Source: Rheinheimera sp. SA_1 | Lineage (GTDB): Bacteria; Pseudomonadota; Gammaproteobacteria; Enterobacterales; Alteromonadaceae | Direction of reading: 5' to 3' | DNA: 64,000 bases | Assembly: GCF_001669775.1 (NCBI RefSeq) | Contig: NZ_LXWK01000011.1 | Span: 1 to 64,000, forward strand | In this document: positions 1-64,000 of the stretch, one piece after another | Layout: every line of letters begins with the position of its first letter | How positions within the stretch are numbered: the stretch's first letter is position 1 | The notes under the pieces: generated by a model | Databases searched by the model: none | What the model was told of the DNA's origin: nothing | Seen by the model: only the letters and a program-made list of their open reading frames with translations | Made by a program: the position numbers and the translations under genes

Positions 1-1711
1 CACCGGCCGAGCCATAACGCTTGCCTTGAATAAACTTACTTTCTGAACGACGCAGTAAAGTCACACCATCTTTATCGTACTGATCGCTGAATAGTTCTTT
101 ACCGTCTTCCCAATTAAATTTCCGGCTAAAATAGTGCTTAGTCACACTGCCATCCGGCGCTTTCACACTAGAGAATTTTAGATCCCCGGCGTCAATCCCC
201 GAATTTGCCGGAACAGTAACCTGGCCGGGTGCAAATTTGGACTCACCGGCAAAAGCACCAATATTTTCGGAATAGCTGTAATCCCATTGCATGGTCGGTA
301 AACCAGCACCAGAAATTGTTTTTTTCATCAGGCTGATGGCGTTAAAACAAATATCAATTGCAAAACTGAACTCGTAATTTCTGTCATTCACCGGCCCGAG
401 TTTATGCCGTGGCACATCGGTTCTGCCATGGGTGGTAGAGCGTTTTTCGAAGGTCCCAACCGCCCCATTGGGATGAGTGATAGTCATCGTATGGCTTTGA
501 TTACTTTCATAATTCAAACACTGACCGTAGGTCGTTGTTGATTTATTGTATGCGTTGTAAAACGGACTGTATTTGAAGTCCCAGAACTTCCCGTCCGGAC
601 GGGTGACTTTGCCAAGCTTGGGCGACGCATCTTTATCGATATATGCATAGTTCCAAACCTGGCCATGAGCGCTGACGCGGTTGATGTAATCGTTGCCTTT
701 GATGACTTCATAACCAAAGGCGACTTCCCGGCCATCCGATGATTTTATTGTATCCAGTCGGTTGCCAACATAATTATAGGTAACCCAGTTACCAAACCTG
801 TCTTCAACTTTAGTGGCCAACATAAAGGTATGGTACTGTCGGTAATAGGCTAAAGCAGTAGGTTGGTCCTGACCAGGTGGATCAATTGGCGGTGGATCAA
901 AGGGAACACTGCCGTTAGCCCTGCTTTTACCAATATCAAGACCTCGTACCAGCCTTAATTTGTCAAAGGTATATTTAGTCCCATCGTTGGTGGTAACTCT
1001 GAATCCCTCACTGCCGGATGGTGTGGTAAAACATTCTATCCGCCAGTTTTTATTGGTGGTTCTTGGCGTGGCCGCATCTTTATATAACAGCGTGGCAGAG
1101 CCCTGGCCTGGGATATACAGATTGTCTCCACTCCAATAGTCCTGCACCGTCAAAGTAGATGCTTCGTAGCTGGGCTCTGTGCCAGGATTAAGTGGTCCGC
1201 TACAGGCCTTATTGGCAGCCCAACTTCCGGTGAAGGTGTTGCCATCAATACTGGCCATAGTCGTTGAAATATAAGGCAGCTCAAGACTCCAATCCCCGAA
1301 TAGCCGGTTGGCCGAATACTCAACATCCGCGGTTCCGGTGATCCGGGTGATGGCAACTGGAATTGCAAAGTTCCCGGGCACTTGAATATCTGTTTGTTTA
1401 AATGACAGCGCGCCGGTATTTAAATCAATTTGCTCACCCATTAAATCAGTGGTTTCAGCAGTGATTTCATAACTGACATTAAACTGCTTCAAGATATTTT
1501 TTCTTGAATGTTCCATTTCAGTTTCAACAATGGTCTTGGGATTTGCAGAGCTAAACTTTACCGGCCTGAAAGCAGCATTTCTGCCACGGTCGTGATAATC
1601 AACAACACTATTGCGAAGTTCTGCATTGGCGTGGCCGTTATCCCCTGCATAGGCATTGAGGCATGATCCAATTAAAACTGACAATGTTCCAATAAGTAAT
1701 TTGTTATTCAT
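1..1711 (-). CDS. RHS/YD-repeat family secreted protein (3' end outside window)
   Basis: The minus-strand frame is open from an ATG at 1711 to the window edge (about 570 codons, no stop), so the protein is partial. It starts with a Sec signal peptide (MNNKLLIGTLSVLIGSCLNAYA, cleavage after AYA). Further on are YD/RHS-like strands, for example WVTYNYVGNRLDTIKSSDGR and FGYEVIKGND, and repeated motifs of the form G-K-V-T-R-P-D-G. In the RHS family these repeats build a large beta shell that encloses a polymorphic C-terminal domain, often a toxin. That C-terminal part lies beyond this window, so no toxin can be claimed. The gene begins 31 bp after the stop of another RHS-motif gene on the same strand, so the two are probably co-transcribed. 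Family assignment is fairly firm; function is unknown. Confidence 0.75.
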   Translation of the reverse strand, partial: MNNKLLIGTLSVLIGSCLNAYAGDNGHANAELRNSVVDYHDRGRNAAFRPVKFSSANPKTIVETEMEHSRKNILKQFNVSYEITAETTDLMGEQIDLNTGALSFKQTDIQVPGNFAIPVAITRITGTADVEYSANRLFGDWSLELPYISTTMASIDGNTFTGSWAANKACSGPLNPGTEPSYEASTLTVQDYWSGDNLYIPGQGSATLLYKDAATPRTTNKNWRIECFTTPSGSEGFRVTTNDGTKYTFDKLRLVRGLDIGKSRANGSVPFDPPPIDPPGQDQPTALAYYRQYHTFMLATKVEDRFGNWVTYNYVGNRLDTIKSSDGREVAFGYEVIKGNDYINRVSAHGQVWNYAYIDKDASPKLGKVTRPDGKFWDFKYSPFYNAYNKSTTTYGQCLNYESNQSHTMTITHPNGAVGTFEKRSTTHGRTDVPRHKLGPVNDRNYEFSFAIDICFNAISLMKKTISGAGLPTMQWDYSYSENIGAFAGESKFAPGQVTVPANSGIDAGDLKFSSVKAPDGSVTKHYFSRKFNWEDGKELFSDQYDKDGVTLLRRSESKFIQGKRYGSAG

Positions 1712-1742
1712 ATCAATCCTTTATTAAAAAATGTCCGGTAAA

Positions 1743-4661
1743 TTAGTTATCTTTCACTTCGCCAAATGGCTTATATTCGGAACGTTTAATCACGTTGCCG
1801 TTGGCGTCGGTTTCAGCAATCACAGAGCCAAGTGCATCGGTATGGAGGTAAATCACCTGCACCGCAGAGCTACTCACTTTAAAAGAAGCAGTGACCGTGC
1901 AAGCCGCGTTGATTGAGCCAGTGTTATACGTCGATCCGGACAAGGTGCCATTGCAGCCTGTGACGGAATTGATCTGATAGCCAGTTGCCGGTGTAACGGT
2001 AAAATTGGTAGTGCTACCTTGCGCTACCGAGCGTGATGCCGGAGAAATACTACCGTTACTGCCCGCGGTTGCAGTCACCGTGTGATTGACCGGATTTGCA
2101 ACAAAGGTCGCACTGACAGTACAGGCACTATTGATTACGCCGGTGGTAAATGTATTGCCAGACAAGCTTCCGCTACAGCCAGAGACGGTATTGATTTTAA
2201 AACCATTATTTGGCGTAACGGTAAAACTGGTAGTGCTACCTTGTGCTACCGAGCGTGATGCCGGAGAAATACTACCGTTACTGCCCGCGGTTGCCGTCAC
2301 CATGTGATTGACCGTATTTGCAACAAAGGTGGCACTGACAGTACAGGCACTATTGATTGCCCCCGTGGTATATGTATTACCAGACAGATTACCGCTACAG
2401 CCGGTTACCGAATTGATCCTAAAACCACTATTTGGCGTGACGGTAAAACTGGTAGTGCTGCCTTGCACTACTGAGCGTGACGCTGGAGAAATACTACCGT
2501 TACTGCCCGCACTTGCAGCTACCGTGTGATTGACCGGATTTGCAACAAAAGTGACACTGACAGTACAGGCACTATTGATTGCCCCTGTGGTATAGGTATT
2601 ACCAGACAGATTACCGCTACAGCCGGTTACCGAATTAATCCTAAAACCACTATTTGGTGTGACGGTAAAACTGGTAGTGCTACCTTGCACCACCGAGCGT
2701 GATGCCGGAGAAATACTACCGTTACTACCCGCGGTTGCAGTTACAGTGTGATAGACAGGATTTGCAACAAAAGTGACACTGACAGTACAGGCACTATTGA
2801 TTGCCCCTGTGGTATAGGTATTACCAGACAGATTACCGCTACAGCCGGTTACCGAATTGATGCTAAAACCACTATTTGGCGTGACGGTAAAACTGGTAGT
2901 GCTGCCTTGCAACACAGCGCGTGAGGTAGGAGAAATGCTGCCGTTACTGCCCGCGGTTGCAGTTACAGTGTGATAGACAGGGTTTGCAACAAAGGAGGCA
3001 CTGACAGTACAGGCGCTATTGATAGCCGCCGTGGTATAGGTATTACCAGAACGATTGCCACCACAGCCGATCACCGAATTGATGCTGGAACCACTATTTG
3101 GCGTGACGGTAAAACTGGTAGTGCTGCCTTGCACTACCGAGCGTGATGTAGGAGAAATGCTGCCACCGGTTCCTGCGTTAGCAGATACCACAAAAGTAAC
3201 CGGGGCTGCATAAATATGCAGTGCACTAGAAGGTCCAAAACCACTGCAGCCACTATAGTTACAGCTACGATACCTTACTTGATAATGACCGATAGTAGAC
3301 AACCGTCCAGTGACAGTAATTGAGGGCCAAACATCATTGGCACCCGGAGCAATGACTGTTGCTATTTCGTCGAAATCGTAACCATTTAAGGTTGCCCAGA
3401 CTTCATAAGTTAACGCCTTAGGATCCCTGGTATTCATCAGATGAACATTAAATGTTTGATTCACGGCATAACTGCTGGCGTCGAGCTGAGGGGCCGTTGT
3501 AGGTCGAAGTGGCATCGACTCGCATTGATTATCAGGCTGCAAATCCGTTCGCGGTAAAATACCAGTAGAAAACTCAATAATAGGGCATTCATTAAAATCA
3601 ATAATCGCGATTTGTGCTGGTTTGTCGAGCTTAGCCGCAGCAGGATCGTGAGGCTGCTGGGTGTTATTGCCGCCTGTGCCGGACGATGCTGCTGCCAAAC
3701 AATATTCTTGGCTGGTTTTTAACAGCGGGTCATACAACCAGCCGGCACAACTTTTGTCGGAGGCTGCACTTTGTTCATCAGCATTGTATAAACGCAGTAA
3801 ATTGGCGCGTTGATCATCCCTACGTGTGACTAGCATGGTGCCAGAGCTTTGATTAAACCATGACAGACCACCGATTTCCGGCGTGATCTCCTGAGCTTTT
3901 GCATTGATAAACTTGCCGCTTTGATCCGACAACACCAGGTAATGCTTTGAATCAGGTTTTTTCGCCAGTGCAAAAATATCGGCAAAACCATTGTTATCAA
4001 AATCACGCACAATGATCCGTGCTTGCCCCTGTTTACCCCAAGCAACCTTTTGTTGAAATTTTTGTTGGGTAGACAAACTGAAATTTGGCAATAGTTTCAG
4101 GATCTGATGCTCGCCACTCACTTTACCTAGTTGCAGGATTTCATCGATGCCATCGTTATCAAAGTCGGCAACATGCAGTTCGTGCTCTGTAACATTGGCC
4201 AGAAATGGCCACTGAGATTTCTGGAATTTGGCAATTGGTCTGGAGAAATCCAGGTTTTGACCATCAAAACGGAATAATTGTGCGGCTTGTTGTTGTGGGA
4301 AAATGACCAACAAACCAGTCATACCATTGGTTTTGCTGCGTAGCGGCAACAATTGAGCTTCAGCAGCAGACCAAGCATGCCCTGAAAGTAGCGCTGGTAA
4401 TTGAATGCTGTTCTCTGGTAGAAATCTCGCCTCAGTGCTGTTTTGATGGCCAAGGATCAGTAACGAAACCGCATCGTCTGACTTAGAATGCAACAGTAGA
4501 TCAGGGGTTTGATCCTGATTAAAATCAAAAAGTATTGGTTGATATTGTTCGTGATGCCAAGGTGACGCTGCGTTTTCGAGTTGTTCTGAGCTTCCTACCG
4601 GGCAGTGCCATAACATCAATCCAAGCAGTAAAAACGTACCATTCCTTCTAACTGTGTTCAT
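1743..4661 (-). CDS. Secreted VCBS/FG-GAP protein with six InlB-type repeats and terminal RHS core motif
   Basis: A secreted or surface protein of about 970 residues. The start at 4661 (MNTVRRNGTFLLLG) is chosen because GGGA lies 6 nt upstream; the frame also extends to 4694. After the signal peptide come FG-GAP/VCBS calcium-loop motifs (FDFNQDQTPD, ADFDNDGIDE, RDFDNNGFAD) and a fibronectin-like stretch. Six near-identical repeats of about 74 residues follow, each with G-S-I-S-P, Q-G-S-T-T-x-F-T-V-T-P and a Cys pair; they resemble the bacterial/InlB-type repeat domain. The last residues form the RHS core signature YLHTDALGSVIAETDANGN followed by YKPFGE, and a stop comes six residues later. 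In ordinary RHS proteins this motif is followed by a variable tip, which is absent here. Adhesin or polymer-assembly roles are possible; function is not known. Confidence 0.75.
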   Translation of the reverse strand: MNTVRRNGTFLLLGLMLWHCPVGSSEQLENAASPWHHEQYQPILFDFNQDQTPDLLLHSKSDDAVSLLILGHQNSTEARFLPENSIQLPALLSGHAWSAAEAQLLPLRSKTNGMTGLLVIFPQQQAAQLFRFDGQNLDFSRPIAKFQKSQWPFLANVTEHELHVADFDNDGIDEILQLGKVSGEHQILKLLPNFSLSTQQKFQQKVAWGKQGQARIIVRDFDNNGFADIFALAKKPDSKHYLVLSDQSGKFINAKAQEITPEIGGLSWFNQSSGTMLVTRRDDQRANLLRLYNADEQSAASDKSCAGWLYDPLLKTSQEYCLAAASSGTGGNNTQQPHDPAAAKLDKPAQIAIIDFNECPIIEFSTGILPRTDLQPDNQCESMPLRPTTAPQLDASSYAVNQTFNVHLMNTRDPKALTYEVWATLNGYDFDEIATVIAPGANDVWPSITVTGRLSTIGHYQVRYRSCNYSGCSGFGPSSALHIYAAPVTFVVSANAGTGGSISPTSRSVVQGSTTSFTVTPNSGSSINSVIGCGGNRSGNTYTTAAINSACTVSASFVANPVYHTVTATAGSNGSISPTSRAVLQGSTTSFTVTPNSGFSINSVTGCSGNLSGNTYTTGAINSACTVSVTFVANPVYHTVTATAGSNGSISPASRSVVQGSTTSFTVTPNSGFRINSVTGCSGNLSGNTYTTGAINSACTVSVTFVANPVNHTVAASAGSNGSISPASRSVVQGSTTSFTVTPNSGFRINSVTGCSGNLSGNTYTTGAINSACTVSATFVANTVNHMVTATAGSNGSISPASRSVAQGSTTSFTVTPNNGFKINTVSGCSGSLSGNTFTTGVINSACTVSATFVANPVNHTVTATAGSNGSISPASRSVAQGSTTNFTVTPATGYQINSVTGCNGTLSGSTYNTGSINAACTVTASFKVSSSAVQVIYLHTDALGSVIAETDANGNVIKRSEYKPFGEVKDN
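1881..3200 (-). repeat. Six tandem 222-bp coding repeats
   Basis: Six consecutive units, each about 222 bp (74 codons), lie within the VCBS/RHS-motif gene. Neighbouring units are nearly identical at the DNA level over long stretches, for example the blocks encoding SFTVTPNSGF and INSACTVS. The first and last units are the most diverged. The pattern indicates recent in-frame duplication, and copy number may vary between strains. Confidence 0.9.
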
Positions 4662-4892
4662 ATCCATTCCCATTGTTGTGACAAAACAATGCAAATGTAG
4701 TTAATTTTAAGAATGTTTTTTGTAAATATTTCAATATCAAATAAATATCAATTTTTTAACAAAAAATTCCACCTCCACAATTTTTCTGCAGAAGTTACTG
4801 CAGGCTTTAGAATAAAGATTGCTTTGAAAAGCATGCTGCGTTATCAATAAAACCAATTCTAGAGTATTCACTCCATTCATCCGGGATCATTA

Positions 4893-6656
4893 ATGGTACA
4901 GGCGCAACATATTGCAGAAGTGATTCTCAAAGGCTTTCGTCGTCATTTCAGCTTGTTCCAGCAAATGACAGCAACAGCCAGGCAGCGCTTTGCCAGCGCG
5001 GACTGGCTTGGCTTTGCCCAGGACAGCTCAGATCGGATTTCGTTTTACGATCAACGGGTACAGGAAACCATCGACCAGTTGGTCAAAGAGTTACCACAGC
5101 ATTGTCTCGATGAAACTTTGTGGCAACAAGTGAAGCAGCATTACCTAAACTATCTGGGTTTTCATCCGCAAGCGGAACTTGCTGAAACTTTTTATAATTC
5201 AGTATTTTGCAGGCTTTTTGATCGGAAGTATTTTCACAATCAGAATATTTTTGTCGAATCTACCCTCAGCAAGCAAAAGTTACCTGCCCCAATTGCCTCG
5301 GTTTATGACAGTTATTTCCCAGCCCAGGACGGTCTGCGGGTTTGTGTGCGAAAAATATTCGCCAGTTTTTCGTTGCCATTGCCTTTTGTCGATTTTGAAC
5401 GCGATATCCGCTTGTTACTACAGGCTTTCCGCCTGCAGTCCAGTCACGGCCGCCACCCGGTGCATCAAATCCGTTTTGATATGCTCAAATCTGTGTTTTA
5501 CCGCAATAAAGCGGCTTATATCGTCGGTCGGGTGGTCAGCCCCGATGGCCAGCAACCATTTATTATTCCGCTGTTACAACTGAAGGTTGCCGAAAATAAT
5601 CTGCTGTATATTGATACGCTGATCACCGAAGCGCAGCAGATGACCATTATGTTCAGCTTTTCCCGCGCCTATTTTATGGTGGAAACTCCGGTGCCATCTG
5701 CCCTGGTGCATTTTCTAAAAGAGTTGTTACCCCATAAAACACTGGCCGAGCTTTACGCCTCGGTCGGGTTACATAAACAGGCTAAAACTGAATTTTACCG
5801 CGAATTACTACAGCATCTGGCGGCCTCGACGGATAAGTTTGTCGCGGCGCCCGGTATTCGCGGTATGGTGATGATGGTGTTTACCCTGCCCTCGTTTCCT
5901 TATGTGTTTAAAGTGATCCGTGACCGCTTTTCCGATACCAAAGCTTTTGGCCGTGATACGGTGAAAGACCGCTATTTCCTGGTTAAAAAGCACGATCGGG
6001 TTGGCCGGATGGCCGACACCATGGAATACTCCGATGTCGCGTTACCGAAAAACCGCTTTGCGCCAGAGCTGCTGGCAGAGTTAACAGAAGCGATCCCGGG
6101 CTCGTTAAGCATCGAAGACGACATGGTGGTGATTTCACATTTGTATATCGAAAGGCGGATGATCCCACTGAATCTGGCATTAGAATCAGCCAGTGATGCC
6201 GAGAAAAGCCGCTTAATGCAGGACTACGGCCAGGCCCTGAAAGACATGATTGGCGCGAATATTTTTCCTGGCGATATGCTACTGAAAAATTTCGGTGTCA
6301 CCCGCCATGGCCGAGTGGTGTTTTATGACTATGACGAGGTGCAATATCTGCTTGATGTGAATTTTCGCACCATCCCACATACCGATAACTGGGACGATTT
6401 ACTATCAAGCGAGCCTTGGTATCCAGTGAACCCAGGTGATGTATTTCCGGAGCAAATTGCCACTTTTGTTACACCACAACCGCAGCTGCGGGCTTTGTTA
6501 TTCGAGGCGCACCCTGAATTATTGGACGCAGCGTTTTGGTGTGAAAAACAACAAAAAATCCGGGAAGGTGTTGTTGAAGATGTGTTCCCGTACCCACTCA
6601 GCCAGCGTTTTCAGCAAACTTCACCTGAAATCGGTCCGGATGTACCAGAGCATTAG
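4893..6656 (+). CDS. aceK: Isocitrate dehydrogenase kinase/phosphatase
   Basis: AceK is the bifunctional cytoplasmic enzyme that phosphorylates and dephosphorylates isocitrate dehydrogenase. It diverts isocitrate from the TCA cycle into the glyoxylate shunt during growth on acetate or fatty acids. The 587-residue length fits the family (about 580). Family-specific stretches are visible: APGIRGMVMMVFTLPSFPYVFKVI in the ATP-binding region around residues 315-340, then DRVGRMADTMEYS and the IPLN/FPGDMLLKNFG/FYDYDE block in the kinase lobe. The start ATG at 4893 gives a normal N-terminus. In enterobacteria aceK follows aceB-aceA. Here neither neighbour is a glyoxylate-shunt gene, so aceK is a stand-alone unit and must act on enzymes encoded elsewhere. 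Confidence 0.95.
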   Translation: MVQAQHIAEVILKGFRRHFSLFQQMTATARQRFASADWLGFAQDSSDRISFYDQRVQETIDQLVKELPQHCLDETLWQQVKQHYLNYLGFHPQAELAETFYNSVFCRLFDRKYFHNQNIFVESTLSKQKLPAPIASVYDSYFPAQDGLRVCVRKIFASFSLPLPFVDFERDIRLLLQAFRLQSSHGRHPVHQIRFDMLKSVFYRNKAAYIVGRVVSPDGQQPFIIPLLQLKVAENNLLYIDTLITEAQQMTIMFSFSRAYFMVETPVPSALVHFLKELLPHKTLAELYASVGLHKQAKTEFYRELLQHLAASTDKFVAAPGIRGMVMMVFTLPSFPYVFKVIRDRFSDTKAFGRDTVKDRYFLVKKHDRVGRMADTMEYSDVALPKNRFAPELLAELTEAIPGSLSIEDDMVVISHLYIERRMIPLNLALESASDAEKSRLMQDYGQALKDMIGANIFPGDMLLKNFGVTRHGRVVFYDYDEVQYLLDVNFRTIPHTDNWDDLLSSEPWYPVNPGDVFPEQIATFVTPQPQLRALLFEAHPELLDAAFWCEKQQKIREGVVEDVFPYPLSQRFQQTSPEIGPDVPEH

Positions 6657-6660
6657 GATT

Positions 6661-7503
6661 TCACTTAGCACCTGACTTTAACCTCTGGCAAGACGTAGTA
6701 TTAACGTCGGCAGGCAAAGCCTGACTTGCTGTCGACATTTCAGGCTCACACACTTCTGCGACGATCTGCTGGTAGTCTGGCTGTGAAAGTTGCTGTTGTA
6801 AGGCTCGAAAACTACGCAGGCTTGATGCAATAACAACCCGATCACTTAACCAACGTGGCAAACCACCGCCGGCATCTGCAGCACCTATGTAGGTCACATG
6901 TACCAGATGATCCGGCAACGACTGCAACAACCATCGAGCATTTATTTGCTTTATCCGGACGGTATTTGTTGCTACCGGCCATTTGTCATCACAGGCAATC
7001 ACAATCATTTCAATTGAATAATCAATATGTTGCTTCCACGTTGAACAGGTCACCATATCACGTTGTTGTAACGGCCAGGGTGTATCAAAAATGGTATGCA
7101 CCCAGTCTTCAAACGGACTGGGGCTGGCAATAATTTTGACTGAATGGGTAGAATCCAGCCATTGACCTGCATGCTCAGTATCCCGGAGCACCTGCAAAAA
7201 TGCCGACATCCGGCCTTTGAACACAAACTGCGCCTTAATTTCTAATACAGGCCGACCATCGGTCTTCGTATCACGGTAACTCATTTCAAATTGTTCTGAT
7301 TTACGGTACAAACGCCAGGTTACCGCTGCTTGCTGAGTCGGTTTTTCTACTTCTGGCGTTATTACCGCAGCAGATTTACTGGCGAGTGGCTCGGTAAAAG
7401 CGCTCAGTTGCACCGATAGCAACAACAGCAGCACTGACCAGCTTTGTCGCCAATAACTTGCTGCTATCAACTTCATTTTGACCAACTTGCGCAGCCTGAA
7501 CAC
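6661..7503 (-). CDS. START-domain protein, exported
   Basis: A 280-residue protein. The GTG start at 7503 is preceded by a good AAGGA six bases upstream; an ATG lies nine codons further in. The N-terminus is basic and then hydrophobic (WSVLLLLLSVQLSA), which fits a signal peptide or membrane anchor. Residues about 60-250 look like a START/lipid-binding-like fold of the bacterial type: YRDTKTDGRPVLEIKAQFVF, then HAGQWLDSTHSVKII, and DTPWPLQQRDMV, a hallmark of this subgroup. Such proteins are expected to bind lipid or another hydrophobic ligand in the envelope, but substrates are mostly unknown. It converges on aceK with only 4 bp between the stops, and no separate terminator is visible there. 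Confidence 0.75.
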   Translation of the reverse strand: MFRLRKLVKMKLIAASYWRQSWSVLLLLLSVQLSAFTEPLASKSAAVITPEVEKPTQQAAVTWRLYRKSEQFEMSYRDTKTDGRPVLEIKAQFVFKGRMSAFLQVLRDTEHAGQWLDSTHSVKIIASPSPFEDWVHTIFDTPWPLQQRDMVTCSTWKQHIDYSIEMIVIACDDKWPVATNTVRIKQINARWLLQSLPDHLVHVTYIGAADAGGGLPRWLSDRVVIASSLRSFRALQQQLSQPDYQQIVAEVCEPEMSTASQALPADVNTTSCQRLKSGAK

Positions 7504-7623
7504 AAATCATCCTTGTTGAAATGTACAAACAGATAAGGTGCCTAAAGTGAACCTTTCCTGCAACAACTGCAAGCGCTCGCGTTTTCACGCTACAATAGCC
7601 AGCGATTTTAAAGGAACTCTGCT

Positions 7624-8322
7624 TTGACTCATCAAAATTCTGTACTGGCCCTGCGGTTACAAGAACTACAACGGACCACCAAACCTTTTAATGCCCGTGG
7701 TAGTAAAGTGGTTCGCTGCGAACATTGTTTATTGCCGCAACCCGATTGCATCTGTTTCGCCAAGCCTTCGCCTTGTGCAAAAAGCGCATTTTTGTTTTTG
7801 ATGTATACCGGTGAATGCTTTAAACCGACCAATACCGGTCGGCTGATTGCCGATGTCGCGCTGGATAACCACGCTTTTGTCTGGGATAGAACAGAGCCGG
7901 ATCCGGCACTACTGGCATTACTCAGCGATCCTGCCTATCAGCCGATTGTTATTTTCCCAACCCAATATGCTGAACCTGAACGCTGCATTCGTCAAATCGA
8001 TGACAACGGCAAAGTTCCATTGTTTATTTTATTAGATGGCACCTGGCGCGAAGCAAAAAAAATGTTCAGCAAAAGCCCCTATCTGAACCAGTTTCCGGTG
8101 TTGGGTATTCAACCCGAACAAGCTTCCAGTTATCAACTGCGGGAAGCTGCGCATCTACATCAGTTGTGCACGGCCGAAGTGGTGATTGAGGTGCTCAAAG
8201 TCGCCAACGACCAAGCGGCAGCCAGTGCCTTAGCCGATTATTTCCATACTTTTCGCAAACATTACATGATTGGCAAGCCGCATTTAAAATTTCAGGCGTG
8301 CTCTGAAGGCAGCGAAAGTTGA
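7624..8322 (+). CDS. DTW-domain tRNA-uridine aminocarboxypropyltransferase
   Basis: A 232-residue DTW-domain protein. Family members transfer the 3-amino-3-carboxypropyl group of SAM to uridine in tRNA (acp3U). Visible features are the N-terminal zinc-type cysteine cluster (CEHCLLPQPDCIC, about residues 33-45) and the name-giving motif region FILLDGTWREAKKMF. Around residues 185-215 is the C-terminal helix region ending RKHYMIGKPHL. Translation starts at TTG (7624), supported by AAAGGAA about 8 nt upstream and the absence of a nearby ATG in frame. The closest E. coli relatives are TapT/YfiP and TuaA/YfiP-like proteins; which of them this corresponds to cannot be settled here, so no symbol is given. 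Confidence 0.88.
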   Translation: MTHQNSVLALRLQELQRTTKPFNARGSKVVRCEHCLLPQPDCICFAKPSPCAKSAFLFLMYTGECFKPTNTGRLIADVALDNHAFVWDRTEPDPALLALLSDPAYQPIVIFPTQYAEPERCIRQIDDNGKVPLFILLDGTWREAKKMFSKSPYLNQFPVLGIQPEQASSYQLREAAHLHQLCTAEVVIEVLKVANDQAAASALADYFHTFRKHYMIGKPHLKFQACSEGSES

Positions 8323-8377
8323 GCAACAGTGTGATATCAGATAAATAAAAGTATAAGTTTTAATAAGTTGGAGAATT

Positions 8378-9790
8378 ATGCAGCATATTGCAATGATTGG
8401 TGGCGGTCTGGCGGGAACCCTGGTCGCGATGCACTTGGTCCGGCATGCACAGCGGCCGCTCTGCATTACTCTATTTGACCAGCAAGCCCAATTTCAAACC
8501 GGCATCGCTTATGCCCAATCAGATTTCCGCCATTTATTAAATGTCGCTGCGGGTAAAATGAGTGCCTGGCCAGATCAACCGCTTCATTTTGTGCAATGGT
8601 TACAGCAACAGCCGGCTTATGCCAATATCGACGGCGCATTGTTGGCACAAACTTATCTGCCGCGCGCTTTGTATGGTCAATACCTGCAGCAGCAGTGGCA
8701 ACAAACGGTACAGGACGCCAGCAGCAAAAATATTCAGCTGAAGCTTTTGGCGGTTTCTGTGACCAAGCTCAGGGTACTGCCAACGTCGATTGCCTTAAGC
8801 AGTGCACTGGGCGAAATGCAATTCGACGCGGTGGTAGTTGCAACCGGTAATGAACTACCGAGACCCCCATTGCCAGCGGCGAGTGGCTTAACGGCAATTG
8901 CCGGTTATCAGCACAATCCATGGCAAGCCGTTACAATCCCTCATTCAAATACACAATCAACCGCAAAACCGCTGCAGCCAGATAGCCGCGTACTGATTTT
9001 AGGTAACGGCCTGACGATGGTCGATACCGTGCTGGCGCTGCGTCAGGCAGGGGTACGCAGCCCGATGATATCGTTGTCGCCACACGGCTATGGCATGTTG
9101 CCGCATCGGGTGTCAGCAGTAAAACTGCCGGACTTCGCCAGCACTCTGGGTGAACATCCTTCACTACGGCAGGCGTTGCGCTTATTTAACCAACAGCGCA
9201 AACAATTGCGACAGCTGGGGATCTCGGCCGAAGGATTGGTTGACAACTTACGACCTTATTCACAGCTATGGTGGCGTGGTTTTTCCAGCGCTGAAAAACA
9301 GTTTTTCTTCAGAAAGCTACGTCATTTATGGGGGGTAGCACGGCATCGTTTGCCACTACAGATCCATGATCAAATTCAGCAACTTCGGCTGCAAGGTGCA
9401 CTGGAAGTCCGCGCGGGGCGGTTATTGAGTTGTCAGCAGCATGACAGTGGTATCGAGGTTCAGTTTATCGCTAAGGGTCAAACGGCACCAGAAGTGCGGC
9501 AAGTTGATCATATTATCAACTGCACCGGTCCAGAAAACTGTTATCCACGGCTCGCCAATCATATGCTCGCAACCGCCATTGCTGAAGGTGTGCTGGCATC
9601 GGGGCCACTAGAGCTTGGTTTAGCTGCATGTCCAGGATCACTGGCGCTGAAAAATGGCAGCGGCGACATTCATCCTCGGTTGTTCGGGATTGGCTCTATC
9701 CTGCGCGGAGAGCTTTGGGAAACCACGGCACTGAACGAAATTCGCCAACAAGCACACCAGTTGGCCGGTCAGTTACTGTTGCTGGAATAA
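8378..9790 (+). CDS. FAD/NAD(P)-binding protein (YdhS-like oxidoreductase family)
   Basis: A 470-residue protein beginning with a textbook Rossmann dinucleotide-binding motif (IAMIGGGLAGTLVAMHL, residues 4-20). It then has the family-typical GIAYAQSDFRHLLNVAAGKMS and, near residue 210, a second dinucleotide-type motif VLILGNGLTMVDTVLAL. The C-terminal part ends with INCTGPE and LFGIGSILRGELWETTALNEIRQQA, as in the uncharacterised FAD-NAD(P)-binding family (PF13454 type). The substrate is unknown. The start at 8378 follows a GGAG eight bases upstream. The 3' end overlaps the convergent hydrolase gene by 22 bp. Confidence 0.8.
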   Translation: MQHIAMIGGGLAGTLVAMHLVRHAQRPLCITLFDQQAQFQTGIAYAQSDFRHLLNVAAGKMSAWPDQPLHFVQWLQQQPAYANIDGALLAQTYLPRALYGQYLQQQWQQTVQDASSKNIQLKLLAVSVTKLRVLPTSIALSSALGEMQFDAVVVATGNELPRPPLPAASGLTAIAGYQHNPWQAVTIPHSNTQSTAKPLQPDSRVLILGNGLTMVDTVLALRQAGVRSPMISLSPHGYGMLPHRVSAVKLPDFASTLGEHPSLRQALRLFNQQRKQLRQLGISAEGLVDNLRPYSQLWWRGFSSAEKQFFFRKLRHLWGVARHRLPLQIHDQIQQLRLQGALEVRAGRLLSCQQHDSGIEVQFIAKGQTAPEVRQVDHIINCTGPENCYPRLANHMLATAIAEGVLASGPLELGLAACPGSLALKNGSGDIHPRLFGIGSILRGELWETTALNEIRQQAHQLAGQLLLLE

Positions 9791-10548
9791 AAATCAACGG
9801 CCTGCTGCAGTACCCAAGCTGGCGCGTCCAATGCTAAATCATGGCCGGCACTTCTATGCAGCAACAACGGCACCTGCCATCGATCTGCCATCCGCTGACT
9901 GGCTTGCCAATCAACCAACCGATCGGCCCTGCTGGCCAATAACAATACCGGACAATGGGGTTTCGCCGGTAATCGAAAGCGACTTGCCGCCACCAACTGC
10001 CGTAGTACATCTAATTTACGCACCGGTCTTTCCTGCGCAATAAGCTGCCAACTCGCTAACTGTTGCTGCCGCAACTTCAGGTTGTTCGCAGTGAGTTGTA
10101 AAATAAGCTGCTCGCGCTTTTGCACCGAAGCAAACAAAGCTTGCACCACCAGCGGATAACTTCGCCATTTTAGTCGTTGATAAAAGGGCGTTAATCCGGC
10201 GCTACTGCTATTGATCAGCAATAACGAAGCGATCTCTCGCGGATACTGCGCCGACCACTCCATAGCCACCATAGCGCCTAGCGACATCGCCAGTAAATGA
10301 CAAGGTCCTTGCTGTAATAACGCCAGTCGCGAGCGCAACTGTTGCACCATTTGCGAAATATTTGCCGGAGCACTTTCATGCCGCGCCTGCCCAACGCCTG
10401 GCAAATCCAGCGCCAGCACCGGGTTTACCACTGCGCGTTGCAACTGTCCGATAAAATCGCCCCAGTGTGCTTGTTCCCGCGACAACCCGCGCAGTAATAC
10501 GATAGGAAGCACCTTGCGTGGCTCACCTGAAACACCGGTTAATACCAT
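9769..10548 (-). CDS. Alpha/beta-fold hydrolase
   Basis: A 259-residue hydrolase. The oxyanion-side strand and loop read IVLLRGLSREQAHWGDF. The nucleophile elbow is AMSLGAM near residue 89 (Ser in A-x-S-x-G, a variant of G-x-S-x-G). The late acidic and histidine positions are in LLASRADRLVDW and SAGHDLALDAP. There is no signal peptide, so it is probably cytoplasmic. Its start lies inside the end of the upstream M14-peptidase gene (10 bp overlap), which indicates translational coupling. The pair could process a common ester or amide substrate, but nothing in the sequence says which. Confidence 0.72.
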   Translation of the reverse strand: MVLTGVSGEPRKVLPIVLLRGLSREQAHWGDFIGQLQRAVVNPVLALDLPGVGQARHESAPANISQMVQQLRSRLALLQQGPCHLLAMSLGAMVAMEWSAQYPREIASLLLINSSSAGLTPFYQRLKWRSYPLVVQALFASVQKREQLILQLTANNLKLRQQQLASWQLIAQERPVRKLDVLRQLVAASRFRLPAKPHCPVLLLASRADRLVDWQASQRMADRWQVPLLLHRSAGHDLALDAPAWVLQQAVDFYSSNSN

Positions 10549-11567
10549 AACTCCCCCGCTTCGCTGGCATTGCGGCTACTGACCGATGACAACCAATCCG
10601 GTGCAGCGGCTGTGGCATGCAGCAAAAAATCAAATAAAATCAGATGCGAGCGCAATACTCTTTTAATACGATGTGGTTTTACCGGATGAAACAAACCGTG
10701 ACTTCGCAGCAATTGAAATGGGTTTTTTCGTACCCAATTCCAGCTGCCCATTTCCAGTGTCAGCGGTAAAAAAGTAGGAGCATCCGCGATGCCTGCCCCG
10801 TTTATTACTGAAGGTTGCTGTGACAAATCGTATAAATAATCCCATAAATCGCCATGACACAAATAATGCCGGCTTTGCGGTTCAAAAATGTAATTTTGCT
10901 GCGGATAAGTCTGGAAAAACAGTTCACGTAAGCGGTGCATCTGTGCCAGATGAGCGATGGGCTGCAGCGCGGATTTGGCATATGGAAACCACAGACGGTC
11001 GGTGCGGCCAAAGCCTGAATGACAATCCAACGCCAGTACAAAAGGCGCTTTGAACAACTGCTGCACATACGCAATCACCCAGCCGGTTTCTTGCTGCAAC
11101 TCACCCGCAAGCCCGCGATACCAGGGCAAACGTTTTGAATACCTTTGCCCGCCAAGCAACCAGGCAGCTTTTTCGGTACAATCGATTGGCGCATTTCGCA
11201 TTAAATCAACATGATGCTGATTTGAACGCCAGCCGAGCGCCATGCCAGACGGATTAATCAATGGCAGTAAACAAAGCTGAACTTTATCGAACAAAGCGGC
11301 AAAATTCGGGTCCCACTGCAAGCGACTGCACAGGCCTTCCAAAAATGCCAACAGCACTTGCGTGCCGATCCGCTCCAGACCGTGCACACCAGCGGTCAGC
11401 AGCAGTACCGGCTTGTGCGGTGCCGCCAAGCCTACGGTAACAGCGTAAATGGGTAATTGTTGTTGCTGAAAATCAATCAGCCCCAGCACTTTGGATTGCA
11501 CCAATTCTGGCGCACTGCGTAGTAGCAGTTCCAACTGATGTAGTTCTGGCAGCGAATATGCAACCAT
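10539..11567 (-). CDS. M14-family zinc carboxypeptidase-like protein
   Basis: A 342-residue protein with the metal-site pattern of M14/AstE-like zinc peptidases. An H-x-x-E is in TAGVHGLERIG (about residues 57-66), the third ligand histidine is in ALDCHSGFG (about 175-185), and a candidate catalytic glutamate is in LTLEMGSW near residue 270. The conserved LINPSGMALGWR segment fits the same fold. No signal peptide is visible, so the substrate is probably intracellular. The ORF is followed with a 10-bp overlap by the alpha/beta hydrolase gene. Specific substrate is unknown; assignment to a deacylase (AstE/AspA-like) rather than a true carboxypeptidase is possible. Confidence 0.75.
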   Translation of the reverse strand: MVAYSLPELHQLELLLRSAPELVQSKVLGLIDFQQQQLPIYAVTVGLAAPHKPVLLLTAGVHGLERIGTQVLLAFLEGLCSRLQWDPNFAALFDKVQLCLLPLINPSGMALGWRSNQHHVDLMRNAPIDCTEKAAWLLGGQRYSKRLPWYRGLAGELQQETGWVIAYVQQLFKAPFVLALDCHSGFGRTDRLWFPYAKSALQPIAHLAQMHRLRELFFQTYPQQNYIFEPQSRHYLCHGDLWDYLYDLSQQPSVINGAGIADAPTFLPLTLEMGSWNWVRKNPFQLLRSHGLFHPVKPHRIKRVLRSHLILFDFLLHATAAAPDWLSSVSSRNASEAGELWY

Positions 11568-11673
11568 GGGCCGTCTCCGCGAAGCTTTGCATCAGCTTAA
11601 AGCAGGAGATCTGACCCAAGATGGCATTTTGATGAATTTTCAAACATTTGGCACTACAGGCAGACTATGCCAT

Positions 11674-11748
11674 AGTGCGATTGAGAACAGTGCGATTGAG
11701 AGCAGTGCGATTTTGATCTGTGCAGTTTTGATCAATGTAATTTCGACC
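11674..11748. repeat. Five degenerate 15-bp tandem repeats
   Basis: Five head-to-tail 15-bp units (the first three begin AGTGCGATT) occupy the region between the divergent M14-peptidase gene and the small lipoprotein gene. The first three copies are closely alike and the last two have drifted. The array ends 15 bp before the lipoprotein ATG at 11764, so changes in copy number would alter promoter or leader spacing. Confidence 0.85.
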
Positions 11749-11763
11749 AGATGGGAGCCAAGA

Positions 11764-11994
11764 ATGACCCGAACTTTGAGTAGTATGCTGCTGTTGCTAC
11801 TGCTGCTGTTTCTGCAAAGCTGTACCGTCGCCAAACGCGGCAGCGAAGAATATTGGTACAACAAGATGGTTGCCGAGCAACGTGCCCAGTGCAGTCTGTT
11901 GCCAGAACCACTGGCTGGCAGTTGTTTAAAAGACGTTGCGGCCAAGAGCTATCAGGATTTTGTCAAAAACCGCCAGTTGCCAGCTGTGAAATAG
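11764..11994 (+). CDS. Small predicted lipoprotein
   Basis: A 76-residue protein with a leucine-rich signal sequence (SSMLLLLLLLFLQSC) ending in a lipobox-like LQSC, so the cysteine near residue 20 is probably lipidated. The mature part is about 57 residues with two further cysteines (QCSLLPEPLAGSC) that could form a disulfide. The start at 11764 is preferred because GGGAG lies upstream and because the signal peptide then begins at the N-terminus. The same frame runs back to 11566, but that extension is made of the 15-bp repeats and is probably not translated. No family is recognised. Confidence 0.62.
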   Translation: MTRTLSSMLLLLLLLFLQSCTVAKRGSEEYWYNKMVAEQRAQCSLLPEPLAGSCLKDVAAKSYQDFVKNRQLPAVK

Positions 11995-12059
11995 CATCGT
12001 TTTTTTGCCTTTGAAAACTAGCCTTGATTCTGTTGGTCACCACAACCGGAGCAGCGGCG

Positions 12060-12572
12060 TTACCGCTTCGGTTCCGTGTAATAGTCCAGCCATTTTTGGG
12101 TATCCGCCGACAAAATTTGCTTCAGTGTTACTAAGCCAGCTTTTTCCAGGATCTTTTTGGAAGCCAGGTTATCCGGCGCCACAATGCCAACAATCTCCGG
12201 CAGTTTCAGCACATTTTTGCCGTATTGGTACACAGCCAAAGCCGCTTCTGATGCGTAACCACGACCACTAAATTCCGGCAGCAACGCATATCCGACATCC
12301 GGAATGCCAAGATACTCACGGTACACTAATCCAGCCAGACCAATATTAACACCATCAGATTTACGCACCAGCCGGTACATGCCAAAGCCATGTTGCTGAT
12401 AGCTACGCATCGGTCCGTCTTGCAGATATTGCTCTGCCTGTGCCAGCGAACGCACTCCGCGATCGCCAATATTGCGGATAAAGCTTTCTTCGTTCAGCAG
12501 TCGTAGCATCAACGCAGAATCAGCCAGTGTCAGCGAGTAAAAAGCCAGCCGGTCACTTTGTAAAATTTCCAT
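12060..12572 (-). CDS. GNAT-family N-acetyltransferase (RimJ/RimL-like)
   Basis: A 170-residue acetyltransferase of the RimJ/RimL type: N-terminal LQSDRLAFYSLTLAD, then IGLAGLVYREYLGIPDVGYALLPEF. The acetyl-CoA loop is GRGYASEAA (R/Q-x-x-G-x-G/A variant), and the tail VAPDNLASKKILEKAGL is typical of the family. The start at 12572 is chosen because AGAGGGG sits just upstream; the frame extends further to 12623 through the symporter terminator. Substrate cannot be predicted; small molecules or protein N-termini are both possible. Confidence 0.85.
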   Translation of the reverse strand: MEILQSDRLAFYSLTLADSALMLRLLNEESFIRNIGDRGVRSLAQAEQYLQDGPMRSYQQHGFGMYRLVRKSDGVNIGLAGLVYREYLGIPDVGYALLPEFSGRGYASEAALAVYQYGKNVLKLPEIVGIVAPDNLASKKILEKAGLVTLKQILSADTQKWLDYYTEPKR

Positions 12573-12614
12573 TACCCCTCTCTTATCGGTGAAAACGCCG
12601 CCGCTATGATAAAA

Positions 12615-12640
12615 AAAGCCCAATCACGAGACTGGGCTTT
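12615..12640 (-). terminator. Rho-independent terminator after the alanine symporter gene
   Basis: An 8-bp stem (AAAGCCCA/TGGGCTTT) with a 10-nt loop is followed on the minus strand by a run of T. It lies 45 bp after the symporter stop and directly before the acetyltransferase leader, so it separates the two transcription units. Confidence 0.85.
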
Positions 12641-12684
12641 AAGTTTTTGTCGCTTCTTATTATAACTTCGGTAAGTCGGTCAAC

Positions 12685-14190
12685 TTACTGTTGTGACTTT
12701 TGTCTTTGTTCTTCCAACCGTTTTTCCCAGAACGTGGCATTTTTGATGCCCAGTTTTACCGGATCAAAGGTAATAGGTCCGCCAGCTTTTTTCTGCGCTT
12801 CATAATCGCGCAAACAGGTAATAGTGGGTTTGTGTAAAAAGAAAATAATCAGGATACCAATCACGTTCACCCAAGCCATCATGCCAACACCAATATCACC
12901 GATAGTCCAGATATAACCGGCACTATTGACGGTGCCATAAGCAACCATAAACATCAGCAGCAGTTTAAAGAACACGCTTGGCAGCTTGTTGTTAAACACC
13001 CGATTTAAATATGCAACGTTAGTTTCGGTGATGTAGTAGTAAGCAACAATAGTAGTGAAGGCAAAGAAGAACAGCGCTAAGCCGACAAACACCTGACCGA
13101 AGTTACCAAACACACTTAATAGCGCCATCTGAGTAAATGCAGCCGAGCCAATTTCTGTACTGGCAGGAAGATTTTGTACGATAAAACTGCCGTCAGTCAG
13201 CGTGCCGACCACGTTATATTGTTGCGTGATTAAAATCATCAGTGCCGTTGCGGTGCAGACCAGCAAGGTGTCGACATAGACTGAAAAAGCCTGCACCAGG
13301 CCTTGCTGTGCCGGGTGGTCAACTTCGGCAGCTGCAGCCGCGTGAGGACCGGTGCCCTGACCTGCTTCATTGGAATATATACCGCGTTTCACACCCCAGC
13401 CAATTGCAGCCCCCAAACCGGCTTGTGCCGTAAACGCATCGGTGAAAATCAATTCAATCACCCCAGGCAGTTTATCCAGATTTAGAAACACCACAATCAG
13501 TGCCATGACGATATAACCCAGCGCCATAAATGGCACGACGATTTGCGTGAAATTGGCAATCCGTTTAATACCGCCAAAAATGATAAATGCCAGGGTAATC
13601 AGGATCACAGCCAGCGCGATCAGTTTATAAGTGCCGACGTCACCAAAACTGGTACTGACCATGGTACCGTCACCAAAAATTTGGGTGACGGCGTTACCCA
13701 CGGCGTTGGCTTGCACGCCAGGTAAGAATATCCCGCAACCAATAATGGCCGAGATAGCAAACACCACGGCCAGTGGCCGCCAACCCAGACAACGTTCAAA
13801 ATAATAAGCCGGTCCGCCGCGGTATTCGCCGTTCTCTTCAACTTTATAAATCTGACCTAAAGTCGATTCGGCATAGGCGGTACTGGCACCTAAAAACGCC
13901 ATCACCCACATCCAGAACACCGCACCTGGGCCGCCAAAACCAATGGCAGCAGCGACACCAGCAATATTACCGACACCAACCCGGCCGGACAGCGAAACTG
14001 CCAGCGCCTGAAATGAGGAGATACCTTTATCTGACGCATTGTTATCCAGCATCAGCCGGCACATTTCTTTAAAATGCCGGACCTGGGCAAAGCGGGTCAT
14101 TACGGAGTAAAACAAACCTGCGCCAAGACATAAATAAATCAGTGCTGAACTCCAGACGACATTATTTATGCTGTTTACAATTTCATTCAT
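12685..14190 (-). CDS. Sodium:alanine (AGCS-family) symporter
   Basis: A polytopic inner-membrane protein of 501 residues that imports alanine, glycine or similar amino acids with Na+ (AGCS family, DagA/AlsT/YaaJ). The family signature is visible: GRVGVGNIAGVAAAIGFGGPGA near residues 70-90, then GASTAYAESTLGQIYK, and GWGVKRGIYSNEAGQGTGPHAAAAA around 265-290. About ten hydrophobic segments follow the expected pattern. The ATG at 14190 is preferred to the GTG at 14196 because GAGGA then has an 8-nt spacing. Monocistronic, with a clear terminator downstream. Confidence 0.93.
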   Translation of the reverse strand: MNEIVNSINNVVWSSALIYLCLGAGLFYSVMTRFAQVRHFKEMCRLMLDNNASDKGISSFQALAVSLSGRVGVGNIAGVAAAIGFGGPGAVFWMWVMAFLGASTAYAESTLGQIYKVEENGEYRGGPAYYFERCLGWRPLAVVFAISAIIGCGIFLPGVQANAVGNAVTQIFGDGTMVSTSFGDVGTYKLIALAVILITLAFIIFGGIKRIANFTQIVVPFMALGYIVMALIVVFLNLDKLPGVIELIFTDAFTAQAGLGAAIGWGVKRGIYSNEAGQGTGPHAAAAAEVDHPAQQGLVQAFSVYVDTLLVCTATALMILITQQYNVVGTLTDGSFIVQNLPASTEIGSAAFTQMALLSVFGNFGQVFVGLALFFFAFTTIVAYYYITETNVAYLNRVFNNKLPSVFFKLLLMFMVAYGTVNSAGYIWTIGDIGVGMMAWVNVIGILIIFFLHKPTITCLRDYEAQKKAGGPITFDPVKLGIKNATFWEKRLEEQRQKSQQ

Positions 14191-14401
14191 CAACACATTC
14201 CTCGATTGTTATAATTTTTGCAGCCAGAGTGACCTCTGACTGAGCTGCACTGATATTTCAATGTAGGGTCCCAAAAGGCAGCGGCAGACAAGTGGCATAA
14301 GATACCGAAGTCAATCGGTCAGGCACAGCACTATTTACTGCTGCGATGCCAAAAACAGTGCTTTTTCGTAGCAATTGCTCGCTGATCGGAGCTGTATTTC
14401 T

Positions 14402-15121
14402 CTAATATTCCGGTAATTCTTTTGCCACAGCGCCAAGTTGCCGCATTTGCTTGAGCACCCACTGTTGTCTCTTGTACATATATGGCGAAGGTCGTTGTAG
14501 TAAAAAACGATGTGGGTTTGGCAGCACAGTGACCAGTAATGCGGCCTGTTGCCGGGTTAATTTTGCAGCACTAGTGCGAAAATACTGCTGCGCCGCAGCT
14601 TCCACCCCATAAACGCCAGAACCAAACTCGATACTGTTCAGATACACTTCTAAAATACGCTGTTTGCCCCAGACAGCTTCAATCAGCAGGGTAAAACCAG
14701 TCTCCAGGCCTTTACGCAACCAGCTGCGGCCGCTCCACAAAAAGACATTTTTGGCCGTTTGCTGGCTGATGGTGGAAGCCCCCCGGATTTTTTTACCCTT
14801 GCTGTTATAAACCAATGCTTTTTCAATCGCTTGCATATCAAAACCATTGTGTTCTAAAAACTTCTGATCTTCAGAAGCCACGGCCGCTTGCAATACGTGG
14901 CGGGAAATGTCCTCCAGCGGCACCCACTGGTGCCGCTGCTGATAGTTATGTTTACCCTGCCACCACGCTTCAAGCTGGCGCTCCAGCATCATGCCGGTGT
15001 AGAGCACCGGTACAAACGAATACAACAACACCAGACCAAGCAGCACAGCGCTGCCATAACGCAACAGTTGCAGCAATTTACGCATTAATTTACATAATAA
15101 TGTCGATAAGAATTGGGGCAC
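14402..15121 (-). CDS. mtgA: Monofunctional biosynthetic peptidoglycan transglycosylase
   Basis: A GT51 glycosyltransferase that polymerises lipid II glycan strands at the inner membrane, without a transpeptidase domain. One N-terminal membrane helix (about residues 20-42) is followed by the GT51 motifs: ASEDQKFLEHNGFD with the catalytic Glu, RGASTISQQTAKN, and LEVYLNSIEFGSGVYGVEAAAQ. Length 239 fits the family (E. coli about 242). The frame begins with GTG at 15121; an ATG at 15085 is an alternative, and neither has a strong ribosome binding site. Confidence 0.93.
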   Translation of the reverse strand: MPQFLSTLLCKLMRKLLQLLRYGSAVLLGLVLLYSFVPVLYTGMMLERQLEAWWQGKHNYQQRHQWVPLEDISRHVLQAAVASEDQKFLEHNGFDMQAIEKALVYNSKGKKIRGASTISQQTAKNVFLWSGRSWLRKGLETGFTLLIEAVWGKQRILEVYLNSIEFGSGVYGVEAAAQQYFRTSAAKLTRQQAALLVTVLPNPHRFLLQRPSPYMYKRQQWVLKQMRQLGAVAKELPEY

Positions 15122-15509
15122 GGAAAGGCATCAACGAATAGGTAACTGTAGAAAGTATAAAGAGATCTTTGAACACTGAATAGTCCGCCAGTACTAAGCG
15201 GCAACATACTCAACCCAGCTATTCAACACTTCAGGCAACGGCCTCTGTTAGTGAACAGCAATCAAACAGCCAGGTCGTGACCGTCATCACAATTTTCCGG
15301 CGGAGCGGTCGCGGTTGCGTTCAATTTTATTTACACCAAGCTGAATATTCGGCAGGAATAAAACTTTCCAGATGAACTTGTTAGCGAACATCGGTAATTC
15401 TCCAGCGATCCGCGGCAGAAAAAAGACTGACTGATCTTACAAACATCGCTTTCAATCTGGCTGAATTCTGTTAGACCTAATGCAAAGGAGTGAAAAAAGG
15501 GACTTCGGT
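15122..15509. other. Intergenic region between mtgA and the hybrid kinase
   Basis: About 390 bp between divergent genes. I see no convincing ORF, tRNA, tandem repeat or strong hairpin. It probably holds the two divergent promoters, but no clean -35/-10 pair stands out. The AAGGGA ribosome binding site for the kinase lies at 15497-15502. Confidence 0.5.
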
Positions 15510-18443
15510 ATGGTAACCGGAATATTAGATATTCTCAGGATGATGACAACTCCCTGTTTTGTACTGAATGCGGATGGTGAAATGCTCGGATGCAGTCACA
15601 GTTTTAACGCGGATCCGGTACTGGTTTTACATCAGCATGAGCTAGTGAATAAAGCGGCGGCGCAACTTTCATATCAACACGCCCAGATGCTGCAAGTGGA
15701 ACTGCTGCAAAAGAAATATATGTTGTCTATGTTACAAGTCGACAATGAACAATGCCGGTGCTGGTTAGTCAGTTGCCAGCTATTGCGGGAAAACACCAAA
15801 ATAGGTAGCCCGCAATCAGCCAGAGCGGCGGACAGCCCGGCTGTGACCATAACGCCAACCGCTCTGCGTACTGCCGTTATCAGCAACGATCAGGTCATGC
15901 AAAGCGATATCGCTGAATTCGTAGCAGGACGCGAATTCTCGACACAATTGCGACTGCTGGCCCAACGTTATCAACTTTATGATTTAGAACAACAACTCAC
16001 TCAGGCGCAGCCATTACAAAAAAGTATGGAGTTAATGATTGGCGAACAGCGTTATCTGTTTGTGCCACAACAGATTGCCGGTACCGGGTATTTGTTGCTC
16101 CATCAGCAACTGCATAGTCTGAAAGAACCCGATCTATCGGCCTTACTACAGTCTTTTGAGACCCTGGTCGGCGGTATTGTCATCATGGATACGCATGGCA
16201 ATATTCGCTATTTATCGCGGCAGATCACCTTAAACTTCCCTTATTTTACCGAACATGCAGCAACGACCCAAACCTCAGAACTGTTAGCGCGTGCAGTTAT
16301 GTACAACTGCCGCGACTTTAACGATCACCAGGTGGCAGTCACTTTGCGCTGGCTTCGCCAGCAATTAAAACAACACCGTAAAGTGCGGTACAATTTTCAA
16401 TTGCTTGATGGCCGGTCATTTCAGTACCGGGATTATGTACAGGCCAATGGCAGCAGAGTGGGATTAATCAGTGATGACACTACCGCCAAAATGTTGGATC
16501 AGTTACTACAACACGCGGCCACTCATTCTGAAAACGCTAATAATCAACAATTGCGGCTCATTTCGACGTTAAGCCATGAAATCCGCACGCCACTGCATGC
16601 AATAGTCGGCCTGGTCGAATTATTAATGGCAGATCCGGTATTAGGGAAACACCAGTACATCGCCACCATAGACCGGACTACCCGCCATTTGGTGCAGTTG
16701 CTCAACGACGTGCTGGATCTGTCAAAACTGGAGTCTGAACAAGCCCGGCTACAGTTGGTAGAAACTGATTTACGCCGGTTGTGTGAAGATGTGCTGGAAT
16801 CTTTTGTCGCTAAAGCGAAACTAAAAGGGCTTAAAACCGAAGTCTATATTGATCCGGCCATTCATGGTCATTATCTGTGCGATGCACTGCGCTTGCGTCA
16901 GGTATTGCAGAACTTGCTGAGCAACAGTGTAAAATTCACCTCTGGCCAACATGGTATCGTCAGGCTGGACCTGTTGGCAGAAGCTGAAGATCAGCACAAA
17001 CAGCAGATTAGTTTTCATGTGATTGATAATGGTATCGGGATCAGTGCCGAGCAGCAAAAGTATATTTTTGACAGTTTTACCCAAGCCACTCCTGATATCT
17101 ATTATCGCTTTGGTGGCACTGGTCTTGGCTTGTCAATTTCGGCTTATATCTGCAGGTTGATGGATTGTACGTTACAAGTGCAAAGCCAGTTGGATCAGGG
17201 GGCACATTTCTATTTTGAAACCAGCTTGTCAAGGGTCAGCCGCGCGGACTGGCAACTGCCAACGCATATACAGCAGCAGCCGGTATTTAGTAATAGTAAA
17301 GCGCTGCAGGCTCTATTATCGAGATACCAATGCAGTTTGCCATTCAATTCCCGCTTCTGTAGTGCTGAACAAATGCTGCAGCCAACGACAAACGACCAGG
17401 TGCGGTTGCTGGATCTGACCGATCCCGCAATCATTGATAAACAACTTTATCTGCAGCAATATGAGATGTTGCCTGGCAGTTGTTTTGTCATTAACTCGAC
17501 ACAAGCACAGAAATTCAGCACAGAACATACCCGCCTGCTGGAAATGTATCCGTTCCGGCTGAATGAATGGCTACAGGCGTTGCAAATGCCGCCGCCGTCA
17601 ATTCTTCCGGAACCGCAGATTGTCGTTCCCACCGCAAAACACCAGCTGCGGATTTTATTGGTTGATGACCATCACGAAAACTTATATGTTTTACAACAAC
17701 AACTTGCAGCTCTGGGATATCAGTCTGACACCGCATCAGACGCGGAGACCGCCTATAACCTGTGTCAGTTGCAACATTATCAGCTGTTAATCACTGATTA
17801 TCAGTTATCCGGCTGGAACGGAGCTGAACTCGCTTACCATCTGCGCAGCTATGAGCGACAGTATCAGCTTGCGCCTTGTCAAATTTGGGTACTGACAGGC
17901 AATAACACCCTAAGTTGTCAGCACGAATGTGACAGTTCAGCGGTGGATCTGCTGCTGATTAAACCCTGTACATTAGCCGTGCTGGAACAGCAGTTCACAC
18001 TGTTAAATGACCAGCTGGCAGCCGCTGATGAGGCTGACAGTTATCCGGAATGTATTGTCGATATTGATCGTGAACTGGCTTTTAACCGTGACGCCCTGGT
18101 CAATACCGACACTATTATGATGTTCACCGGGCCGCTAGAGCCACAACACCTCAAGACTACGCTGGAGCAGTTCCGTCAGTACCTCTGTAAACAGCAAACT
18201 CTGCTTCGTACCGCTGCTCAGCAAAAAAACCGGCAATTGCTGACCGAGATTTTTCATAATATCAAAAGCACTGCCCGATATTATGGTTCGGATACGCTGA
18301 GTTTAATGGCCGAAAACAATGAATATGCGGCGGCAGATCCAGCGTTGTTCAACCTGAACGAGGCTGAACTGGCGCGATTTAACAACCAGCTCAACGAAGT
18401 GATTGAAAAATTTATTGAACTGGAACAAAGCTATGAACATTAA
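15510..18443 (+). CDS. Soluble hybrid histidine kinase (PAS-like, HisKA, HATPase, receiver, Hpt)
   Basis: A 977-residue hybrid sensor kinase with no membrane segment, so it senses an internal signal. The start at 15510 has AAGGGA 7 nt upstream; the frame extends to 15480. The N-terminal PAS-like regions (about 1-100 and 215-330) are followed by HisKA with STLSHEIRTPLHAI (phospho-His about 356), and an ATPase domain with QNLLSNSVKFT, DNGIGIS and GGTGLGLS. After a divergent middle region comes a receiver domain (ILLVDDHHEN; Asp about 763 in ITDYQLSGW) and an Hpt domain with FHNIKSTARYYG (His about 916). All modules for an internal His-Asp-His phosphorelay are present, as in ArcB/BvgS. The next gene overlaps its stop and is the obvious candidate output. 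Confidence 0.88.
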   Translation: MVTGILDILRMMTTPCFVLNADGEMLGCSHSFNADPVLVLHQHELVNKAAAQLSYQHAQMLQVELLQKKYMLSMLQVDNEQCRCWLVSCQLLRENTKIGSPQSARAADSPAVTITPTALRTAVISNDQVMQSDIAEFVAGREFSTQLRLLAQRYQLYDLEQQLTQAQPLQKSMELMIGEQRYLFVPQQIAGTGYLLLHQQLHSLKEPDLSALLQSFETLVGGIVIMDTHGNIRYLSRQITLNFPYFTEHAATTQTSELLARAVMYNCRDFNDHQVAVTLRWLRQQLKQHRKVRYNFQLLDGRSFQYRDYVQANGSRVGLISDDTTAKMLDQLLQHAATHSENANNQQLRLISTLSHEIRTPLHAIVGLVELLMADPVLGKHQYIATIDRTTRHLVQLLNDVLDLSKLESEQARLQLVETDLRRLCEDVLESFVAKAKLKGLKTEVYIDPAIHGHYLCDALRLRQVLQNLLSNSVKFTSGQHGIVRLDLLAEAEDQHKQQISFHVIDNGIGISAEQQKYIFDSFTQATPDIYYRFGGTGLGLSISAYICRLMDCTLQVQSQLDQGAHFYFETSLSRVSRADWQLPTHIQQQPVFSNSKALQALLSRYQCSLPFNSRFCSAEQMLQPTTNDQVRLLDLTDPAIIDKQLYLQQYEMLPGSCFVINSTQAQKFSTEHTRLLEMYPFRLNEWLQALQMPPPSILPEPQIVVPTAKHQLRILLVDDHHENLYVLQQQLAALGYQSDTASDAETAYNLCQLQHYQLLITDYQLSGWNGAELAYHLRSYERQYQLAPCQIWVLTGNNTLSCQHECDSSAVDLLLIKPCTLAVLEQQFTLLNDQLAAADEADSYPECIVDIDRELAFNRDALVNTDTIMMFTGPLEPQHLKTTLEQFRQYLCKQQTLLRTAAQQKNRQLLTEIFHNIKSTARYYGSDTLSLMAENNEYAAADPALFNLNEAELARFNNQLNEVIEKFIELEQSYEH

Positions 18444-19659
18444 CAGCAACAGTCATATTGTTTTTTATACCACCGACCGCGAAAGTGATCAGACGCTGTT
18501 ACGGATCCTGGCACAGAGTGGCGCAAAAATTACGCTGATCGAAACCCCATACCGGCTGCAGATTATGTTGCTGGAGAAAAGCAGCAAAATCCTGTTCATC
18601 GCAACTGAAAATCTGCAAGCAAGTCTGGACCTTTATTACCGTGCTTTTAATGAAGTACAAGGGCAGAATATTTGCCTGCATGCAGTGGTGGCACTGATTA
18701 GCCGGAACGAAGAACAAGAGGCTTATGAAGCGTTTTGTGGTGGTCTGTTGGATGACTATCTGGTTGCCCGTCCGTTATACGAACAACACCGGCCGGCGCT
18801 GATTTGTGACCACTTGATCCGGAAGTTAGGGATCATTCCTGAGCTGAACGACTCGTCTCCTCAGCTGCGGCCGGCGGCTCTAAAACCCAACCAGCAAATA
18901 GCCAAAGCATTGGAAACCAAAGCACAGTTACGTGCGAAAGTTGAATATAGTATCCGGTTTATTGAGCAATCACTGGACAACGCGATAGAGAAAATTCAGA
19001 TGCAGCAGGAAGTTGCATTAAATTTTGAACTGATCCGTAGTGTACTCGGCCAGATCAAATCAGAAGAAATCAGGCCTGAGCTGCTAAGGTTACAGCAAAA
19101 AGTCATTGATATTCTGGCGGTAATGATTGCCGACGATCACCGGTTTCCCAGCGAAGAAAGTAATGACAATGAAGATGATGATTCATTGCCGGAATTTCCA
19201 CCGGAAGACGCGAATACCCAATCTTCGCAGCAATATAATCGACTTTACCACACGGCTAATACCGAGCAAAAAGTTGAAACGGAAATCAAAAATCTGCGCC
19301 GTTTGCTGCTGGTTGAAGACGATCAAATCAGCTTAAATCTAACATACATGACTCTGAAAAGTTTTGGTGTCGAGGTCGACACTGCCACTTGTGGCCGGAT
19401 TGCATTTTCGTATATGAAAAACAAGAAGTATGATTTTGTATTTATGGACATCAATTTACCCGATACCAATGGCCTGTACGTGCTTGATCAAATCCAACGA
19501 AATAGCGGCATCAATCAGCAAACGCCTTTTATTATGTTAACCGGCAACAAAAACAAAAACACGGTCAAAGAGGCCATAGACCGTGGGGCAAAAGGTTATT
19601 TGCTCAAACCTTTGTATAAAGATTCTGTGGCGAAGATTTTTGAAAAGTATGGAGGTTAA
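18433..19659 (+). CDS. Response regulator with N-terminal degenerate receiver-like domain
   Basis: A 408-residue protein translationally coupled to the kinase: its ATG at 18433 overlaps the kinase stop codon region by 11 bp. The frame extends to 18403, but 18433 is the more likely start. The C-terminal domain (about 290-408) is a proper receiver: LLVEDDQIS, phospho-Asp about 339 in FMDINLPDTNG, Thr/Ser in MLTGN and Lys in LLKP. The N-terminal 130 residues (IVFYTTDRESDQTLLRILAQ...) resemble a receiver fold but lack the acidic pocket and phospho-Asp. The middle is helical and acidic (SEESNDNEDDDSLPEF). There is no DNA-binding domain or known output enzyme, so output is probably by protein contact. 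Confidence 0.78.
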   Translation: MNINSNSHIVFYTTDRESDQTLLRILAQSGAKITLIETPYRLQIMLLEKSSKILFIATENLQASLDLYYRAFNEVQGQNICLHAVVALISRNEEQEAYEAFCGGLLDDYLVARPLYEQHRPALICDHLIRKLGIIPELNDSSPQLRPAALKPNQQIAKALETKAQLRAKVEYSIRFIEQSLDNAIEKIQMQQEVALNFELIRSVLGQIKSEEIRPELLRLQQKVIDILAVMIADDHRFPSEESNDNEDDDSLPEFPPEDANTQSSQQYNRLYHTANTEQKVETEIKNLRRLLLVEDDQISLNLTYMTLKSFGVEVDTATCGRIAFSYMKNKKYDFVFMDINLPDTNGLYVLDQIQRNSGINQQTPFIMLTGNKNKNTVKEAIDRGAKGYLLKPLYKDSVAKIFEKYGG

Positions 19660-19732
19660 TCAGCAGCAGACGCAAACAGCAAGTTGGTTCATCAAATGGA
19701 CCTGTTGTGAGCTGCCACTGTTACCATTTAAT

Positions 19733-20875
19733 TTAGCTTCGCTCATCCGCCGCTTTTTGCAACAACTTGCGACTTTCCTGCAAAAACTGCTCTGCGACCG
19801 GACCAAAAAATTGTTGGCCTTTGGCAAATTCGGCCATCAACCTAGCTTTGTCACCCGCCGCCAGCAAATGTGATAATTGATTAAAGCGATGCTGATACCG
19901 TTGCAATAAACCAGTGACGGCCGAAGATGACAGCATAATGTCAGCATAAAGCTCAGCATTTTGTGCAAATAACCGCCCCACCATCGCCAGCTCCAGCCGG
20001 TAAATCGGTGAGCTTAGTTCCAGCAGTTGCTGTAAATCGGCGTGTTCTTCCGCCAGATGCACGCCATACACCAGTGAGGAAAAATGTCGCATCGCCTGTA
20101 TGAGTTGCATCAGTTCATCATGGGCGGTAGCAGTTTTTTCGGTCAGCACCGCGCCCCAGACGCTAAATTGTTTCAGCAACCATTGATACTGTTCGCTGCC
20201 GCGGCCATGACAAACCACCACCACTTGTTTCACAATATTGCTGATATCAGGCCCGAACATCGGGTGTAAACCCAGCACAGGCCCGTTATGATGCTGCAAC
20301 ATCGCTTGCATCGGTACTTGCTTGATACTGGTAATATCAGCCAGCAGGCAATCCACAGGCAAGGGCGGCAACTGACGGATCAGTTGTTCGGTCAGATTGA
20401 TTGGTACCGCCATCAGCACCAGGCAAGCCCCATCGATAATAGCGGCAGCCTCTGGCCAGTCAGTCGCTTCCAGAATGGCAACCTGATAACCGGAGCGTTC
20501 AAACAACGACACAAATCGTCGTCCCAGTGCCCCACTACCGCCTACCACCACCACTTTGCCGCCAGCAGGCCGGCAACAAACAAAACCAGCTTCCTGCGTC
20601 TGATAGGATTCCCGCATCACCCGGCGCAGCACGTCTTCAATCAGTTCCGCTGAAACTCCGGCGGCAGTGGCTTGTTCACGTCTGGCCTTAATTAAGGCCA
20701 GTTCCCGCTCAGGGACATACAACGGCAATGCATGTTGTTGTTTCACCCGTCCGACTTCGGCGGTCACTTTGGCTCTTGCTGCTAACAACTCCACCAACTG
20801 ACTGTCGAGTTGGTCAATTTGCTGACGTAGTGGCGCTAAAGCGGCCATTGGATCTGTCTGTTTATTTTGCGGCAT
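19733..20875 (-). CDS. tyrA: Bifunctional chorismate mutase/prephenate dehydrogenase
   Basis: TyrA converts chorismate to prephenate and then oxidatively to 4-hydroxyphenylpyruvate, the tyrosine branch. Residues about 10-95 are an AroQ-type chorismate mutase (LRQQIDQLDSQLVELLAARAKV, VPERE, IKARREQA). From about 110 onward is the NAD-binding dehydrogenase (KVVVVGGSGALGRRFVSLFERSGY, VLGLHPMFGPD). The 380-residue length agrees with E. coli TyrA (373). It is 9 bp downstream of the DAHP synthase gene, giving the classical aroF-tyrA operon. Confidence 0.96.
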   Translation of the reverse strand: MPQNKQTDPMAALAPLRQQIDQLDSQLVELLAARAKVTAEVGRVKQQHALPLYVPERELALIKARREQATAAGVSAELIEDVLRRVMRESYQTQEAGFVCCRPAGGKVVVVGGSGALGRRFVSLFERSGYQVAILEATDWPEAAAIIDGACLVLMAVPINLTEQLIRQLPPLPVDCLLADITSIKQVPMQAMLQHHNGPVLGLHPMFGPDISNIVKQVVVVCHGRGSEQYQWLLKQFSVWGAVLTEKTATAHDELMQLIQAMRHFSSLVYGVHLAEEHADLQQLLELSSPIYRLELAMVGRLFAQNAELYADIMLSSSAVTGLLQRYQHRFNQLSHLLAAGDKARLMAEFAKGQQFFGPVAEQFLQESRKLLQKAADERS

Positions 20876-20884
20876 CGGAACCCC

Positions 20885-21943
20885 TTAAGCAGCGTTCACC
20901 ACTTGTTGCATTTGCAGATGCAGCCCGGACAATAACTGCGACGTCGCTTGCCAATCGATACAGGCATCAGTCACGGAAACACCATAGAGCTCTGCCTTGC
21001 CATTCACGATATTCTGCCGCCCGGCATTGATATGGCTTTCCAGCATCAGACCAATAATGGCTTTGTTACCAAGCTGCCGCTGCGCCACCACAGCCTCAGC
21101 CACCTGTCCCTGACGATTGTGATCTTTATTGGAATTACCGTGACTGCAATCAACGACAATTGCCAATGGCAGTTCAAATTTTTGTAATTGCTCAACGGCA
21201 GCATTGATGCTGGCCGCGTCATAGTTAGGTTTGCTACCACCACGCAGAATAATATGCCCGTCCGGATTACCGGCCGTTTGCACCAGTGCCACTTCACCGC
21301 GTTGATTAATGCCGATAAAGGTATGTGGACTAGCAGCCGATTGCAGCGCATTCAGTGCAATATTCAAATTCCCATCTGTACCGTTTTTGAAACCAACTGG
21401 CATCGACAAACCACTTGCCATCTCGCGGTGGGTTTGTGACTCCACCGTACGAGCGCCGATCGCCGCCCAGGAAATCAGATCCGACAAATATTGCGGACTA
21501 ATCGGATCAAGCGCTTCAGTCGCGGTTGGCAATTCCATATCAACCAGCTGCAATAACAACTCGCGGCCGCGGGTTAAACCGGTTTCCAAATCAAATGAAT
21601 CATCCAGATGCGGATCGTTGATATAGCCTTTCCAACCGACCGTAGTGCGTGGTTTTTCAAAATACACCCGCATCACGATGTACAGGCTATCGCTGTATTG
21701 AATTTGCAAATCTTTGAGCCGTCTGGCGTAGTCCATCGCCGCCACCGGATCATGAATAGAGCAAGGACCGGTCACCACCAACAAACGAGGATCACGACCA
21801 TGAATAATGTCGGCAATTTCGCGTCTGGCTTTTTGGACAAACAACGCACCTTGTTCTCCCAACGGCATTACCCGTTTTAACACCAAGGGTGGGCTCAGTG
21901 GTTTTTCCGCCACTATCCGTAAATCATCAACTATCTTGCTCAT
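20885..21943 (-). CDS. aroF: 3-deoxy-7-phosphoheptulonate synthase (AroF-type)
   Basis: DAHP synthase condenses phosphoenolpyruvate and erythrose 4-phosphate, the first step of the shikimate pathway. The 352-residue length and motifs are those of the class I enterobacterial type: VVTGPCSIHDPVAA, MRVYFEKPRTTVGWKGYI, TDGNLNIALNA, and IVDCSHGNSNKDH carrying metal ligands. The symbol aroF (tyrosine-sensitive isozyme) is inferred from the operon with tyrA and the upstream TyrR-box-like sites; the sequence alone does not prove which amino acid inhibits it. Confidence 0.93.
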   Translation of the reverse strand: MSKIVDDLRIVAEKPLSPPLVLKRVMPLGEQGALFVQKARREIADIIHGRDPRLLVVTGPCSIHDPVAAMDYARRLKDLQIQYSDSLYIVMRVYFEKPRTTVGWKGYINDPHLDDSFDLETGLTRGRELLLQLVDMELPTATEALDPISPQYLSDLISWAAIGARTVESQTHREMASGLSMPVGFKNGTDGNLNIALNALQSAASPHTFIGINQRGEVALVQTAGNPDGHIILRGGSKPNYDAASINAAVEQLQKFELPLAIVVDCSHGNSNKDHNRQGQVAEAVVAQRQLGNKAIIGLMLESHINAGRQNIVNGKAELYGVSVTDACIDWQATSQLLSGLHLQMQQVVNAA

Positions 21944-22008
21944 CGCTTTAGCTCCAGAAGTTTTGTTTAGCTTGTCACTTCAGCCGGGCAGTTGCAGACA
22001 GAAACAAA

Positions 22009-22026
22009 CGTAAACTTAAATACACA
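22009..22026 (-). promoter_or_regulatory. Weak TyrR-box-like site downstream of the aroF promoter
   Basis: On the minus strand TGTGTATTTAAGTTTACG matches the TyrR consensus TGTAAA-N6-TTTACA at 9 of 12 positions, including the key G and C 14 bases apart. It sits about 24-41 bp after the predicted start of transcription. A weak box here would fit tyrosine-dependent repression, but this is inference. Confidence 0.45.
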
Positions 22027-22056
22027 AACCGTATCGCATTAATTACGAATAGCCGC

Positions 22057-22085
22057 ATATTAAAAAGTGAGACCATAAATGTCAA
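22057..22085 (-). promoter_or_regulatory. Sigma-70 promoter of aroF-tyrA
   Basis: On the minus strand TTGACA (22080-22085) and TAATAT (22057-22062) are separated by exactly 17 bp, close to the sigma-70 consensus. Transcription would start near 22050, about 105 bp before the aroF ATG. Confidence 0.8.
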
Positions 22086-22139
22086 TCAAATAAGTCAATA
22101 GATTAAGGCTTTCTATGGAATTCAATCGAGCATTTAATT

Positions 22140-22157
22140 TGTAAACATATAATTACG
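22140..22157 (-). promoter_or_regulatory. TyrR-box-like site upstream of the aroF promoter
   Basis: On the minus strand CGTAATTATATGTTTACA matches the TyrR consensus TGTAAA-N6-TTTACA at 10 of 12 positions, with the invariant G and C spaced as required. It lies about 55 bp upstream of the -35 element. Together with the weaker box downstream it brackets the promoter. Confidence 0.55.
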
Positions 22158-22235
22158 ACATAAGCTACTCAAGCCGCCGCTTACCTATCTTGAGTAAAGC
22201 ATAGCTCTGATTCCCGCAGTTAGGTGACGAGCCTC

Positions 22236-22296
22236 TATACCCAATCAACTTGCAGATGCAGGGTGTTCGCGCCCTCGCTCACTGGTTTTGGGTATA
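22236..22296. repeat. 61-bp element with TATACCC...GGGTATA ends
   Basis: A short element bounded by TATACCCAA and its inverted copy TTGGGTATA. The inside contains a CGCGCCCTCGCTCACTGG stretch reminiscent of the REP-like intergenic repeats common in Vibrio and Shewanella relatives. Its ends share TATACCC with the larger element at 53290-53432. Confidence 0.6.
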
Positions 22297-22385
22297 TAAA
22301 ACTATCTTTCGCGCAAAAGTTGCTGCAACCGGCAATCACCGATACAGTAATTCTGTGGTGCTTTCGTAAGGCAAAGGTGAAGTTG

Positions 22386-23147
22386 ATGAGCAAAAGTCGG
22401 CAAAATTTACTGGGGGCACTGTTACTCGTGGCGTTTTTCCCTGCAGCTAACGCCAAACCCATTAAGGTGCTGACAGAACATCTGCCGCCTTATCAGATTG
22501 ATACCAGAAGTGGTGTCAGCGGTTTTGCCACTGAAGTCGTCAGACGCACTTTTGAAATTGCCGGCATTCCTTACGAGATCGAAGTTCAGGACTGGAGTCG
22601 TGCTTATCAGCGCACACTGCGCCAGGCCGATACCTGCATTTATTCCATTTCTAAAAGCACCGAACGAACACCGCTGTTTCATTGGGTTGGCGCATTGGCA
22701 TCCACCATAACCTCAATGTACTCGCTGAAAAACCGGCCGGATATTCAACTAAAAACCCTTGATGATGCGAAAAAATTGGTCACTGCCGTCACCAAAGACG
22801 ATATTACCCATCATTACTTACTCAAACATGGCTTTAAAGAAGGGGAACAGCTGTATTTGCTGGAAAGCGTCACCACGATGCTCCATGTCCTGCAAGGCCG
22901 CAAGGACATTGATTTAGTGTTGATCAATGACACGATTTTAAAATATCGGGCTCTTGAATCGGGTGTACCGCTGGAAGTCTTACAAAAACAAATGGAAGTA
23001 ACTGATCTGCCGTTGGATTTTCATCTGGCATGCAGTCTGACGACGTCAACTGACATCGTCACTAAACTTAAAGCGAGCTTACAACAACTGAAAGATAGTG
23101 GAGAATTTGCGCAAATTATTGCCGGCTGGGCAGACAAACTGAAATAG
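22386..23147 (+). CDS. Periplasmic solute-binding protein (family 3-like)
   Basis: A 253-residue protein with a clear Sec signal peptide (MSKSRQNLLGALLLVAFFPAANA, cleavage after ANA). The mature protein follows the SBP_bac_3 pattern: IKVLTEHLPPYQI near the N-terminus, GVSGFATEVVRRTFEIAGIPYEIEV, and RADTCIYSISKSTER-like ligand-pocket segments. No ABC permease or ATPase gene is adjacent. Orphan proteins of this kind in Shewanella relatives often bind amino acids or signal rather than transport, so its partner is unknown. The start at 22386 has AAGGTGA upstream; the open frame to 22224 runs through a repeat element and is not used. Confidence 0.85.
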   Translation: MSKSRQNLLGALLLVAFFPAANAKPIKVLTEHLPPYQIDTRSGVSGFATEVVRRTFEIAGIPYEIEVQDWSRAYQRTLRQADTCIYSISKSTERTPLFHWVGALASTITSMYSLKNRPDIQLKTLDDAKKLVTAVTKDDITHHYLLKHGFKEGEQLYLLESVTTMLHVLQGRKDIDLVLINDTILKYRALESGVPLEVLQKQMEVTDLPLDFHLACSLTTSTDIVTKLKASLQQLKDSGEFAQIIAGWADKLK

Positions 23148-23172
23148 CTATCTGCACGCCGGCAAAGCAGCC

Positions 23173-24441
23173 TTACAAACTTTTTTTCGGGGGTAACGCC
23201 ACATTAGCAAAAATAAAGCCAGCGACCAGCGACATAAAAATTAAGAAGGTTTGTTGCCCAAGCTGATCAACCGGCGCCATTTGTTCGCCAGAAATGAATG
23301 AGTTAAGTCCGATATAAGTTTTACTGCCAGGCACCAGTACAATCATGCCCTGCAGCGAAACAATACTGGCCGGCGCGTTCATCAGCCGGGTAAAAATATT
23401 GCCATAAACGCCTACTGCAAAAGCCCCGACAAAAGCTCCCAAAGCCAGACCCAGATAAACACCACCGAACATACTAGCGGCAAAAGCGATAAAACCAGAG
23501 GCGATCCCCCATAACGCATGTTTTTTGCGGGCGCGAAACACAATCACCAGACTACCGCATAAGGTCGCGATTGCCAGCCAGGCACTCCAGGCTGGTACTG
23601 ACGGCACCGGCTGGTACACAGCTTCGCCAAAACAAAGTTGCCCCAGCGCAAGCCCCAAATAAGCGCCAAAATACAGTTTAAATAAAATCATCACTGCGTC
23701 CATGATGCGCGCGGTTCCAGACACCAGATGCCGGGCTGCCAATTCAGCAAGCCCCAGCGTTAACGCTAAACCCGGAATAAACACAATGATCGCGGATAGC
23801 ACCACGATTGGCACCTGAATGGTTGGATCCAGATAAGCCGCAATTGCTGTTGCCGCAAAAGCCGACACCATCGCCACCAGAGGTTCGAGCATATTGGTGA
23901 CACGCCGGCTTTTCGCCGCCCACAGCACAAACAAGTACACCACCAGACTAATCAAAGTGGCCCAGAATACATCATGCCAACTGGCTTTCATCAACATGGC
24001 AAAAGCGCCACCGGCGGCGCCATAGGCTAAAAAGGTAAAGATCCGTGAATAAGGGTTTGGCATCACTGCAATTTCATTCAGGCGGGCGGTCGCTTGTTCC
24101 AGCGTCATTTCGCCATTGGCCACCGAGTCGACAATTTCATCGGTGCGCGATAACGAGCCTAAATCCAATTCTCCCGGCATTACGCGTGCCACATGGGTAT
24201 ATTCGTTTTCTTCGCCTGGCTGCCAAATCACAAACGTCAACACTGTTGGCGTGATGGCAAAAGCAGCGCCAATGCCCAGAAATTCCGCAACATTTAATAA
24301 ATGCACTTCTAATCGGTAAGCCGGGGTGCCAAACTTGTGCAACATTTTACCGAGTTTGACAATAAATCGACGTTTTTCAATAAAACTGGCTGAATCCACA
24401 ACAACTTCCTTCTGGCAGGGCTTGCTGGCAATTGTAGCCAT
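23173..24441 (-). CDS. ThrE-type threonine/serine exporter family protein
   Basis: A 422-residue inner-membrane protein. The N-terminal domain (about 25-270) carries the ThrE/DUF1212 signature: LGKMLHKFGTPAYRLE, then MPGELDLGSLSRTDEIVDSV and IAVMPNPYSRIFTFLAYGAAGGAF, then several hydrophobic helices. The second domain (about 280-420) matches the DUF3815 half (VYGNIFTRLMNAPASIVSLQGMIVLVPGS). Thus it is the fused form of a transporter that is often encoded as two proteins. Export of threonine or serine is known for the family; the substrate here is inferred. The start at 24441 has no strong ribosome binding site. Confidence 0.85.
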   Translation of the reverse strand: MATIASKPCQKEVVVDSASFIEKRRFIVKLGKMLHKFGTPAYRLEVHLLNVAEFLGIGAAFAITPTVLTFVIWQPGEENEYTHVARVMPGELDLGSLSRTDEIVDSVANGEMTLEQATARLNEIAVMPNPYSRIFTFLAYGAAGGAFAMLMKASWHDVFWATLISLVVYLFVLWAAKSRRVTNMLEPLVAMVSAFAATAIAAYLDPTIQVPIVVLSAIIVFIPGLALTLGLAELAARHLVSGTARIMDAVMILFKLYFGAYLGLALGQLCFGEAVYQPVPSVPAWSAWLAIATLCGSLVIVFRARKKHALWGIASGFIAFAASMFGGVYLGLALGAFVGAFAVGVYGNIFTRLMNAPASIVSLQGMIVLVPGSKTYIGLNSFISGEQMAPVDQLGQQTFLIFMSLVAGFIFANVALPPKKSL

Positions 24442-24582
24442 GCTTAATAGAAAAAAAGAAGAGCATTAGAAAAAGAATAAGTAGCTGTTCGGATTGGAGA
24501 AAATGATAGTGCAGCCCGCAGAGTTGCAGAAGCGCGGTATTGGATATGCTGGTTATAGATTGAATTTGCAGAATAGCAGGCA

Positions 24583-24609
24583 AAAAAAAGCTGCCCAGAG
24601 GCAGCTTTT
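24583..24609 (-). terminator. Rho-independent terminator of the rpsP-rimM-trmD-rplS operon
   Basis: A stem of AAGCTGCC/GGCAGCTT followed by a T run on the minus strand, starting about 10 bp after the rplS stop. The A-rich flank on the other side could make it bidirectional. Confidence 0.88.
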
Positions 24610-24618
24610 AAAGTGTGC

Positions 24619-24978
24619 TTAGTTAAGCTTTTCGCGGATACGCGCTGATTTACCTGAACGATCGCGTAAATAGTAAAGCTTGGCACGGCGTACTGCACCA
24701 CGACGTTTCAGCGTGATGCTGTCAATCATTGGGCTGTGCGTCTGGAATACACGCTCTACACCTTCACCGTTCGAAATTTTACGAACTGTGAATGCTGAGT
24801 GTAAACCACGGTTACGTTTAGCGATAACTACGCCTTCGTAAGCCTGCAGACGGGTTTTGTCGCCTTCTTTAACTTTAACTTGAACAACCACAGTATCACC
24901 TGGGCCGAAAGCTGGAACGTCTGTTTTCAGCTGTTCGTCTTCAAGTTGCTTGATGATGTTTTGGCTAACTTTGCTCAT
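24619..24978 (-). CDS. rplS: 50S ribosomal protein L19
   Basis: L19 lies at the 30S-50S interface of the ribosome. The 119-residue sequence is typical: [46 protein letters not shown] and a basic tail. It is the last gene of the rpsP operon, 7 bp after trmD, and is followed at once by the operon terminator. Confidence 0.98.
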
Positions 24979-24985
24979 AACAATC

Positions 24986-25777
24986 TCACTTTACCTGGAA
25001 TAAACTATCGTGTTGCTGCAACGCCTGGTGTTCCTGTTGGAACTCGTCCAGTAATTTGCGTTGCTCCTTAGTCAGAGCCAGGACATTTAACATATCCGGC
25101 CGTCTCAACCAGGTCCTACCAAGGGCCTGCTTCAAACGCCAGCGTCTGATGTTTTCATGGTGTCCGCTGAGTAGTACAGCAGGAACCTGTTTGCCGTCTA
25201 ACACTTCTGGTCTGGTATAGTGCGGACAATCCAGCAGTCCAGAGGCAAACGAGTCCTCAACTGCAGATAAATCATGCCCCAGTACGCCTGGTACCAGTCG
25301 CGATACCGCATCAATCAGCGTCATCGCAGGCAATTCGCCCCCACTCAGCACGTAATCGCCGATTGACCATTCTTCGTCAATTTCCGACTCTATTACGCGT
25401 TCATCAATGCCTTCGTAACGGCCAGCTACTAAAAGTAGCTTCGAATAAGTCGCAAGTTTAGCAACGCCTTCCTGATCCAACTTCCGGCCTTGCGGCGAAA
25501 GGTAAATCGTTCGGACATCACCACCTGCAGCTGCTTTAGCGGCGCGAATTGCATCCGTTAAAGGCTGCACCATCATCAACATACCAGGACCGCCACCAAA
25601 AGGTCTGTCGTCGACAGTGTTATGTTTATCCGAGGTAAAATCCCTTGGATTCCAGCACTGTACGTCGATTAACCCGTTTTTGACTGCCCGGCTGGTCACA
25701 CCGAATTTTGTCACAGCGTCGAACATCTGCGGAAATAAGGTAATTACCCCAAACCACAATTTTGGCTGTTCGGCCAT
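24986..25777 (-). CDS. trmD: tRNA (guanine-N1)-methyltransferase
   Basis: TrmD methylates G37 next to the anticodon, using SAM, and prevents +1 frameshifting. It is a SPOUT-class enzyme. Visible motifs are [36 protein letters not shown] and [15 protein letters not shown], which forms the knotted cofactor site (about residues 85-140). The 263 residues fit the family (about 250). Its start shares a base with the rimM stop. Confidence 0.98.
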
Positions 25778-26310
25778 TAAAATTCAGGATCCCAGTCGAC
25801 AATGATCCGACCTTGCGTTTTATCGACCGCTTTAATGACAGAGTCAGTTAAAAACGGTAATAAACGCTCTTTCTGACCAAATGCATCATTCCGGTTGGCT
25901 TTGACAACAATAACGTCGTTGGAGCCTGTTTCCATCATGTCCACTACTTCACCTAAGTCGTAGCCAGCTTCGGTTACTACGGTCATCCCCATCAGGTCTT
26001 TCCAGTAATAATCGCCGTCTTCAAGCTTTGGTAAAGCAGCGGGCGTCACTGCGATGTCAATATTGACAAAGAGTTGCGCCTGATCACGGTCATTCACGCC
26101 ATCAATCTTGGCAATTAAGCCATTACTGTGACGCTTCCAACTGCTGATCTGCACTGGTCGCCAGTTACCCTGCTGTTGAATCTGCCAGGGTGTGTAATCA
26201 AATATCCCTTCCGGGATCTCTGTGTAGGAGTTTACTTTTAGCCACCCGTTGATGCCGTAAACAGCGCCAAACTTACCTAAGACAACTAAATCTTTACCGT
26301 TCAAGGTCAA
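25777..26310 (-). CDS. rimM: Ribosome maturation factor RimM
   Basis: RimM binds ribosomal protein S19 and helps assemble the 30S head. The 177-residue protein has the N-terminal barrel ([22 protein letters not shown]) and the C-terminal PRC-like domain with [10 protein letters not shown] and [10 protein letters not shown]. It lies between rpsP and trmD with a one-base overlap to trmD, the usual order. Confidence 0.97.
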
Positions 26311-26330
26311 ACTCCAACCAGATTGCTAAA

Positions 26331-26582
26331 TTAAGCAGAAGCTTTTTTAGCTGCTTTTACCAGTGAAGCCACGCGATCACTTAAAGAAGCGCCTTGCGCT
26401 ACCCAGTGGTCAACACGGTTCAGGTCGATACGCGCTTTCTCTTCAGTACCGCTAGCGATTGGGTTAAAGAAACCCACGCGCTCAATAAAGCGGCCATCAC
26501 GAGCAAAACGGCTGTCTGCGACCACAACTTGGTAAAATGGACGCTTTTTCGCGCCACCACGTTGTAAACGAATAGTTACCAT
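26331..26582 (-). CDS. rpsP: 30S ribosomal protein S16
   Basis: S16 is an early-assembling 30S protein. The 83-residue sequence begins [24 protein letters not shown], typical of the family, and has [10 protein letters not shown] in the middle. It is the first gene of the operon; rimM starts 20 bp downstream. Confidence 0.98.
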
Positions 26583-26625
26583 ACCAGCCTCTAAATCAAT
26601 CGTTCAGGTTTTATTAAAATAACAA

Positions 26626-26648
26626 TCCCTGCAGTCAAACCACAGGGA
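26626..26648 (-). promoter_or_regulatory. Hairpin in the rpsP leader
   Basis: In the minus-strand leader, TCCCTG and CAGGGA form a 6-bp stem with an 11-nt loop, followed by TTGTTATTTT. It lies between the promoter and the rpsP ribosome binding site. It could be an attenuator or a site for autogenous control, but the stem is short and this is tentative. Confidence 0.35.
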
Positions 26649-26654
26649 CGCCGA

Positions 26655-26682
26655 ATTGTACGGATTTTTGTCATGAATGCAA
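26655..26682 (-). promoter_or_regulatory. Sigma-70 promoter of the rpsP operon
   Basis: Minus-strand TTGCAT (26677-26682) and TACAAT (26655-26660) with a 16-bp spacer. This is placed to start transcription about 65 bp upstream of the rpsP start codon. It shows that the ribosomal operon need not depend on the accessory genes upstream. Confidence 0.7.
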
Positions 26683-26738
26683 GGTATTTCACGGCTTTGC
26701 CTCGAATAGCCACTGCCGCAGAACCTCAGATTCTGGCG

Positions 26739-27137
26739 TCAACGCTTTACAAATCCAATGTCCAACAATACCGCTACAGCTTGGTCCGTCTGCTGATTTT
26801 TCACAAACACATAATCACGACTAAAGGTAGACACCAGCAGAATATCGAGACCAGCGTCTGTCATCGCGCTGGCGATACTCTGTAAAAAGCCCACACAGTA
26901 AAATGGATTGGCGCAGTTAATCACCAATAAACGCCATTGTTCCTGATTCTGAGCTTTAACCACTAAATCTGCCAAACCAGCTTGGGTAGTCACAACGGTT
27001 ATTTCTTTGTCGTCACGACAAATAAGCCGGTGTAATTCCGGATGACCAACCCTTTGTGCTTCTACAAAATAAAAAATATCGTTCTCTAGATAAAAATCAC
27101 TGTCACGGATCACTTGCCTGGTACTTTCCGGGATCAT
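26739..27137 (-). CDS. ACT-like domain protein of unknown function
   Basis: A 132-residue protein starting at 27137, where AAAGGAGG lies directly upstream; the frame extends to 27182. It reads DFYLENDIFYFVEAQRVGHPELHRLICRDDKEITVVTT, and later LDILLVSTFSRDYVFVKNQQTDQAVAVL, a pattern close to the two-part ACT-like domains of the CASTOR/ACT_7 kind that bind amino acids. No enzymatic domain is attached. Function is unknown; amino-acid sensing is a plausible inference. Confidence 0.65.
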   Translation of the reverse strand: MIPESTRQVIRDSDFYLENDIFYFVEAQRVGHPELHRLICRDDKEITVVTTQAGLADLVVKAQNQEQWRLLVINCANPFYCVGFLQSIASAMTDAGLDILLVSTFSRDYVFVKNQQTDQAVAVLLDIGFVKR

Positions 27138-27229
27138 CTGCCCTCCTTTGCTACTGACGGGTTGTTTTACGGCAACATTCAATATTTACTTTAGAAAAAA
27201 TTACTGCAGTAAACATCAAACAAAAAATG

Positions 27230-27961
27230 CTAATGACTATATTCGCCATCGGCCGCGGCAACAGTCTGCTGATCAGATTCGGCAACCCAATCTTGCTGCA
27301 GTAATAACGTTAGCCGAAACTGCTGGTCATGGCTATTGTCCATATTCTGCGCGGCACTTTGATAGCTGATAGACTGCCACCATTGCTGTGCAGTCAAAGC
27401 TTTAAACAGAGCCGGCCAGGCAGCAGCATCCTGCAGATCAAGTTCTAACAAACAGTATCTGCTGCCACAACTGAGCTGTTGTGGTTGTACCACGGTCGGA
27501 TATGACGCCATAAATTCGGTCAGCTGCTGCTGATACAACTCGCTTTGCTCATTAAACTCTTGATCTTGCTGCTGTAACTCAAGCATTTGCTCAAAATCAG
27601 CCTGTTCAACTTGCAGGATCAATTCGGTGGCAGGTAATTGTTTTGCCGCAGCGACGGCACTGTAGGTATCCAGCGACATGAAGATGTAAGAGTTATCAGC
27701 GATTACACCGCGCTTTGAATTCACGGTGTTAGCACTGTCAATTTCACCCTCGGGCACTACTGCGCCAATGTCAGGCTGAGAATGAAAAGCTGCAGCCTCA
27801 ACATCAGCGCAACTTTCTGCACCTGATGATTCTACAGCTGCAACGACTGCTGTTTGTGGCGTAAACTGCAGCTCTGGCGCCGCCTGCGCTAAACCATCTG
27901 CCAACAAAAAACCTGTGCCGAAACTTGCTGCGATGAGCAACACAATCTGAAAAGTTTTCAT
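27230..27961 (-). CDS. Exported protein of unknown function
   Basis: A 243-residue protein starting at 27961, with AAAGGAA about 7 nt upstream. Its first 27 residues form a signal peptide or anchor (KTFQIVLLIAASFGTGFLLADGLAQA). The mature part is acidic and glutamine-rich, with LQQQDQEFNEQSELYQQQLTEF suggesting a short coiled coil. Two close cysteines in LSCGSRYCLLELDL could form a disulfide. I do not recognise a family. It sits between the M23 peptidase and the ACT-like gene on the same strand. Confidence 0.62.
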   Translation of the reverse strand: MKTFQIVLLIAASFGTGFLLADGLAQAAPELQFTPQTAVVAAVESSGAESCADVEAAAFHSQPDIGAVVPEGEIDSANTVNSKRGVIADNSYIFMSLDTYSAVAAAKQLPATELILQVEQADFEQMLELQQQDQEFNEQSELYQQQLTEFMASYPTVVQPQQLSCGSRYCLLELDLQDAAAWPALFKALTAQQWWQSISYQSAAQNMDNSHDQQFRLTLLLQQDWVAESDQQTVAAADGEYSH

Positions 27962-28119
27962 CTGCAATTCCTTTTGTAAAAACCATACCAGCTTCATTGT
28001 TTCCTAAATCTGACTATCCATTGCAAGTCAGTTCTCGTTTTCCGTCCTGGCTACCTGCAAAGTCCCGGTGTGTTTAGCAATCCGGGACTTGTTAGCCGCT
28101 ACAGGTTCGATATTACAAC

Positions 28120-29706
28120 TTAGTTTTTCGTCCAAATCCCGCCAAAGTTGTGTTGATTTAATCCGTCAACACCACTCACGACTTCAGTTTGATACCCCAG
28201 ACCGCTGAAGTTATTAAACTGCGTCTGAAACTGCGCCGAAGTTTGGCCATGTTTGGCGCCCCAGTTCAGCTGTGGTAACTGACTGAACACTGCGGTGTAA
28301 TTCACCTCACCCTGATGCACGTAAGAGTTCAGGTAAATTGGCCGACGTCCTGCTTCCAATTCAGTGTTCACTTTGTTCTGATAAGCAGCAGCTGTTAACT
28401 GCGAGCTAACCGTCCAACTGCCGACGTTTTGTTGCTGATACAGCACGGTGTAACGACGATCACCACCGGATGACACCACCGAAACACTAACCGGACGCAT
28501 ATTTAAATCTTTTGCCTGGTCCATCACCTGCATATGCTGAGCATATGTCAGGCCATGTTTAGCCAGCGTCGCCAGCGGTTTTTTCTCGAAAATCACACTA
28601 TAACGAGTACCGCTGCCAGTCTGATGCGAATCAACCTGCACTGGTGCGTAACCATCTTCAATCGCCTGGTTAAACGCTTGTTGATAACCGGCTGAACTCT
28701 GACCAAAAAAACCACGCCAGGCTAGATTTGCCGGTTCCCAAACCATATTGTAAAAACTGTTGCCACTGACGCTGTAACCGTCAAACCAGCTCGCTTTAAA
28801 ACCAGAGTCTGCCAGATGGCTGAAAAAGCCCTGCATCATTTCAGCTTTCATGCCATGGCGCACATATTGGCTACCGACTGTGCGCGGTGCCCAAATCAGT
28901 TGTGAACCCGATGGAATAGTGCTGCCGGCAAATCGGGTCCAACTTGGGTAGGGTTTGGTATCGTCTGGCGTTGCAGCAATACCCCGGTTAAAGGTAATCA
29001 ACTGACCTTCACCGCCGCTGTTTTGTAAGTGGACATGCAAATGTGGACCGGTCGAATTACCGCTGTTACCCACTCTACCCAGATACTGGCCCTTGCTGAT
29101 ACTGGCCTGCTGCGCCACTGGCACTGCCACGTATAACATTTCGCTGTTATTGCCGATGGCAGCCGGGTACGCCGTGGCGTTATGCGGGCACAAACTGGTG
29201 CTGATTGAGCCTGGGATCATATGCGCATACAACATCCGCGTACCGTCACTGTGCTCAACCCACAACATGTTACCGCCGCCTGGCATCAAACCATTTTTCA
29301 GATTGCTATGCAGCCATGGTTTGGTGGTATCAGAATCGCCAGAAAGTTTAGGCCGTGGATTTTCAGGGGCGTTCCGCCAACAGCCAATCACTTTACCGGC
29401 ATGCATGGCATAAATCGATTTGTTATAGACGACGAATTTGTTGTTGGTTGGTGCAGCGTTATAATCTGCCACAGTGGTCGTGACCGAGGTCCAGCGGCTG
29501 TTGTCAAAATCATAACGACGGGCGCCCATATCAAAACCATGTTTTTGCGATTGATTTTGGGCGTGGTCAAAAGTGTGCACTTTTTCATGATCACCAAAAT
29601 CTTGTCCTTTAAATGGTAAATTATAGGTCACTGCGATGGCTGAAGTGCTGATGGTTCCAGTTACGCTGATGGCTCCGATTACGAGTGCCAGAGTGAGATG
29701 TTTCAT
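28120..29706 (-). CDS. Secreted M23-type peptidase with five C-terminal tandem repeats
   Basis: A 528-residue secreted protein with a signal peptide ending about TSAIA (residue 25). Residues about 30-260 form an M23/LytM-like zinc peptidase: QKHGFDMGARR supplies the first His and Asp, GNSGNSTGPHLHVHL supplies the H-x-H pair, and MLYAHM is also typical. M23 enzymes cut peptide bonds in peptidoglycan. From about 280 to the end there are five repeats of about 48 residues (HGLTYAQHMQVMDQAKD..., RYTVLYQ and similar) resembling the bacterial tandem repeat (BTRD1/polyglycine-hydrolase-type) domain, probably for binding or stability. The target could be the cell's own wall or a competitor's. Domain calls are good; role is inference. 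Confidence 0.8.
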   Translation of the reverse strand: MKHLTLALVIGAISVTGTISTSAIAVTYNLPFKGQDFGDHEKVHTFDHAQNQSQKHGFDMGARRYDFDNSRWTSVTTTVADYNAAPTNNKFVVYNKSIYAMHAGKVIGCWRNAPENPRPKLSGDSDTTKPWLHSNLKNGLMPGGGNMLWVEHSDGTRMLYAHMIPGSISTSLCPHNATAYPAAIGNNSEMLYVAVPVAQQASISKGQYLGRVGNSGNSTGPHLHVHLQNSGGEGQLITFNRGIAATPDDTKPYPSWTRFAGSTIPSGSQLIWAPRTVGSQYVRHGMKAEMMQGFFSHLADSGFKASWFDGYSVSGNSFYNMVWEPANLAWRGFFGQSSAGYQQAFNQAIEDGYAPVQVDSHQTGSGTRYSVIFEKKPLATLAKHGLTYAQHMQVMDQAKDLNMRPVSVSVVSSGGDRRYTVLYQQQNVGSWTVSSQLTAAAYQNKVNTELEAGRRPIYLNSYVHQGEVNYTAVFSQLPQLNWGAKHGQTSAQFQTQFNNFSGLGYQTEVVSGVDGLNQHNFGGIWTKN

Positions 29707-29819
29707 GCTTGCCTCCTTGTTGCATTAGTCATTGATGTCAACTCGAGAGCAATTGTAAAAGGTTGCGCCTGGCGAAACTGCCCAAAAACTGTCCAGAAAG
29801 TGCTCAGAATTACGAAGAT

Positions 29820-30069
29820 ACATCGCCACAAAACTGCTCCCTGCGTTTTCTTCAGCCAGCGCCAGAGGCTCTGACGTGACTTCGGCGAAATGCCAAATCG
29901 TTGGCATTTCGAAAGCCCGAAATCACCATACCGTCCATCCATGGACATCGCCACAGAACTGCTCCCTGCGTTTTATTCAGCCAGCGCCAGAGGCTCTGGC
30001 GTGACTTTGGCGAAATGCCAAATCTTTGGCATTTCGAAAGCCCGAAATCACCATACCGTCCATCCATGG
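29820..30069. repeat. Two tandem copies of a 125-bp intergenic repeat
   Basis: Positions 29820-29944 and 29945-30069 are two direct copies with only a few differences. Each contains a hairpin of GAAATGCCAA paired with TTGGCATTTC around a 4-nt loop, and the palindrome TCCATGGA. The high similarity and the hairpins suggest a REP/ERIC-like repeat rather than genes. The short ORFs inside it repeat the same peptide twice and are by-products. Confidence 0.9.
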
Positions 30070-30076
30070 ACATAAA

Positions 30077-30111
30077 AAAACCACCAATCTGAGCGAACAG
30101 TTGGTGGTTTT
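30077..30111. terminator. Rho-independent terminator (possibly bidirectional) after the GAF gene
   Basis: AAAACCACCAA pairs with TTGGTGGTTTT across a 13-nt loop, with A-rich and T-rich flanks on the two sides. It is 55 bp after the GAF gene stop on the minus strand and stops read-through into the repeat region. Confidence 0.82.
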
Positions 30112-30165
30112 CAGTATTCAATCAGCAGATGACATTCGTTTTTACTGCGCTTACCCTTTGCAGCG

Positions 30166-31095
30166 TTAAAGAGCTCTGGCTTGCAACTCCAGTTGCCATA
30201 GCAACTGTTGCAAACAATTCTGCGCTTGTTGTTGCTGCCGGCGAAAAGTACTGAAACTCATATGGTACTGGTCGGCAAGCTCAATTTGCCCCAGACGACT
30301 GCTAATGTACCTTTCATCGAGAATTTTCGCCCAAAGTGCCGTCGCCGGTTTTTGATACATCTGTTGTAAACAACGGTAGATATGCTGTTTTAGCGATTCA
30401 ATCTGAATTGCCGGCGCGACCCGCACTTCTGCTGCTGGCTGCAACATCGCCATTTTTGCGAAGAGGTTGATATCCCATTGTGTCGGCTGATAGAAATGTT
30501 TTAAGCAGGTTTGCAGAGTCTGGGAAAACTCGTCCTGGTGACACCAGGCATCGCCACTGTTGTTTGCTGCAGAAGAATCATTCTGTGTTAAATGATGCCG
30601 CGAAGATTGCAAACGGCTACGCAAATTGACCAGTCTTGGTGCCAGCATCGCCGAGACACTTTCGACAAAATACTGCTGCTCAATAGAGAAAAAACTGGCT
30701 TGAGGATGCTCAGCATCAATAATGCCGAGTAGTTCCCCTTGATAACATATAGGCACTGCCAGCTCAGATAACCTTGGCGCATCATCGACCACATAACGAC
30801 TAAAACTATTGGTATCAGCGACGCAAATGCTGCTCTGACACAAAGCGGCAGTACCGACAACTCCCTGCCCCAATTCCAGCTCAATCGGTGAAACAACACC
30901 CTGTGCCGCACAGAATTTACCGCCAGCAGCAGCAACCTGGGCTAATCGATGTTGTTTGTTCTGGAGATAAATGACGTTATCGGGCAGTTGTAAACTTTGT
31001 ACAATCAGCTGGCTAACGGTCTGGCATAAGCCAACGATGTCATTGATTGGGTCAATCTGGCGATTGATTTGCGCAAGAGTGGCTAATGTAGTCAC
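30166..31095 (-). CDS. GAF-domain regulator-like protein
   Basis: A 309-residue protein with a GAF-like sensor domain over about residues 15-155 (GQGVVGTAALCQSSICVADT, SELAVPICYQGELLGIIDAEHP). The C-terminal part is helical and ends in a helix-turn-helix-like stretch (LGQIELADQYHMSFSTFRRQQQQAQ). It starts with GTG at 31095, supported by GAGGTGA six bases upstream. No membrane segment or catalytic domain is present. It could be a transcriptional regulator of the neighbouring peptidase gene; that is inference. Confidence 0.7.
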   Translation of the reverse strand: MTTLATLAQINRQIDPINDIVGLCQTVSQLIVQSLQLPDNVIYLQNKQHRLAQVAAAGGKFCAAQGVVSPIELELGQGVVGTAALCQSSICVADTNSFSRYVVDDAPRLSELAVPICYQGELLGIIDAEHPQASFFSIEQQYFVESVSAMLAPRLVNLRSRLQSSRHHLTQNDSSAANNSGDAWCHQDEFSQTLQTCLKHFYQPTQWDINLFAKMAMLQPAAEVRVAPAIQIESLKQHIYRCLQQMYQKPATALWAKILDERYISSRLGQIELADQYHMSFSTFRRQQQQAQNCLQQLLWQLELQARAL

Positions 31096-31166
31096 AGCGG
31101 TTCACCTCATCCATAAGTGTGTACCGCGCTACCTTACGCCGGTGTGCGTTAGCAGACCAGAGACAG

Positions 31167-31197
31167 TGTAGGCAATTGCTGTGAGACATTGCCTACA
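31167..31197. other. Perfect 10-bp inverted repeat between ffh and the GAF gene
   Basis: TGTAGGCAAT and ATTGCCTACA form a perfect 10-bp stem with an 11-nt loop. Neither strand has a T run after it, so it is not a standard terminator. It could be a regulator binding site, since the GAF gene starts about 70 bp away on the minus strand. Uncertain. Confidence 0.5.
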
Positions 31198-31253
31198 TTT
31201 CGACCAGCTAATTTACCTCTTCCTACAATCATTGAAGCAGAGGATGAAGCGTC

Positions 31254-32621
31254 TTAACGTGGAGGCAACATACCCGGTGGCAACTTGCCACCCATGCCGC
31301 GCATCATCTTCATCAGGCCGCCTTTGCCACCCATTTGCTTCATCATTTTCTGCATTTGCATAAACTGTTTCAGCAGCTGATTGACATCCTGCACCTGAGT
31401 ACCAGAACCAGACGCAATGCGTTTTTTACGAGAACCTTTAATTAAATCAGGATATTGCCGCTCTTTTGGCGTCATTGAGTTGATGATGGCTTCCATTTTG
31501 CCAAATTGTTTATTGTTCATCTGATCTTTGGCGCCGGCTGGCAGGTTTTTCATGCCGGGCAGTTTATCCAGCATCGACATCATGCCGCCCATGCTGCGCA
31601 TCTGTACTAGTTGATCACGGAAATCTTCCAGGCTAAAACCCTGGCCTTTCATCATCTTGGCTGCAACTTTGGCCGCTTGGTCACGGTCAACTTTTTGTTC
31701 CAGCTCTTCAATCAGGCTCATCATATCGCCCATGCCCAGAATGCGTGACGCAATCCGGTCCGGGTGGAATGGCTCTAAAGCATCGGATTTTTCACCCATA
31801 CCGATAAATTTAATCGGTTTACCGGTGATATGACGAATAGAAAGTGCGGCACCGCCACGGGCATCACCGTCAGCTTTGGTCAGAATAACACCCGTCAGCG
31901 GCAACGCTTCGTTAAAGGCTTTGGCCGTATTGGCCGCATCCTGACCGGTCATGGCGTCAACCACAAACAGCGTTTCAATCGGTTTAATCGCCGCATGTAA
32001 TGCTTTGATTTCATCCATCATTTCGCTGTCTACGTGCAGACGGCCTGCAGTATCGACTAACAAAACATCGTAAAAACCTAAGCGGGCCTGAGTAATAGCT
32101 GCATTTACAATATCCACCGGTTTTTGGCTGATATCGCTTGGGAAAAACTCTACACCGACTTCTTTGGCCAAAGTTTCTAACTGTTTAATCGCCGCCGGGC
32201 GGTAAACGTCCGCGGAGACCACCATCACTTTTTTCTTCTTGCGCTCTTTTAAGAAACGGGCAAGTTTACCGACTGAAGTAGTTTTACCGGCACCTTGTAA
32301 GCCCGCCATCAGCACCACGGCCGGAGGTTGGGTATTGAGAGTCAACTCTTCGTTGGCTTCACCCATCGCTTCTTCTAAAGCTTTTTTGACGATCTTTAAA
32401 AACTCTTGTCCTGGCGTCAGGCTTTTACTGACTTCCAGGCCAACCGACCGCTCTTTCACCTGATTGACAAAATCCCGCACCACCGGCAGCGCTACGTCAG
32501 CTTCCAGCAACGCCATCCGCACTTCACGCAAGGTTTCTTTAATATTGTCTTCAGTTAAACGACCACGACCGCTGATATTTTTCAGGGTTCGGGTTAAGCG
32601 ATCGGACAGGGTCTCAAACAT
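31254..32621 (-). CDS. ffh: Signal recognition particle protein (SRP54)
   Basis: Ffh is the GTPase that binds 4.5S RNA and signal sequences and hands ribosomes to FtsY at the membrane. The 455-residue protein shows the N domain, then the G domain: GLQGAGKTTSVGKLA (G1), DTAGRLHVD (G3) and TKADGDARGG (G4). It ends with the methionine-rich M domain (MQMQKMMKQMGGKGGLMKMM). Elsewhere ffh usually stands next to rpsP; here four accessory genes intervene. Confidence 0.98.
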   Translation of the reverse strand: MFETLSDRLTRTLKNISGRGRLTEDNIKETLREVRMALLEADVALPVVRDFVNQVKERSVGLEVSKSLTPGQEFLKIVKKALEEAMGEANEELTLNTQPPAVVLMAGLQGAGKTTSVGKLARFLKERKKKKVMVVSADVYRPAAIKQLETLAKEVGVEFFPSDISQKPVDIVNAAITQARLGFYDVLLVDTAGRLHVDSEMMDEIKALHAAIKPIETLFVVDAMTGQDAANTAKAFNEALPLTGVILTKADGDARGGAALSIRHITGKPIKFIGMGEKSDALEPFHPDRIASRILGMGDMMSLIEELEQKVDRDQAAKVAAKMMKGQGFSLEDFRDQLVQMRSMGGMMSMLDKLPGMKNLPAGAKDQMNNKQFGKMEAIINSMTPKERQYPDLIKGSRKKRIASGSGTQVQDVNQLLKQFMQMQKMMKQMGGKGGLMKMMRGMGGKLPPGMLPPR

Positions 32622-32753
32622 ATTTAGTTACCACGGAACTCAAAATGGCGATGATTATAACTGACCAGAACGCTGCCGTCAGCCGTTGGCTCTGTCATTC
32701 TGGTAAAGCTTGCAATACAATAGGATTTTGCGGCTTAAATTGGAATTATTCGC

Positions 32754-33560
32754 ATGTCGTTCGCCCTGCTGCCGATGTTGGCTTTCCTTTGTTATCTGAC
32801 GGCAACCGTTGTGGTATCACAGCGGTTGTATCATGCAGAGGGACCCAGGTTTAAGTTGGTATTTTCCGCGGCTACCGCCGGTATCGTGCTGCATATGCTG
32901 GCATTAAGTCAGGCAATGTTTACGGCAGACGGACAAAATTTCAGCCTGCTGAATGTCAGCTCAATGGTCTGCTGGTTGATTACACTTTCGCTGACGCTCA
33001 CGGCACTTCGCACCCCTATCACTTTGCTGTTACCTATTGTTTATGGCTTTGCCGCTTTGGTGCAACTGGCTGTTGGTTTGTTGCCAGCTGGTGCTCAGGT
33101 CCAACATTTTGAACATGATCCATGGTTGCTGCTGCATGTAGTCGTGGCGTTTATTGCATATGTGATGTTGATTATGGCGACGTTGTATTCCTTTCAGGTC
33201 AGCTATATCAGTCAGCGATTAAAACAAAAAACGCCACTGCAGGCTGGAACCGTATTCCCTTCTTTAATGCAAGCCGAAGCTTTATTGTTCCGACTGATGT
33301 TGGCAGGGACGGTGCTGTTGGGCCTGACGCTGTTCAGTGGCGCAATTTTCACCGCTGATTGGTTAGCGAAACATAATATTCATAAAAATGTGTTAAGTCT
33401 GATGGCGTTTTTATTGTTTAGCCTGCTATTGATTGGCCATGCCAGACTTGGTTGGCGCGGACGGGTTGCGAATGCTCTGACCATCAGTGCCAGTTTGTTA
33501 CTAACACTGGCTTATTTTGGTAGTCGGTTTGTGCGTGAAGTGTTGCTGGAACGGCTGTAA
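32754..33560 (+). CDS. CcsA/YpjD-family inner-membrane protein
   Basis: A 268-residue integral membrane protein with about eight hydrophobic segments. It carries the CcsA/HemX-type pattern, including HDPWLLLHVVVAFIAYVMLIMATLYS and KHNIHKNVLSLMAFLLFSLLLIGHARLGWRGR with conserved histidines that could bind haem. The E. coli YpjD gene lies beside ffh in the same divergent arrangement, so this is probably its counterpart. The physiological role of YpjD is not established; cytochrome c assembly is not proven. Confidence 0.85.
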   Translation: MSFALLPMLAFLCYLTATVVVSQRLYHAEGPRFKLVFSAATAGIVLHMLALSQAMFTADGQNFSLLNVSSMVCWLITLSLTLTALRTPITLLLPIVYGFAALVQLAVGLLPAGAQVQHFEHDPWLLLHVVVAFIAYVMLIMATLYSFQVSYISQRLKQKTPLQAGTVFPSLMQAEALLFRLMLAGTVLLGLTLFSGAIFTADWLAKHNIHKNVLSLMAFLLFSLLLIGHARLGWRGRVANALTISASLLLTLAYFGSRFVREVLLERL

Positions 33561-33624
33561 TTCTTGACTAGTACCGCGCTTTCGCTTATTAAATAAGGCC
33601 TACGGGCAATAAAGGTTAATTCTC

Positions 33625-34893
33625 TTGGACGAAATATCGACCAGCACCCTGTTTATCATCCTCGGTGTACTGGTTTTCTGCTCTGCTTATTTCTCTGCGA
33701 CAGAAACAGGGATGATGTCGGTTAACCCTTACCGGCTGAAACATCTAACCAACGAAAATCATGCTGGCGCCAAACGCGTCACCGAACTGCTAAGCCGGAG
33801 AGATCGGCTGATTGGGCTTATTCTGGTTGGCAACAATTTGGTGAATGTCGCAGCTTCAATGATTGGCACTATCATTGGTATGCGTCTGTATGGTGATTTC
33901 GGTATTGTTATGGCCGGTTTTATACTGACGCTGATTATTCTGATTTTTGGCGAAGTCACTCCAAAAACTCTGGCGGCACTTCATCCGGAACGGATCGCCT
34001 ACCCAAGTTCAATCCTACTCAAACCCATGATGAAACTACTGTATCCGTTGGTGTGGTTGTTAAATTGGATATGTAACAACTTTTTGAAACTATTTGGGGT
34101 TTCAACCGAACATCATCACGGCCACAGCTTAAGCTCTGAAGAATTACGCACCGTAGTGCATGAAGCTGGCGCGCTGTTACCGCAACAACACCAGAACATG
34201 CTGGTGGGTGTGCTCGATTTAGAAAACGCTACCGTCGAGGACATTATGATCCCGCGTAACGAGCTAATCGGCATCGATATTAACGACGAATGGAAAGATA
34301 TCGTCCGCCAGCTGGCAAACACCCAACATAGCAGAATTTTGCTTTACCGTGACAGCGTTGATGATGCACTGGGCTTTTTGCATACCCGCGATGTGATGCG
34401 ACTGGTGCTGAAAGAACAGCTTACAAAAGCCACTTTGTTGCGTTCCGTCAACGATATCTATTTTATACCTGAAGGCACCCCACTCAACACTCAACTGGTG
34501 AAGTTCCAAAACTCGAAAGAACGCATTGGCTTAGTTGTTGATGAATATGGCGATATTCAGGGACTGGTGACCCTGGAAGATATTTTAGAAGAAGTGGTTG
34601 GCGAATTTACCACCCACATTGCTGAGCAAAACAGCGAAGAAATTGTACCGCAACCCGACGGTTCGTTTTTGGTCGATGGCAGCATTAACCTGCGCGATCT
34701 CAACCGCGAAATGCACCTGAATCTGCCAACAGATGGCCCGAAAACGCTGAATGGTCTGGTGCTGGAATATCTGGAAGAAATCCCGCAAGCAAACGTCAGC
34801 TTAAAACTACTGGGGTACCCGCTGGAAATTGTTGAGGTGCAAGACAATATGATTAAAACCGTGCGGATTTTGCCACATTTAAAAGCGGGCTAA
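33625..34893 (+). CDS. CNNM/HlyC-CorC family transporter (CorB-like)
   Basis: A 422-residue membrane protein with an N-terminal DUF21/CNNM domain (FSATETGMMSVNPYRLKHL, LVGNNLVNVAASMIGTII, FGEVTPKTLAALHPERIAYP), then a CBS pair (IMIPRNELIGID, IYFIPEGTPLN, GDIQGLVTLEDILEEVVGEF) and a C-terminal CorC/HlyC domain. Family members act in magnesium or cobalt efflux and resistance. Translation begins at TTG (33625) with AAAGGT upstream, and no ATG is available nearby. It follows the ypjD-like gene as in E. coli (yfjD). Confidence 0.88.
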   Translation: MDEISTSTLFIILGVLVFCSAYFSATETGMMSVNPYRLKHLTNENHAGAKRVTELLSRRDRLIGLILVGNNLVNVAASMIGTIIGMRLYGDFGIVMAGFILTLIILIFGEVTPKTLAALHPERIAYPSSILLKPMMKLLYPLVWLLNWICNNFLKLFGVSTEHHHGHSLSSEELRTVVHEAGALLPQQHQNMLVGVLDLENATVEDIMIPRNELIGIDINDEWKDIVRQLANTQHSRILLYRDSVDDALGFLHTRDVMRLVLKEQLTKATLLRSVNDIYFIPEGTPLNTQLVKFQNSKERIGLVVDEYGDIQGLVTLEDILEEVVGEFTTHIAEQNSEEIVPQPDGSFLVDGSINLRDLNREMHLNLPTDGPKTLNGLVLEYLEEIPQANVSLKLLGYPLEIVEVQDNMIKTVRILPHLKAG

Positions 34894-34925
34894 CGGCTGT
34901 TCTGGTATACACAATTATTGATGAG

Positions 34926-34951
34926 GGCAGCCAAAGTGGCTGCCTTTTTTT
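34926..34951 (+). terminator. Rho-independent terminator of the CorB-like gene
   Basis: GGCAGCC and GGCTGCC form a 7-bp stem with a short loop, followed by a seven-T tract. It starts about 30 bp after the stop codon. Confidence 0.9.
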
Positions 34952-35045
34952 GTCTGCCTCCGCTGCATGGTCACTTTTTATACGAGAAATCAAAAACTTA
35001 AAAATTTTAAAATTTTTTGAGTTTTTTTAAATTTATGCTGAACTT

Positions 35046-35155
35046 TTATTGGCAACCAGCTTCTAACCTTGTGAATGGATTCAACCAAGTTTTTGTTTTC
35101 ATCCCTGGATTCTCCCTATCCTTAGTTTGCGGCCACCGATGTGGCCGTTTTTTTT
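35046..35155 (+). ncRNA. Possible Hfq-type small RNA
   Basis: Candidate only. A 22-nt hairpin (35068-35089, CTTG-TGAAT/ATTCA-CAAG) is followed by a U-rich stretch, then a stable stem CGGCCAC/GTGGCCG at 35130-35147 and eight T. The neighbouring genes already have their own terminators, so this one most likely ends a separate short transcript of about 110 nt. An AT-rich tract lies just upstream, but I cannot identify a clean -35/-10 pair, so the 5' end is approximate. No known sRNA family is recognised. Confidence 0.4.
35130..35155 (+). terminator. Unassigned strong Rho-independent terminator
   Basis: CGGCCAC and GTGGCCG form a 7-bp GC-rich stem with a 4-nt loop followed by eight T on the plus strand. 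On the minus strand there is no T run, so it does not serve gshA. Confidence 0.9.
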
Positions 35156-35206
35156 GCCTGTAAGTGACCGACAAGACCGAAATGTTATACTCCTAAATGC
35201 CAGCGT

Positions 35207-35230
35207 AAAAAAAGGCACCAACGGCGCCTT
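35207..35230 (-). terminator. Rho-independent terminator of gshA
   Basis: AAGGCGCC and GGTGCCTT pair (one G-T wobble) around a 3-nt loop and are followed on the minus strand by a T run. It begins about 30 bp after the gshA stop. Confidence 0.85.
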
Positions 35231-35259
35231 CTGACAAAGTAACTTGAAATAATACCGAG

Positions 35260-36861
35260 CTATTTATCGCAAAGTTTTGCTGCGTTTTCGACAAAATACT
35301 GCGCAAGGTAGCAATCAAAACTGAGTGTATCCTGCTGCTCTATCTGTTGCTGCGCACTAAGCGAATCTGTCGTCATCTGCCGAAATTCAGTTTCAGAATA
35401 AAACTGATACTCGCTTGCTAACAACGTCTGCTGATGTTTGGTCGCCAGCGCCAGACTGAACTGCGAATTGTCTTGCTGACTGGCTTTCAGTGTTGCCAAT
35501 AGCTGGCCGGAAAACGTTTTAGCCGGGTCGAGCAGACTTAAGTAAAAATGCTTTAGTACGCTCTGGTATTTATCACCGCCATAAGCCCCGTCAAGCCAGT
35601 GCGCTATCGGCATCAACTCGGCGAACAGCTGTTCTGCCCAGTCTTGCATCAAACGAGGGTGTGCACCGTCTTGTAATTCGAGATTCAGTCGCCGGCCATC
35701 CGTCACTACTTTGCGTAAATTCTGATCCGCTACTTCTTGCTGCTCTGCCGACATGGTCGGGCTTTGCTGCAGTAAACAGTAGAGTAAAAATAAATCTAAA
35801 AAGCGCATTTGCTCGGCGCTGATACCAATAGCGCTAAACGGATTCACATCCAGCGCCCGTACTTCAATGTACTCGACACCACGTTTTGCCAGGGCACAGG
35901 TTGGCCGCTCGCCGCTTTGGGTGGTGCGTTTTGGCCGGATGGTCGAGTAAAACTCATTTTCAATTTGCAGAATATTGGTGTTTAGCTGCTGATAATTACC
36001 ATCAACTTTCACACCAATGCCCTGATATTCTGCGGATGGCGTGGTGATCGCCTGCTGCAAGCCTTTGATATAATCCGGTAAATTGTTATAGCTCACGTTT
36101 AATGCTGATTGCGCGCTGTTGGTGTAACCCAAATCGCTCATCCGCAAACTGGTGGCATAAGGTAAATACAGAGTGCCTTTGCCCAATGTCTCAAAGGCGT
36201 ATTTGCTTTGGCGGCCTTGTAAAAATGACTTACACATGGCGGGTGATGCACCAAACAGGTACACAATCAGCCAGACATATCTTTTGTAGTTGCGAATTAA
36301 CCCCAGATATTGCGCTGAAATAAAATCTGCTAAATCTGATTGGTCACCGAGCATTTGCTGGTAATGTTGCCAAAATTCATTCGGAATGGAAAAGTTAAAA
36401 TGCACACCGCTGATCGCCTGCATCATGCTGCCATAGCGATTTTTTAAGCCTTGCCGGTAGACGGTTTTCATCCGTCCGACATTGGACGTACCGTAATAAG
36501 CCAGCCGGATTTCATCCTGATGGTCGATAAAACACGGCATACTGCCAGCGCCAAGCTGTTCGGTGCCAAGATTGCTCAGCGCAAACCGGTGAATATCAGT
36601 GAGCTGTGCCACCGTCACTTCGATATCGGTTTGTGCCGGAGTAATAAACTCCAACAACGATTCTGAAAAATCAGTGGTGATCAACGGATGGGTTAGCGCC
36701 GAACCCAAAGCCTGCGGATGATCAAGTTGCGATAAACGACCATCCGGTTTGATCCGCAAGGTTTCGCGCTCAATACCGCGACGGATCCCGACAATCGTTG
36801 AATTCCATGATGCTGCTTGCAGCGCCGCGATACGTTCAGAAAAAAGCTGACTCAAGTGCAT
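35260..36861 (-). CDS. gshA: Glutamate-cysteine ligase
   Basis: GshA joins glutamate and cysteine with ATP, the first and limiting step of glutathione synthesis, in the cytoplasm. The 533-residue protein is of the proteobacterial type 1 family: GIRRGIERETLRI at the N-terminus, HPLITTDFSESLLEFITPAQT, and YIEVRALDVNPFSAIGI carrying active-site residues. The length fits E. coli GshA (518). It is monocistronic, with its own terminator. Confidence 0.96.
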   Translation of the reverse strand: MHLSQLFSERIAALQAASWNSTIVGIRRGIERETLRIKPDGRLSQLDHPQALGSALTHPLITTDFSESLLEFITPAQTDIEVTVAQLTDIHRFALSNLGTEQLGAGSMPCFIDHQDEIRLAYYGTSNVGRMKTVYRQGLKNRYGSMMQAISGVHFNFSIPNEFWQHYQQMLGDQSDLADFISAQYLGLIRNYKRYVWLIVYLFGASPAMCKSFLQGRQSKYAFETLGKGTLYLPYATSLRMSDLGYTNSAQSALNVSYNNLPDYIKGLQQAITTPSAEYQGIGVKVDGNYQQLNTNILQIENEFYSTIRPKRTTQSGERPTCALAKRGVEYIEVRALDVNPFSAIGISAEQMRFLDLFLLYCLLQQSPTMSAEQQEVADQNLRKVVTDGRRLNLELQDGAHPRLMQDWAEQLFAELMPIAHWLDGAYGGDKYQSVLKHFYLSLLDPAKTFSGQLLATLKASQQDNSQFSLALATKHQQTLLASEYQFYSETEFRQMTTDSLSAQQQIEQQDTLSFDCYLAQYFVENAAKLCDK

Positions 36862-36947
36862 TCCTTAATAAGGACCCAGTGACTGGATCATTGGGCGACA
36901 GCCGAAAAAAAACAAGGCCTAATTCTTAACAGTATGAATTGAAGCGA

Positions 36948-37394
36948 TTATTCCTCTTCTTCTGTTCGCTGTTGCCGTTTTTGCTGCGACTGCACAATGC
37001 GCCGCATAATATCTTTCCACGACACAATACCTATTAACCGCTGTTGCTGATCAACCACCGGCAAGCAGCTGATATTTCGTTCGACCAACAAGGTCGCCGC
37101 CTGCAAAATGCCGATATCCTGTGACACGCTGATGACAGGCGACGTCATCACCTGCCGTACTTTGCGGCTTTGCATATACAAATCAATCGTATGCTCTGAG
37201 GCCGAATCCATCACCGGACTTAACGCCTTAAAATAATCCTTCACCGAAACTATCCCCACTAACCGGTGCATACTGTCGATAACCGGTACATGCTGAAATC
37301 TGGCATCGGTAAACAAGGAGCGCAGACTGGCCAGTGTGGCGTCTTCGGTCGTCACCCGCACTTTTTTGGTCATAATGGACGCTAACGACATCAT
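36948..37394 (-). CDS. CBS-domain pair protein
   Basis: A 148-residue protein made of two CBS motifs: [21 protein letters not shown]...[21 protein letters not shown], and [22 protein letters not shown]...[23 protein letters not shown] pairs bind adenine nucleotides and usually regulate a partner. No catalytic domain is attached. The tail is basic then acidic (RQQRTEEEE). The start could be either of two adjacent ATGs (37394 or 37391). Partner unknown. Confidence 0.85.
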
Positions 37395-37419
37395 CTGTAC
37401 CTATTTTCTCTGAGGAGAA

Positions 37420-37448
37420 ATTATAATCCTGTAGTAAACTACTGTAAC
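37420..37448 (-). promoter_or_regulatory. Possible promoter of the CBS-domain gene
   Basis: On the minus strand a perfect TATAAT (37420-37425) has GTTACA 17 bp upstream (37443-37448). Transcription would start about 20 bp before the CBS gene start. The -35 match is only 4 of 6. Confidence 0.45.
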
Positions 37449-37478
37449 ACCAGCCATTTTAAAGTCCAATGGGGCAGC

Positions 37479-39026
37479 ATGAACCGTCATAATCAAGCAA
37501 TTGTTAACGCCGAAGTTACCTTTCCAGCAGACGCCGAACTGATTTCTACCACCGACACCCGAGGCGTAATCACTTATGCCAATGCGGCCTTTTGCCAGGT
37601 TTCCGGCTACTCCAATGACGAGTTGGTTGGCAAAAACCATAATCTGGTACGCCATCCAGACATGCCCAAAGCCGCTTTTGCTGATTTGTGGCAAAATTTA
37701 CAACAGAAAAAATCCTGGCGCGGCATGGTGAAAAATCGCTGTAAAGATGGCCGTTATTATTGGGTCGATGCTTTTGTCACGCCCATCTATCAACAACAGC
37801 AACTTGTTGGTTTCCAGTCAGTAAGAAGAGCGCCGGAGCGCAACCTCATCAATCGCGCCGAACATTGTTACCAACAAATCGCGCAGGGCAAGACGCTCAG
37901 TGGCTGGCGGCTAAATCAGGGTTTACGCCGCGGGATCGCTGTCACTGCTACTTTAGCTTTTGTCGCCGCTGCTAGCGTCTGGATTTCCGGCTGGTTTGTG
38001 CTGGCTTTATTACTTCCCTTGCTGTTTTTATGCTGCTTTTATGATGAATTATTGATTACACCAGCAAAGTTACACCAACAACAGCAACAGAGTGATTCCA
38101 TCAGCCGTTTTATTTACGCTGGCAATGGCCCTTTTGGCGTTGCTGATTTTGCACAGCAGCTCCAACAAGCCAAACTGCAGACCGTGCTGGGCCGCACTGG
38201 CGACAGCACTTCGCAACTGAGTTTAATCGCGGATACCTTATCCGAAGCCGTGGCTCAAACCACCGGCGGTATCGCTAAACAACAACAGCAATTAACTCAG
38301 ATTGAGCAAGCGAGCAGCGAGTTATTACATAGTGTGGCGCAAATATCTGTCCACACCGATGAAACAACTGCACAGGTGGCAACCACCCATCAAATTTGTC
38401 AGCAAGCACAACAAGCCATGCAATTAACCACGGGCACGGTGAAAAAACTGGCAGCTGAAGTTGAGGGTGCGGCAAGCACTGCTGATGGCCTGGCTGTTGA
38501 AGCACAGCGTATCGGGGCAGTCCTGACCGAAATTCAGGGGATCGCCAATCAAACCAACCTGCTGGCATTAAACGCTGCCATTGAAGCCGCCAGAGCCGGT
38601 GAGCATGGCCGTGGCTTTGCCGTGGTTGCCGACGAAGTGCGGGCATTGTCGTCTCGTACACACAAAGCAACCGAACAAATTCAGCTCTCGATCGGAGAAA
38701 TTCAAAAGACCTTGCTCAATTGGAGTCAGGTGATGATGCAAAGTCGGCAGCAAGCTGAACATTGTGTTTCGCAAAGTGATATCAGCCAGCAACAACTGAA
38801 TGAAATCGTGTTGATGGTGAATCAAATTGAATCTGCTTCGGATCAAATTGCCCAATCGACGCAATCACAAACTGCTGTCGCAAACCGGGTTGCCAGCCAT
38901 GTGCATGATATTACTGAGATTGCCCAAGGTAATAACTACAATATGCAACTGGTCTCAGATAACAGCGATAAATTGCATCACAAAGCCACTGAGTTGACTG
39001 ACCTGGCAAAAACCTTCAGCAGTTAA
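37479..39026 (+). CDS. Aer-like methyl-accepting chemotaxis protein with PAS domain
   Basis: A 515-residue chemoreceptor. An N-terminal PAS domain (about 18-105: [50 protein letters not shown]) replaces a periplasmic sensor. A hydrophobic hairpin (about 145-190) anchors it in the inner membrane. The C-terminal signalling domain has the canonical tip [36 protein letters not shown] (about 350-385), which contacts CheA/CheW. In Aer the PAS domain binds FAD and senses redox state; the residues visible fit that subgroup, but ligand identity is inference. Confidence 0.92.
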
Positions 39027-39236
39027 TGATTTAGAATTTTACTGAGTCTTACTATCCTCACGTCCAGCTTAAAATATCACTGATTTTAAGCTGGACAATA
39101 ATCGTCCTCCCGCCCCACCAAGCTGCCTTTTTTGAGCTGGAACAAGCTTTTTAGCAAATCTTCGTTACACTTGATTTGAAGTTGCGATTTTAAGTATTGA
39201 ATTAAACTGCTCGCTACCCGGGTGCAGAGGTATCTT

Positions 39237-39656
39237 ATGCAAACAGCGTTAAAAGTATTATTGACACTGTGCTGCGGCTGGCTTTGCAGCACTGTTGTAC
39301 TTGCAGAGCAAGTCATTTACCAATGGCGTGACAGCAATAACGTATTGCATGTCAGCCAGCTGCCACCGGCAAATGTTGATTATCAGACGATAGTGTTAGG
39401 TGCAAAGGCCGCCACACCTACCGCGGCCTTGCCGGAGCAAGGTCCCAATAAATCTTCGCCAGACTATGTACAAAGCTGCTCCAAAGCGCAGGACAATCTG
39501 CGGATCCTGCAACAAGACTTGCCGGTCTATATCGATATGGAAGATGGCACTAAAGAATTACTGGATGACTCCAAGCGTGACCAGCAAAAACAACTCGCAG
39601 AAAAACAAATTCAGTTCTACTGCGAGAAACCTGCGGCACTAACCAACAAACAATAG
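39237..39656 (+). CDS. DUF4124-domain exported protein
   Basis: A 139-residue protein with a signal peptide (MQTALKVLLTLCCGWLCSTVVLA). Directly after it is the short DUF4124 motif (QVIYQWRDSNNVLHVSQLPP), a small domain found in many periplasmic proteins of proteobacteria with unknown function. The rest is polar, with two cysteines. The ATG at 39237 has AGAGG six bases upstream and is preferred over the GTG at 39222. Confidence 0.78.
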   Translation: MQTALKVLLTLCCGWLCSTVVLAEQVIYQWRDSNNVLHVSQLPPANVDYQTIVLGAKAATPTAALPEQGPNKSSPDYVQSCSKAQDNLRILQQDLPVYIDMEDGTKELLDDSKRDQQKQLAEKQIQFYCEKPAALTNKQ

Positions 39657-39727
39657 CGAAGCTTATCGCAATAGCAGCCCTGGCACACTTTGTATTGAGT
39701 GGGCTGCAAACAATGCAGCCCTGTTAA

Positions 39728-42310
39728 TTATTCAACACGGCTACTGACCACAAACTGATCCTGCACCACATCTATATGCACCACCGAACCCGGTAAAATC
39801 TCACCACGCAACAATGATTGCGCCAGTGTATTTTCCACATATTGCTGAATGGCTCGTTTCAAGGGTCTAGCCCCGAATAAAGGGTCAAAACCAACAGCAG
39901 CGATTTTTTCCAGCGCAGCGTCAGATACCGCTAATCCCAGCTGACGCTCAGCCAATCGTTGTTGCAGACGTTTTAACTGAATGCCGGCTATATTCTTGAT
40001 TTGCGCATGATCCAGCGGGTGGAATACCACAGTTTCGTCAACCCGATTTAAAAATTCCGGCCGGAACTGCTGGCTTAACACGCCCATCAGCATCGATTTC
40101 ATCTGCTCGTAACTTTGCTCATGATAATGCTCCTGAATTAAGTCCGAGCCCAGATTCGAAGTCATAATGATGACCGAGTTTTTAAAATCGACAGTGCGGC
40201 CCTGACCATCGGTTAAACGACCGTCATCCAGCACCTGCAGCAAAATGTTAAACACATCCGGATGGGCTTTTTCAATTTCATCCAGCAAAATCACCGAATA
40301 AGGTTTGCGGCGTACCGCTTCGGTCAAATAACCGCCCTCTTCATAGCCGACATATCCCGGTGGTGCACCAACCAGTCTTGATACTGAGTGTTTTTCCATA
40401 AACTCCGACATATCAATCCGCACCATCGCGTCTTCACTATCAAACAGAAAATGCGCCAGCGCTTTGGTTAGTTCGGTTTTACCCACACCAGTCGGTCCTA
40501 AAAATAAAAACGACCCGATCGGTTTATTCGGATCGGATAATCCAGCGCGGGAACGGCGAATGGCATTGGAAACCGCGAGCACTGCTTCAGTTTGACCAAT
40601 CACCCGTTTAGCCAGCGATTGCTCCATTTTCAGCAGCTTATCGCGTTCACCTTCCAGCATTTTACTGACTGGAATACCGGTCGATTTGGACAATACCTCG
40701 GCAATTTCGTGCTCGGTGACTTTGTTACGCAGCAATTTCATTTCATGCATTTCGGCTTGTGACGCTAAGTCGAGCCGTTTTTCCAGCACCGGAATACGCT
40801 CATATTTCAGCTGCGACATCCGGTTTAAATCGCCCGCCCGGCGCGCCACTTCCATATCAAGCCTGGCTTGCTCTAAATCGGCTTTGATACTTTGGGTGCC
40901 TTGCAGTGCGGCTTTCTCGGAACTCCACACTTCGTCGAGCTCATTGTATTTGGAATCGAGTTCGTTAATTTGCTCGATGATAAAATCACGACGTTTTTTG
41001 CTGGCATCATCGGTTTCTTTGGCCAGCGCATTGTCTTCCAGCTTCAGCTGAATGATCCGGCGTTCTAATCTGTCCAGCTCTTCTGGTTTGGAATCCATCT
41101 GCATCCGGATACTGGACGCCGCTTCATCAATTAAATCAATGGCTTTGTCTGGTAATTGCCGGTCGCTGACATAACGATGCGACAAGGTAGCCGCGGCGAC
41201 AATCGCCGGATCGGTAATGTCCACCCCGTGGTGTAATTCGTAACGTTCTTTTAGCCCACGCAAAATAGCGATGGTATCTTCCACCGACGGCTCTTCGACT
41301 AACACTTTTTGAAAACGCCGCTCCAGCGCCGCATCTTTTTCGATGTATTTGCGGTACTCATCTAAAGTGGTGGCGCCTAAACAATGCAGCTCACCCCGCG
41401 CTAACGCCGGTTTGAGCATATTGCCGGCATCCATCGCACCATCGGCTTTACCTGCGCCGACCATAGTATGAATTTCGTCGATAAATAAAATGATCTGGCC
41501 TTCTTCTTTGGCCAGTTCCGATAATACCGCTTTGAGACGTTCTTCAAACTCACCGCGGTATTTAGCGCCTGCTAATAAAGAGCCTAAATCCAGCGACAAC
41601 ACCCGTTTATTCTTCAGTCCTTCCGGCACTTCATTATTCACAATCCGTAGCGCCAACCCTTCGACGATGGCGGTTTTACCCACGCCAGGCTCGCCAATCA
41701 ATACCGGATTATTTTTGGTACGACGCTGCAGCACCTGAATACAACGGCGAATTTCTTCGTCGCGGCCAATCACTGGATCCAGTTTGCCTGCTTCAGCACG
41801 GGCGGTTAAATCGATGGTGTATTTCGTCAGTGCCTGACGCGTATCTTCAGCGTTGGCGTCATCAACTTTCTGGCCGCCACGTAATTGTTCGATCGCCGCC
41901 TCAACACCTTCTTTGGTGATCGCCAGCTGTTTTAATAAAGCGCCAAGTTCACCTTTGTCGTCGCAGGCGGCCAATACAAACAATTCGCTCGAGATAAACT
42001 GATCTTTGCGTTTTTGCGCTAATTTATCGCACAAATTTAATAAATTAATCGTGCCGCCAGACAGCTGTAAATTACCTTCACTGCCTTCGACTTTCGGTAA
42101 CCGCTCAATGGCATGTGATACTTTTGAGCGCAAGTCATGCAAATTGGTGCCAATTTTAGTCAATAAATCACGCACACTGCCGCCGTCCTGATTTAACAGG
42201 GCATGCATCAGGTGTACAGGTTCAATAAATTGATGGTCACGTCCCAATGCAAGTGACTGGGCGGTAGCTATAGCTTCTTGAAATTTACTGGTAAAACGTT
42301 CTAACCGCAT
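39728..42310 (-). CDS. clpB: ATP-dependent disaggregase ClpB
   Basis: ClpB is the hexameric AAA+ chaperone that, with DnaK, pulls proteins out of aggregates after heat shock. The 860-residue protein has the Clp N domain (about 1-145), AAA1 with Walker [14 protein letters not shown], the coiled-coil middle domain (about 400-520), and AAA2 with [14 protein letters not shown]. The [14 protein letters not shown] pore-loop segment is also present. The start at 42310 ([14 protein letters not shown]) matches the family; the frame extends to 42379 through the promoter and is not used. A sigma-32 promoter lies just upstream. Confidence 0.98.
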
Positions 42311-42344
42311 GACTAACTCCATCGAACAGCGTGTGATGGAACTA

Positions 42345-42373
42345 AGATGGAGGGCGCTTGCTGCAATTTCAAG
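42345..42373 (-). promoter_or_regulatory. Sigma-32 (heat-shock) promoter of clpB
   Basis: On the minus strand CTTGAAA (42367-42373) is a perfect sigma-32 -35 element. After 14 bp comes CTCCATCT (42345-42352), which fits the -10 consensus CCCCATNT at 7 of 8 positions. Transcription would start about 28 bp before the clpB ATG. Confidence 0.85.
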
Positions 42374-42435
42374 CAGCAAACGTCAAAAATTTGACTTGCG
42401 TCAACAAATAGTGAGTTATCGAGAGGAATGTCGGC

Positions 42436-43188
42436 TTAACTGAGCCAAATGCAACTGGCCATCCGACCGGTCTGACCGTCGCGACGATAGGAAAAAAATA
42501 ACTCTGATTCACTAACGGTGCAGTGATCACCACCATAAAACCGGGTCACCCCAGCCGCCAGCAAACGTTGCCTTGCCAATAAATAGATATTGGCCAAATA
42601 TTTACCATCGCCTTGTGGCACAAAAGCCAGATTGGCTCCGGCATTTTTTTGCATAAATGCCGCACGAACGTCGCTTCCCACTTCAAACTGACCGGGGCCA
42701 ATGGCAGGACCAAACCACACCATCACATCTTGTGGATTGGTAAAGTGCGCCAGCGTCTGTTCCAGCACACCGTCACACAAGCCACGCCAGCCTGCATGCG
42801 CCGCTGCAACTTGGGTACCTTGCAGATTGCAAAACAGCACTGGCAAACAATCAGCAGTCATCACCAGACAAACCTGACCGGCTTGCTGGCTAACAGCCGC
42901 ATCTGCCGAAACCAGTTCTCCCTGCCACTTTGCTAAATCCAGCACTGCGGTGCCATGCACCTGATTGAGCCAGGCCGGTGCTTGTGGCAGCGCGGCCTGT
43001 TGTTGCAATAAAACACGATTTTGCTCAACAGCTGCAATAGCATCCCCCACATGGCTGCCGAGATTCAGACTGGCATAAACACCGGTCGATACCCCACCTT
43101 GCCTTGTAGTCGACAAGGCGTTGACCGATGCAGGTGCTGGCCAGTCAGGCGTTAGCCACACTGGAGTTAACCGAGCCGGCGCTGACAT
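42436..43188 (-). CDS. pgeF: Peptidoglycan editing factor / multicopper-oxidase-like laccase domain protein
   Basis: The YfiH/PgeF family removes misincorporated L-Ser-containing UDP-MurNAc precursors, which keeps peptidoglycan free of L-Ser. The 250-residue protein shows the conserved metal-site histidines and cysteine: LNQVHGTAVL, VMTADCLPVLF, AAAHAGWRGLCDGVLE, and GPAIGPGQFEVG. The start at 43188 overlaps the rluD stop by one base (TAATG), which fits translational coupling; the frame extends to 43275 inside rluD. The neighbourhood rluD-pgeF-clpB is the E. coli one. Confidence 0.92.
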   Translation of the reverse strand: MSAPARLTPVWLTPDWPAPASVNALSTTRQGGVSTGVYASLNLGSHVGDAIAAVEQNRVLLQQQAALPQAPAWLNQVHGTAVLDLAKWQGELVSADAAVSQQAGQVCLVMTADCLPVLFCNLQGTQVAAAHAGWRGLCDGVLEQTLAHFTNPQDVMVWFGPAIGPGQFEVGSDVRAAFMQKNAGANLAFVPQGDGKYLANIYLLARQRLLAAGVTRFYGGDHCTVSESELFFSYRRDGQTGRMASCIWLS

Positions 43189-44162
43189 TACTGATTGTCC
43201 ATGCCGTGAATAGCGGTGTCTTCGCGCAGCGCTTGAGTCAGCCCGACCATATCGTCCGGTACCGGCGCGTGCCATTCCAACAGCTCACCGGTAATTGGGT
43301 GGGCTAACCGCAACATGGCCGCATGTAACGCCTGACGTTTAAAAGCGCGTAATACCACTAATAACGATTCATCAGCTTTACGCGGCGGTCGTGGCCGGCC
43401 GGCATACACCGGATCGCCAACTAACGGATAGTTAATGTAGGTCATATGCACACGGATTTGGTGAGTACGACCAGTTTCTAACCGTAACCGTAACCGCGTG
43501 TGATTGCGGAATTTCTCCATCACCCGGTAATGCGTCACTGCTGGCTTACCTGAGGACGTTACCGCCATATGGGTACGTTTGGTTGGATGACGGCCAATCG
43601 GCTCGTCGACCATGCCACCAGCAGTCATCGCGCCATGGGCAATCGCTTCATATTCACGGGTAATTTCGCGCGCCTGCATCATTTCGACCAGATGCGTCTG
43701 CGCTGGGATGGTTTTTGCCACCACCATTAAACCGGTGGTATCTTTATCGAGGCGGTGAATAATGCCAGCACGCGGCACTTCTGAAATGCCCGGGCAGTGA
43801 TGCAACAAAGCGTTTAATAAAGTGCCATCATGATTACCAGCACCTGGGTGCACCACTAAACCAGCCGGTTTATTGATCACCAGAATATGATCATCTTCAT
43901 AAACGATATTTAAATCAATCGGCTCTGCTTCGAAGCGTTCATCGTCTGGCAGTTCAGCATTAATTTCGATGTTTTCGCCACCGAGCAATTTCTCCCGCGG
44001 CACATTGCATAAACGACCATTGATATTGACCCAATCGGCCAGGATCCACTCTTTTATCCGCGAACGCGAATAATCAGGGAACATTTCCGCCAGAACCTGA
44101 TCCAAGCGTTTACCGTAAAGATGATCAGGTACAATTTCTGTAAGTTTTATCTGTTTTGTCAT
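43188..44162 (-). CDS. rluD: 23S rRNA pseudouridine synthase RluD
   Basis: RluD makes pseudouridines 1911, 1915 and 1917 in helix 69 of 23S rRNA. An N-terminal S4-like RNA-binding domain (RLDQVLAEMFPDYSRSRIKEWI) is followed by the RluA-type catalytic core: DDHILVINKPAGLVVHPG, the catalytic Asp in GIIHRLDKDTTGLMVVAKT, and RLETGRTHQIRVHM. The 324-residue length matches the family. It lies divergently to bamD, as in E. coli. Confidence 0.97.
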   Translation of the reverse strand: MTKQIKLTEIVPDHLYGKRLDQVLAEMFPDYSRSRIKEWILADWVNINGRLCNVPREKLLGGENIEINAELPDDERFEAEPIDLNIVYEDDHILVINKPAGLVVHPGAGNHDGTLLNALLHHCPGISEVPRAGIIHRLDKDTTGLMVVAKTIPAQTHLVEMMQAREITREYEAIAHGAMTAGGMVDEPIGRHPTKRTHMAVTSSGKPAVTHYRVMEKFRNHTRLRLRLETGRTHQIRVHMTYINYPLVGDPVYAGRPRPPRKADESLLVVLRAFKRQALHAAMLRLAHPITGELLEWHAPVPDDMVGLTQALREDTAIHGMDNQ

Positions 44163-44287
44163 GTCGGAACCAGTTATCCTGTGTGCATACCCGAACAGTC
44201 TGGGTTAGAATCGGTGTATTGCGGTTATTTTAACGACTTTATAGAAGACTAGACAGCCAATCGGCTGAAATGGTCCTGGATTTTTCA

Positions 44288-45031
44288 ATGAAAGCTAAAA
44301 TATTTGTAGTTTTGTGTATTTCTGCAGCGCTTAGCGCCTGTGCCGGCAACAAATCTGAAGAACAACTGGTCAATACCAACCAAACCGCTCAGGCAGCATA
44401 CAACGATGCCAAGGATGTTTTGGACTCTGGTTTGTATTCTCGAGCCATTGAACTGCTCAAAGCCATGGAAAGCCGGTTCCCTTTTGGCCCGGTCGCCCGT
44501 CAGGTACAATTAGATTTAATCTATGCTTACCATCAGGCTGGTGATTCGAAACAATGTCTGGCCAGCATCGACCGGTTTATCCGGTTAAATCCAAATCATC
44601 CCGATCTCGATTATGTCTATTTTATGCGCGGACTGACCAATCAGAAAACCGACGACAACTCTTTTCAGGAGTTTTTCGGGGTTGATCGCGCTGACCGTGA
44701 TTTAGCCAGCACCAGACAAGCATTTGACGATTTCAAAATTCTGACCTCAACCTTTCCAAACAGCAGATACGCTGCCGATGGTCAGGCACGGATGCAGGAA
44801 ATCAAAGAAAAACTGGTTCGCCATGAATTATTGATTGCCGATTATTACAGCCGCCGTGGTGCCCATTTAGCTGCTGCCAATCGTGCAAAATACGTTGTCG
44901 AATTCCATCGCGATTCACCACAAGTCGCCAAGGCACTGCAAGTGATGGTCAGCAGTTACGACCAGCTTGGTCTGACCAAACTGCGTGATGACGCCAAAGC
45001 GGTACTGGATCAGAACTTCCCACAATCTTGA
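44288..45031 (+). CDS. bamD: Outer-membrane protein assembly factor BamD (lipoprotein)
   Basis: BamD is the essential outer-membrane lipoprotein that links BamA to BamC/BamE and helps fold beta-barrel proteins. The signal sequence ends in the lipobox LSAC (Cys about residue 18). The mature part consists of TPR-like helices (YNDAKDVLDSGLYSRAIELL, FPFGPVARQVQLDLIYAYHQAGD, PNSRYAADGQARMQEIKEKL). The start at 44288 makes a normal lipoprotein signal; an ATG at 44270 adds six residues. Divergent from rluD and followed by a very strong terminator. Confidence 0.95.
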   Translation: MKAKIFVVLCISAALSACAGNKSEEQLVNTNQTAQAAYNDAKDVLDSGLYSRAIELLKAMESRFPFGPVARQVQLDLIYAYHQAGDSKQCLASIDRFIRLNPNHPDLDYVYFMRGLTNQKTDDNSFQEFFGVDRADRDLASTRQAFDDFKILTSTFPNSRYAADGQARMQEIKEKLVRHELLIADYYSRRGAHLAAANRAKYVVEFHRDSPQVAKALQVMVSSYDQLGLTKLRDDAKAVLDQNFPQS

Positions 45032-45041
45032 TTTGTTAATT

Positions 45042-45097
45042 AAAGGGCCTGAGCCAATTGTTAATTAAATTAACAATTGGCTCAGGCCCTTTTTTTT
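45042..45097. terminator. Strong bidirectional terminator between bamD and radA
   Basis: The arms 45042-45065 and 45069-45092 are perfect 24-bp inverted copies with a 3-nt loop (TAA). The plus strand has a T run after it, and the minus strand shows T at the outer end of its arm. The hairpin serves both convergent genes. Confidence 0.92.
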
Positions 45098-45103
45098 ACT
45101 TCG

Positions 45104-46465
45104 TTACAAAGCCTCTAGCGCTTCAGTTAGTTTTGTTGCACCAATCACTGTCATCCCAGCAATAGCGTCTTTTGGCACATTGGCAGCTGGCACTATCGCC
45201 CGTTTAAAACCATGTTTAGCCGCTTCCCGCAGTCGCTCCTGACCGCTGGGCACCGGCCTGATTTCGCCTGACAATCCAACTTCCCCAAATACCACTAAAT
45301 CAATCGGCAATGGTTTATTACGAAAACTTGACACCAGCGCCAGCAAAGTAGCCAAATCAGCACCTGTTTCGGTGACTTTCACCCCGCCGACCACGTTTAC
45401 AAACACGTCTTGATCGGACATCTGAATCCCGGCATGGCGATGCATCACCGCCAGTAACATCGACAAACGGTTTTGTTCCATCCCCACAGTAACCCTTCTT
45501 GGGTTATTCAGGGGGGAATAATCCACCAGTCCTTGAATTTCTACCAGCAACGGCCGGGTACCTTCCCACAGCACCATCACCAGACTGCCGGCGGCTTCTT
45601 CTTTACCCCGGTTTAAAAAAATGGCCGACGGATTTTTGACTTCTTTCATGCCCTGCCCGGTCATCGCAAACACACCAAGTTCATTCACCGCACCAAAACG
45701 GTTTTTGGTGCCGCGTAAAGTGCGGAAACGATTGTCACCGTCACCCTCCAGCATCACTGAACAATCGATACAATGCTCCAGCACTTTAGGGCCAGCCAAC
45801 GAACCATCTTTGGTGACATGGCCGACCATAATGACCGCAACCTGATGTTGCTTGGCAAAACGCGTCAGAAATGCCGCGCTTTCCCGAACTTGTGACACAC
45901 TGCCTGGCGCCGATTGGATATCAGCCATTTGCATCACCTGGATGGAGTCGATGACCATGATCCGCGGTTTTTCCTGCTGCGCCAGCTGACAAATGGTTTC
46001 CACCTGAGTTTCAGCCAGCATATTTAGCTGATTGGTAGGCAGACCCAGCCGATTGGCCCGCAGCGCTACTTGCTGCAACGACTCTTCGCCAGTGACATAA
46101 AGCGCCGGGCCTTGCGCCGCCAGATAACACATGATTTGCAGTAACAACGTACTTTTACCGGCGCCGGGGCTGCCGCCAATCAAAATGGCTGAACCCGGCA
46201 CAATTCCGCCACCCAGCACCCGGTCGAACTCGGCAAAACCGGAGCTGAAACGCGGCACGTCCTGTAGATCGACCTGATCAAGCTTCATTACTTTGGCAAC
46301 AGTCGCCCCGGCATAACCACTACTGCGGGAAGTATTTTTCGAAATAGTGGGCATTCGGACTTCGCTAATCGTATTCCAGGCACCGCATTCTGTACATTGT
46401 CCTTGCCAGCGTACGAAGTCGGCACCACAATCGTTACAGACGTATGCAGTTTTTACTTTTGCCAT
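45104..46465 (-). CDS. radA: DNA repair protein RadA
   Basis: RadA is a RecA-like ATPase that drives branch migration during recombination repair. The N-terminal zinc finger (CNDCGADF...CTECGAW, about residues 8-30) is followed by Walker A GGSPGAGKSTLLLQ (about 95-110). The RadA-specific KNRFG motif (RGTKNRFGAVNE) comes next, and the C-terminal Lon-like domain includes VVGGVKVTETGADLA and FGEVGLSGEIRPV. The start at 46465 has GGTGA upstream. About 453 residues, as in E. coli (460). Confidence 0.97.
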   Translation of the reverse strand: MAKVKTAYVCNDCGADFVRWQGQCTECGAWNTISEVRMPTISKNTSRSSGYAGATVAKVMKLDQVDLQDVPRFSSGFAEFDRVLGGGIVPGSAILIGGSPGAGKSTLLLQIMCYLAAQGPALYVTGEESLQQVALRANRLGLPTNQLNMLAETQVETICQLAQQEKPRIMVIDSIQVMQMADIQSAPGSVSQVRESAAFLTRFAKQHQVAVIMVGHVTKDGSLAGPKVLEHCIDCSVMLEGDGDNRFRTLRGTKNRFGAVNELGVFAMTGQGMKEVKNPSAIFLNRGKEEAAGSLVMVLWEGTRPLLVEIQGLVDYSPLNNPRRVTVGMEQNRLSMLLAVMHRHAGIQMSDQDVFVNVVGGVKVTETGADLATLLALVSSFRNKPLPIDLVVFGEVGLSGEIRPVPSGQERLREAAKHGFKRAIVPAANVPKDAIAGMTVIGATKLTEALEAL

Positions 46466-46559
46466 AATTTTCACCGAAACAATTGAAAGGCATAATTTTT
46501 GCTTTTAATGTATACATGGTATCACAACAAGTAGTAATGATGCGGCAGACCAGCAACCT

Positions 46560-49097
46560 ATGACGGCACCCGATCTGCAACCCTATATCGGCGTGATTGA
46601 ACGCTTAAAGCCCTTGATAAACACTTCGGAGTTTAACGAGGTCTTTACTATTTTGACCGCAGATATTCCGAAGCCTAAACAATTCCTATTAAAAATGGAG
46701 TTAAAACGGTTAGGTCAGCCTTGCAGTTATTACATCGATTTACGCGGCAAAGTGGATGGCGAAGTTCGTCCTTATGAACATGCCGGTAAAACCCATTATA
46801 TGGACGACACTGCGATCAAAGCCTTTGAACGCGGCATCAAACGCTACAACCGCTATACGCTGGGCTTGTACGAAGAAGTAATGAACACCGATAACAACTA
46901 TCGGGTCAGACACAAACAACAAACTGAACAACGAATGCAGGCGGTCATCTCCGGAGATCCACTGGTTGCATCGACATCGGTTGAACCTGCAGAAGCTGAA
47001 CAGGACAAAACCGGACCATCACTCATTCAGTTCGCCAGCTACTGCAGTCGTGGTGAAGAGCGGATGAACTTCACGATTGATATCGAAATTGAAGTGGAGG
47101 ATGGTGAAAAGTTTCAGGCGAGCACCGTGGATCTGTCGGTGTCCGGCAGTAAACTGAAAATCCCGAATAGCAGACGTCTTGCCGCTGGGCAAAAAATTGC
47201 CATTTTATTCAAAGGCCTGGAGCAAGAATTTGCCCTCGGTTTCAGTCATGGTATTCCCTACCAGGTGATCGACACTGAAGTTGTCGAACGTTCGCAGTAT
47301 GTGCGGGTGAAACGGCTGCCGCTGGACGATGAACACGGTTTCAGCGATTTTCTGAAGCAATTTATTCATGGCAATAAACGCCGTTATAAAGTGAACCTCG
47401 ATAACACCCTCGATGCAGTGGTGGTCAAAGGTTATGAACAATTCTATTTACCACGGATCAGCTCGTTACCGGTATTTTTAGCCGTGCGCGAAGGCCTGCC
47501 TGTACCTGTTTGCGCCATGACGACTGAGAACAACCGCCAGCATGTACAATATTTTCAGGATGAACGGCAGCAATCGGTATTAATGCAGCTGTTGACCGGT
47601 AAAAGATTAAAAAGCTGCCTGCAAAAAGCGCCCTCTGAACGCTCGACCATTCTGTACTGCTTTACCCACGCCGCTAAAGGTAAGTTATATTTTTACAGCG
47701 CGACCTCCGACGAGTTGCTGCAACTCCCGGATCTGCAGAACATCTTTTTTGGTTTTGCCGCGCAAAAACCCAGCTGGCGGGTGTTCCATCTGGTGGTACA
47801 GCGCACGCATCCAAATGATTCGCATATTTTATTGTCGTTACCGGATACCGCAGATCAGGAAATTGCCAAGCTCAACCAGCCGCCGTCGCAGCTGGTACAA
47901 GGGCTGATTAAAGATTTTCGCTACATCGTCAGCCTGACCGATATCACGGCACAAGAGAGCACGGCTTTATATCAGCAGATAAGCTACGACGAATCAAAAC
48001 TGGCGCAACTAAAAATATTTGGCCACGCCAAACTTGACGAACTACCACCGCTGGAATCGGTGGCACTGCAATATGTCAACTTGCGGGCTGAAGCCAGATT
48101 TTTATATAAAACCAAGGTGTTACTGAAAATTAACCAGCAGACTTTTCTGGAAGCCCATACCCGTGATTTCTCCAGCAAAGGGCTACAGATTGAAACAGCT
48201 GAACAGATCGCTTACCAAAAAGGTGACAGAATTCAGTTAGCACTGCCGGATATGCAAAAAATTTCCAGTAAATACGGCCTGACTGAACTGGAATATGAAG
48301 TGATGGCGGTCAGCAAAAGCCAGCTGATCATGAACCTTAAAATGGTTGAACAGACCGGCCCACATCAGGGGCGGCTATTTTTCGAACAGCTTATTAAAAA
48401 TAACAGAGCCAAATTGACGCTAGCCGAGGAAACGCCAAAATATGCGGGTTTAAGCCAGGCGCTACGTAATATGTACGTCAAAGCTTTGAATAGCTTCCCG
48501 TTTTACATGCATCGCCATGGTATACGTTATGATCTTAATGTGATTGGCCGTGGCGCCGAGCCGAACAATTTACATCGGCTGCTGGGGGTGCTTGGTGATA
48601 AACAGCAAAAAGTGAACTTGCAGCCGCTGTTAAAAAATAACGCCACTAATTTGCACTTTGCCAATCAGCTTAAAGGCATGAAACGCCAGGACGCGCCAAA
48701 AACATATGAAGTGTTTATTCGCTACCGCCAAGGTCAAAAGAAGCTGGAGCAGAGTTTTGTCACTGAATTCGACTTTGATCTAAAAACAGCACAGGCACGG
48801 CAATTTTTTGTGCAGGACGCGCTGGCCAATGACTTACTGTTTTGCTTTAAAATCTTTTTATCGCGCACCGGCCGCCCCGACACTGAACATATCTCCAAAG
48901 AATTGGGTTATGTCAGCGTCTACGCCATTCACAAAGCCAAAGTATTGGAAGAAGAATTGTGGAGCGTGGTTGGCGTTGGTGACGTGATAGATATCAGCGA
49001 TGAAATTCTGTTGCGATACGGCGTTTCCAACGAGCAGATTTTGGCGCAACAAACCAAACGCCGGGAATTTGTCAGTAGTGTGGAAGCTGCAGGTTAA
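46560..49097 (+). CDS. Large protein with two PilZ (c-di-GMP-binding) motif sets
   Basis: An 845-residue soluble protein with no signal peptide or membrane segment. Two complete PilZ signatures are visible: RGEER (R164-R168) with DLSVSG (from D191), and RAEAR (R509-R513) with DFSSKG (from D536). The motifs R-x3-R and D/N-x-S-x2-G bind cyclic di-GMP in the family. The parts outside them match no domain I recognise, though the region about 1-140 and the C-terminal 200 residues are well formed and helical/beta mixed. A c-di-GMP receptor role is likely; its target is unknown. Confidence 0.8.
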   Translation: MTAPDLQPYIGVIERLKPLINTSEFNEVFTILTADIPKPKQFLLKMELKRLGQPCSYYIDLRGKVDGEVRPYEHAGKTHYMDDTAIKAFERGIKRYNRYTLGLYEEVMNTDNNYRVRHKQQTEQRMQAVISGDPLVASTSVEPAEAEQDKTGPSLIQFASYCSRGEERMNFTIDIEIEVEDGEKFQASTVDLSVSGSKLKIPNSRRLAAGQKIAILFKGLEQEFALGFSHGIPYQVIDTEVVERSQYVRVKRLPLDDEHGFSDFLKQFIHGNKRRYKVNLDNTLDAVVVKGYEQFYLPRISSLPVFLAVREGLPVPVCAMTTENNRQHVQYFQDERQQSVLMQLLTGKRLKSCLQKAPSERSTILYCFTHAAKGKLYFYSATSDELLQLPDLQNIFFGFAAQKPSWRVFHLVVQRTHPNDSHILLSLPDTADQEIAKLNQPPSQLVQGLIKDFRYIVSLTDITAQESTALYQQISYDESKLAQLKIFGHAKLDELPPLESVALQYVNLRAEARFLYKTKVLLKINQQTFLEAHTRDFSSKGLQIETAEQIAYQKGDRIQLALPDMQKISSKYGLTELEYEVMAVSKSQLIMNLKMVEQTGPHQGRLFFEQLIKNNRAKLTLAEETPKYAGLSQALRNMYVKALNSFPFYMHRHGIRYDLNVIGRGAEPNNLHRLLGVLGDKQQKVNLQPLLKNNATNLHFANQLKGMKRQDAPKTYEVFIRYRQGQKKLEQSFVTEFDFDLKTAQARQFFVQDALANDLLFCFKIFLSRTGRPDTEHISKELGYVSVYAIHKAKVLEEELWSVVGVGDVIDISDEILLRYGVSNEQILAQQTKRREFVSSVEAAG

Positions 49098-49125
49098 ACC
49101 GGCGTCTGCTTTAGTTTAAAACGAG

Positions 49126-50022
49126 CTAGCGCTGGCTGGCCAACCAATCAGCTAAAGCCCGAAAATGCCCCTGCAGCGCCTTTGGATGCGTCAGCATTGA
49201 GATATGATCATAACCATGTAAATCATCCGCTTCTGCACCAAGCAGTGTAAATTTTGCCTGCTGCAACTGGGTTTCTGCCATAAAAAGCTGCACATCGGTG
49301 GGATGGCCTAACACTTTGTCATTCACAGCGGCAAAAAACCAGCTGGCTGGCCAGGGACAAGTTTTCGACGCCATGGCGTAATCAAACTGATCGGTAGGGT
49401 CAATAAAGTCCTCGGTATTGATCCAGTGAATGGTATCTAATAAAAACTGCGTCGGTTCATTGTCTGCACCAAAACGGAATTTTTTCGCCGGCAGATAACC
49501 ATAACGCTGGCACAACCAAGGCCCGACAAGGTTCCAGAGCCAGTTAACCTGGATAGTTTTCGCCATACTGCTGGTACTAATCCGACGTTTGGTACCAAAA
49601 TAACTGACGGAAGCCACTTTTGCGCAAAGCTTAGGAAATCTGGCAAGACTGGCCGCCAGCAGCACCCCGCCCCAAGAGTGACAAACCAGATGGATTTTCT
49701 GCTGATATTGCTGATAAAGATGCTCAATCAATGCCGGAATATCGCGGCAAATCAGCTGATGCTGACTGTGATCAAAATCTTTGGAAGCAGGTGGCTGCGA
49801 CTTACCACGCCCGGCAAAATCGGCGCAGTACACGCTAAAACCTTGATCAGCAAGAAAACAACCTAAACCCTTGCCATGATGGCTATAAAAAATCCGACCA
49901 TTTTCTATAGCGCCGTGCAGCATTAATACCGGTGCCTGTGAAATATGCAGTGGCGTTAACCGGCGTAAATGCAGCTGGTAATCGGTTAAATCCAGGAAAA
50001 TCGAGCTTTGCTGATGCTTCAT
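49126..50022 (-). CDS. Alpha/beta-fold hydrolase
   Basis: A 298-residue hydrolase. The strand-loop VLMLHGAIENGRIFYS, the acidic FAGRGKSQPPA, and the nucleophile elbow HLVCHSWGGVLLAA (Ser about 115 in C-x-S-x-G) are present, and the late catalytic His lies in LHGYDHISML. There is no signal peptide. The start overlaps the end of serB by 4 bp, so the two are translationally coupled, although the products probably act separately. Substrate unknown. Confidence 0.8.
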   Translation of the reverse strand: MKHQQSSIFLDLTDYQLHLRRLTPLHISQAPVLMLHGAIENGRIFYSHHGKGLGCFLADQGFSVYCADFAGRGKSQPPASKDFDHSQHQLICRDIPALIEHLYQQYQQKIHLVCHSWGGVLLAASLARFPKLCAKVASVSYFGTKRRISTSSMAKTIQVNWLWNLVGPWLCQRYGYLPAKKFRFGADNEPTQFLLDTIHWINTEDFIDPTDQFDYAMASKTCPWPASWFFAAVNDKVLGHPTDVQLFMAETQLQQAKFTLLGAEADDLHGYDHISMLTHPKALQGHFRALADWLASQR

Positions 50023-51065
50023 GCCTGCGCTGGTTCCAGCAAATACAGCAATTGCAACAACGAGCCCTGGCGAATAGCCGCTTTGGCTTCCGCCTGTACT
50101 TTTGGTTTGGCGTGAAATGCGACGCCAAGCGCTGCCATTTTTAGCATCGGCAAATCATTGGCGCCGTCGCCAATAGCGACTGTCTGCGAAGGCTCCAGTC
50201 CAAATTGCACGCTGAGCTCTGCAACAACTGCAGCTTTACGATTTGCATCAACGATCTCACCCAGCACCTGACCGGTGAGTTTACCATCGACAATTTCCAG
50301 CACATTGGCGAAGGTTGCCGTTAAATCAAGCCGCTGTTTTAACGCATCGGTGAAAAAGGTAAAACCACCGGAGGCAATAGCCACCTGCCAGCTGTGTTTT
50401 TGCAGATGGCTAACTAATGCCGTTAAGCCCGGCATCAGCGGCACTGCATCTAACACCTGCTGCAAAATCTGTTCTGGCGCGTCTTTGAGCGTCGCTACCC
50501 GTTGGCGCAGACTTTGCGCAAAATCGAGTTCACCATTCATCGCTCGGGCGGTCACTGCCGCTACTTCTGCGCCAACACCGGCAAGTACCGCAATTTCATC
50601 AATACATTCAATCTGAATGGCGGTGCTGTCCATATCCATCACCAGCAAACCAGGCTGGTTCAGACAGACAAAGTGATTCAGGCAGACCAATTCTAGCGGC
50701 CACTGAGACGCGACTTCACGAATGGCGGCAACCTTGTCTGCAGTCAATGGAACGGCAAAATCCAACACGAGAGCCGGTGCAAGTTCTGGATGCGGCTGAT
50801 ACAACCGGATCAGCGCCTGCTGTGGCGCGGCCAACGCCAGGATTTGGCTTAACTGAGCAGCCGTCAATTCAGATCCAAAACACCGGATACTGCTGACAAC
50901 CGGCGATTGGGTTAGCTGCTGCGCTACCTGCCCGGTCAAAGCAACGGCCTGATACTGAAAACCTGCTGCTGTGGCACTGGCCAATAGCGGCCCTTTTGCT
51001 GCAACGATTTGTGGTAACGATATCTGAGCCTGCTGTTGCGACTCCCACTGCTCGAAAAACCCCAC
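50019..51065 (-). CDS. serB: Phosphoserine phosphatase
   Basis: SerB dephosphorylates phosphoserine in the last step of serine synthesis. The 348-residue protein has an N-terminal ACT-like region (about 1-130) and a HAD domain with the catalytic aspartates in LVMDMDSTAIQIECIDEIA, IASGGFTFFTD (motif II) and VAIGDGANDLPMLKMA (motif IV). The gene is divergent from the ytjB-like gene, as in E. coli. Confidence 0.96.
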   Translation of the reverse strand: MGFFEQWESQQQAQISLPQIVAAKGPLLASATAAGFQYQAVALTGQVAQQLTQSPVVSSIRCFGSELTAAQLSQILALAAPQQALIRLYQPHPELAPALVLDFAVPLTADKVAAIREVASQWPLELVCLNHFVCLNQPGLLVMDMDSTAIQIECIDEIAVLAGVGAEVAAVTARAMNGELDFAQSLRQRVATLKDAPEQILQQVLDAVPLMPGLTALVSHLQKHSWQVAIASGGFTFFTDALKQRLDLTATFANVLEIVDGKLTGQVLGEIVDANRKAAVVAELSVQFGLEPSQTVAIGDGANDLPMLKMAALGVAFHAKPKVQAEAKAAIRQGSLLQLLYLLEPAQA

Positions 51066-51145
51066 CCTTTCACCTGTACTTCAGCTAAACACCGTGGCAT
51101 TCTACCGACATTTTTCAGCCTCTGTCAGGGGCTCAGGCGGCGAAT

Positions 51146-51775
51146 ATGACGAATTTAACCACAAAACTGCCAAAAAAATCGGCACGACTGTTCCGCTGGG
51201 TGCAACTGCTGGTCGCCAGTTTAGGCTTATTGGCGTTGTTACAGTGGTGGAACGATAGCAATCAACAAGGCCAACGTTTGTTCGCTGAACAGAGTTCGGT
51301 GTTGATGCGCGAAACTTTAAAAGCCTTAGCGCAAACCGCCGCCTATTTGATTGAAAACGATCAGCTTGATGGTTTAACGGCGTTAACGCAGCAGCTGGCT
51401 TCCAGCCCTTATTTACATGATGTGGTGGTCTATGACGCCAACGGTGTTCGGCTGAGCGAATCACCAGGCAGTGAACCAGCACGATTGCTGTACGCGCCAC
51501 AACATGAAGTTGCGTTGCAGCCAATGGTGCAGGAGATTTATCAGGGCGAACAATTGCTGGGGTATATCAAAATCAGCCTGAAACAAGATACCGGTTTTAG
51601 CGCCGTGTCCAGCGCCTGGCACGCGATGATGGAACAGGTATTGTGGATGTTGCTGTTAGCAGCGGTGATCGCCTTGATGGCACGCAGCAGTTTGTTGTGG
51701 TTATCGCATAAACTGGCATCGAATCGGCAGTTACAGCATGCGGCTATCGACAGCCATGAACATATTGGCCATTGA
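51146..51775 (+). CDS. AhpA/YtjB-family inner-membrane protein
   Basis: A 209-residue protein with an N-terminal helix (about 15-37, LVASLGLLALLQWW) and a second hydrophobic segment (about 168-187, VLWMLLLAAVIALMA). Between them is a periplasmic domain of the dCache-like kind (VVVYDANGVRLSESPGSEP). The arrangement fits the YtjB/AhpA family, whose gene lies beside serB in E. coli. The role is poorly known; no enzyme motif is seen. Confidence 0.82.
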   Translation: MTNLTTKLPKKSARLFRWVQLLVASLGLLALLQWWNDSNQQGQRLFAEQSSVLMRETLKALAQTAAYLIENDQLDGLTALTQQLASSPYLHDVVVYDANGVRLSESPGSEPARLLYAPQHEVALQPMVQEIYQGEQLLGYIKISLKQDTGFSAVSSAWHAMMEQVLWMLLLAAVIALMARSSLLWLSHKLASNRQLQHAAIDSHEHIGH

Positions 51776-51800
51776 TAAAAACCTTCTTAACGAATGGCCT

Positions 51801-52640
51801 TTAGTGAATACTGAGCGCCGCCAGGGTATTGCGCCATAGCTGGCCGGCGATCTCTTGCGGCGATTCATCCCTAAGTTCACAAAAAGCTTCAAACACCAGC
51901 GCCAGTTGTTTTGGGGTATTGATTTGCCCCTGAAAACCAGACAACGGCATCGCGGGAGCGTCGGTTTCCAATACAAAACAACTTAGTGGTAACTGACGTA
52001 CTGCAGCTTGCGTTTTGGCCGCTCGCGGATAAGTAATAGTACCGCCAATGCCGAGTTTAAAACCAAGATCAACAAACAGCTGCCCTTGCTCCGGACTGCC
52101 GGAAAACGCATGCAAAATGCCGCCATATTCAAATTTCTGCCGTTTAATTTCTGCATGCAACTGCACCATGCTTTTGCGATGATGCAACACCACTGGTTTT
52201 TTAAATTCGGCAGCTAGCTTTAACTGTGCTTCGAACAACAGCTGTTGCCGGGTAAAGGTTTCCGGCGCCAGTGCATAATCCAAACCAATTTCACCGACTG
52301 CAGTGATTTGTGACCGATGCTGTTCTAGCAAGCTTTTGAGCAATACCAGACTGGTTTCGTCATGCTGCGCTGCCCACCAGGGATGGATACCTAATGCGAT
52401 GTTGAATTCTGGGAATGACCGCGAAAAATCCAGCAACGGTTGCCAGGCGCTTGCTTGCACGGCCGGGATTAAACAACCTTGCACACCAACCGCCTGCGCC
52501 TGTTGCCAGTGCTGCAGCCATTCAGGCCACAGCTCTGGTAAATCCAGATGACAATGGCTGTCAAACAAGGCCAGATCCGGTGGCTGAGGCACCGACTCGG
52601 GCTGTAAATCAGGCAGCAGCTCATGTAGAAATTCTGGCAT
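51801..52640 (-). CDS. TatD-family metal-dependent hydrolase
   Basis: A 279-residue TIM-barrel nuclease-like hydrolase. Metal-ligand motifs are FDSHCHLD near residue 28, the GEIGLDY region with its metal ligand, LHHRKSM, and GGILHAFSGS, ending with LETDAPAMPL. It resembles YjjV, whose gene lies near serB in E. coli, rather than TatD itself. Family members act as DNases or deoxyribonucleoside hydrolases. It is immediately downstream of pdxH (stop-start spacing 0 bp). Confidence 0.88.
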   Translation of the reverse strand: MPEFLHELLPDLQPESVPQPPDLALFDSHCHLDLPELWPEWLQHWQQAQAVGVQGCLIPAVQASAWQPLLDFSRSFPEFNIALGIHPWWAAQHDETSLVLLKSLLEQHRSQITAVGEIGLDYALAPETFTRQQLLFEAQLKLAAEFKKPVVLHHRKSMVQLHAEIKRQKFEYGGILHAFSGSPEQGQLFVDLGFKLGIGGTITYPRAAKTQAAVRQLPLSCFVLETDAPAMPLSGFQGQINTPKQLALVFEAFCELRDESPQEIAGQLWRNTLAALSIH

Positions 52641-53279
52641 TTACGGGCACAACCGCTCAATCTGCCATAAACCATCCGGTTGCAAGCGGTACATAAAACG
52701 GTCATGTAACCGATGTTCACCGCCCTGCCAGAATTCGATGGCATGGGGTTTAATCTGAAAACCGCCCCAGAATGACGGCACCGGCACTTCGCCATGTTCA
52801 AATTTATGCTTAATTTCGGCAAATTTTTGCATCAGCGCCTGACGGGTCGACACCGGCCGGCTTTGCTCAGACGCCCAGGCCGCCAGCTGACTTTCTTTGG
52901 GTCTGGATAAAAAGTACTTCATCACATGGCTGACCGGAAGCTCAGTGGCCGTGCCATAAACAATCACTTGCCGTTCCAGCGGATGCCAGGGAAAATGCAG
53001 ACACACCTTCGGATTACCGGCCAGTTCGCGCGCTTTGCGACTGCCAAGATTGGTGTAAAACACAAAACCATCCGGGTTCACATCTTTCAGCAACACCAAC
53101 CGCTGTGAAGGCTGACCATGTTCATCGACGGTCGCCACGCACATCGCCGTAGGATCCGGCAATTCAGCGGCGATGGCGTCCTTTAGCCACAACTCAAACT
53201 GGGCAAAGGGATCGCCAGTTAACTTATCAATATCGAGTTTGTCTTTGACATAGCTGCGGCGAATATCGTCTATTTTCAT
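52641..53279 (-). CDS. pdxH: Pyridoxine/pyridoxamine 5'-phosphate oxidase
   Basis: PdxH uses FMN to oxidise PNP or PMP to pyridoxal 5'-phosphate. The 212-residue protein shows FMN- and substrate-binding stretches: SQRLVLLKDVNPDGFVFYTN, LGSRKARELAGNP, FPWHPLERQVIVYG, and WGGFQIKPHAIEFWQGGEHRLHDRF at the C-terminus. It is followed directly by the TatD-like gene on the same strand. Confidence 0.97.
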   Translation of the reverse strand: MKIDDIRRSYVKDKLDIDKLTGDPFAQFELWLKDAIAAELPDPTAMCVATVDEHGQPSQRLVLLKDVNPDGFVFYTNLGSRKARELAGNPKVCLHFPWHPLERQVIVYGTATELPVSHVMKYFLSRPKESQLAAWASEQSRPVSTRQALMQKFAEIKHKFEHGEVPVPSFWGGFQIKPHAIEFWQGGEHRLHDRFMYRLQPDGLWQIERLCP

Positions 53280-53289
53280 AATGTCCCCA

Positions 53290-53432
53290 TATACCCGTCA
53301 TCCTTGAAGATTCGGGGGTGTTGCCTTCGTTCATTCGCCCCAGTCACATAGAACAGCTATGCTCCGGGTCGGACTGGCGTTCCAGTCTCACTTTCTCGTC
53401 GCCTACCCGAATCTCCAATGATTTAGGGTATA
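53290..53432. repeat. 143-bp inverted-repeat (MITE/REP-like) element
   Basis: The element is bounded by imperfect 27-bp inverted repeats, 53290-53316 and 53406-53432, ending TATACCC and GGGTATA. Inside is a small hairpin around ACATAG/CTATG (about 53346-53365). It has no ORF. Its ends match those of the smaller element at 22236-22296, so both may belong to one repeat family moved in trans. Confidence 0.75.
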
Positions 53433-53481
53433 AGAGACATTTACTCCTACAAAAAAAGCGCCGAAGCGCTTTTTATCAATC

Positions 53482-55221
53482 TTACATCCGTTCCATTACT
53501 TCAATGCCAAGCAGGTCAAGACCTTGCGCCAGCAACCGTGATACACCGATACTCAGCATTAAACGGCTGTCGCGGACATTTGGTTCAATGCCTTCTTTGA
53601 GCATCGGACAAGCTTCGTAGAACGTCATATATAAACTGGCCAGCTCATAAAGATAGTTACACAGCAGATTTGGCTGCGCATCTTTAATCATTTGCTGCAA
53701 TGTTTCTTCAAACTGCAGGGTTTTTAACGCCAGTTGTTTTTCCTGCGCTTCAACCAACAACAGCGGTGCATTAAAGTCATTGGTGACTTCAGCGCGGCGT
53801 AAAATACTACGCACCCGGGTATAAGCATATTGCAGATAAGGTGCAGTGGCGCCTTCAAAGCTCAGCATTGAATCCCAGCTAAAGATATAGTCTGAAGTAC
53901 GGTTTTTCGACAAGTCAGCGAATTTCACTGCGCCAATACCGACTTTACGCGCCACTTCAGCAATTTCATCTGCTGACAACTCAGTCGACTTTTGCTCGAC
54001 CACCGCTTTGGCGCGAACCACCGCTTCTTCTAACAATTCTGCCAGTTTCACAGTGCCACCGGTGCGGGTTTTAAACGGCTTGCCGTCTTCCCCCATCATG
54101 GTACCAAACGGGCAATGCTCATAAGAAGTCATGCTTCTGAGCAAGCCGGCTTTACGCGCCACTACTTCCACTTGTTTAAAGTGCAAGGCCTGGCGGGCGT
54201 CAGTGAAAATAATGATCCGATCGGCATTCAATTCATGGCTGCGATATTTACAGGCCGCCAAATCGGTAGTGGCATATAAAAATCCACCGCCGGTTTTCTG
54301 AATAATAAAGGGTGAAGGATTGCCTTCTTTATCCGCCAGTTCGTGTAAAAATACCACCAGTGCACCCTGGCTTTCCACCGCAATGCCGGTGGCTTTTAAG
54401 CTATCGACAATCGGTTGCAACATCGGGTTATAAGCCGATTCTGGCTTGATATGGTCATGACCCAGCGTGACATTCAGCGTGCGGTACACTTCATCGCTGT
54501 GCTTAATTGAGGTGTCGATAAACAACTGCCATAACTTCTGGCAATGTTCATCGCCACCTTGCAGCTTCACCACATAATCACGGGATTTATCGGCAAAACC
54601 GGCTTCATCGTCAAAACGTTTTTTCGCTTCGCGATAAAAGTCTTCTAAATCGGCCAACGCCACAGTTTCTAAATCAACACCGGCGGCGATTTTATCTTCC
54701 AAATGGCCAATCAGCATGCCAAATTGCGTGCCCCAATCGCCCATATGGTTCTGCCGGATCACCGTATCGCCCCAGAATTCCAGCGCCCGCACCACCGCAT
54801 CACCGATGATGGTCGAACGTAAATGACCGACGTGCATTTCTTTGGCAAGGTTTGGCGCTGAGTAATCCACCACCACTTTTTGTGGTTTGCCATTCGGGCT
54901 GACACCAAGGCGGCTATCGAGCAACGCCGGTTGTAATTGGGTTGCCAACCAGTCTTTGTTCAGCGTGACATTGATAAAACCAGGACCGGCAATTTCAACT
55001 TTGTCGGCGATGTCTGCTAAATCCAGCTGATCCAATAACTGCTGCGCTAAAGCACGTGGATTGGTTTTCAGAAGCTTGGCTGCTGCCATAGCGCCGTTAA
55101 TTTGGTAGTCGCCAAACTCAACTTTGGTGCTTTGCGTCACCGCGGTATGGGTGTCCGCCGGTAAACCCACCGCAATCATCGCGGCCTGGGTTTTATCTGA
55201 TAATAACTGCTTAATATTCAT
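53482..55221 (-). CDS. argS: Arginyl-tRNA synthetase
   Basis: ArgS charges tRNA-Arg. The class I signatures are visible: the HIGH-like region [27 protein letters not shown] (about 120-145) and [20 protein letters not shown]. The N-terminal Add1 domain and C-terminal anticodon-binding helical domain ([15 protein letters not shown] to [20 protein letters not shown]) are present. The 579-residue length is typical. Confidence 0.98.
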
Positions 55222-55224
55222 AAA

Positions 55225-56832
55225 CTATTTTGCCTTACTCGCGAACGTCTGCTCACGGGTTTTATGGAATTTGATTTTTGGATACCGTTCCATCGACAGG
55301 TTTAAGTTCACCATAGTCGGTGCTAAATAACTTAAATTGTCGCCGCCATCCAGCGCCAGGTTGGTGCTGGCTTTATTCTTAAATTCGTCCATGGCTTTGC
55401 CATCTTCGGAATACACCCAGCGCGCGGTGCTGACGTTGACGCTTTCGTAAATGGCGTCGACGTTATATTCGGATTTCAGGCGATGCACCACCACGTCAAA
55501 CTGCAGAATACCGACGGCGCCAACGATTAAATCGTTATTATCGAGCGGCCGGAACACTTGAACAGCGCCTTCTTCAGCCAGTTGCACCAGACCTTTCAGT
55601 AATTGTTTTTGTTTTAATGGGTCGCGCAAGCGAATACGTCGGAACAATTCTGGCGCGAAATTAGGAATGCCAGTAAAGGAGTATTTTTCACCGGAAGTGA
55701 AAGTATCACCAATCTGGATGGTGCCGTGGTTATGCAAGCCGATGATATCGCCAGGATATGCTTCTTCGACGTGTTCACGGTCACCGGCTAAAAAGGTCAG
55801 CGCCTGTGGCACCAGCATATCTTTGCCGATGCGCACATGGTGCATTTTCATGCCTTTTTCGTATTTACCCGAACAAATGCGTAAAAAAGCCACCCGGTCG
55901 CGGTGCTTCGGATCCATATTGGCTTGAATTTTAAAGACAAAACCGGAAAAACCATCTTCAATCGGTTCCACAGTACGCGTGGTGGTGGCACGATGTTGTG
56001 GCGCTGGTGCCCAGTCGGTCAAACCGTCCAGCATATGATCCACACCGAAGTTACCTAAAGCGGTACCAAAAAACACCGGCGTCAGCTCGCCTTTTAAAAA
56101 CAGTTCCTGGTCAAACTCATGGCTGGCGCCTTTCACCAATTCCATTTCATCACGCAGTTGCTGGGCGAAATAACCAATCCGCGCATCTAGTTCCGGGTTG
56201 TTAATCCCCTTCACACAATCCACTTCCTGAATGGTATGGCCCTGACCCGACTTATAAAACACGATTTCGTCTTTATAAATATGGTAAATGCCTTTGAATT
56301 CTTTACCCGAGCCAATTGGCCAGGTGATCGGTGCACAGGCGATTTTCAGTACACTTTCCACTTCATCCAGCAAATCAACCGGATCGCGGATATCGCGGTC
56401 CATTTTGTTCATAAAAGTGATGATTGGCGTGTCGCGTAACCGGGTGACTTCCATCAGTTTGATGGTGCGGTCTTCAACACCTTTGGCGCCGTCGATCACC
56501 ATTAAACAGGAGTCGACCGCGGTTAAAGTACGGTAAGTATCTTCGGAGAAATCTTCGTGGCCCGGGGTGTCGAGTAAATTCACCAGGCAATCAGCATATG
56601 GGAACTGCATTACGGAAGTGGTGACCGAGATGCCCCGCTCTTTTTCCATTTCCATCCAGTCAGACGTGGCGAACTGGCCAGACTTTTTGCCTTTGACGGT
56701 ACCGGCTTTTTGGATCAGATGTCCAAATAACAACACTTTTTCAGTGATGGTGGTTTTACCCGCATCGGGGTGACTGATTATCGCGAAGGTGCGACGTTTA
56801 TTCACTTCTTCCAGAAATTGTGCGGAGGCCAT
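55225..56832 (-). CDS. prfC: Peptide chain release factor 3
   Basis: RF3 is the GTPase that recycles RF1/RF2 after termination. The 535-residue protein begins AFLEEV-type and has the G1 loop [13 protein letters not shown], the G2 region GISVTTSV, G3 [10 protein letters not shown] and G4 NKMDRD, as in bacterial RF3. The start at 56832 ([10 protein letters not shown]) fits the family; the frame extends to 56886. It is 3 bp upstream of argS. The order prfC/rimI/holD follows that of E. coli. Confidence 0.97.
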
Positions 56833-56975
56833 GCGTGTTTCGATCCCAATTATTGAGTGGCGTCTAAGAGCGATGCATATAAGCATTCAGCGCAGACGCT
56901 TGATAGGTCATTCAAAATGGCGGCGATTATAGCAGGATAAGGTGGGAAGGCACAGCGCAAAACTGGCAAAGGCGT

Positions 56976-57446
56976 TTAGCCCATTCGCAGCGGCAAACCC
57001 ATCAAAATAGCGTCTTCATGGCCGGTAGCGGTTGGATAATAATTCGGGCGTTTGCCGGTTTGGTGAAAACCGGCGCTTTGATAGAGTGCAATGGCATTCA
57101 CATTCGATTGCCGCACTTCCAGCCAGCATTCAAAGGCTTCGCGGTTGTCTGCTTCGGTGATGAAATGCTCCAGCAGCATTCGGCCAAAACCTTTGCCCTG
57201 CGCTGTTGGCGCAATGCAAATATCAAATAAACTGGCTTCACCTGCTACAAACTCACCAATATAAAAACCGCAGATTTGGTTTTGTTGCTCCAACACAAAA
57301 TTAAAATAGCGATCGCCAAAACAGCTTTCAAACAACTTCAGGGTCCAGGGATGGCTGGTGGCCGCTTGCTCGATTGCCAGCATGGCCGGTGCGTCCGCTA
57401 AGGTCGCGCTGCGGATCTGTATCGAAGTGGGTTCAGTTTTTTTCAT
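56976..57446 (-). CDS. rimI: Ribosomal-protein-alanine N-acetyltransferase
   Basis: RimI acetylates the N-terminus of ribosomal protein S18. The 156-residue GNAT protein shows RSATLADAPAMLAIEQAATSHPW, then AGEASLFDICIAPTAQGKGFGRMLLEHFI (acetyl-CoA loop Q-G-K-G-F-G) and SNVNAIALYQSAGFHQTGKRPNYYP, typical of RimI. The start at 57446 has AGG upstream; 57458 is an alternative. It overlaps the holD end by 14 bp. Confidence 0.93.
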   Translation of the reverse strand: MKKTEPTSIQIRSATLADAPAMLAIEQAATSHPWTLKLFESCFGDRYFNFVLEQQNQICGFYIGEFVAGEASLFDICIAPTAQGKGFGRMLLEHFITEADNREAFECWLEVRQSNVNAIALYQSAGFHQTGKRPNYYPTATGHEDAILMGLPLRMG

Positions 57447-57858
57447 TATCGCCTGCATATTGTGACATCAACTGCCACAGTTGCTGCTTTAACCCAGGGT
57501 TTGCTAGGGACGCCAAATCAGGGGTATGAATTTCTGGGCTATTCATTGCAGCGCTTTTCATTTCAGCACTTAGCAGTTCACACTGCTGTAATTGCGCCGA
57601 CCTGCGCCAGGTAAATTCTGGCAAATAAAGCTGTAAAGCACGCTGCACGTCTGCCGCCAAAGCGGCAAATTCGGCAGGTACCTGATGCGAGAATACGATG
57701 TCGGCAGATGTATTGGTGTCGCTGATAGTTAAGTTTGATACCGTTGGCGAAACAAGCTGCTCAGCTTCATTAAACGGCTGAAAACGCGAAAAATCAGCGT
57801 GAAGCTGTACTGGCTTTATTTGGAGGATTTGCAACAACTGCTGTTGATGTGAATTCAT
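57433..57858 (-). CDS. holD: DNA polymerase III psi subunit
   Basis: Psi joins the chi subunit to the clamp loader. The 141-residue sequence is diverged, but its N-terminus (QQQLLQILQIKPVQL) has the psi-type pattern, and length and order (holD-rimI) fit E. coli holD. The start at 57858 (MNSHQQQLL) is preferred; the frame extends to 57927 into the tRNA region. Assignment rests mostly on position and N-terminal pattern. Confidence 0.8.
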   Translation of the reverse strand: MNSHQQQLLQILQIKPVQLHADFSRFQPFNEAEQLVSPTVSNLTISDTNTSADIVFSHQVPAEFAALAADVQRALQLYLPEFTWRRSAQLQQCELLSAEMKSAAMNSPEIHTPDLASLANPGLKQQLWQLMSQYAGDNEKN

Positions 57859-57897
57859 CTGGGTCTTTTCATCATCTGTCTGGTCGACTGAGAAAAG

Positions 57898-57974
57898 TGG
57901 CAGGGGCAGAGGGATTCGAACCCCCAACCATCGGTTTTGGAGACCGCTGTTCTACCAATTGGAACTATGCCCCT
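57898..57974 (-). tRNA. tRNA-Trp (anticodon CCA)
   Basis: The minus strand folds as a standard tRNA with acceptor AGGGGCA/TGCCCCT, D-arm GTTC/GAAC, anticodon loop CTCCAAA (anticodon CCA), T-loop GTTCGAATC and an encoded CCA end. Length is 77 nt. One acceptor-proximal anticodon-stem pair is mismatched (G-A), and the D-loop is one base longer than in E. coli. It lies upstream of holD on the same strand. Confidence 0.95.
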
Positions 57975-57989
57975 AGCGTTGGAGCGGCC

Positions 57990-58017
57990 ATTATACAAAA
58001 CGAAACTCAAAGGTAAA
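57990..58017 (-). promoter_or_regulatory. Sigma-70 promoter of tRNA-Trp
   Basis: Perfect TATAAT (57990-57995) with TTTACC 16 bp upstream (58012-58017) on the minus strand. Transcription would start about 10 bp before the tRNA. It may also feed holD and rimI, since no terminator is seen between. Confidence 0.72.
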
Positions 58018-58339
58018 GCGAAAAAGTCGCTGCAATCAATCAACTGCACACAAAACACCCAGTTCCTCGCTATTTGGTGAAAGAACAACCTAATCAAAAC
58101 CGCACCAACCCGACCATTGCGGTATTATCCGGCAATCCTTTGCTAAAAACATTGCACATGGCGTCGAAATTTTCGGCAAAAGGCGTGCCAGAGACCGATA
58201 CATTTGTTAACATCGAACCAGATTTAGTTCTTTGGCAGCATTTATTGCCAGCGTTTATCGGTACATTGGCTTGCGAAGCCGCCGGAACGCAACTAAACCT
58301 TGTTAAGCAGACATGGATAACAGCGCAAAGGATTTGAAA
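58018..58339. other. Intergenic region between tRNA-Trp promoter and the CheY-like gene
   Basis: About 320 bp with a small plus-strand ORF from 58074 (TTG start) that I do not trust: it has no recognised family and overlaps the next gene. The region should hold the promoter of the response regulator, but no clear -35/-10 pair is seen. Confidence 0.45.
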
Positions 58340-58726
58340 ATGAAAACAACCGATTGTTCAGTACTGATTATTGATGATGTCACTTCGGTGCGGGAATATT
58401 TACGTCAGACGCTGATGTTACTCGGCATTACCCATGTCAGCGAAGCTTCCGATGGTAGCCATGGCATCAGCAGCTACAACAAACAACGTCACGATGTAGT
58501 CTTTCTGGATATCGAACTACCCGATTGTGACGGTAAAAACCTGCTTCGCCAGTTAAAAGAAATTAATCCAAACGCCAATGTGGTCATCATGACCGCGCAT
58601 AGCACGGTAGAAAACGTACAACAAAGTATTCTGGCCGGTGCTTGTGGCTTTATCGCCAAACCGTTTTCAGCGAAAAAAATCGAATCAGTGCTGGCTAAAT
58701 GTCATAAAGCGCAATCTCTACGCTAA
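58340..58726 (+). CDS. Orphan CheY-like response regulator
   Basis: A 128-residue single-domain receiver. The acidic pair is in LIIDDVTSVREYL, the phospho-Asp in VVFLDIELPDCDGKN (about residue 56), Thr in VIMTAHST and Lys in FIAKPFSAKK. There is no output domain and no kinase gene nearby. The start at 58340 has AAAGGA seven bases upstream. It may act by protein contact, as CheY does, but this protein lacks flagellar neighbours and its partner is unknown. Confidence 0.87.
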   Translation: MKTTDCSVLIIDDVTSVREYLRQTLMLLGITHVSEASDGSHGISSYNKQRHDVVFLDIELPDCDGKNLLRQLKEINPNANVVIMTAHSTVENVQQSILAGACGFIAKPFSAKKIESVLAKCHKAQSLR

Positions 58727-58804
58727 ACTCCGATTTAATGAAGCTGCTACTGCGGCTTCACTCAGCTTTTAATGCCTGACTCATGCCCGACAGCTGTTGC
58801 CCGT

Positions 58805-59158
58805 CTAATGCGCGACAGATTTTCCCTGTAACACCTTGCCATTAAAACTGACCCCATCCCAACCAGTGCGCATAAAATTGCGAATATTGGCGTGATTTGT
58901 ACCTTTGATATCCGGTAACACCTCGAGCCGGTAATAATCACCAAACAGCGCCAGGGTTTGCGGCTCTGATAGCTGATGTAACAAAGCAAACGCCAGAATT
59001 TTGCAGGAGCCATTGTTTTCACCAGCCGCATTACTAAGCTCACCATTGCGAAAGGCCGTTGGGGTGAATTCATACAATGTGTCGATCAGCGTGATCGTTT
59101 GCCCAAAGCTGATCGTTTCAGGTTCCGTACTTAATTGCCGAAAAAAACTCTCTAACAT
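58805..59158 (-). CDS. HopJ-family protein
   Basis: A 117-residue protein of the family named HopJ type III effector (PF08888). Recognisable blocks are IDTLYEFTPTAFRNG, NNGSCKILAFA, ALFGDYYRLEV and ANIRNFMRTGWDGVSFNG. Despite the name, this family is widespread in aquatic gammaproteobacteria that lack type III secretion, so a housekeeping role is more likely. No export signal is present. Confidence 0.88.
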   Translation of the reverse strand: MLESFFRQLSTEPETISFGQTITLIDTLYEFTPTAFRNGELSNAAGENNGSCKILAFALLHQLSEPQTLALFGDYYRLEVLPDIKGTNHANIRNFMRTGWDGVSFNGKVLQGKSVAH

Positions 59159-59229
59159 AAAAACCTGCTTAAAGTTTAACCAATAAGTGTCGATAACCGG
59201 TATGAAATCATTTCTGCCGGGAGCTCGTT

Positions 59230-60327
59230 ATGAACATCGTCGCTGCAAATCAACATTTTGCTGTGCACGAACACTCAGTGTTGCACAGCGGTCGCCTGGA
59301 ACAGGCATCAATCAGAAACGCAGTCAAACTGCCAGCACCCGCTGACAACCCACGCCCTTCCCTCGCCACCAGTGCAACTAATTTTTCTCAGGCTCGCCAG
59401 ACTTTGGCAACAGCCGCACTTTCGTCGCAAAACCCTGCACAAAATTCCAGCGCCGAGGCACCGTCCGAGTCTACGACATCTACTGAACAAAATGAAGACA
59501 AACAGCGCTTTAACGCCTTGCAGACGGTCGGTGCGGTAAAACGTATTCTGGACCAACTGAGCTCCGGCAAATTGTTATCGTGGATTGACGGTACCTCGAT
59601 GGAAAAAATTCAGGCGCAGGTCGCTGAACAAAACCAAAATTCTGGCGCAGTGCCATCTGCTTCAGTACCTGCATCAGCTCCGGCAATGCAGGTGACCGAA
59701 TGGAGCTACCGTTATCAGGAATTAAATGCCAACTTCAGCGGTGAGCTAAGCATGGCCGATGGTGGTAGTTTCAGTTGGTCATTTGAACTAGCCATGCGCG
59801 AAGAGCAGTATTCATTTCGCACCTTTACCGCAGAACAATTAAAAGATCCATTAATCATCAGCCTGGGCGGAACTGCGGCAGAACTAAAATCCAAAGGGAC
59901 TGCCTTTGATTTTTATGGCAACGGCGATCGTTACCAGCTGCCGGATTTAGGCAAAGGCCAATATTATCTGATGCAGGATTTAAACAACAATCAACACCTT
60001 GATTCAGGGCTGGAGCTGTTTGGTCCAAAAACCGGTCAGGGCTTTAGCGAACTGGCGGAGCTTGATGATAATCAAAATGGGTTTATTGAAGCGAGCGACC
60101 GTCAGTGGCAAAGTTTAAATTTGTGGTCGCGCCAACAAGGCATACAAAGCCTGCAGCAAGCCAATATTGCTGCGATTTCAGCGCAATCAGTGGCGACGTC
60201 TTTTGGCCTGTATGACAGCGATGCGTTACTGGGAAGAATTGCCCGCAGTGGTATTTTCCTGAGTCAACAAAGTCCGCTGTCGACTTTGGGCGTTGGGCTG
60301 GTGCAACAAGTCGACTTAAATATTTAA
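59230..60327 (+). CDS. Calcium-binding-like protein of unknown function
   Basis: A 365-residue protein. The N-terminal 100 residues are low-complexity (Ala, Ser, Pro, Gln). The C-terminal half has acidic Ca-loop motifs DLNNNQHLDSGLELF and DDNQNGFIEASDRQW, each resembling an EF-hand or dockerin-type loop. The phrase FGPKTGQGFSELAELD, with a conserved W-x-x-L-x-L-W afterwards, occurs in a family of VCBS-like proteins of marine gammaproteobacteria. No signal peptide is evident. Function unknown. Confidence 0.7.
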   Translation: MNIVAANQHFAVHEHSVLHSGRLEQASIRNAVKLPAPADNPRPSLATSATNFSQARQTLATAALSSQNPAQNSSAEAPSESTTSTEQNEDKQRFNALQTVGAVKRILDQLSSGKLLSWIDGTSMEKIQAQVAEQNQNSGAVPSASVPASAPAMQVTEWSYRYQELNANFSGELSMADGGSFSWSFELAMREEQYSFRTFTAEQLKDPLIISLGGTAAELKSKGTAFDFYGNGDRYQLPDLGKGQYYLMQDLNNNQHLDSGLELFGPKTGQGFSELAELDDNQNGFIEASDRQWQSLNLWSRQQGIQSLQQANIAAISAQSVATSFGLYDSDALLGRIARSGIFLSQQSPLSTLGVGLVQQVDLNI

Positions 60328-60446
60328 CAGCCTGAGCAAGGCGAACAACGCCAGCCAGAAAATTTAATATTCAGTGCCGGATCCGGCTGGTTCCGGCCGA
60401 CATTCGCGGTAAACTGCTGTCAATGAATCAGGCAGGAACCGCCGTT

Positions 60447-61898
60447 ATGCTTACGCCCGCCCAATGCCAGCAAGCCCGGTTAAGCCGTGACCATCGTTTT
60501 GATGGCATGTTTTATACCGCAGTTAAAAGTACCGGCATTTATTGTCGGCCGATCTGCCCGGCGCGTGCTCCGGCAGAACATCAGATTGATTATTACCCAA
60601 GCGCAGCTGCTGCGGCGCAGGCTGGTTTTCGTCCTTGCCTGCGTTGCCGGCCAGACAGTGCGCCAGGCTCTCCAGCCTGGTTAGGCAACCAAACCACATT
60701 GCGCCGCGCTTTAACGCTCATCGGCGAAGGCGCGTTGATTGATGGTGATCAGGCGGCGCTGTGTGACCGGCTTGGCATCAGTGAACGTTATCTTCGAAAA
60801 CTGTTTGCACAGCACCTTGGTGTAGCCCCAAAACAATATGCCTTATACCAGCAAATTTTATTCGCCAAGTCGTTATTACATCAAACTCAGTTACCCATCG
60901 CCGATATTGCAATGCAAGCCGGATTTCACAGCATCCGACGTTTTAATGATGCCTTTTATAAACAGCTCAAGCTGGCCCCCGGTCAAATCCGGCGTCGGCG
61001 TAGTACCGGAGTATCCGCTTTGTTAGAACTCGAATTAAATTTCCGCCCACCGCTGAATTTCACACTGCTTCTTGGCTTTTGGCAGCAACGCAGCCTGACC
61101 GGAGTCGAATGGCTGAACGGCGACAGCTATGGCCGAAGTTTTAGCTGGCCGCAAACTCCTATCGAGCGCACTGGCTCGGGTTCTGGCACGCCCCCCCGTA
61201 GCGGCTGGTTTGAAGTCCAGCTTAAAACAGAACACAGTCTGACGCTGACGTTACACTGGCCTTATCCGGATGGCCTGACGCAGGTAGTCGCGCACATTCG
61301 CCGTTTATTAGATTTAGACGCTGATTTGCTGACCGTTGAGCAAGCGCTGCAGCCTATGTTTGGTGCTGCGCTGAAAAGCGGTGTGCGCATTCCAGGCGTC
61401 TGGTCAGCGTGGGAAGCGGCAGTGCGCGCGGTGCTCGGCCAGCAAGTGAGTGTGGCCGGTGCCAGAACGCAGCTCAACCGGCTGGTGGAATCTTTATCTG
61501 CCACAGTCCCGGACAGCGATAAAAAATTATTCCCAACGCCAGCACAAATACTTGCCAGCGATTTAGCGATGCTCAAAGTACCGCAAGCCAGGCGCGATAC
61601 GTTAAAAGCGCTGGCTGCTGCCGTACAGACAACGCCGGATGCGAGTCCTGATGAATGGCTTGTCATCAAAGGCATTGGCCCCTGGACAGTGGCGTACAGC
61701 AAAATGCGTGGTTTGTCGGACAGTGATATTTGGCTGGCTGGCGATTTAGGCATTCAAAAAGCATTGCAGCAACGCGAGCAACCTATTGATCCGGCGACGT
61801 TATCGCCATGGCGAAGTTATGCCACTTTACAACTTTGGTTTGGACTTGCGCCGGCCAACAAAAAAACCGATTTGCCCGATCTCAGTCAGAAGGAATAA
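60447..61898 (+). CDS. Ada-type regulatory domain fused to AlkA DNA glycosylase
   Basis: A 483-residue fusion for alkylation repair. The N-terminus is an Ada-type zinc domain with the four cysteines ([11 protein letters not shown] and [10 protein letters not shown]), which takes methyl from phosphotriesters and switches on transcription. An AraC-type helix-turn-helix (residues about 80-190: [41 protein letters not shown]) follows, then AlkA N-terminal and HhH-GPD domains ([26 protein letters not shown], catalytic Asp in LAGDLGIQ). AlkA removes 3-methyladenine. The start at 60447 has AGGAA upstream; 60423 is an alternative. The ogt gene follows 4 bp downstream. Confidence 0.9.
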
Positions 61899-61902
61899 CA
61901 GC

Positions 61903-62520
61903 ATGAACAGCACCTTAGTTTCTGGCGCCATCCAGACCCGCGAACTGTCTACGCCTGTTGGTTTGCTGACAATTGCCGCGAGCGATCAGGGCATTGTCAG
62001 TATTTTATTTGCTGATCAAAACATTGAAGAAACAAATGCTGCGACCGGCATTCTAGCGACCAGCAGTGCCAAAACCCAGGCACCAAAACTTAGGGTGTTA
62101 AAGGTGTTAGCCCCGGTAGACAACCCTAATCCACCTTCTGGCACAACACCCGGCACCAGTTCGGAAGCACATCTACAGCAAGCCATTGAACAGTTACAGC
62201 AGTATTTTGCTGGCACCCGCCAGCAGTTTTCATTAACTTTGGCGCCGTTTGGCAGCCCGTTTCAACAACAAGTCTGGCAGGCCCTTTCCATTATCCCTTT
62301 TGCCCACAGCTGCAGTTACGGTGCTATTGCCAACCATTTGCACAACCCAAAAGCGGTACGCGCTGTCGGTGCTGCCAATGGCCGGAATCCAATTGCGATA
62401 GTGGTGCCCTGCCATCGGGTGATTGGCGCCAATGGCAGTCTGACCGGTTATGCCGGAGGCTTGAACCGCAAGTTATGGCTGCTCGACCATGAAATGCAAA
62501 TTGCCGCGCAGAACCAATAA
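61903..62520 (+). CDS. Methylated-DNA-protein-cysteine methyltransferase (Ogt-type)
   Basis: A 205-residue suicide enzyme that takes the methyl group from O6-methylguanine. The catalytic motif [13 protein letters not shown] (Cys about 170) and [21 protein letters not shown] DNA-binding block are present, and [14 protein letters not shown] precedes them. Length exceeds the usual 170-175 because of an insertion of about 40 Pro/Thr/Ser-rich residues (about 42-83) between the N-terminal strand domain and the core. The start at 61903 has AAGGAA upstream. It completes the Ada repair set that E. coli carries on one polypeptide. Confidence 0.92.
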
Positions 62521-62621
62521 CATTCGTAAAAATCGAATCATAATCGTGGTTTAATGCAATTTATTGTCGATTAAATTTCGGGTTAAATGATCACTCAATG
62601 CAATCACCCGGAATAACGACC

Positions 62622-63497
62622 ATGAAAGAACGGCAACTGAAGCAAATTTTACCGGCGCAACAAGTGTCAGATGGCGCCGGCGTGAAAATCCGCCGCAGTT
62701 TAGGCCTGCAACCGCAGCTGCGACTCGACCCATTTTTAATGCTGGATTGTTTTGGCTCGGATCAGGCGGCCGATTATCTGGCAGGCTTCCCGGCACATCC
62801 ACATCGTGGATTTGAAACCGTCACTTATATGCTGGACGGCCATATGCTGCATGAAGATCATTTAGGGAATCAAGGGCATCTGAAATCCGGTGGCGTACAG
62901 TGGATGACCGCCGGTAGCGGTATTATCCATTCCGAAATGCCACAGCAGGAATCAGGCTTGATGCGTGGTTTTCAGTTGTGGCTGAACTTGCCAGCCAGCG
63001 AAAAAATGAAAGATCCGGCTTATGTTGACTTAAAACCAGAACAACTCAGCCGGCTTGCCCTTGTTGGCGGTGGTCATGCCGTCGTCATCGCTGGTCACTT
63101 AACCCTGCCGCTGCAAAATCAAACCCTCGCTGGCCCTATTCAGGGGTTGTCGACCGAACCTTTATATGTGGATCTCAGCTTCACTGCCGGTGAGCAGGTG
63201 CAACTGCTGATCCCAAGTGGCCACAATGCACTGGTGTATCCGTTTGAAGGTGAAATCAAAATTGCCGGTAGCAGAGTACAAACGCATCAAGCGGCCATTC
63301 TGACCGACGGCGACAGCCTGATGATCACTGCGGATGCCGCAGCACGGGTGATTGTGCTCGCCGCCAAACCTATTGGCGAACCTGTGGTGCAATACGGGCC
63401 TTTTGTAATGAACTCGGTAGCCGAAATTGAACAAGCGATCCGTGATTATCAGGCTGGGACCTTAACCAAAATGGCTGCAGGCACAATTCAGGTTTAA
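62622..63497 (+). CDS. Pirin-family protein
   Basis: A 291-residue bicupin with the metal-site motifs PAHPHRGFETVTYML, HEDHLGNQGHLKSGGVQWMTAGSGIIHSEMP and a second, degenerate cupin after about residue 170. Bacterial pirins include quercetinase-like enzymes (YhhW). Substrate cannot be predicted. The start at 62622 has GGAATA upstream; an ATG at 62598 is an alternative. Confidence 0.9.
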   Translation: MKERQLKQILPAQQVSDGAGVKIRRSLGLQPQLRLDPFLMLDCFGSDQAADYLAGFPAHPHRGFETVTYMLDGHMLHEDHLGNQGHLKSGGVQWMTAGSGIIHSEMPQQESGLMRGFQLWLNLPASEKMKDPAYVDLKPEQLSRLALVGGGHAVVIAGHLTLPLQNQTLAGPIQGLSTEPLYVDLSFTAGEQVQLLIPSGHNALVYPFEGEIKIAGSRVQTHQAAILTDGDSLMITADAAARVIVLAAKPIGEPVVQYGPFVMNSVAEIEQAIRDYQAGTLTKMAAGTIQV

Positions 63498-63628
63498 CGA
63501 ACCCGCCTGAGCGATAATGTCTGAATATTTAAACCGCGCAAACCTGCAGCAACTTGCGCGGCTAAAATAGTTCGGCAACAGACGGTTTCCCTTCGTATAA
63601 TGGCGGTTTTGCATCAGGTGAAATCAAG

Positions 63629-64000
63629 ATGAAACTTGTCGGAATTATCGGGGCCATGGAGCAGGAAGTGGCGCTGCTGAAACAACAATTAACCAACGCC
63701 ACTACCACAAAGATTGCCAGTTTTGAATTTCACCGCGGCAGCCTGCAAGGGATTGACGTGGTGCTGGTACAATCTGGCATCGGCAAAGTGACCGCCGCTA
63801 TAGCTACAGCGTTACTCATTCATCAGTTTCAGCCCGATTGTGTGATCAACACCGGTTCTGCCGGTGGTTTTGATCCGGAATTGTCAGTTGGCGATATCGT
63901 CATTTCTTCAGAAGTTCGCCACCACGACGTTGATGTCACCGCTTTTGGTTATGAACCAGGCCAGGTACCACGTTTACCGGCAGCTTTTACCGCGCATCCG
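63629..64000 (+). CDS. mtnN: 5'-methylthioadenosine/S-adenosylhomocysteine nucleosidase (5' part)
   Basis: MtnN (Pfs) hydrolyses methylthioadenosine and S-adenosylhomocysteine, recycling SAM by-products and giving the precursor of AI-2. The window ends after 124 codons of the open frame. The start [21 protein letters not shown] carries the catalytic Glu near position 11, and SGIGKVTAA and [10 protein letters not shown] are family-typical. AGGTGA lies 7 bp upstream of the ATG. The 3' end lies outside the window. Confidence 0.95.

What the first reader, a model, noticed from the sequence alone, without database searches (positions are those of the whole stretch)
1..4661. Split RHS arrangement: an RHS core motif at the end of a repeat protein, followed by a second RHS-family gene
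Seen in sequence: the 973-residue protein at 1743-4661 ends in the RHS core signature (YLHTDALGSVIAETDANGN...YKPFGE) and stops six residues later, with no variable tip. A second secreted YD-repeat protein begins 31 bp downstream. Established: in ordinary RHS proteins that signature marks the boundary before a polymorphic, often toxic domain. Inference: these two proteins may be halves of one system, or the first may receive tips by recombination. The gene is also preceded by six near-identical repeats.
Basis: partly seen in the sequence, partly recalled or inferred. Interest (0 to 1): 0.72.

Follow-up and report, generated by a model that had tools for sequence, protein, structure and literature searches.

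The report
Toxin shell with a borrowed strand
A bacterial RHS toxin lacks one piece of its own protein shell, and that piece sits instead at the end of a separate, adhesin-like protein encoded next door, which suggests that the toxin particle is completed by docking an interchangeable partner.

Summary
The 972-residue protein (window 1743-4661, minus strand) ends in the RHS motif YLHTDALGSVIAETDANGNVIKRSEYKPFGE plus four residues. A second YD/RHS gene starts 31 bp downstream and is cut by the contig start. The six repeats lie inside the first protein (InlB-type domains). The 3' halves of this gene and its paralogue are on contigs C5 and C6, with different tips and small downstream genes. Both lack exactly the motif that the first protein ends in. 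Rheinheimera riviphila has an uncut RHS gene with the same gap, a colicin E5 tip and an ImmE5 gene. Among 59 core-bearing RHS genes, 33 of 38 without the motif have a motif-tailed gene upstream, against 0 of 21 with it (p = 1.3e-11, relatedness not corrected). At all 33 loci the tail carries what the RHS lacks. Three of the five exceptions have an intact tail gene elsewhere in the same genome. In a third arrangement, motif, core and tip form a separate protein. Best explanation: a split RHS shell, completed in trans by the C-terminal hairpin of an adhesin-like adaptor. Docking is inferred, not shown. I found no description in the searches listed.

The parts
1743..4661 (-). Donor (adaptor) gene: 972-aa protein with N-terminal leader, FG-GAP match, six InlB-type stretches and a C-terminal RHS hairpin segment
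1746..1850 (-). Donor tail YLHTDALGSVIAETDANGNVIKRSEYKPFGEVKDN: the RHS core motif that the RHS protein lacks; 35/35 residues identical to a tail on C22 although 17 of 105 bases differ
1996..3158 (-). 222-bp tandem repeat coding for the InlB-type (Flg_new_2) domains, inside the donor gene
4134..4295 (-). FG-GAP_3 match (protein residues 123-176)
1712..1742 (-). 31-bp spacer between donor stop and RHS start
2..1711 (-). 5' part (569 aa seen) of the motif-less RHS gene, cut by the contig end; 3' halves of this gene and of its paralogue are on contigs C5 and C6 (which belongs to which is not resolved)
1..127 (.). 127 bp identical to the end of contig C22: probable assembly break at a repeat

Best explanation
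This is a split RHS polymorphic-toxin shell. The RHS protein (second gene, continued on C5/C6) keeps the YD shell, the autoprotease core and a variable tip followed by a small gene, but it lacks the segment Y-x-H-T-D-x-L-G-S...Y-x-P-F-G-E that in intact relatives comes just before the core. The upstream gene makes a separate protein with its own leader, whose body is built of binding-type modules (in the family: FG-GAP, Ig, cadherin, PKD, InlB, Fn3) and whose last 15-35 residues are that segment. Proposed mechanism: after export the tail pairs into the gap in the shell (strand complementation), which completes the wall beside the autoprotease domain and fixes the adaptor's modules to the particle, where they anchor it or bind a surface. 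Shown by sequence: reciprocal loss and gain, matching break points, constraint on the peptide, and donors elsewhere in the genome for three of the five loci that lack one next door. Inferred: hairpin structure, export, physical docking, completion of the shell, and the binding role of the modules.
For: (1) Both 3' halves in the genome read ..YIYLGKELIAKVGSAAALEDKPGYTGH.., without the motif. R. riviphila, with the uncut gene, is the same and has a donor with the same 35-residue tail. (2) Table of 73 shells: motif missing and core present, 33 of 38 have a donor upstream; motif intact, 0 of 21; Fisher p=1.3e-11. (3) Two break points with matching halves: the 8 type I tails all carry P[FY]G and their RHS proteins lack the site; the 26 tails at the 25 type II loci all lack it and their RHS proteins keep a [PA][FYL]G site. 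(4) On the tree of 67 shells the intact/split state needs at least 8 changes. In 5 independent pairs on well-supported branches the donor goes with the missing motif (mean 4.3 of 5) and never the other way. (5) Three of the five exceptions have a donor elsewhere in the genome: G272 and G083 carry donor genes with no shell gene in the 16 kb fetched around them; R. riviphila has one on another contig, beside its other motif-less RHS gene. (6) In the 16 genus genomes of the sample, type I donor tails occur in 7, all with this RHS family, and not in the 2 with intact RHS only nor in the 7 without it; the weaker matches in these genomes are internal to longer ORFs or fragments, apart from one 32-aa remnant on C18. 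(7) Window and C22b tails: 35/35 residues identical, 17/105 bases different, while the bodies differ in most of their domains (FG-GAP/InlB against Fn3-assoc/CHB_HEX; they share an InlB-type stretch). (8) With start codons chosen by a simple script, the RHS start lies within -11 to 0 bases of the donor stop in 22 of 34 donor/RHS pairs and within -11 to +46 in 30 of 34. (9) Toxin identity: Colicin_E5 tip (1.2e-21) and ImmE5 next gene (2.3e-13) in R. riviphila.
Against: Two motif-less RHS genes (L061, L063, from MAGs listed as 87% and 81% complete) have no donor upstream; their genomes hold seven type II tails among the matches but no type I tail was identified. Five independent pairs are too few for a significant phylogeny-corrected test (median p=0.125), and near-identical relatives inflate the Fisher test. 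The tree is a quick LG+G4 tree. Leaders were judged by eye: clear for many proteins, unclear or not seen for others (for example the scripted RHS starts of L054-L057; donors of L023, L077 and L109 with no start found). The type II tail is short (about 14-21 residues). G248 has a donor but its RHS gene is cut before the core. G083 also holds an RHS fragment with an intact motif.
Confidence: 0.78

Rival explanations
1. The tail is a DNA homology handle: a leftover of RHS recombination that keeps a stretch for exchanging N-terminal modules or tips, with no protein-level role.
For: RHS loci recombine. The two paralogues in this genome look homogenised inside the gene (assembly break with 127 identical bases), and tip displacement is described for rhs genes (PMC2935791, passages read).
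Against: The tail is conserved as peptide, not as DNA: 35/35 residues identical with 17/105 bases different. No tail was found upstream of any of the 21 intact genes. What tail and RHS carry matches at both break points. A donor at another locus is kept in two genomes where the adjacent one is degraded.
Confidence: 0.07
2. The RHS protein has simply lost a dispensable hairpin, and the upstream proteins are unrelated adhesins that picked up a motif by fusion; no assembly takes place.
For: The motif-less RHS proteins are intact ORFs with intact cores and tips. Two have no recognised donor of the right type (L061, L063).
Against: Loss without a donor is rare (2 of 38 unexplained). Type III keeps the motif on a separate core+tip protein in 13 of 14 loci at the same break point; in the 14th (L128) a motif-like start is seen by eye only. 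Reciprocal presence across at least 8 changes of state.
Confidence: 0.1
3. The donor is a decoy, chaperone or immunity-like factor that blocks or escorts the shell before export through its tail, rather than a permanent part of the particle.
For: Close gene coupling. Strand-donating chaperones are known in pilus assembly (recalled).
Against: Donors are modular and variable (134 to 1877 aa as listed) with binding-type domains, unlike a chaperone. The missing segment is part of the RHS chain itself in intact relatives.
Confidence: 0.12

Closest known systems
RHS polymorphic toxins (canonical one-chain Rhs, e.g. RhsA of Pseudomonas protegens, PMC8765631, passages read)
   Same: YD/RHS repeats, Rhs_assc_core, PxxxxDPxG autoprotease motif with two conserved aspartates, variable tip, adjacent immunity gene (identified in R. 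riviphila)
   Different: The segment just before the core is absent from the RHS chain and sits on another protein; an N-terminal leader instead of PAAR (no PAAR match in the R. riviphila protein)
TcB/TcC shell of Tc (ABC) toxins
   Same: One RHS cocoon built from two polypeptides; a shell can take cargo encoded at other loci (PMC11067744, title and start of abstract seen in the search listing)
   Different: TcC brings a large part of the shell plus the toxin (recalled). Here types I/II bring only about 15-35 residues, on a protein without a toxin; type III has a much smaller core+tip protein
Dissociated rhs tips / C-terminal displacement (PMC2935791, passages read)
   Same: RHS pieces in separate ORFs at one locus, tip diversity
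   Different: Those are downstream core+tip fragments; the donors are upstream and carry neither core nor tip
Bacterial teneurin-like proteins (PMC13018210, abstract and passages read)
   Same: YD shell with toxic C-terminus, immunity genes
   Different: No split shell or strand donor in the passages found for 'split' and 'strand'
Donor-strand complementation in chaperone-usher pili (recalled)
   Same: A terminal strand of one protein completes the fold of another
   Different: Different folds and pathway; analogy only

Membership tests
RHS polymorphic toxin (second gene) | RHS/YD repeats | tested here: met
   PF05593 in the C6 and C5 halves, E=4.8e-13 and 1.5e-13
RHS polymorphic toxin (second gene) | Rhs-associated core (TIGR03696) | tested here: met
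   C6 74.0 bits, C5 73.4 bits, cut-off 32.5; both match only positions 12-75 of 76
RHS polymorphic toxin (second gene) | PF03527 motif in the RHS chain before the core | tested here: not met
   absent from C5, C6 and L023 by sequence and Pfam; it is at the end of the upstream protein
RHS polymorphic toxin (second gene) | Autoprotease motif PxxxxDPxG and the two aspartates | tested here: met
   PYRFTDPDG and NDPV; columns D1080 and D1107 invariant in 73 rows. The role of such aspartates is from PMC8765631; the match of positions is inferred from the motif. Cleavage itself not tested
RHS polymorphic toxin (second gene) | Variable C-terminal tip | tested here: met
   C5, C6 and R. riviphila tips differ; only the R. 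riviphila tip has a toxin match, Colicin_E5
RHS polymorphic toxin (second gene) | Cognate immunity gene | tested here: inconclusive
   ImmE5 after the R. riviphila gene; the small ORFs after the C5 and C6 tips of the window's genome have no Pfam match, so there it is only position and size
RHS polymorphic toxin (first, window protein) | Core and tip | tested here: not met
   ends four residues after PFGE
Tc toxin BC shell | TcA-type translocation subunit and TcB/TcC pair in one operon | not tested
   no search for TcA was made; TcdB_toxin_midN (PF12256) matches 3 of 34 donors
Strand complementation (works like) | Donor strand physically completes the acceptor fold | not testable with these tools

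The most novel reading that the evidence does not exclude
RHS shells of this bacterial order are open kits: the wall segment beside the autoprotease is supplied by one of several exported adaptors, some encoded at other loci, so that docking both chooses the particle's binding modules and licenses folding of the autoprotease and hence toxin release. It would be a natural peptide-tag coupling system that has arisen or been lost repeatedly, with a mirror arrangement (type III) in which the toxin itself brings the strand.
Probability: 0.35. Interest if true: 0.9.

Novelty: new variant of a known kind. Interest (0 to 1): 0.8.

Why it matters
RHS proteins are usually treated as one-chain cocoons, or as TcB plus TcC. 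If short C-terminal tails complete the cocoon in trans, genes now read as adhesins, hypothetical proteins or RHS fragments are parts of toxin particles; toxin release could be controlled by assembly; and the missing-segment rule gives a way to pair genes across a genome. It also turns the question of what joins secreted RHS shells to their binding domains into a simple binding experiment.

Tried and rejected
Rejected: first protein as a tip receiver (homologues have no tips). Frameshift at 1743 (same order with a separately starting RHS gene in R. riviphila and elsewhere). Tail as DNA recombination handle (silent divergence). Dissociated-tip remnant (no core or tip, upstream position). The C18 class (L013), in which four proteins end in one YD hairpin: I looked for a hairpin missing from its two-gene shell and found none at the junction, so complementarity is not claimed there.

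Led nowhere or limited: viral, phage and plasmid collections were not searched. A two-term paper search for Rheinheimera with Rhs gave nothing relevant in its 4 listings. A last protein search with a short type II donor gave only 7 hits. The family search around G494 matched 7 of 40 genomes, all seen before. L061 and L063 stay unexplained.

Choices that affect counts: of the places listed I fetched 60 stretches, picked by score and open-frame length before their tails were examined. The 20 stretches were picked partly because matches stopped near model position 1306, so type III is over-represented. The table keeps only closed ORFs of at least 1200 aa with a shell score, 73 rows from 86 loci (C5 and C6 are too short to be in it). 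Six rows with partial shells (L108, L125, L126, L127, L131, L132) were left out of the tree. Motif calls use an HMM from 12 intact RHS proteins and regular expressions; a few of the 108 labels look wrong (altered PFG sites counted as type I), and that set is the best 120 of 973 hits to a motif-less query. My note calls the bodies of the window and C22b donors unrelated; that is too strong, since they share an InlB-type stretch, and this report is the corrected version.

Full report
What was checked. The window is the start of contig C1 of a 5.16-Mb, 22-contig genome. The only named locus that the scan of genome contigs gave for the second gene is Rheinheimera riviphila (83% identity). The first gene (1743-4661, minus) encodes 972 aa ending YLHTDALGSVIAETDANGNVIKRSEYKPFGEVKDN. 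Its six repeats are InlB-type domains inside the protein. The second gene starts 31 bp downstream and is cut by the contig end. A paralogue on C22 (86% identical DNA) is preceded by two donor genes in tandem and is cut at the same place. The two contig ends share exactly 127 identical bases, so the break looks like an assembly break at a repeat.

The missing half. Two short contigs, C6 (3444 bp) and C5 (3933 bp), hold 3' halves of two such RHS genes, with different tips and small genes behind them. Which belongs to the window gene cannot be said. Both read ...YIYLGKELIAKVGSAAALEDKPGYTGH...: the segment that in intact relatives stands between 'LIAK' and 'GYTGH' is absent. That segment is what the upstream protein ends in. 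In R. riviphila the RHS gene is uncut (1564 aa): same gap, same tail on the upstream protein (whose start lies outside the contig), a Colicin_E5 tip and an ImmE5 gene next.

Test across genomes. A search of 295 genomes of the family with the 5' part found matches in 59. I fetched 60 stretches from these hits, and later 20 from an order-wide profile search that matched 41 of 394 genomes (how they were chosen is told under Tried and rejected). In 73 closed shells of at least 1200 aa there are four states. Intact motif: 21, none with a donor upstream. Type I (motif and PFG site gone): 13, 8 with a donor. Type II (motif gone, PFG-like site kept): 25, all with a donor. Type III (shell stops just before the motif, and a separate protein, with a leader by eye, carries motif, core and tip): 13, plus L128, whose downstream protein shows a motif-like start by eye only. 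For core-bearing genes, 33 of 38 motif-less against 0 of 21 intact have a donor, p=1.3e-11. Halves match: the 8 type I tails contain P[FY]G and the 26 tails at type II loci do not. Near-identical relatives are among the rows, so the p value overstates the evidence. On a quick tree of 67 shells the intact/split state needs at least 8 changes. Five independent pairs on supported branches give the donor following the missing motif in 4.3 of 5 on average and never the reverse, which is too few to be significant (median p=0.125). Among the 108 core-bearing proteins of the best 120 hits to a motif-less query, 18 were scored intact and 90 lacked the motif.

The exceptions. L065 and L086 have next door a small ORF that keeps only the last residues of a tail, yet their genomes carry an intact donor at another locus with no shell gene in the 16 kb fetched. 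L087 (second R. riviphila locus) has a donor on another contig, beside the other motif-less RHS gene. L061 and L063, from MAGs listed as 87% and 81% complete, remain unexplained: their genomes have type II tails, but no type I tail was identified. Within the 16 genus genomes of the sample, type I donor tails occur in 7 (3 in the window genome, 2 in G223). All seven have this RHS family: six with motif-less cores and one (G248) cut before the core. The two genomes with intact RHS only and the seven without a match have none. All other matches in the genus genomes are internal to longer ORFs, or fragments. One of these, in the window genome, is a 32-aa ORF on C18 that resembles a tail remnant.

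What donors look like. Across 34 donors only H, D and G of the tail are invariant. Bodies carry Ig, cadherin, FG-GAP, PKD, InlB, Fn3 and chitobiase-C-type domains, each in 4 to 9 of 34; listed lengths run from 134 to 1877 aa, some cut or with unsure starts. By scripted starts the RHS start lies within -11 to +46 bases of the donor stop in 30 of 34 donor/RHS pairs. Hydrophobic leaders were judged by eye and are clear in many, not all. The tails of the window gene and of one C22 donor are identical in 35 residues while 17 of 105 bases differ, so selection appears to act on the peptide.

How it may work. In the RhsA structure paper (PMC8765631, passages read) the conserved C-terminal region spirals into the cocoon and seals it, and autocleavage needs two aspartates in the core. 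Aspartates at the corresponding motif sites are kept in the split proteins (columns D1080 and D1107 of A1). In an intact homologue the segment lies in the stretch that aligns to solved Rhs chains just before that core. So the donor would supply wall, not catalytic aspartates. The proposal is that docking completes the wall and attaches the adaptor. Docking itself is not shown.

Novelty. Searches of open-licence full text and passages of PMC13018210, PMC3482391 and PMC2935791 showed no split of this kind; most listed papers were seen only as listings, and subscription literature is not covered. Two-polypeptide RHS shells are known (TcB/TcC), so this is scored as a new variant of a known kind.

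Noticed in passing
L013 (G000:C18:216000-232000), 7332-14215, minus: Four consecutive proteins with differing (partly shared) N-terminal bodies all end in one YD hairpin (YKYDxLGRLxEVTD..YDAAGNRIDVSVVN), upstream of a second RHS class whose shell is itself in two genes (5410-7308, 2870-5398). Similar YD-tailed proteins precede RHS genes in L134, L136, L139, L141 and L145; no missing hairpin was found at the junction.
   Followed up: partly
L105, L107, L108, L118-L123, L125-L127, L131: Type III arrangement: RHS shell ends just before the motif, often with an extra Ig/Fn3-like end (by eye), and a separate protein brings motif, core and tip; L121 and L131 have two such tip genes behind one shell.
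   Followed up: partly
L021 (C5) 842-1126, minus: A short ORF behind the tip and the small gene repeats a piece of the RHS shell (EGFVGNAGNCTDYSNVNSSWVTLVNDNLG): possibly a remnant of earlier tip displacement.
   Followed up: no
L022 (C16:88000-107000) 3005-16005: A 3484-aa RHS protein with a long N-terminal part, followed by a 739-aa RHS copy with another tip.
   Followed up: no
window 29820-30073: A 125-bp unit repeated twice, 96% matches.
   Followed up: no
L177 8025-9533 and L178 7316-8827 (minus): Donor genes with intact type I tails and no shell gene in the 16 kb fetched around them.
   Followed up: yes
G000:C18:225113-225190 (L168): A 32-aa ORF that looks like a degraded type I tail, lying within the C18 RHS cluster.
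   Followed up: no
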